From a virus, in the IMG/VR virus record IMGVR_UViG_3300023087_000087, positions 1-25,254 of that record: a DNA stretch of 25,254 nt; one strand, written 5' to 3'. The translations under genes and the position numbers were made by a program. Under the pieces are notes generated by a model. That model saw only the letters and a list, made by a program, of their open reading frames with translations, did not search any database and was not told the DNA's origin. The first letter of the stretch is position 1; every line of letters starts with the position of its first letter. Of the stretch, positions 1-25,254 are shown one piece after another.

Positions 1-1061
1 TCCATTACTTGTTCAAATGCAGTATCGTCAAATACTAGTTTGAAATGTACTTCTTTTCCATCGTCGGCCCATTTGCCATATAATTTAAAATATCTATTAG
101 CATAACTAGATAGTCTTTCATCGCCGGTTAGATATACAGTAGGACAATATGCAGTACTTGCTGTATGATATGCTGTAGCATATGCAGTCGCAGCAGGAAA
201 ATTCACAAACCAGGCAGGTACAGTTGATGCATAACCATATCCATAGCCATAACCATATGCTGATATTTGTTGTGTTACACCAGCACTAGTAAACAATAAC
301 CCTTCGTCATCAACAACACCATCTGGATCACTGCCGTCTCCATATCTATCAGTTAAATGATAAAAACCTTTACCTTCGCTAGTGCCAGGAGTAATATATC
401 CTTCACTTTGATATGTGTTATTCCATGTAAAAGTCAGTGTTCCTACTTCGTTAATAATGTCGGCCCAGTTAAAGAACCCTGCTGTACACCCGCCTTCGAT
501 TGAAATGTCTAATTGTAGTTGTCCACCGCCGTTAAAGAAGTATCTTGCATCGTTGTATGTGTTCCACGACCACTTATGTTCACCTTCAAGTTTTTGCCAC
601 CAAGGTATAGTTCTAGCATATATTCCTGCAGTGCCTTCAAGTAAACTTGCGTTTTCTGGATCGACTGTAGTATGCATGTTGTTAGGTAATACAACATCTG
701 TAAACTTTTCATGTACTAAATTTAAATCTTCAGCACGTACCAAGTATCTAGGTTTAATATCTGTGCGTCCTTGCGGAACACTAAACACTAACACATGGTC
801 TTCAAATGTTACGTGGTCTAACATAACATTTGTATGATCTACTAGTAATTGTAATCTATCTGCTTCGATTAGTACACCTACTGGCACTTGGTCATCTATA
901 TTCAGTGCACCCCATCCATACTTGTGTGTGTCTATTCTATTTGCGTCTGTTACCAAAGATGCAGGATAGTTATCGCCAAAAATTAAGTTTGCGATATCTG
1001 CTACATAGTTGTATTCTGAGGCTTTAACCAAATTGCCTGGATAGACAGGTACCAGTGCCAT
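1..1061 (-). CDS. Virion structural/tail-fibre-like protein, C-terminus cut by the window edge
   Basis: Reading the minus strand from the ATG at 1061-1059 gives an open frame of about 353 codons that reaches base 1 without a stop, so the gene is truncated by the window. It begins MALVPVYPGNLVKASEYN, a start I associate with virion structural proteins of marine T4-like phages (recollection, not a search). Around residues 167-220 a segment with DARYFFNGGGQLQ and FFNWADIINEVGTLTF resembles a beta-rich module common in such proteins. Near residues 269-279 there is a run of alternating Tyr and Gly (YGYGYGYGYA), followed by an Ala/Tyr/Thr-rich stretch. Only one base separates this start from the stop of the upstream fibre gene, suggesting translational coupling. 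It is probably a peripheral tail or fibre component; the exact role is unknown. Confidence 0.8.
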   Translation of the reverse strand, partial: MALVPVYPGNLVKASEYNYVADIANLIFGDNYPASLVTDANRIDTHKYGWGALNIDDQVPVGVLIEADRLQLLVDHTNVMLDHVTFEDHVLVFSVPQGRTDIKPRYLVRAEDLNLVHEKFTDVVLPNNMHTTVDPENASLLEGTAGIYARTIPWWQKLEGEHKWSWNTYNDARYFFNGGGQLQLDISIEGGCTAGFFNWADIINEVGTLTFTWNNTYQSEGYITPGTSEGKGFYHLTDRYGDGSDPDGVVDDEGLLFTSAGVTQQISAYGYGYGYGYASTVPAWFVNFPAATAYATAYHTASTAYCPTVYLTGDERLSSYANRYFKLYGKWADDGKEVHFKLVFDDTAFEQVM

Positions 1062-1062
1062 A

Positions 1063-1992
1063 TTACTTTGCTCCTACAACTACTTGAATAACGCCAACGT
1101 CTGTTAAGAGATTATCTTCTAATGCTCTGCCAATAACTTTTCTATAGTCTTGTGCTTCTTCTTCAGTTGCAGTTTCAGCATGACCGTGTGTTAAACTGCT
1201 TACTAATCTGTCGCCTTTGCGTACTGAACCAACAACTTTGCAAGGTACACGCCCTGCTAGTGCTACATATGGATGCGTGTCATCATTGCCTGCGCCTGCA
1301 TTCATTTCAAAGCCTGGTGCAGTACTGATGATGCCAAATACGTCAGTGTCTGCTCTTGAGCCTGTTGGAATAATTTCAGCAGAGCCGCCAATTTTAACAA
1401 CTGTGCCAGGCTCTAATACTTCATCTGCAGCATAGCGTTCTGCAAGGTCAGCATATTCAGCACTAGTTGCTGTGCCACGAAATTTAAAATCTGTTCTGTT
1501 GGTCATATTAATACCAACTTGCATTACAGGAAAGTTTGCACTTAGTAGTGTTGTACCATCTTCTGCAAATTCTGTATTTGCAGGTGTCCATGCATTTGTG
1601 CCATCAGTTGCATGTGGTCCTACAGTAATATTGTTAATAACACCTTCTACAATATGTACTATACATTTATGCAAATTACCGTTTGTGTCTTCGATAGTTC
1701 TAACTTCAATTCGTGTATCGCCAGTGAATCCAATTGGATACCACTTACCACTATCGTAAATGAATAAAATATTTTCTGCATTATTGTACCACAGCGTTCC
1801 TTCTACTGGATTCACTGGAGGATTTGCACTAGCAAAATTTTCTACTAAATTTAAAAAGTTTTCGTTTACAAACTCTCCAAATCTTGTAGTATTTTTACCA
1901 ATTAGTCTAACTGGAGTACTTGTATCTACTGTACCGTCGTTAACTACAATTGGCGTTTTATTTGGGTCGCTATGATTAATTGAATATGGCAT
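1063..1992 (-). CDS. Tail-fibre-type structural protein (309 aa)
   Basis: The N-terminus (NHSDPNKTPIVVNDG at 6-20, then ENFLNLVENFAS at 44-55 and PVEGTLWYN at 62-70) has the pattern of the tail-fibre attachment module found in marine T4-like phages. This is recognised from memory of the family. The C-terminal third starts with AEYADLAERYAAD (178-190) and continues with EPGTVVKIGG, VFGIIS, VALAGRVPCKVVG, KGDRLV and VIGRAL. This is a beta-rich module common at fibre C-termini, and it also resembles self-cleaving or chaperone-like fibre ends, which I cannot confirm here. The protein is short for a long tail fibre, so it may be a short adaptor or tip. A ribosome binding site AGGAA lies just upstream of the ATG. 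The gene sits 12 bases after the preceding gene and 1 base before the next, in line with a late structural operon. Confidence 0.8.
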   Translation of the reverse strand: MPYSINHSDPNKTPIVVNDGTVDTSTPVRLIGKNTTRFGEFVNENFLNLVENFASANPPVNPVEGTLWYNNAENILFIYDSGKWYPIGFTGDTRIEVRTIEDTNGNLHKCIVHIVEGVINNITVGPHATDGTNAWTPANTEFAEDGTTLLSANFPVMQVGINMTNRTDFKFRGTATSAEYADLAERYAADEVLEPGTVVKIGGSAEIIPTGSRADTDVFGIISTAPGFEMNAGAGNDDTHPYVALAGRVPCKVVGSVRKGDRLVSSLTHGHAETATEEEAQDYRKVIGRALEDNLLTDVGVIQVVVGAK

Positions 1993-2004
1993 TGTTTTTT
2001 CCTA

Positions 2005-2577
2005 TTATACGTCACTGTATGTTGTTCTAATCCTTAATGTATATATCACACTTATTTTTCTATTTGCACTTTTTTGTACAGGATGGAAAATAACATGTGT
2101 TAGCATGTCGTTGTTAGCACTATAAACGGCAATTTCATCAAACACATAATCGCCATTCATATCAGTCGTTGTATCTTCATTATCTTGTCCTGTTGGGGTA
2201 TTATAATCTAGTGTACTTGTCATTACAACATCACTATAAACTGTGCCATTGACGTGGTTAACTACTGTACTATCAATAGCCTGTGTATATGTTTCGTTGT
2301 AAAGTCCGCTTGTACTTGCACCGGTGTTAGGTGCTTTATAAGTTACTGCTCCGGTACCATCTATTAATGTTCCGCCATTTCCGTAGGACATAGATAATAC
2401 ATTATGTGTACCATTTGCACCAGCAACATTTGCTAGTAAATTTGCAATTGCAACACTCATATTTTCAAAGTGAATTGCATTACGTCTTTTTACTAGTACC
2501 TCGCCGGTGTTAACGTCTTGAATCAACAAATGACCTTCTATGTTTACTAACGATTTTTCTAATTGTGATAAACTCAT
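2005..2577 (-). CDS. Small tail/fibre-associated structural protein (190 aa)
   Basis: I do not recognise a named family. After a short helical start (MSLSQLEKSLVNIEGHLLIQ), the protein has RRNAIHFENMSVAIANLLAN (31-50) and then a Gly/Asn/Thr-rich beta stretch containing YGNGGT. The C-terminus has YVFDEIAVYS followed by THVIFHP and ISVIYTLRIRT, a pattern I associate with accessory fibre or collar proteins of marine myoviruses. It sits between the giant wedge protein and a tail-fibre protein, so a baseplate-peripheral role is likely. In T4 the gene after gp7 is gp8 (334 aa), but length and sequence do not support calling this gp8. A perfect late-promoter motif and a GGAAA ribosome binding site precede the start. 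Confidence 0.65.
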   Translation of the reverse strand: MSLSQLEKSLVNIEGHLLIQDVNTGEVLVKRRNAIHFENMSVAIANLLANVAGANGTHNVLSMSYGNGGTLIDGTGAVTYKAPNTGASTSGLYNETYTQAIDSTVVNHVNGTVYSDVVMTSTLDYNTPTGQDNEDTTTDMNGDYVFDEIAVYSANNDMLTHVIFHPVQKSANRKISVIYTLRIRTTYSDV

Positions 2578-2598
2578 TTTCTTATTTCCATTATGTAC

Positions 2599-2606
2599 TA
2601 TTTATA
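2599..2606 (-). promoter_or_regulatory. T4-type late promoter, exact TATAAATA
   Basis: On the minus strand bases 2606-2599 read TATAAATA, the exact late-promoter box recognised in T4 by the gp55 sigma factor with its sliding clamp. The box overlaps the TAA stop of the giant gene (2604-2602). Placing the box at -13 to -6 puts the start of transcription near 2593, giving a leader of about 16 nt that contains GGAAA before the ATG at 2577. Function is inferred from motif and position. Confidence 0.65.
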
Positions 2607-5600
2607 TCGTTCCTTCACCTGCGTCTCTAATGAAAGCATGGTCGCTTGCTGTTCCACTTGCTGCAAGGCTTCTTCCTGATTCATTGTAAGCCAATCTAAG
2701 TTCATTGCCGTAGTGTCCAAACTTATCTCGGATTGGTAGTTTTACACTATCACCTGCATCTATTACTGTAGTGCCAGTTAAATGATCTAATGCACTTGTT
2801 CCTAGTGTTCCTCGCTTACAATACAATAAATTATTTGCATCTCTTGCGCCATATTCAATTCGTTCGCTGCCAATCCAAACTACACCTGTGTTATCAGCCA
2901 ATACAGTTACATCTGCAAGTGGAATAATTGTATCATTGTGTCTGATATCATTTGAAAGTGTAGTTTTGTTTGCATCTACTATAACAATACTTTCTTGAAT
3001 ATTATAGTTTGTGAACATATTAATTTGGAAGCTACGTGTATCTGTATCTTCTGTGCTGCCGGATGCGTTTGTTTGTACCATTATTCTTACATTTTCTAAT
3101 AAATCTAATCCGACTAATTCTTCCCCGATTCTTTCATATTCTGGCTGAATAAACACATTACCTGAATATAGTGTTGCTATATCTTCTTCTGGTGTTGTGA
3201 ACTCATATGAGAACGCATCATTTCTAAAATATTCATCGTCTGTATATCCGTTATCTACATAACTATCTTCTGCTTCGCTACTAGTAAATGTTCCTCCTAA
3301 TAATATAACATCTCCGTTCCATTGTCTAGTATAATCATTCATTTGAATTGTTATCTCAGACTGATATTCATCTTCGACTTGTATAGTCATATTGTCCACA
3401 GTAGAAGGACGCTGTTCTAATGTGTGTAACTTAGTATGGAAAGGTTTAATGTCATGGAAGTATTTTTCAATTGCTGTTGTTCCATAATTTTGATATGTCT
3501 TAGGATCTCTAATAAGCGGATGGTCTACTGCTAGTTTTACATACGTAGTTTTAAATGCAAAGTCATCTGCTGTATTTTCAATAATTGCTTGATACAAACA
3601 TCTAAACCATAATTTATTATAAAATTCTTTGTACTGTCCGACAAATACTTTACTTCTTAGTAGGTCCATTAGTAAATTAATAATGTTAGAAACACCACTG
3701 TCAAAGCCACTGATATCAAACCCAGCAGCATCGAATCCGTGTCCAAACTTACTTTCTAACCATAACTCATCACTTAGTGCAATTGTACCATTCTTTTTCC
3801 AGCGAAGGCTATAAGTTCCATTTTCCTTATACCACATTTCAGGTCTGTTAATACCATCTTCGTGTAAACTATTTTTAATGTATATATAACTACCATCTGG
3901 TATATCTGCTGCGGCATTAACATCTGGCAACACCGGAATAATACTAGTTATATTGTCGAATGTGTAGTCTGGTTGTACACTTGTATCATGTTTATATATT
4001 AGCATACCATCGTTATTATATTTTTTATAAGACCAATCTACAAAGTTCCAATAATGCTCTAATTTATATTCAACTTCGCCTTCTACGTAAGTTGTGTAGA
4101 AAACACTATCCCAATTTAAAATCTCTGATATAACACAAATATCTTCTAAATATTCATTTGTTGCATCAACAAAGTTTTGTCTTGCATTAGTAATATCTCT
4201 GTATAAACTTTGTGCTGGACGAGTTAAATGTCCATATCTATTATATTCATGTAGTCTCAAATCTGGCACAGGCTGCCCTCGCCAAATTTCAATGTCAGTT
4301 GATTCTGTTTCGGGTGGTAAATTATAATTGTACACTCTCGCCCAATGTAATTCATTTGTATCTGTAACAGGATCAGTAACATTTACATTATCATCTAAAC
4401 AAATATAAAACTTATCATCTTTAGTTACAACAGACTCTCGGTTATAAACAGATGCAGCATTCCATTCAGTGTATGTATATAAATCATGATAGTTATTATA
4501 TCCTGCTAAACTATCACGTATTTTAATATGCAAGTATTCAGGTATTACAGTGTGAGGATCATTTTCAGCAAGCAATGTCCATTCATTCAATGGCAAACTA
4601 TTGCTTTCGTAGATTTGATTAATCTGTATAACTGTATCATCTGTTATTATTTTATCAATATTGGCTAATAGTAAGTTACTATCTAAACTAGATGCTGCCC
4701 ATGATATACCTAAATCTTTAAAATTAGTCAACATGTTTGCTAATTGATTAACATTGTAATTTCGTATGCCAGATGATGACTCTTTGTTTTTAACCCAGAA
4801 GTAATAATTTGTTTGTGAAGTTTTAGTTGCTGGATTAAAGTATGAATATTCAGACCAGAAGTATCTAGTTTCTCCGTCTATTACTTTTGAATATGGTTGA
4901 CCTGTAGCAATAGTGCCATCTAAACTACCACCAGTTGCTGCAAATTCTTCATACTCCTCAGGTAACACAGAACTACGTGTCCATTCATAAATTTCAATCT
5001 CGGAACCTGGAAATAGTCTACCCCATTGTTGCTGTTGATATTTTTCAGTACCTTGTTCGTAATCTAAATAGATACTAGTAGATAAATCCCACCAGCGTGT
5101 TCCGATAAATCTATCAGTCCATGCATCTTCATTTTCTTCATAGCCGTTATATGTAGTGTAGTTGTAAATTGCATTATCTGCAGTTGATTTTAAATCAATT
5201 TCGCTATCGATAAATCCAGGAATTATTCCTTTTGCAGGATCATATATTTCTAATACACTAATTAATGTACGTTTGTTTGCATCGTATACTTTTACATTTT
5301 CTACTAAGTCGCTTCTTGATTGATTTGGTGCTGTTCTAACTTTAACCCAGTTACCATCATAATTTCCTGATGTTAATCTAAATTTACCTGTGTAACGATA
5401 TACTGCAGGTGCACCATTATCATCGTCAATAAAAGCATACAACGGATCGCCGTTGTGTCTTTTACCTCCGAAATTATATTTAAACACAACAGGAGCATCA
5501 GTGCTTAGAGGATTTGTAACATAAGAATTAAAGTTTGCTATTAGATCTGCATAACTACTAAATCTAACACTTCTAATTGGATATACATTACCAGCACTGC

Positions 5601-8600
5601 CTTCTTCTTGAATATATTCATCAATGTAGAACATATTAGGATTTTCTGTATCAATTCTTGTTACTTTTCTAACACCGTCGATACTAGGAACAGTATTACT
5701 ACCAGCAATTAATACATAATCACCAACTTGTAAATTATGAAACGGTTGATGTTCATCTGAATAATCACGTAAATCAATTGTTATCTGCGCTTCGTCTGCT
5801 TCTTCAATGCCGGCACATGCTTTTGTAATAAACATACTAAAGTGCATAGCCTGATAAACATTGTAACCTGCATTAATATTAGATTTTTCACTGTTATCAG
5901 CAGTCCATATACTAAACACATGCGGATCAAATTCAGTCTTTTCAAATATCGTGTATGAATTTCCTAAATCATCGTAACGCTCAGTTTCAAAAACATTACT
6001 AACTGTTCCGGGGGATGCAACATAAAGTTGTGCAGTGATTCCAAGTGTAACATTAGCAGTACCATTACTACCAATTTCCATTGTTTCGTTTGTACTTACT
6101 AATCTTAATCTGTTATTACTATTACTTGCTGTAATACCAGGAATGTTTGCATTATTAATTGAACTAATAGTATCAGTTAAGTCACTGGTCCTGTCAACTG
6201 TAATTGTTGTAACTTGTGCAGGTGTTATACCTGTGTTAAGTCCGATAAAACTATTAGCACTTCCAGCACCAATGAACAATGATGCAGCATTACTTAAAAT
6301 ACGTACTTGTCCAGAACTTAATGCAATTGCAGATACATTAGGAATACCAGCAGCATTTATCTGTTCTACAACTTCTACAGTTGTTAAATCTGGTGTGCTT
6401 AATACGTTAACACCACTACTTCTGATAGTTTCGTTAGTAGTAGCAAAACCTACTTCTGTATTTGCAGTAGCAGAACTAATAACCAAACTAAATTGAGTTG
6501 TAGCATTAGGTACATCTTTACTAATAAACAAGTTTCCTGCGGCAGTTAAACTGGCTGTTACATTTGGAATATTTGCATCATTAATTTTTTGTACAACTTC
6601 TACATCACTATAAATTTTGTTACCATTTGTAGTTTCTGTTGCAATAATTTCACTTGCAATAAATGCAGATGTAGAATTGTTAACTGCAAAATTTCTTATA
6701 TTAGTAATGTATGGTGCAGTATCTAGTGCAGATTTTGCTGTATTAATATCTAAAATTGGCACTAGCGTATGGTCAGTGTGACTTGTACCTGCTATAGCAT
6801 TTATTATGGCTAAATCAGTTACAATTAATGCATCAAGTTCAGATTCTGATCCTACAGCAAAAGTATTACGAATTGACTCTAGATAATTGATATCAATACC
6901 AGATACTGTATCAAAATAATCCACAAGAACTTGGTTCCATCCTGTAATGCCTTGATTGTCAATAACAGAAGTTCTAAATGATTCAAATGTTGAAATTTTT
7001 GTACTTACAAGACTGTTAATTGTTGATTGGTTAGTAGTAAAAGTTGAACTAAATGCTGCTTGATAACCGTCCTCAATATTAACATTTGTTGTTATAGGTG
7101 CTGCATCGTCAAAAACAATACTAACACCATCAATAATTAATTCTTTGCTACCGTCGGTATTACCTTCTACTGAAAAGTTAGTTACATTTCCTGTTTTTGT
7201 TGCAGGTTGCCATACTAGATTAATTACTTCATTTTCAAACGTTAAAGTTTGATTTATTGAACTATTTTGTCCTATTGTTAAAGTTGAGCCATTTGGTACA
7301 CCTTGTACATTTAAATTTTCAGATCCCGTAATTTCAATAGTTTCTAATTTAGTACTTTCACTTGTACGTTTAATAGTAACTACAACATTATCAATGACAA
7401 GTGTTTGTCCATCAGACGGAACACTCGGTGTACTAACACGACCTATAACTTCAATTGGTTCGTTTGGACGCTGAAGTCCACTTGATCCGTCAGGATCGAC
7501 CATTCTCCAAACGTATCCTTCGTGTATTACTAAGTCATTTGTTTTATATGATACTCTATTGCTCCATGCATCAATTTCTTCATACGTACCTGAGAAGTCA
7601 TATGATTCTTTATTTTTTACAGGAAACGCTTCAAAGTCTTCTTTGTTAATTACTCTAAAATCAGTTTCTGTTAATAAAGGTAATCCGGCTGTAACAAAAT
7701 CATTATTAAACTGTGTTAGTTCAGTAAGTGTCAAAACATTGTATTTTTTACTTGGACGAGTTCTAAATACATTTTCAGTTGATCCAGTTACTAATAATGG
7801 ACTTGTTGGATCAATATTAATAACATCGTCGATACTAATATCATCATGATCATCATTATGAAACTTAACTACTTGAGGACTTGTAGACAATGCTTCATCG
7901 TTGATTGTAAATTCAACTGTATCTCTACTTCTAATATCGCCAAAATCAGCAGTTCTTATAGCCCATAATTCATATAAGTTAGCGTCTGACACACCACCTA
8001 ATATACTAGTATTTCTCATAAATGCATTGAGACCATACTTAGTACCTCTATATTTTCTAGATCCTTTTGTAAAATTAAAAATACTATCATCGTTTAACGT
8101 TAGATAATTTGACCAATCTGGTTTATTATAACCAATGTTAAATCTTGCAGCATTAACAGATTGCTCATTATTAACAGTTGCACTTGATGTAGTAAAATAA
8201 TCAAGAGATGCATTTGCAGTTGTATCAAAGTTATCAATAATTGTATTGTCAGTAACCAAGTAACCAGGTGAATAAAGTTTACCGTTCCACTCTTTTGTTC
8301 TAGAACCACGCCATATTATTCTTTTATGACGTTGTCCAATTTCTGGTCTATAAATGATATCATCAAAATCTGTTTCGTTTTCTAATATAATTGCATGTTC
8401 TAATTCAACACGATATAAACGCAATCCTAATATATGTGTATCATTTTCTTTTGTTTCTACTGTAGTTATTGAAGTTTCTGTAGAATTAACAGGTCTACTT
8501 ACAATAATTTTATCAGGAGAAATTTCATCTCCGTTATGATCAATTAGATTGTAAATACCATCATAACGATTGATAACTGTATCATAGTAACCACGAGATC

Positions 8601-11600
8601 CATCATATATTTCATATTTGTTTGTACTAGGAATACAAATAAATGTATCGCCAGTATTTGCTGTTTGGCTCCACACTACAAATTCTTCTGCAGTTGATTG
8701 CCAGTTAGTAACCCATCCTTGTGATTTTAAATATTCACCGTGTCCTAGTATAAAACTATATGTATCTTGTAAATTAGAAATACTATCGCCATACAACAGT
8801 TTACTTGGAATAGTTGTGTATGATCCATATCTTTCAAGTGCAATATCGCCGAAGTTTGAAATAATTTTTTTACTACTTTTTATTGGCTCAAAATACCATG
8901 CACTCATATTGTTTCGGTCAATGCCTACTACACTAAAACCTACTGCTAATTTAGTAAGTTGCAATCCGCCCATAAATGTTTCGTGATTAGGTTGATTTAA
9001 GTATAGTAGTGTTTGTAAATTTTCCTCTGGAATAGTTACACGGCCTTTTCCTTGACTACTTTCTAAAATAAATGATTGCTTGTTTGGATTAATAAATCCG
9101 CCTGCTTTGACAATAGGCTGTATACTTGCATTTTTAAATCTATCTTCTATTGTTGTAGCAGAAGTGTTATTATAATGTGCAAAGTCAATTACTGCATTAC
9201 TTAATCCAATGAAATATTTTTTAACGTTTTTAATTAAAAATGATTCAGCAACAATATTACCAGAACTAAACACTAGTCCTGGTTTACTTTGATATTCTTT
9301 ACCAGGATTAGTAACACTTACTGCAACTACTTTGTTATCTTCAACAATTGCCGTTGCTGTAGCATCAGTTCCGAAGTTTCCAAAAATATTAATACTAGGT
9401 GTAACTGTAACATCTGAACTAGATTTAACATCAATTTTTTCAACAATACTGTCACTATAATATGTATTAGACAAGTTAGTATTTCTAAAGTTGCCTAATT
9501 GTTTTACATTTGCATCAACGATAATATCATCAGGAATATTAACATTTCTGATAACCTGTCTATTGGTACTATCAAAAAATGTGTTTGTAATCCAAAGAGG
9601 ACGCAAACGTAATAATGCTAGTATTTGTAAAAACTTAAACTCGCTGGTTTTAACCCATTCAAACTCGAGACTCGACATATCTCCAAATACAAAATTTGCA
9701 GCACGTTCTGCTAATCCAGGTGCTGTAACTACACCAGCAGTAACAGGATCATTTAGTACATTTGCAGTTGTAACAAGTATTTGATTATCCCAGTCGTATC
9801 CGGTATATGCATATGTAAGATTATATTTAGGTGTCTCGGCAGGATCATTGAAATGTCCTGTTTTTAATGCTGTTATTAGTGCATTTCTTTTTACTGTAAA
9901 TGTCCAACTATAATTTGCATCCCACCAAGTTGGTTTAATACTATATCCTAACATTTCCCAAGGATGTGTATGAGGACGATCAGTATTAAAATAATATCTA
10001 TACAATCCTCTCCAGCCGCCGATACCTGGACCTACACTACTATAATTCCAGGTAAATTTGTTAGCAAGATTATAATACTCAGGATCTGTTATTGATGTTA
10101 ATCCGCTAGTGATAACAAAACGTTTAAAGTCTGGCTCAAGTGCTGCAATAAAATCATCCCATGTATAACTTGTTGGACGATTTGCACTTGGCATGATTTC
10201 TTTATAGTCAACTATATTATGTAGTTTTGTATTTAAATTATTGTAAATTCTTAACTCTAAATCGTATAAAGCAGCGTCAGCAATACTAAATCCTACAGTA
10301 GATCTATCAGTAATATTGTTTCCTTGTCTTGTAGTAATACTACCATCGTGTCCAACAAGCACACTTCTGCTTGAAATATTATCGCTTTCAACATCAAAGT
10401 TTTCAAACCCAGGTACAGTTGGTTTAATTAATCCTAACTTAACTGCACTCGGGGGAACAAAACTTTCACTATTAACTGCATACCAACGAACATGTAGTGC
10501 TGCACTATTGTTTGACGTTTTATACGTAATTGATTTATTAACAGTAATTTTGTTTGCAGTTAGTGTATAGTCAACGTCTTTAACTAAACTGTGCCATCCA
10601 TCGTTATCTTCGACCCATGCTTGAACATGATTAATTACATCGTTATATGTGTTAATGACACTTGGTAATTTAAAAGTAGTAGGTTCACCTGATTGCCACG
10701 CATAATCTGCACTTTCAAAGTTTTTAAACATTACCATATTGCTATTAGCATATGCGCTGTCAGATCCTTTTCCTAGATTAACATCAGATAATGCACGATC
10801 AACTATTTCGTGTACTGGTGTTTCAATAGGTAAATCTTTGTGTAGTTGTTCTACTTTTCTTAAAAACTGTTCTTTAAATTTTTTATAGTTTGCTGCAGCA
10901 TATCTAATACTATTATAAATGTTAGTATCAACGTCAGATGATAGTTGAGTTAATAGTGCAGTACTATATGGTTGCTTTCTTATGGTGCCTCCAAAGTCGT
11001 GTGCACGAGGTAGTTGTGCATAATTATTATGACCAAAATAGTCGCCATTGAACCCAGGAATATTAGTTACTTGTGAACGTAAATGATCTTGTAAGTCACC
11101 AAAACTTACTTCAGTTGCCCAATCATTAAATGGATTATACAAGTGTGTATCTGCAGGTTCAAAGTTTCCTGCTGCTCTACGATTTAGTTCACTGTCACTC
11201 CACCAATAAACATCAACTACATCATCTTTAATAAAATCGTGTGTTATAGTAAGTTTTGTATCAGCAAGTGTATAAAATACTGTTTCTTTTCCGTTGATAT
11301 AAACTTTTAAATTTAAATGATTTGTGTTTGTATCAACATAAATTAAACCAGTATTAGATGTATTTCCTACTTCACGATAACGTATAACACTATCTGTATA
11401 ACCAGCGTCTACTGTTAAAGTGATATTATAATTGTCTACTGCAGTTATTGTTACATCTACAAGTGCATTACCATCAAAGTCTGTAAATTCAATATCAGAA
11501 ATATCAAATAATGTTTGTATATGATATTCTCTGCCTTTACTAACAAACATGTCTGGATTGTTATTAGAAACTTTATGTATTTTAGTACTTGCATTTTCGG

Positions 11601-13887
11601 TAGAACAAGTACTAAAATAATATAAACTATTTTTTTGATTAATAATAAACTTGTTGTCTGTGTGTAGATCTGTTGTACCTAAATCAACTACAATAGGTGT
11701 TGTGCTATCAATTACATTATATGTTGCATGACGCTTTACCGGTTGTCCTGTTCTTAGTAATTTCCAGCCATTATAATGTTTACCAGTATCTAGCATTTTA
11801 TAAAAATAGTAACCTAGAATTTCTTGTGTATTACCTGTATCAAATGTTTGATGATATGTACTATTTTCTCGAATCTCATTATAATGATAACGTTTTGCAC
11901 CTAGTTCTAAATCAAAACTTAATCCTGGTGTATTGCCATAGTCGACATAACGTGGTGAGAACCCTAAACTTTCATCAATACGTCCAGAACTTTTTCCATA
12001 ATCAAAAATTCTATCGCCTTTGAATGTACTGTTTGGATAAACTGTTGTATCTTGTAGTTCTACTAAATCTGTATCATATAACTGGAACAATGCACCTTGA
12101 CTTGTGTGTTCTTTTTGTTGTCCATAAATCCAAGTATTACCATCCCAGTACCATTCACTTCCGCTATAGATAAGGTTGTCATGACTGTCATAAAATACTG
12201 CATTATAACCATTGATGGTCATAATTTTATGTCCAACTTCATAATCGGTTAAATCATAAACCAATGAAAGTGCTAGGTTTCCTGCAGTAGATCCGCTTAC
12301 TCTAAAAATTTTATTATTATAATCTGCGTTACTAGAATTAATAAACAACACCAGTTCGTCATCTTCGATTATCTTAGAATAAACTTGATTCCAATATTTG
12401 TTGTTTTCAAATAATACAGGATCTTTTGCTTCACCGTGTGTTTGTTTACAATCCCAATAAGTTGTTTCATTATTTCGAACTACTTTAACTAAGTCACCTT
12501 TATTATATCCTTTATTAACCCATGTTGTTGTTGTCAAATGTCTTGCTAAATCAAAGTATGGTTGTCCAACAATATCTACTGCAGGATCAAGTTGCTCGAA
12601 CATGTAATCAACAAAAGTTAAATGTTTTGTTCCGTAGTTGTATTTTTTAATATTTGCCTTATATTCAATAATCGGGCGAGTAGCACGAAGTTGTTCTATC
12701 ATGTAAAGTTTTGGATCATCATCTGTGAATTCACAAATTTCTTCAATTGTATCTTGGTGAATCCATAAGTTACTGCGAGCCCATGCACTTTGATCTAAAC
12801 TTGTACGTTCTTCAACTGTATATTCACGTGCTTGCATTTTTAGTTCACGTAAATCATATGGTTTAAATTCAAAACTTTCACCGTCAGGATCAAACTTTGT
12901 TGGACTCCTGCCGCTGTAAATTGTTTGGTTAAACCAAACACGTTTGCCATAGTTTTCTACATTACCAACAGGAACAAATTGTTTTGTAAAACTAATACCA
13001 TCTTTAGTGCCAACTCCGTCAACTATGTACACTTCTTCTTTTTGATATGTACCACTTACTGTCCAAAAACAATGTATTTCAACTTCATCACCTACTGCAG
13101 GTGCAGTAGTAAATTCATATTCGGTTGCACTAATTTTTGTGTAATCAACACCTTCTGTTTGTAAAACATTGTTTAAGTAAACATTGCTTTCTGTTGGATT
13201 ACTAATAGGACTTGTAAAAACTTTGTTACCAGAAACTGTTTGATGTATACGCTCAACATCAATACTTTCAAAACGTACTCTCATGCCGTTTTTAAATTCT
13301 AGTGTTTTGCCGTTACTTAATTCCGGAGTAGTATATTCAAACTTGCCTACAATGTCATCAATTGTTATGGGACCACTTGCTTTAGCAATAACATCAATAA
13401 TTGGAATAACATCAACTGCCCAAAAATATCTATGGTAGTTTACAAACATATCAATATTAATTGGTAGATCCAGTGTATAACCTTCTTCATCAAACACTCT
13501 ACTGTTTTGATTTAATTGTACGTCACTAAAGTTCATATTGTGTAATAGGTCGTCGTATGTGAGTGCATTTGTAACATTGTTATTATTGTCTTTGTTTACA
13601 AGACCCGGAACAAACTGATAAGGATCGCTAGTTCTTCCATCTTCAACATATGAATCAGTTTTTTCTCGTGTACTAGTTTTTGCGCCAACATAATGATTGA
13701 TAGCCTGCAAACTACCACTACTCATTAATTGTTCGAGTGTACTATCAAAAAATCGTTTGTTAACATCTGTTTTAAAAATTTCAGGCAGCAAACCTGTAAC
13801 ATTACGTGTACCTACATATTCAGAACTTTCGCCAGGTCTAGTAATTAAAGGTGCATTAATCGGTTTTGCTTGATATTTGTTGCTCAT
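2602..13887 (-). CDS. Giant baseplate wedge-type structural protein in the gp7 position (3761 aa)
   Basis: This single frame of 3761 codons follows gp6 with an ATGA overlap, the place gp7 holds in T4, but T4 gp7 is about 1030 residues. The start (MSNKYQAKPINAPLITRPGE, then LPEIFKTDVNKRFFDSTLEQ) is a virion-type N-terminus. The protein is modular. Two VYLNN/VYING beta modules lie near residues 222-280 and 846-899. A GKEYQSKPGLVF module, also seen in gp6, lies near 1489-1539. Three aromatic modules resembling carbohydrate-binding modules lie near 449-499, 2104-2135 and 3137-3185. A three-unit INxANIPN repeat lies near 2428-2616. Near 3480 the motif IKPFHTKL, and near 3650-3712 a segment with WIGSERIEYGARD and CKRGTLGTSA, resemble conserved parts of baseplate proteins in marine T4-like phages. 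No separate gp8 or gp10 homologue is visible here, so this protein may cover several wedge functions. The gp7 assignment rests mainly on gene order. Confidence 0.8.
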   Translation of the reverse strand: MSNKYQAKPINAPLITRPGESSEYVGTRNVTGLLPEIFKTDVNKRFFDSTLEQLMSSGSLQAINHYVGAKTSTREKTDSYVEDGRTSDPYQFVPGLVNKDNNNNVTNALTYDDLLHNMNFSDVQLNQNSRVFDEEGYTLDLPINIDMFVNYHRYFWAVDVIPIIDVIAKASGPITIDDIVGKFEYTTPELSNGKTLEFKNGMRVRFESIDVERIHQTVSGNKVFTSPISNPTESNVYLNNVLQTEGVDYTKISATEYEFTTAPAVGDEVEIHCFWTVSGTYQKEEVYIVDGVGTKDGISFTKQFVPVGNVENYGKRVWFNQTIYSGRSPTKFDPDGESFEFKPYDLRELKMQAREYTVEERTSLDQSAWARSNLWIHQDTIEEICEFTDDDPKLYMIEQLRATRPIIEYKANIKKYNYGTKHLTFVDYMFEQLDPAVDIVGQPYFDLARHLTTTTWVNKGYNKGDLVKVVRNNETTYWDCKQTHGEAKDPVLFENNKYWNQVYSKIIEDDELVLFINSSNADYNNKIFRVSGSTAGNLALSLVYDLTDYEVGHKIMTINGYNAVFYDSHDNLIYSGSEWYWDGNTWIYGQQKEHTSQGALFQLYDTDLVELQDTTVYPNSTFKGDRIFDYGKSSGRIDESLGFSPRYVDYGNTPGLSFDLELGAKRYHYNEIRENSTYHQTFDTGNTQEILGYYFYKMLDTGKHYNGWKLLRTGQPVKRHATYNVIDSTTPIVVDLGTTDLHTDNKFIINQKNSLYYFSTCSTENASTKIHKVSNNNPDMFVSKGREYHIQTLFDISDIEFTDFDGNALVDVTITAVDNYNITLTVDAGYTDSVIRYREVGNTSNTGLIYVDTNTNHLNLKVYINGKETVFYTLADTKLTITHDFIKDDVVDVYWWSDSELNRRAAGNFEPADTHLYNPFNDWATEVSFGDLQDHLRSQVTNIPGFNGDYFGHNNYAQLPRAHDFGGTIRKQPYSTALLTQLSSDVDTNIYNSIRYAAANYKKFKEQFLRKVEQLHKDLPIETPVHEIVDRALSDVNLGKGSDSAYANSNMVMFKNFESADYAWQSGEPTTFKLPSVINTYNDVINHVQAWVEDNDGWHSLVKDVDYTLTANKITVNKSITYKTSNNSAALHVRWYAVNSESFVPPSAVKLGLIKPTVPGFENFDVESDNISSRSVLVGHDGSITTRQGNNITDRSTVGFSIADAALYDLELRIYNNLNTKLHNIVDYKEIMPSANRPTSYTWDDFIAALEPDFKRFVITSGLTSITDPEYYNLANKFTWNYSSVGPGIGGWRGLYRYYFNTDRPHTHPWEMLGYSIKPTWWDANYSWTFTVKRNALITALKTGHFNDPAETPKYNLTYAYTGYDWDNQILVTTANVLNDPVTAGVVTAPGLAERAANFVFGDMSSLEFEWVKTSEFKFLQILALLRLRPLWITNTFFDSTNRQVIRNVNIPDDIIVDANVKQLGNFRNTNLSNTYYSDSIVEKIDVKSSSDVTVTPSINIFGNFGTDATATAIVEDNKVVAVSVTNPGKEYQSKPGLVFSSGNIVAESFLIKNVKKYFIGLSNAVIDFAHYNNTSATTIEDRFKNASIQPIVKAGGFINPNKQSFILESSQGKGRVTIPEENLQTLLYLNQPNHETFMGGLQLTKLAVGFSVVGIDRNNMSAWYFEPIKSSKKIISNFGDIALERYGSYTTIPSKLLYGDSISNLQDTYSFILGHGEYLKSQGWVTNWQSTAEEFVVWSQTANTGDTFICIPSTNKYEIYDGSRGYYDTVINRYDGIYNLIDHNGDEISPDKIIVSRPVNSTETSITTVETKENDTHILGLRLYRVELEHAIILENETDFDDIIYRPEIGQRHKRIIWRGSRTKEWNGKLYSPGYLVTDNTIIDNFDTTANASLDYFTTSSATVNNEQSVNAARFNIGYNKPDWSNYLTLNDDSIFNFTKGSRKYRGTKYGLNAFMRNTSILGGVSDANLYELWAIRTADFGDIRSRDTVEFTINDEALSTSPQVVKFHNDDHDDISIDDVINIDPTSPLLVTGSTENVFRTRPSKKYNVLTLTELTQFNNDFVTAGLPLLTETDFRVINKEDFEAFPVKNKESYDFSGTYEEIDAWSNRVSYKTNDLVIHEGYVWRMVDPDGSSGLQRPNEPIEVIGRVSTPSVPSDGQTLVIDNVVVTIKRTSESTKLETIEITGSENLNVQGVPNGSTLTIGQNSSINQTLTFENEVINLVWQPATKTGNVTNFSVEGNTDGSKELIIDGVSIVFDDAAPITTNVNIEDGYQAAFSSTFTTNQSTINSLVSTKISTFESFRTSVIDNQGITGWNQVLVDYFDTVSGIDINYLESIRNTFAVGSESELDALIVTDLAIINAIAGTSHTDHTLVPILDINTAKSALDTAPYITNIRNFAVNNSTSAFIASEIIATETTNGNKIYSDVEVVQKINDANIPNVTASLTAAGNLFISKDVPNATTQFSLVISSATANTEVGFATTNETIRSSGVNVLSTPDLTTVEVVEQINAAGIPNVSAIALSSGQVRILSNAASLFIGAGSANSFIGLNTGITPAQVTTITVDRTSDLTDTISSINNANIPGITASNSNNRLRLVSTNETMEIGSNGTANVTLGITAQLYVASPGTVSNVFETERYDDLGNSYTIFEKTEFDPHVFSIWTADNSEKSNINAGYNVYQAMHFSMFITKACAGIEEADEAQITIDLRDYSDEHQPFHNLQVGDYVLIAGSNTVPSIDGVRKVTRIDTENPNMFYIDEYIQEEGSAGNVYPIRSVRFSSYADLIANFNSYVTNPLSTDAPVVFKYNFGGKRHNGDPLYAFIDDDNGAPAVYRYTGKFRLTSGNYDGNWVKVRTAPNQSRSDLVENVKVYDANKRTLISVLEIYDPAKGIIPGFIDSEIDLKSTADNAIYNYTTYNGYEENEDAWTDRFIGTRWWDLSTSIYLDYEQGTEKYQQQQWGRLFPGSEIEIYEWTRSSVLPEEYEEFAATGGSLDGTIATGQPYSKVIDGETRYFWSEYSYFNPATKTSQTNYYFWVKNKESSSGIRNYNVNQLANMLTNFKDLGISWAASSLDSNLLLANIDKIITDDTVIQINQIYESNSLPLNEWTLLAENDPHTVIPEYLHIKIRDSLAGYNNYHDLYTYTEWNAASVYNRESVVTKDDKFYICLDDNVNVTDPVTDTNELHWARVYNYNLPPETESTDIEIWRGQPVPDLRLHEYNRYGHLTRPAQSLYRDITNARQNFVDATNEYLEDICVISEILNWDSVFYTTYVEGEVEYKLEHYWNFVDWSYKKYNNDGMLIYKHDTSVQPDYTFDNITSIIPVLPDVNAAADIPDGSYIYIKNSLHEDGINRPEMWYKENGTYSLRWKKNGTIALSDELWLESKFGHGFDAAGFDISGFDSGVSNIINLLMDLLRSKVFVGQYKEFYNKLWFRCLYQAIIENTADDFAFKTTYVKLAVDHPLIRDPKTYQNYGTTAIEKYFHDIKPFHTKLHTLEQRPSTVDNMTIQVEDEYQSEITIQMNDYTRQWNGDVILLGGTFTSSEAEDSYVDNGYTDDEYFRNDAFSYEFTTPEEDIATLYSGNVFIQPEYERIGEELVGLDLLENVRIMVQTNASGSTEDTDTRSFQINMFTNYNIQESIVIVDANKTTLSNDIRHNDTIIPLADVTVLADNTGVVWIGSERIEYGARDANNLLYCKRGTLGTSALDHLTGTTVIDAGDSVKLPIRDKFGHYGNELRLAYNESGRSLAASGTASDHAFIRDAGEGTI
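6040..6603 (-). repeat. Three tandem INxANIPN repeats inside the giant protein
   Basis: Three diverged units encode the pattern VxxINxAxIPxVxA, then a short strand pair (LFIS, VRILS, LRLVS), then an IG..-A/G-N-x-x-GL-like ending. The IN motifs are INDANIPN, INAAGIPN and INNANIPG, spaced 75 and 67 residues apart. The pattern recalls the flagellin IN motif family of hook and filament proteins, in which short beta hairpins form surface domains. This is a protein-level repeat; the DNA itself is only loosely repeated. Confidence 0.7.
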
Positions 13888-16800
13888 ACGATGCTTACTC
13901 CAGAATTGGCTGCAATACTAGTTGGATTTGCAGTAAATGCATTTGTGATTGTAACATTCGACGTGCTTAGTACAGGAATAAACAGTTCGTCGCTGTCGCT
14001 TCTTATTTCAAACAAATCTGCGTTAAAATCACTTACTGATTCAATTGTAACTTGACTTACTTGTCCAATTGTGTTATTATGTATGTATGCTGCAAGTTCG
14101 GTAAAATAAAATGTTTCACCAAAATCCCAGTTATTAATATTAAAATACTCTTCAATTAAACGAACTACTTGCTGTTTAATTTCAGTATCACTCATTGTTG
14201 CATTGCTAGTTTTAGTAACATTAAATCTTGCTTGTAACTCTTCACTTGCTAAATCTCCGAACAATATTTTATATCTAACAGGTCTATAAATTATTTGATC
14301 ACTTATAGACTTTTTACTATTAAGTCTAGCAAACAAATTGTTTAGTTCATGTACAGACGGAGGATTAGGTTTAGTATAAATTCTACCGTCTTTCTTTGCC
14401 CACAATCTAAAATCACTGTCATAACTTTCTAACAGCACAAATGTATCGATAATATTTGTAATACTAGGATCAATGACTTGTCCTAGGTCTGCAATTCTGT
14501 TATATTTTGTATGTAATTTTGCTCTACCTGCAGCAAGTTCAGTTCCTGCTGGATCCCATACTTTGTATTGAAATCCATCAATTGTTCTAATGCCTAACTT
14601 AGTAGTTTGTTCTGTAGCAATTTCATAAAATGCTGCAGGATTATCTGGATAACCGTCATTGTCTGGATCTGCAAGAGTAATACGAATTTTATGAGGATCT
14701 GTATATCCATCTAAATATGTAAAATACCCTGTTGCATTAAACTTATAATCTCTATTCAATGGTGTATGATCTGTTCCACTTTTTGTATTAATACTTAATA
14801 CTGTAATGCTATCTCTGCTTGGTTTTAGTGTTTCACTACTAAATGTTTCAGCAAAGTTTAAGTTACCAAATTTAATTTTTTGATCGCTGCCATAAACAAA
14901 TCTAGTTTTTCTAGTTAAAATTTCCCATTCTGTTGTATTATAGTTAACTCTAATAATCCAACTGTTGTCAACTCCGTTATTGCTTGCATCGCCTTCGTTT
15001 GATCTGCTCCATAGTGCAACACTATTATTTTGAACTCCACTAACAGGTAAATCAGCACTGTCAACAATTAACCACTGTTGCCCAGACGCATCATAACGTA
15101 ACCCAAAACTATTTTTATTTTCAAGTTTTGTTAATAATTCTGCTTTAATAGAATCAGATAATTCATATTCAAAACTAGGAACAATTCTTCTAATACGTGC
15201 ACCACTTGGAATTATCTTATTAAGAACAACAGCACCTCTGCCACGTTCGTCAATGCCAGTTGGTATACCAGTAGCATCATCTTCGCCTAATCCTGAACTG
15301 TCTAAACTCACAACACGTGCCCAAACATTATCTGCATCGGCTACTTCAACAACTGCTACAGCACCGCTACCTCCTGTTGATTGCGATTCGAACGTAATTG
15401 TAGTTGCACTATTATAATTAATACCACTGTCAATAATACTAACACTGTATACTTCACCGTTTGCGACTTCTGCTTGTAAAACTGCATCTGTGCCAACACC
15501 GTTAATTTTTACAGTAGGAGGATCTACATAATCTGATCCACCTTCGAGTATTTTAATACTTTTAATGTATCCCATTTTAAATGGCGCAGTAACAAATTCA
15601 GCAAGACCATTTACTTCTAACTTGCGCAAAGGTGTACCGCCTTTGTCGCCTAATCTCTGAGGAACACCGTTACGTATAATATTACCTGTGCATGTTTTAT
15701 GACTTTTAGTAACTTGATTCCAGCGGAATGTTAGTTCGTCAGATGCTAGATATGTAATTCCGTCGGTAGTTTTGGTATAATTTTTATTACGATCATGCAG
15801 TCCAGTTGTTGGGTAATAATGTCTATGATAATAAAAGTTTTTAACTTCTGGATTATTTAAAATAGGACGTATAAATTTTTGATAAAATGATTCGCTATTT
15901 ACGTTAGTAGGAAGCGAAACTATTTTTCTACTTGTAACTTCGTCTGTGTACAAGTATCCATCGTCGAAGTACTGTGTTGCATCACTGTATGTTGCAGTCG
16001 GATCATAAAAGTCCCTGAAGCGACTGTGTCCACTATGAATACGATTTACACTTTTAATTTTTCTAATGTTGTTACTAACAGTTAGCGGATATAAACTATA
16101 ATCTTCTGCTGTAACCATACGATCTTGTGTAGCAAAGAATCTACTTGCGTTAGCACGAATGCTGTCAATACTTTCTCTTGTACTTGCATTATTAATAGTG
16201 TCTTTAAGACTACAATCAAGCATTGCATTATATGTTGTTCCATCTTTGCCAATGTATTTAAATTGTATAGCAAGATTACTAATGTCTGATCCAGTTAATC
16301 TATAACTTTGATTTAATCCTGTTCTATACCAAACACGAATTGTACCACGTGGAATGTTACCAAAGTCGCCGTCAGCAAATACAATACTAATCTGATCATT
16401 TTCTCTACTACTAACTGTAAAGATGTCACGCTGATCATTGTTAACACTGTTATAAACTGCACTAAGTCCAAACAGTCTGTCAATGTATGTCCAGTTTTTA
16501 ATAACTTGACCTGCTTCGTCGATTGTTTGTACCCATACATTTCCGTTTGCAATATTTTGAGCGTTTATATCGAGTACTAAATTAGGTAATCCATTTTGTA
16601 CATTAAAATCTTTATATTCTAAGTTACCTTGTTTGAGTCCTAAGAAAAATCCAGTATTTGAACTATCGAAACTACTGTTATCATCACGATATAAAAAATC
16701 TAATACACCATAAGGGTTTGGTGTTTTTTCTTCTAGTTTATTCAAACTTTGATTATAATAAACACTGTGTGCTGTAAAGTTTGCTCTGGCTCCGTTAACA

Positions 16801-17411
16801 GTGCCTGTAAAGTCAAATACTACATCGTTGTCAACACTGGAGGTTCTGTATATTTCATTGCGGATATTATTACTGTCAGTAAACTTGTCAAATGGTTGAC
16901 CAAACTGACTGTTACTTTGTAATATTGAATTCATAATAGTTAAAAAGTTTTGATAATTGTCTGGATTATTTGTACCACTAAATTGTACAAAACGACCTGC
17001 TAAACTACTACCGTTTACATCATAAACATCTTCGTCTGTTCTTATACTGTTTATTTTTATAAAACCACTAGCAACAACATTACGAGTAGGTGTGTATCCT
17101 AAAAATTCAGCAATACGCAAGGCGCTTTCTCTGCGTTCTGCTGTACTTAAAAATGTTTCTCTTGTGTTTAAGTCATTTCTAAATGCCAAGTTATGTCCAA
17201 GGAATGCCATAAGTTCCATTAAACTTACAAATTCACTTGAACTGATCCAGTCGTTAAAGTTTTCTGGATAGTTGTTGTTCATGTATTCTACCATTGCGTT
17301 ACGAATGGTATCAAAATCATATGCTTGGAAGTTTGCTTGTGCAAAACTTTCATATATTACACTAAAATCTTCTGCAGCAAATAAACTGCTTTGTCTTGCG
17401 CCTTGTGCCAT
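13884..17411 (-). CDS. 6: Baseplate wedge protein gp6, enlarged (1175 aa)
   Basis: The N-terminal 120 residues, with FNDWISSSEFVSLMELMAFLG (52-72) and HNLAFRNDLNTRETFLSTAE (73-92), are the classic gp6 start. In T4 gp6 forms the dimer ring that ties wedges together around the hub. The C-terminus (about 1110-1140) has EEYFNINNWDFGETFYFTEL and AAYIHNNTIGQVSQV, typical of the gp6/J-like wedge fold. At 1175 residues the protein is much longer than T4 gp6 (about 660). Part of the extra length is a beta module at 612-690 (GGSDYVDPPTVKINGVG, then DSGINYNSATTITF) that looks like a surface insertion. The start shares one base with the gp25 stop (TAATG), and its TGA overlaps the giant gene's ATG (ATGA), so the wedge genes are translationally coupled. 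Confidence 0.88.
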   Translation of the reverse strand: MAQGARQSSLFAAEDFSVIYESFAQANFQAYDFDTIRNAMVEYMNNNYPENFNDWISSSEFVSLMELMAFLGHNLAFRNDLNTRETFLSTAERRESALRIAEFLGYTPTRNVVASGFIKINSIRTDEDVYDVNGSSLAGRFVQFSGTNNPDNYQNFLTIMNSILQSNSQFGQPFDKFTDSNNIRNEIYRTSSVDNDVVFDFTGTVNGARANFTAHSVYYNQSLNKLEEKTPNPYGVLDFLYRDDNSSFDSSNTGFFLGLKQGNLEYKDFNVQNGLPNLVLDINAQNIANGNVWVQTIDEAGQVIKNWTYIDRLFGLSAVYNSVNNDQRDIFTVSSRENDQISIVFADGDFGNIPRGTIRVWYRTGLNQSYRLTGSDISNLAIQFKYIGKDGTTYNAMLDCSLKDTINNASTRESIDSIRANASRFFATQDRMVTAEDYSLYPLTVSNNIRKIKSVNRIHSGHSRFRDFYDPTATYSDATQYFDDGYLYTDEVTSRKIVSLPTNVNSESFYQKFIRPILNNPEVKNFYYHRHYYPTTGLHDRNKNYTKTTDGITYLASDELTFRWNQVTKSHKTCTGNIIRNGVPQRLGDKGGTPLRKLEVNGLAEFVTAPFKMGYIKSIKILEGGSDYVDPPTVKINGVGTDAVLQAEVANGEVYSVSIIDSGINYNSATTITFESQSTGGSGAVAVVEVADADNVWARVVSLDSSGLGEDDATGIPTGIDERGRGAVVLNKIIPSGARIRRIVPSFEYELSDSIKAELLTKLENKNSFGLRYDASGQQWLIVDSADLPVSGVQNNSVALWSRSNEGDASNNGVDNSWIIRVNYNTTEWEILTRKTRFVYGSDQKIKFGNLNFAETFSSETLKPSRDSITVLSINTKSGTDHTPLNRDYKFNATGYFTYLDGYTDPHKIRITLADPDNDGYPDNPAAFYEIATEQTTKLGIRTIDGFQYKVWDPAGTELAAGRAKLHTKYNRIADLGQVIDPSITNIIDTFVLLESYDSDFRLWAKKDGRIYTKPNPPSVHELNNLFARLNSKKSISDQIIYRPVRYKILFGDLASEELQARFNVTKTSNATMSDTEIKQQVVRLIEEYFNINNWDFGETFYFTELAAYIHNNTIGQVSQVTIESVSDFNADLFEIRSDSDELFIPVLSTSNVTITNAFTANPTSIAANSGVSIV

Positions 17412-17776
17412 TATGCTATCTCACTTACGAAATTTAAATATAGTTCTTCTGCTGTGCCAGTTTCGATGTATTCGACTTGTGCATATACATTAATAGTATG
17501 CTCGTCTGGTTTTTGTAAACGAGTACTTAACAAATTCCAACGTGGATCGCTAGTAATAATACGTTCTACATCTTCTTTGATTACAGTTTCTGTATATACG
17601 TCTAAAGGTTCAAAAAGCATTTCCCAAATTATACTTCCAAATTCGGGATTAACTACTCGTTCACCTTTGCGTGTGTAAAAATGATTCATTAAATCACGTT
17701 TAGCGAGTTCCTTGTCTACAAGGATTCGACTCGATGATTTTTGACCAATTGAACTATATCCGATATATGTTGCCAT
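17411..17776 (-). CDS. 25: Baseplate wedge protein gp25 (121 aa)
   Basis: This is the small conserved gp25/GpW-type wedge protein, which with gp6 and gp53 forms the sheath-contacting core of T4-like baseplates. Diagnostic features are KRDLMNHFYTRKGERVVNPEFGS (26-48, a pattern shared by gp25 proteins of marine T4-like phages), LFEPLD (54-59, the position of the conserved EPR-like motif) and DPRW (77-80). The length matches the family (T4: 132 aa). The first ATG fits the usual N-terminus (MATYIGYSSI). No ribosome binding site is visible ahead of it, and a late-promoter-like box ends only 5 bases upstream. It lies in a short 39-base gap after the preceding gene and shares one base with gp6. Confidence 0.9.
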   Translation of the reverse strand: MATYIGYSSIGQKSSSRILVDKELAKRDLMNHFYTRKGERVVNPEFGSIIWEMLFEPLDVYTETVIKEDVERIITSDPRWNLLSTRLQKPDEHTINVYAQVEYIETGTAEELYLNFVSEIA

Positions 17777-17781
17777 AATAA

Positions 17782-17789
17782 TATTTATC
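17782..17789 (-). promoter_or_regulatory. Late-promoter-like box GATAAATA before gp25
   Basis: The minus strand reads GATAAATA, a 7/8 match to the T4 late box TATAAATA, in one of the few intergenic gaps of the block (17777-17815). With T4 spacing, transcription would start at or very near the A of the gp25 ATG. The match may be chance in AT-rich DNA. Confidence 0.3.
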
Positions 17790-17815
17790 CATAAATTATG
17801 TGCTACTATAATCTA

Positions 17816-18715
17816 TTAGATACGGATAAGCGTATTAATAATATCTTGATCTTTTAAGTCTGTAGTAATAATAAGTCTAGTGCCATCTACTGTAAAATCA
17901 AACTCGTTTTGTATACGATCGCCATTTAGATAAACTTCTAATTTTTCAACTGGCTTCATGCTTGGAGTTTCCGGCAAGGTAAAAATTGTAGTACTACCAT
18001 TGTATACAAATTTATTAGACAATAGTGTTTTTTCATATTCTTTAACTATTTGTCTTTTATTACTTTCAGGAGTATAAGGAAGAAACTTTCTAGTTTCCGC
18101 ATAGTATGCAAATCTAGCACGTTTTAGTTCGTTTTGTGCAAGTAAACGTGTTTCATTATTAGTTCTCATTGAATATATGCCACGAGTTCTAAACCAACTG
18201 CGTGGTTTAAGTTTTCCATAATCTGCTAATCTTAATACTGTTGCAGCACGAGTACATTGTTCTCTGTTAAAATTACTACGCATCATTATACTTGCAACAT
18301 CGTCCCATTCTTTGTTAGAAATTTTTTCTTTTATATCGTATATTTCTTCATTTGCATATACAAAATGTGTTTTATTAACAGCCCAAAAATATAACATTAA
18401 TCCGTCATATACACATTGCGGTAATTCTGTTAACTTATATATTTTTAATTGTCTTTTAAAAATTTGTTGTTGTTTATCAAATTGTTTATTCCATACGTTA
18501 AAGGCTTCTTGTTCAGTAATACCACGCATAACTGCGCCTTCGCCGTAACCATATCCGTCGTAACCTACATAGATAGAAAAATTTAACGCAGTTAATCTTC
18601 CTAACTCTGACATTTCAAGTTCTTCGTTGGCAATTTCAATGTTAAACAATTCTTCGTTTGTTACAGTAAAATCTTCCCATATTGTTTTTAGTGAATTGTC
18701 TATATCGGTTATCAT
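17816..18715 (-). CDS. Structural protein with a degenerate lysozyme-like domain and a fibre-type C-terminus (299 aa)
   Basis: I chose the ATG at 18715 rather than 18724. It forms an ATGA overlap with the stop of the upstream spike gene and has AGGA 8 bases before it, whereas the earlier ATG has only a badly placed one. Residues 37-170 follow the layout of the T4 lysozyme (GH24) fold: YDGYGYGEG where lysozymes have their glycine-rich TIGxGH loop, then GITEQEAFNVW, a helix QCVYDGLMLYFWAVN, and NKEWDDVASIMMRSN followed by RAATV. The last part lines up with T4 lysozyme QKRWDEAAVNLAKSR and its later RAKRV. The catalytic Asp and Thr are not evident, so it is likely a non-enzymatic structural relic. 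Residues 230-299 (FVYNGSTTIFTL, VYLNGDRIQ, DFTVDG) form a beta module common in phage fibres. Position between spike and gp25 implies a baseplate role. Confidence 0.7.
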   Translation of the reverse strand: MITDIDNSLKTIWEDFTVTNEELFNIEIANEELEMSELGRLTALNFSIYVGYDGYGYGEGAVMRGITEQEAFNVWNKQFDKQQQIFKRQLKIYKLTELPQCVYDGLMLYFWAVNKTHFVYANEEIYDIKEKISNKEWDDVASIMMRSNFNREQCTRAATVLRLADYGKLKPRSWFRTRGIYSMRTNNETRLLAQNELKRARFAYYAETRKFLPYTPESNKRQIVKEYEKTLLSNKFVYNGSTTIFTLPETPSMKPVEKLEVYLNGDRIQNEFDFTVDGTRLIITTDLKDQDIINTLIRI

Positions 18716-20352
18716 ACGTCCCATCCTACATCGCTATCCCAGTTACGTTTTGTTCTAGGATTAGCAGACGATACTGTTGGTTTTGTTCCTGCATCTACTA
18801 CTGTAGTTGTTGTCGGAGTTCCGGCAAATTCGCCATTGTCGCCGATTCTGAAAGTATCTTCAGGATTGCGCATTCCAGCAAATTCTCCTTCGTTTCCTAT
18901 ATTATATATGTCTCGAGTGTTTCTTGCAATAGAATTTCTAGCAAACTGTTGGTCAATAACCGAGTCTGGGTATATTGATGCTTGTAATTCTGAATTACTA
19001 GATGCTTGTGCTCGACGTTTTGGATTTTTTGATGCTCTACCTCTGCTTGATCCGCTGTTTCCTACACCAGTTGTTGCCAAATTATAATCGGTAGCATCTG
19101 GATCCAATGGATGACTTTTTGCTTGTGCTGCAATTTTGCTATCCTGTGCAGTATGTCCTCTCCAAGGTTCGGCTTCGGGTACACGACTAGTAATACTTTC
19201 TTTAACAAAATTATTAGAAGAAAGTGCACTAACAGTTGGTTTAGTTGCTTCTATTGCCGGAGGACCGTTTAAATCAATTAAATCGGCTGTGAGTCTCATA
19301 TGAGGTCCGGCTCGTAAATGCATATTTCTTTTACTTGTAAGTTTTAGATCTTCTTGTGCAAATAACTGTATTTGATCTGTTGTTGCTTCTAGTTTAATAC
19401 CATTTGTACCACGTGCTCTTATATTAATATCTTCTGCATCAACATTAAATTCGCCGCCTGCATAAAAGTTTATTGTATCAGCGGCGTGCATACTGATATT
19501 CTTATTACTGAATACATCTATGTTGCCAACAGCGTCTATTTCAACCCAGGCTGTTCCATTTTGATTAATAATGTAAATCATTTCAGCGCCATCAGTATCG
19601 TTCATTAAGATTTGTGCACCTTTACTACTACGTAGTCTTAATAATTTGTTTTTACCTTCTTCTCGGTTTTTGTCCGGAACATAATTAACACCTTCTTTGA
19701 AAGAAACTGTACCATCATCTAATACTAAACTATGACCGCCCGGTGTGTTAAATCCACTGACATTAGTCGGAGACTCACGTCTACCTCCACTACTACCATG
19801 TCCTCGCAATGAATCAGCAAACAAACCCTGCTGATCAATTGCTTCGCCTACTGGGTGTTTTTGTCTTGTTTCGTCGTGTTGTTTTTTAATATGGTGATCA
19901 TATGCTGTTTTAACTTCGCCAGATTCTGGATCCGGGGAAGAAGGATGCCCGGCAATCATTGCGTTTCTGTTAATGTCAGGTAATACACCTATTAGAAATC
20001 CTTCTTGATCTGTACCTGTAAATGCAACTAAAACTTCAGTGCCAGGTGCCGGCGGCGTCCATAAAGCGCCATAATTATTACTACCTTTATCGGATTGTAC
20101 GGTCCCCCCAAACGGACTCATTTGTCTTATTTTATGATATTTTTTTCGTTCTTTTTGTGTATTTTTTTCTCGAGATACTTCTGATCCTACTAGGTCAACC
20201 CAAATGTGTTGTTGATAACCATCATCGGCCATTTCAATAACTTTACCTATAAACAATCCAGTTAACCGATTAAGACCAGAACTATTTGCTTTACTATAAA
20301 ATAAATCTGGTATTCCGTTTGAAGAATGATTATATCCTGAAAATTTTGCCAT
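18712..20352 (-). CDS. 5: Baseplate central spike, gp5-like, without lysozyme domain (546 aa)
   Basis: This is the membrane-puncturing spike at the end of the tail tube. Residues 28-130 form an OB-fold domain: LNRLTGLFIGKVIE, HIWVDLVGSEVS, then LWTPPAPGTEVLVAF and GFLIGVLPD, the gpV/VgrG/gp5 pattern. Residues about 205-365 show alternating short strands (VEIDAVGNIDVFS, ISMHAADTINFYAGGEFNVD, INIRARGTNGIKLEA, QIQLFAQEDLKLTS) typical of the triple-stranded beta-helix of the needle. T4 gp5 carries a lysozyme between these parts; here only a 60-70 residue hydrophilic linker (about 135-200) is present. After the helix comes VPEAEPWRGH (391-400), then a low-complexity tail containing two copies of a GxxGEFAG motif (496 and 508 regions). 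The ribosome binding site AAAGG is well placed before the ATG. Confidence 0.85.
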   Translation of the reverse strand: MAKFSGYNHSSNGIPDLFYSKANSSGLNRLTGLFIGKVIEMADDGYQQHIWVDLVGSEVSREKNTQKERKKYHKIRQMSPFGGTVQSDKGSNNYGALWTPPAPGTEVLVAFTGTDQEGFLIGVLPDINRNAMIAGHPSSPDPESGEVKTAYDHHIKKQHDETRQKHPVGEAIDQQGLFADSLRGHGSSGGRRESPTNVSGFNTPGGHSLVLDDGTVSFKEGVNYVPDKNREEGKNKLLRLRSSKGAQILMNDTDGAEMIYIINQNGTAWVEIDAVGNIDVFSNKNISMHAADTINFYAGGEFNVDAEDINIRARGTNGIKLEATTDQIQLFAQEDLKLTSKRNMHLRAGPHMRLTADLIDLNGPPAIEATKPTVSALSSNNFVKESITSRVPEAEPWRGHTAQDSKIAAQAKSHPLDPDATDYNLATTGVGNSGSSRGRASKNPKRRAQASSNSELQASIYPDSVIDQQFARNSIARNTRDIYNIGNEGEFAGMRNPEDTFRIGDNGEFAGTPTTTTVVDAGTKPTVSSANPRTKRNWDSDVGWDV

Positions 20353-20363
20353 GTTTGTTACCT

Positions 20364-23300
20364 TTAATCATTGTATATATTTCTTAACCAACTCGGTGCT
20401 CCTGCACTACTTTCGTTGTTGCCCCAGAATGTTCCAGTAATACCGCCGCCGTCTGGACGATTATTTCTGCCAGATGCAATATCAAAATGACCTACATTAC
20501 CATTCATGTACCAATTGGACACAGAGTCCGTATGGTTTGCCCAGCCGATACTTGGATTAAAACCTTGTGAACGTGCATTGTTATAAAAGTTCTGACTAAA
20601 CTTAGCAATAACAGCACGGTCTGCTGGATTTGCAACACTTAACTGTCTACCATTCATAAACAGTGCAGTATCACTTGCATTGCCATGTGTATGTCGCCCA
20701 CTTCTTGTATTTCCACTGGTTCTTAATCCGCTTGTTGTTTGTAATGTAACACCTGTTTGATTTGCAGTTTGTGTTAACAAACTTGATAACGCTGGATCTA
20801 ATCCAGAACCTAAGTTATGATTTCCTGAAAAATCATTACCATTCAATGGATTTATATTACTATTACCTCGATCTCCACCATTTGTTTCATCTTGGTTTGA
20901 TCCTTCGTTGTTAGTTTGATTTGCTTGTTGTTGAGGATTTAATCCTGGCTGTTGTCCTGAGACTCCGCTTACACATCCTTTTAACAAATCTTCATACAGT
21001 AAGTTTGAATTAGTATTTGTATCTCTAAATGCCGCTAACAGCATTGAAAATTCTCCAGCATCATATCTAGCCTGTACTTGAAAAACTGTATACACACCAG
21101 TAATAGTAAATTGCCCTGTTCCTTCACGTGAACTTAAACTTTCAATTAGTCCACTACTTTCATTAGGATATGTAGGAAAATTTAAATTTAAGAAATACGA
21201 TATACCACCTGTCTCATAGCCGGCTCCGCCTCCTTGCTCGCCTAACCAGTACGGATCGCCACGAACAAAAACTTGCTGTGTCATTAAATCGCCAATAGCA
21301 TTTAAATTTAATTCCATTGCACCTAACATACTAGAACCAATGTCATCATTTTTTTGCTCAGGGCCACCGTTTGCAAGAGCATTAACTGGTGCATAATCAA
21401 ATGATTTTGGCAAAGGATCAACTGCTGTCTTATTGTTACCAGTGTATAAATCACTTTGTGTTATATATTTTTGACCAGCAGTCGGAAGACTAATTGCTTT
21501 GCCAGTATAACCTTGTCTTTGTGCTTCTAATGCACTGTCATATGCAGCATCTGCTGCAGTTATCAGTGGTGCAAGTTCACGTATTTCTTCCGCAATTTGA
21601 TCTAATCTTGCTTGGTAACGTTCTTTGATTTGTTGATTTGCAATTATAGCATCAGGTCCTGTTACTTCGAGCAAACTATCAGCAATCTCAGATTTAATTT
21701 TATTACGTTCACTTATAAGGTTATCACGCTGTCTCTGTAATTTAGTAGATTCATTTTTTTCAAAGTTTGTATTTTTTTGTCCGTCATGACTACTACCTGT
21801 AAACAGATCTGTAACACCTTTTAACGCACCACTATTAAGTGCTTGTATAGCATAATATGCTGTATCTAATTTAACATCTAAATTTAAAACTTCAGTATTA
21901 AGACCAGTAAATGTATAATCTAAACGCTTTTTTAAAAGTCCTTTGTTAAAAATATTTCGTAGTCTATCTTTTTGTGTTTGTTCTGATCTGTTTAATTTTA
22001 AATAACTAACTGGATCATGTACTAAAGATTGTGCTAAAACTTTATCAGCACTGTATGTTATTTCTTTACGATATTTTTTTGCTACATAATCGTACATATA
22101 AAACTTTACATCAGTTTTAAATTTAACCCATCTAGTTAGTTCAGCAATTTTTTTAGGATCTGCTTCACCTTCGTCTGGATCTGACTTAATAAAATCACCT
22201 GCATCGGTCCATACTTTTTTAAACTTTTTAGTTTGGAATAGTGCAACTGCAATTGCTGCATTAATTGCAGTACCTGATTTAAAACTAAAATCTAGTTTGC
22301 CATCACCTGTTACGCTGATTCTTCTTGTTTCTTGTAATGCTTTTGTATCAATTTGATCAAATGTCCAACTTGCCCATTCTTCTTGTGTAGTAAAAATATA
22401 TTTGTCACGTTCAACTTGGCCAATATTTCTTTTAAGTTGTTCATCAAGTTGCTTGTTATATTCTTCTTGAAAAACTTCTAAAAATTCTCCAAAATCTCCT
22501 ACGTTGGAAACTTTTATATCAGATTTTAAATGTAATTCAAGTCTATTAAACGCTTCTTCCTTTGTTTCAAAAAAATCACCATAATATGTACTGGCGCCAT
22601 CCTTGAAATCAAATGTCAATCCTGACAACAGTGTTGTATAGTAGTATGGACCAATTGTAGTAACTTTGTTTCCTTGCCATCCTTTAAATTCTAGTTTTAA
22701 AATATAACATGCATCTAAATGCTTTTCAATTCCTAACTGTTGTGCAGCATACACAATTCTATTAAACAATGTAAAACCGCCTGGTTCTAAAAATGTTATT
22801 GCAAATCTATTAGCAACTGCATTTCTGTTTTCTTTATCAAACGAAAGTGACAAATCTTGTTGAACACTTTGTATGCTAACTTCGTCATCGATTCCAGTTT
22901 GACTAATAATTATTGTATCATTACTTTCAGTTAATTCTGCCAAATCATTTGATGCTTTCAATGGGTGTACCATATATACAGTCCATTGATATGTATAACT
23001 ATCATATCTGTTTAAGATATTTTCGCTGTAATTACTAACACATCCACCTGTACCAAATGGTAAAGGTTCTCCGCCTGGTACTGCAGATGGATCTTCAACA
23101 GTGCCAGTACCAACTGGATCAACACTGCCTAGTCCACGAGTTATTGCTTCAATATCAATATCTTCAATTGATCCACCACCTAAGAATATTGCTTGTTCTA
23201 GTTTTCTTCTATCATATAATCCTTGATTAAACGAGCCTCCGGCTTTATTGTATTCTAACATTTTTGCAGAAATTTGTGCTTTTGTTCTAGTTCCATCTGC

Positions 23301-23591
23301 TGTTAATTCGTTTATACTACCAATGTTGTATGCAAAACTGATTAGTGCATCACGTTCGTTGGGCGTCCAATTGTAACGAGAATTAAATGAATTAACATTG
23401 TCTACATAAGGCGCTAATTGCGATTCGAGCATAATACGTGCTTGCTCTCTAGAAACACTCATATTAGGTCTGTTATTTGGATCTCTACTACCAGCATAAG
23501 ATCCATGTCCAATTGTCCACTGCTTTTCATCCCAGCGTGGTACTGGATCAAAACCTTCTCGTTCTGCAATAAAGTCGATTATGTCTGCCAT
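20364..23591 (-). CDS. Baseplate hub with N-terminal GH24 lysozyme and C-terminal M15-type peptidase (1075 aa)
   Basis: Residues 1-137 are a T4-lysozyme-type (GH24) domain. The candidate catalytic triad is E12 (EREGF), D21 (PRWDEKQ) and T26 (WTIGHGS), followed by SVSREQA and DALISFAYNIGS. A Gly/Pro-rich linker leads to a core of about 184-873 that contains YTYQWTVYMVHP, ANRFAITFLEPGGFTLFNRI and LKLEFKGW, the pattern of hub (gp27-position) proteins in marine T4-like phages. A predicted coiled coil lies around 612-695. After an Asn/Gln/Gly-rich linker (885-925), residues 930-1075 resemble M15 D-Ala-D-Ala peptidases: SGLR (954-957), RHTHGNASD (966-974, HxxGxAxD with H967 and D974) and GHFDIA (1034-1039, H1035) as putative zinc ligands. 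It would sit at the tail tip and cut peptidoglycan during entry. The hub assignment is inference; the lysozyme motif is clear, the peptidase motif good. Confidence 0.8.
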   Translation of the reverse strand: MADIIDFIAEREGFDPVPRWDEKQWTIGHGSYAGSRDPNNRPNMSVSREQARIMLESQLAPYVDNVNSFNSRYNWTPNERDALISFAYNIGSINELTADGTRTKAQISAKMLEYNKAGGSFNQGLYDRRKLEQAIFLGGGSIEDIDIEAITRGLGSVDPVGTGTVEDPSAVPGGEPLPFGTGGCVSNYSENILNRYDSYTYQWTVYMVHPLKASNDLAELTESNDTIIISQTGIDDEVSIQSVQQDLSLSFDKENRNAVANRFAITFLEPGGFTLFNRIVYAAQQLGIEKHLDACYILKLEFKGWQGNKVTTIGPYYYTTLLSGLTFDFKDGASTYYGDFFETKEEAFNRLELHLKSDIKVSNVGDFGEFLEVFQEEYNKQLDEQLKRNIGQVERDKYIFTTQEEWASWTFDQIDTKALQETRRISVTGDGKLDFSFKSGTAINAAIAVALFQTKKFKKVWTDAGDFIKSDPDEGEADPKKIAELTRWVKFKTDVKFYMYDYVAKKYRKEITYSADKVLAQSLVHDPVSYLKLNRSEQTQKDRLRNIFNKGLLKKRLDYTFTGLNTEVLNLDVKLDTAYYAIQALNSGALKGVTDLFTGSSHDGQKNTNFEKNESTKLQRQRDNLISERNKIKSEIADSLLEVTGPDAIIANQQIKERYQARLDQIAEEIRELAPLITAADAAYDSALEAQRQGYTGKAISLPTAGQKYITQSDLYTGNNKTAVDPLPKSFDYAPVNALANGGPEQKNDDIGSSMLGAMELNLNAIGDLMTQQVFVRGDPYWLGEQGGGAGYETGGISYFLNLNFPTYPNESSGLIESLSSREGTGQFTITGVYTVFQVQARYDAGEFSMLLAAFRDTNTNSNLLYEDLLKGCVSGVSGQQPGLNPQQQANQTNNEGSNQDETNGGDRGNSNINPLNGNDFSGNHNLGSGLDPALSSLLTQTANQTGVTLQTTSGLRTSGNTRSGRHTHGNASDTALFMNGRQLSVANPADRAVIAKFSQNFYNNARSQGFNPSIGWANHTDSVSNWYMNGNVGHFDIASGRNNRPDGGGITGTFWGNNESSAGAPSWLRNIYND

Positions 23592-23593
23592 TA

Positions 23594-23896
23594 TTATCTA
23601 TTCCCAGGATTACGGAAAGTTACAGGAACTACTATCTCCATACCACTACGAAAATCTTGTACAGGGTCTTTAAGAGATTCTCTATTATAATGTGCAATAA
23701 CCCACCATAGGTTTGCGTTTCCGTACAAGTCATATGCTAGTAAGTCTGGACGTCTGTCATACTTACTTTCTACTTTCATAGTTTTTGTTTCTCTGTTTAA
23801 TGTTTCTCTTGTTAGACTAGGACTGTAAGATTCTAAGTACTTACGATTCATTGAAGTATTGAAATAATTACTGTTTTCTTTATACGTTGTAGGCAT
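23594..23896 (-). CDS. 53: Baseplate wedge protein gp53 (100 aa, LysM-like)
   Basis: The core RRPDLLAYDLYGNANLWWVI (48-67) followed by NRESLKDPVQDFRSGMEIVVP is the hallmark of gp53-type wedge proteins, which have a LysM-like fold and, with gp6 and gp25, make up the wedge core. T4 gp53 is longer (196 aa), so this is the compact form. Its start shares one base with the preceding stop (TAATG), and it is 2 bases from the next gene. A ribosome binding site AAGGA lies ahead of the ATG within the upstream gene. Confidence 0.8.
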   Translation of the reverse strand: MPTTYKENSNYFNTSMNRKYLESYSPSLTRETLNRETKTMKVESKYDRRPDLLAYDLYGNANLWWVIAHYNRESLKDPVQDFRSGMEIVVPVTFRNPGNR

Positions 23897-24495
23897 TAGA
23901 TAAATCCTTTTCCATATAATCCACCTGACAGAAATTCGTGTTTACTAAATCCGTATTTTTGTCTAGCAGGACTGTGTTGTTGTATTAAATCAAGTGAAAT
24001 TGTTTGTAATACAGGAACAGTTTGACCAGTTGATGATGTTACTAAATCAACACCGCTATCATATGTTGTAGCAAACTGTCTAACTACAACTGGAATGTTA
24101 TCAAATTGCTGCGTTCCAAATGCACTAAATCTTAGAACCGGTGGCGGTGTTCCTGCTGAAGGATTTCGTTGACTATCTGCAATACCATAATACATTTTAG
24201 TTACACTACGTAAAAAATGTAATACGCCTAGCAAGTAATCTACTTCTTCTGTTGTAGTTTGTGCAAATTGTGCTGTAACTTGTATATCAGCACTAGGTGT
24301 ACTCCTATAAGAATGAAATGTATAATTAGTATGAACTAAGTCATATGTGTTGTAGTTTACACCTTGTTGATAAGCAATATCAGGCTGCAAAGGAAACAAA
24401 ATTCCTGCGTGTCTGTTTAATATACTTGCAGGACCTTGGCAATATAATCCAGGTGCACCTGTTGTTAATCTTGCTCTAATATCAGGTATTGCCAT
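23896..24495 (-). CDS. Baseplate/tail-tube junction protein, gp48/gp54-type (199 aa)
   Basis: The motifs HFLRSVTKMYYG (93-104), GTPPPVLRFSAFG (115-127), NIPVVVRQF (133-141) and a C-terminal GGLYGKGFI match my memory of the conserved domain in the gp48/gp54 tail-tube initiator family of marine T4-like phages. In T4 those proteins cap the baseplate and start tube polymerisation. At 199 residues it is shorter than T4 gp48 or gp54 (over 300), so I give a family-level call only. It overlaps the end of the nucleotidyltransferase by 14 bases and is coupled to gp53 by TAATG. Position next to gp53 and the hub supports a central baseplate role. Confidence 0.6.
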   Translation of the reverse strand: MAIPDIRARLTTGAPGLYCQGPASILNRHAGILFPLQPDIAYQQGVNYNTYDLVHTNYTFHSYRSTPSADIQVTAQFAQTTTEEVDYLLGVLHFLRSVTKMYYGIADSQRNPSAGTPPPVLRFSAFGTQQFDNIPVVVRQFATTYDSGVDLVTSSTGQTVPVLQTISLDLIQQHSPARQKYGFSKHEFLSGGLYGKGFI

Positions 24496-25069
24496 TTAAC
24501 TTATCCAATACAAATTCAAATACTTCTGGATTAAATGCACCAAAGAAATCTTTAAACACACGTTGTTTTTCTGCAGGTTCTAAATCCATACGCATAGCAT
24601 TACGGAATGTCGTTGCACTACGTCCGTCATCTTTAACTGGCACAGTGTAGATATATCCTGCTTCATCACCTGTTGTTAGCGTTTCACCGTCTTTATACAT
24701 TCTGAGATAGCCGCCAGTTTTTAAACGTCCTGCATCTTTTTCACTAAACACAAGCAAGATAGCAGTATTAGCAGGATCTTTTCCTGTTAAACTTACATCT
24801 GGTTTATAAGGCTGTGTGTTTACAATTTTATCAGCAGGTACATTAAACATTTTGTTTGCAATCATTTTCTTTTCATCAAATGTAAACGGATCTTTGTCAG
24901 GTGTTGCAGTTTTACTAACTGTAGTAGCGATAAATACGTTATCGGAACCAAACTTACGAACAAGGTCCATATATACTTGAAAATGTCCACTATGCATAGG
25001 CTGAAATCTACCGCCGTAAAATACAGCAATATCTTTTGCTTCTGCTTCAACAAGTTGCGAATATCTCAT
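24482..25069 (-). CDS. HxGH nucleotidyltransferase (cytidylyl/adenylyltransferase-like), possible packaged protein (195 aa)
   Basis: The protein has the Rossmann-type nucleotidyltransferase signature: AVFYGGRFQPMHSGHFQVY (15-33) with the HxGH motif H26-S-G-H29, and GRSATTFRNAMR (149-160) in the place of the ISSTxxR phosphate-binding motif. The family transfers a nucleotide from an NTP to a phosphorylated substrate such as nicotinamide mononucleotide, pantetheine phosphate or glycerol phosphate; the substrate cannot be told here. Such genes occur in marine T4-like phages. The N-terminus MRYSQLVEAEAK resembles the capsid-targeting peptide of T4 internal proteins (MKTYQEFIAEARV), with LVE at 6-8 fitting the (I/L)xE cleavage rule of the prohead protease. 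It is the first gene of the late block and has AGGAG 6 bases before its ATG. Confidence 0.8.
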   Translation of the reverse strand: MRYSQLVEAEAKDIAVFYGGRFQPMHSGHFQVYMDLVRKFGSDNVFIATTVSKTATPDKDPFTFDEKKMIANKMFNVPADKIVNTQPYKPDVSLTGKDPANTAILLVFSEKDAGRLKTGGYLRMYKDGETLTTGDEAGYIYTVPVKDDGRSATTFRNAMRMDLEPAEKQRVFKDFFGAFNPEVFEFVLDKLNGNT

Positions 25070-25087
25070 AGTAATCTCCTATGTTAC

Positions 25088-25095
25088 TATTTATT
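25088..25095 (-). promoter_or_regulatory. Late-promoter-like box AATAAATA
   Basis: The minus strand reads AATAAATA, 7/8 identical to the T4 late box, upstream of the first gene of the baseplate block. With T4 spacing, transcription would start near 25082, leaving a 13 nt leader that contains the AGGAG ribosome binding site (25080-25076). That is a typical short late leader, which makes this a sensible head promoter for the block. In AT-rich DNA an imperfect match could be chance. Confidence 0.45.
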
Positions 25096-25124
25096 GCCTT
25101 ATAAAGTGCTAATTTAATTTTAGG

Positions 25125-25153
25125 TTGACATTTATCAATATAATTGTTATATT
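25125..25153 (+). promoter_or_regulatory. Strong sigma70-type promoter
   Basis: The -35 box TTGACA (25125-25130) is a perfect consensus. A 17-base spacer follows, then the -10 box TATATT (25148-25153), one base from TATAAT. It points rightward into the plus-strand gene starting at 25178. Such host-type promoters serve early genes in T4-like phages. Confidence 0.75.
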
Positions 25154-25165
25154 AAACTAATATTC

Positions 25166-25170
25166 AAGGA
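25166..25170 (+). promoter_or_regulatory. Ribosome binding site AAGGA
   Basis: AAGGA lies 7 bases before the ATG at 25178 and fixes the start of the plus-strand gene. Confidence 0.65.
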
Positions 25171-25177
25171 AATTATA

Positions 25178-25254
25178 ATGAGGAAACAAAATTATCTAAA
25201 CAATAAGGATATGTTAAAAGAAATACACAAAAGTAAAATGTCTTTTTGCTATTC
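25178..25254 (+). CDS. N-terminus of a divergent, probably early gene, cut by the window edge
   Basis: From the ATG at 25178 the frame is open to the last base, giving MRKQNYLNNKDMLKEIHKSK and a few more residues (MSFCY). A consensus sigma70 promoter and a ribosome binding site stand ahead of it, so it is very likely a real gene in the opposite direction to the late block. The NYLNNKDML stretch faintly recalls the N-terminus of T4 gp55, the late sigma factor (YNYVNNKELL). About 25 residues are too few to assign it, and other small phage regulators could share this start. Confidence 0.65.
   Translation, partial: MRKQNYLNNKDMLKEIHKSKMSFCY

Follow-up and report, generated by a model that had tools for sequence, protein, structure and literature searches.

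Positions 20364..23591 of the window, the 25,254-bp viral record analysed here, encode on the minus strand a baseplate hub with a hydrolase-type domain at each end. This protein is very probably the gp27-equivalent hub of an uncultured T4-like myovirus, to which a GH24 muramidase and an M15-type zinc peptidase are tethered, which would cut murein at entry. The original prediction of such a hub gave no strand; its boundaries coincide exactly with an open reading frame that has an ATG start, 1075 codons and zero internal stops. The residues it singled out (E12, D21, T26, H967, D974 and H1035) all lie at those positions of the translation, and alignment columns place the last three there as well. 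The gene and its parts are as follows.

20364..23591, minus: two-ended baseplate hub gene (single ORF, 1075 aa)
23172..23579, minus: N-terminal GH24 lysozyme domain, residues 5-140 (PF00959, PDB lysozymes)
23514..23558, minus: predicted GH24 catalytic residues E12, D21 and T26 (alignment of GH24 hubs)
23031..23171, minus: Pro/Gly/Glu-rich linker, residues 141-187 (sequence composition)
20967..23030, minus: gp27-like hub core, residues 188-875 (phrog_11190, AF2, Foldseek)
21510..21785, minus: two-helix coiled-coil insertion in the core, residues 603-694 (AF2 helices)
20817..20966, minus: Gln/Asn/Gly-rich linker, residues 876-925 (sequence composition)
20367..20816, minus: C-terminal M15-like (LAS-fold) putative zinc-peptidase domain, residues 926-1075 (AF2, Foldseek, hhalign)
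20691..20693, minus: putative Zn ligand H967 (invariant, 35/35)
20670..20672, minus: putative Zn ligand D974 (invariant, 35/35)
20487..20489, minus: putative Zn ligand H1035 in a GHFD motif (invariant, 35/35)

Gene and genomic setting

The hub gene lies directly upstream of the gp5-like spike gene. Both belong to a minus-strand baseplate cluster, which runs from a cytidylyltransferase-like protein and a virion structural protein through the gp53-like protein, the hub, the spike, a 302-aa protein, gp25 and the gp6-like protein to a 3761-aa protein.

23594..23896, minus: gp53-like baseplate wedge (PF11246 E 3.4e-5; phrog_7145 E 1.2e-20)
18712..20352, minus: gp5-like spike, 546 aa (phrog_13211 E 1.3e-22)
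17816..18724, minus: 302-aa protein, GH24-related but divergent, lacking the catalytic Glu (family alignment A7)
17411..17776, minus: gp25 baseplate wedge (PF04965 E 1.7e-8)
13884..17411, minus: gp6-like baseplate wedge (phrog_10646 E 2.6e-266)
2602-13887, minus: 3761-aa virion protein (near half of the window)

The gene order near the hub is that of the cultured jumbo myoviruses Atu_ph07, Kaldavass, PA5oct, Serratia BF, RaK2 and 121Q. The capsid family gp23 (PF07068) occurs in 4 of 10 relatives' contigs, which fits the label 'T4-like' for the lineage. We also notice that the 3761-aa protein partly resembles the giant structural proteins found in jumbo phages.

Family labels such as phrog_7 and others reading 'endolysin' would suit a late lysis enzyme rather than an entry protein. 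However, the chain is fused to a gp27-like core, its gene sits in the baseplate operon between gp53 and gp5, and the hubs of cultured relatives are structural, that of PA5oct by mass spectrometry. A lysis enzyme is thus an extremely unlikely reading.

A comparison with 50,697 phage records gave no near match to the window. L002, an independent contig, encodes an orthologue of 1074 aa that is 89% identical and has both ends. The closely related hub L003 (62%) lacks the C-domain, which might suggest a fusion created by assembly or chimerism in the window. The same architecture on L002 refutes an artefact, and the first survey adds 13 more intact hubs with both ends, so that we give this explanation practically no chance.

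In the 302-aa protein, whose gene lies between those of gp5 and gp25, the GH24 catalytic Glu/Asp seem lost. PF00959 is detected in 6 of 33 members of its family (best 1.3e-5), the window member not among them, and a GH24-type protein occupies the same place in Kaldavass and BF. This protein may be a lysozyme turned structural.

Domains of the hub

At the N-terminus, PF00959 spans residues 10-132 with E 2.5e-15 (57.4 bits vs a curated cut-off of 22.3), and PDB lysozymes align with residues 23-137. All 6 hubs with GH24, the window's among them, keep E12 and D21; at position 26 the window and L002 have Thr and the other four Ser. The D-T spacing is one residue shorter than in T4L. Judged by sequence, the domain is a GH24 muramidase of predicted activity, in agreement with the original prediction. 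It is joined to the core by the poorly conserved linker 141-187 (alignment A1).

Residues 189-784 of the core match phrog_11190, a 'virion structural protein' family, with E 9e-32. The AF2 model of the core, built from 42 sequences, reaches pLDDT 78 and pTM 0.72. Foldseek matches it to the phi812 hub (9e-9), Mu gp44 (1.4e-5) and T4 gp27 (1k28_D, 3.3e-5; also 2z6b_D and 9mkb_iC), as well as VgrGs and the P1 hub. The probability is 1.00 almost throughout, and hub, Tal and VgrG proteins account for essentially all of the top 38 matches. The TM-score against gp27 is modest (0.25, query-normalised). Such low scores arise from extra domains and from the coiled-coil insertion, whose long helices occupy model positions 420-459 and 463-511, and we therefore call the core a gp27-like hub and not a close homologue. 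Sequence similarity to T4 gp27 is absent in a direct hhalign comparison (0.2%), and a PDB profile search of the core returned generic coiled-coil noise from the insertion only. Mu gp44 is likewise without detectable similarity to gp27 (PMC3004832), so sequence similarity is no defining feature of this fold group. The modelled fold supports the assignment of the core as a gp27-like hub.

The C-domain follows the linker 876-925, the least conserved part against L002 (78%). Taken by sequence alone, it has no usable match in Pfam, PHROGs, PDB or tblastn against phages; an exact-pattern scan for its relatives returned L002's contig only, and a scan of genome contigs with the domain found zero relatives. 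It is detected only by a profile of 35 homologues together with an AF2 model and a fold search. The homologues share 20 invariant positions, among them D1037, Y1028 and the three residues of a putative zinc-ligand set of the form H-x6-D ... H. The model (pLDDT 89.8, pTM 0.86) finds as its first six PDB matches LysB4, LysECD7, ChiX, the T5 endopeptidase, Ply500 and the RB49 endopeptidase (6akv, 8q2g, 5opz, 2mxz, 2vo9 and 23ri), all M15C-type, at modest TM-scores of 0.35-0.44 (query-normalised). Hedgehog and VanX, which share this fold group, come next, and M15 peptidases also appear among the viral-model matches. The original prediction had staked itself beforehand on a gp27-like core and an M15 fold in the C-domain, and AF2 and Foldseek recover both.

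Further comparison comes from profiles. PF08291 is touched by 4 of the 35 relatives, weakly (best E 0.0069). By hhalign, the hub C-domain matches the Peptidase_M15_3 (PF08291) domain on the spikes of a clade with bare hubs at 93% (E 2.5e-7), which we count as decisive for the M15 reading. E. coli MepK, compared as a single sequence, aligns motif for motif at a low hhalign probability. The acidic general base that M15C enzymes carry three residues before the last His is absent from the window domain and not conserved in its family; this position is N1032 here and N, D or T in relatives, and we file the domain as M15-like, not M15C. The model and the profiles support an M15-like zinc peptidase, in which the conserved set would bind zinc and catalyse.

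The replacement at N1032, together with the failure of the window domain to reach any Pfam M15 model, could also mean that the C-domain binds peptidoglycan or uses zinc structurally and no longer cuts, leaving only the lysozyme active. Asn holds the same position in MepK, which has N-x-x-H-x-D and is annotated as an active L,D-endopeptidase. Moreover, loss of catalysis has to be set against the invariance of the three putative ligands, D1037 and Y1028 in 35/35 homologues, an M15 position that swaps between the hub and a PF08291 domain on the spike, and strong purifying selection on the C-domain. We regard a non-cutting domain as improbable and retain the peptidase. Between the window and L002, dN/dS is 0.097 for GH24, 0.092 for the core and 0.072 for M15, and reaches 0.145 in the Gln/Asn-rich linker, the loosest part. 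The low values at GH24 and M15 indicate that both ends are maintained by purifying selection.

On a separate point, the GC content of the enzyme domains (0.38 and 0.41) is higher than that of the core (0.33). This is consistent with later acquisition of the enzyme domains, and also with their Gly/Asn-rich composition.

Occupancy of the two ends among relatives

A survey of IMG/VR by core profile, counted as intact reading frames among the best 80 loci of a longer list, displays four states of the hub. Both ends are occupied in 15 hubs (window, L002, L026-L031, L034, L035, L038, L046, L047, L067 and L068), the N end only in 7 (L012-L016, L018 and L050), the C end only in about 35, and neither end in 16 (L075-L081 and L083-L091). 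A C-domain common to the window, L002 and L003 was considered and rejected, since L003 is without it. A second scan, with the C-domain as query, covered 67 loci and gave the further two-ended hubs L100, L109, L112, L117, L121 and L129, some of which may be near-duplicates. The expectation that related marine phages share the design thus holds for uncultured IMG/VR relatives, but for none of the cultured relatives examined; the word 'marine' is our assumption from IMG project numbers. With the window hub, two other two-ended hubs and one bare hub as queries, no phage record reached 80% coverage.

The N-slot, a single place on the hub, is filled by any of three types of glycan cutter: GH24, PF18013 Phage_lysozyme2 (best 5e-27), or a third, phrog_873-like type (E down to 3e-46), which PHROGs labels endolysin or tail injection transglycosylase. 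The core tree implies at least 6 changes of N-slot state and at least 3 changes of C-domain presence; these are lower-confidence counts from a quick tree with some long branches. No second copies of PF00959 and PF18013 were found at E <= 0.001 in 15 longer records, possibly all fragments.

The M15-like module also occurs on gp5-like spikes (L108, L115, L122 and L124), on proteins that match an amidase family (L123, L125 and L126) and on another tail protein (L131). It caps several kinds of tail-tip and murein-hydrolase protein, which makes a wall-cutting enzyme the best reading of it. Of the adjoining gp5-like spikes in the clade with bare hubs, 6 of 39 carry PF08291/PF05951 (best 7.8e-22). 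Here the M15 domain lies at the spike C-terminus (L078 10067-11800, L080, L086, L087, L089 and L084). Two side observations concern these loci. The amidase-matching proteins (L123 1579-3459, L125 716-2818 and L126 2602-3693) combine phrog_822 amidase with the M15-like module, a two-hydrolase combination. Meanwhile, in the bare-hub clade (L075, L080, L086 and L087), an HNH-endonuclease-like ORF of ~183 aa lies between a 237-aa ORF and gp25.

The terminal domains might instead serve autoprocessing or assembly, given that TP901-1 Tal is processed and its endopeptidase was first blamed. That processing persisted after mutation of a zinc ligand (PMC9692632), and the occurrence of three types of glycan cutter in the N-slot suggests murein as the substrate, which leaves processing modules very unlikely and entry enzymes the preferred reading.

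We give about an even chance to a broader proposal. In one lineage of T4-like phages, the gp27 hub and not the spike may have become a docking platform with two enzyme slots. Glycan cutters from various families would replace one another in the N-slot, and the M15 of the C-slot could move to the adjacent spike. Murein specificity would then evolve by swapping ends, and the enzymes would remain at the tip of the tube, free of gp5-type autoinhibition.

Proposed action at entry and comparison with known systems

We propose that each hub chain would combine the gp27-like core with an N-terminal GH24 muramidase and a C-terminal M15-type zinc peptidase. By analogy with gp27, a trimer would bear three muramidases and three peptidases. 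Sheath contraction would drive the tube through the outer membrane first; around the tube tip, the muramidase would then cut glycan strands and the peptidase stem peptides, resulting in a local opening of the murein. Cutting both should open it faster than either alone. The hub would in this way keep activities that relatives place on the gp5 spike. Flexible linkers attach the enzymes to the hub, so even if the spike is lost they should remain at the mouth of the tube.

Such a hub suggests that the tube-mouth part does the wall cutting in this lineage. The relatives form a natural series, with zero, one or two enzymes, three N-slot types and M15 on hub or spike, in which tail-tip enzymes can be tested for a link to host murein.

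In T4, the lysozyme lies inside gp5 between the OB fold and the beta-helix, and gp27 is without enzyme. The beta-helix limits it to 10% activity, and the enzyme acts once that helix has come off. Both gp5 and gp27 reach the periplasm as a complex; what becomes of gp27 in the course of infection is described as unknown (PMC3004832). The window system resembles T4 gp27-gp5 in the gp27-like fold of its hub and in having, at the tail tip, a GH24 domain with catalytic E/D/T. In contrast to T4, its spike is bare and its hub bears the lysozyme and the putative peptidase. A lysozyme still on the spike was considered and rejected, as domain and profile searches of the window spike found neither lysozyme nor M15 matches. 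T4-style autoinhibition by the beta-helix presumably cannot work alike here, because the lysozyme is not between the OB fold and the beta-helix.

The Rak2-like, Eneladusvirus, Arenbergviridae and Polybotosvirus jumbo phages share a homologous hub core and the gene order of the window, whereas their hubs are bare and their enzymes lie on gp5 or a separate ORF. These hubs measure 663 aa in Atu_ph07, 793 in Kaldavass, 674 in PA5oct, 790 in BF, 707 in Vibrio 2.275.O, 777 in RaK2 and 749 in 121Q, and a Pfam scan of the first three found no enzyme domains. Kaldavass gp5 (L009 11046-13745) is a two-enzyme spike, with M23 at residues 565-621 and GH24 at 776-891. In Atu_ph07, gp5 (L008 10911-13508) ends in a trypsin-like domain (PF13365, 6e-17), unexpected in a puncturing spike, and a Phage_lysozyme2 protein is encoded shortly downstream.

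In evolved VgrG of the T6SS, a gp27/gp5-type hub-spike carries a C-terminal murein hydrolase. VgrG unites hub and spike in one chain with an enzyme at the spike end only, whereas in the window they are separate chains and the hub has enzyme domains at both ends. The C-domain shares the LAS fold and H-x6-D ... H with MepK and the M15C L-Ala-D-Glu endopeptidases (T5 endolysin, LysECD7 and Ply500). Those are free endolysins or cell enzymes, while the window domain is a hub fusion, and its family does not conserve the D/E that M15C has three residues before the last His.

A hub with both activities is already known from siphophages of Gram-positive bacteria, in their Tal proteins. TP901-1 Tal has a gp27-like domain followed by glycan-degrading and endopeptidase domains in tandem on its C-terminal side (PMC9692632), and enterococcal Tal architectures (DA3) pair PF18013 with M23 (PMC10194240). 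Like the window hub, these join a gp27-like or Tal-position PF06605 N-terminal domain, a lysozyme-type domain and a zinc peptidase in one polypeptide. The earlier view that the design lacked a standard T4-like precedent therefore stands for enzymes at opposite ends of a T4-like hub, but not for a hub with two hydrolases (PMC9692632, PMC10194240). The window hub differs from TP901-1 Tal in placing its enzyme domains at opposite ends, from these Tal proteins in using GH24 and M15 instead of phi29-type/PF18013 and an M23-type peptidase, and from the Dit-Tal module of siphophages in its gp53/gp25/gp6 myovirus baseplate cluster. Our literature search, covering open-licence papers, found no gp27-like protein with an N-terminal lysozyme. 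Compared with that literature, the opposite ends, the M15 domain, the exchangeable slot and the T4-like setting are new.
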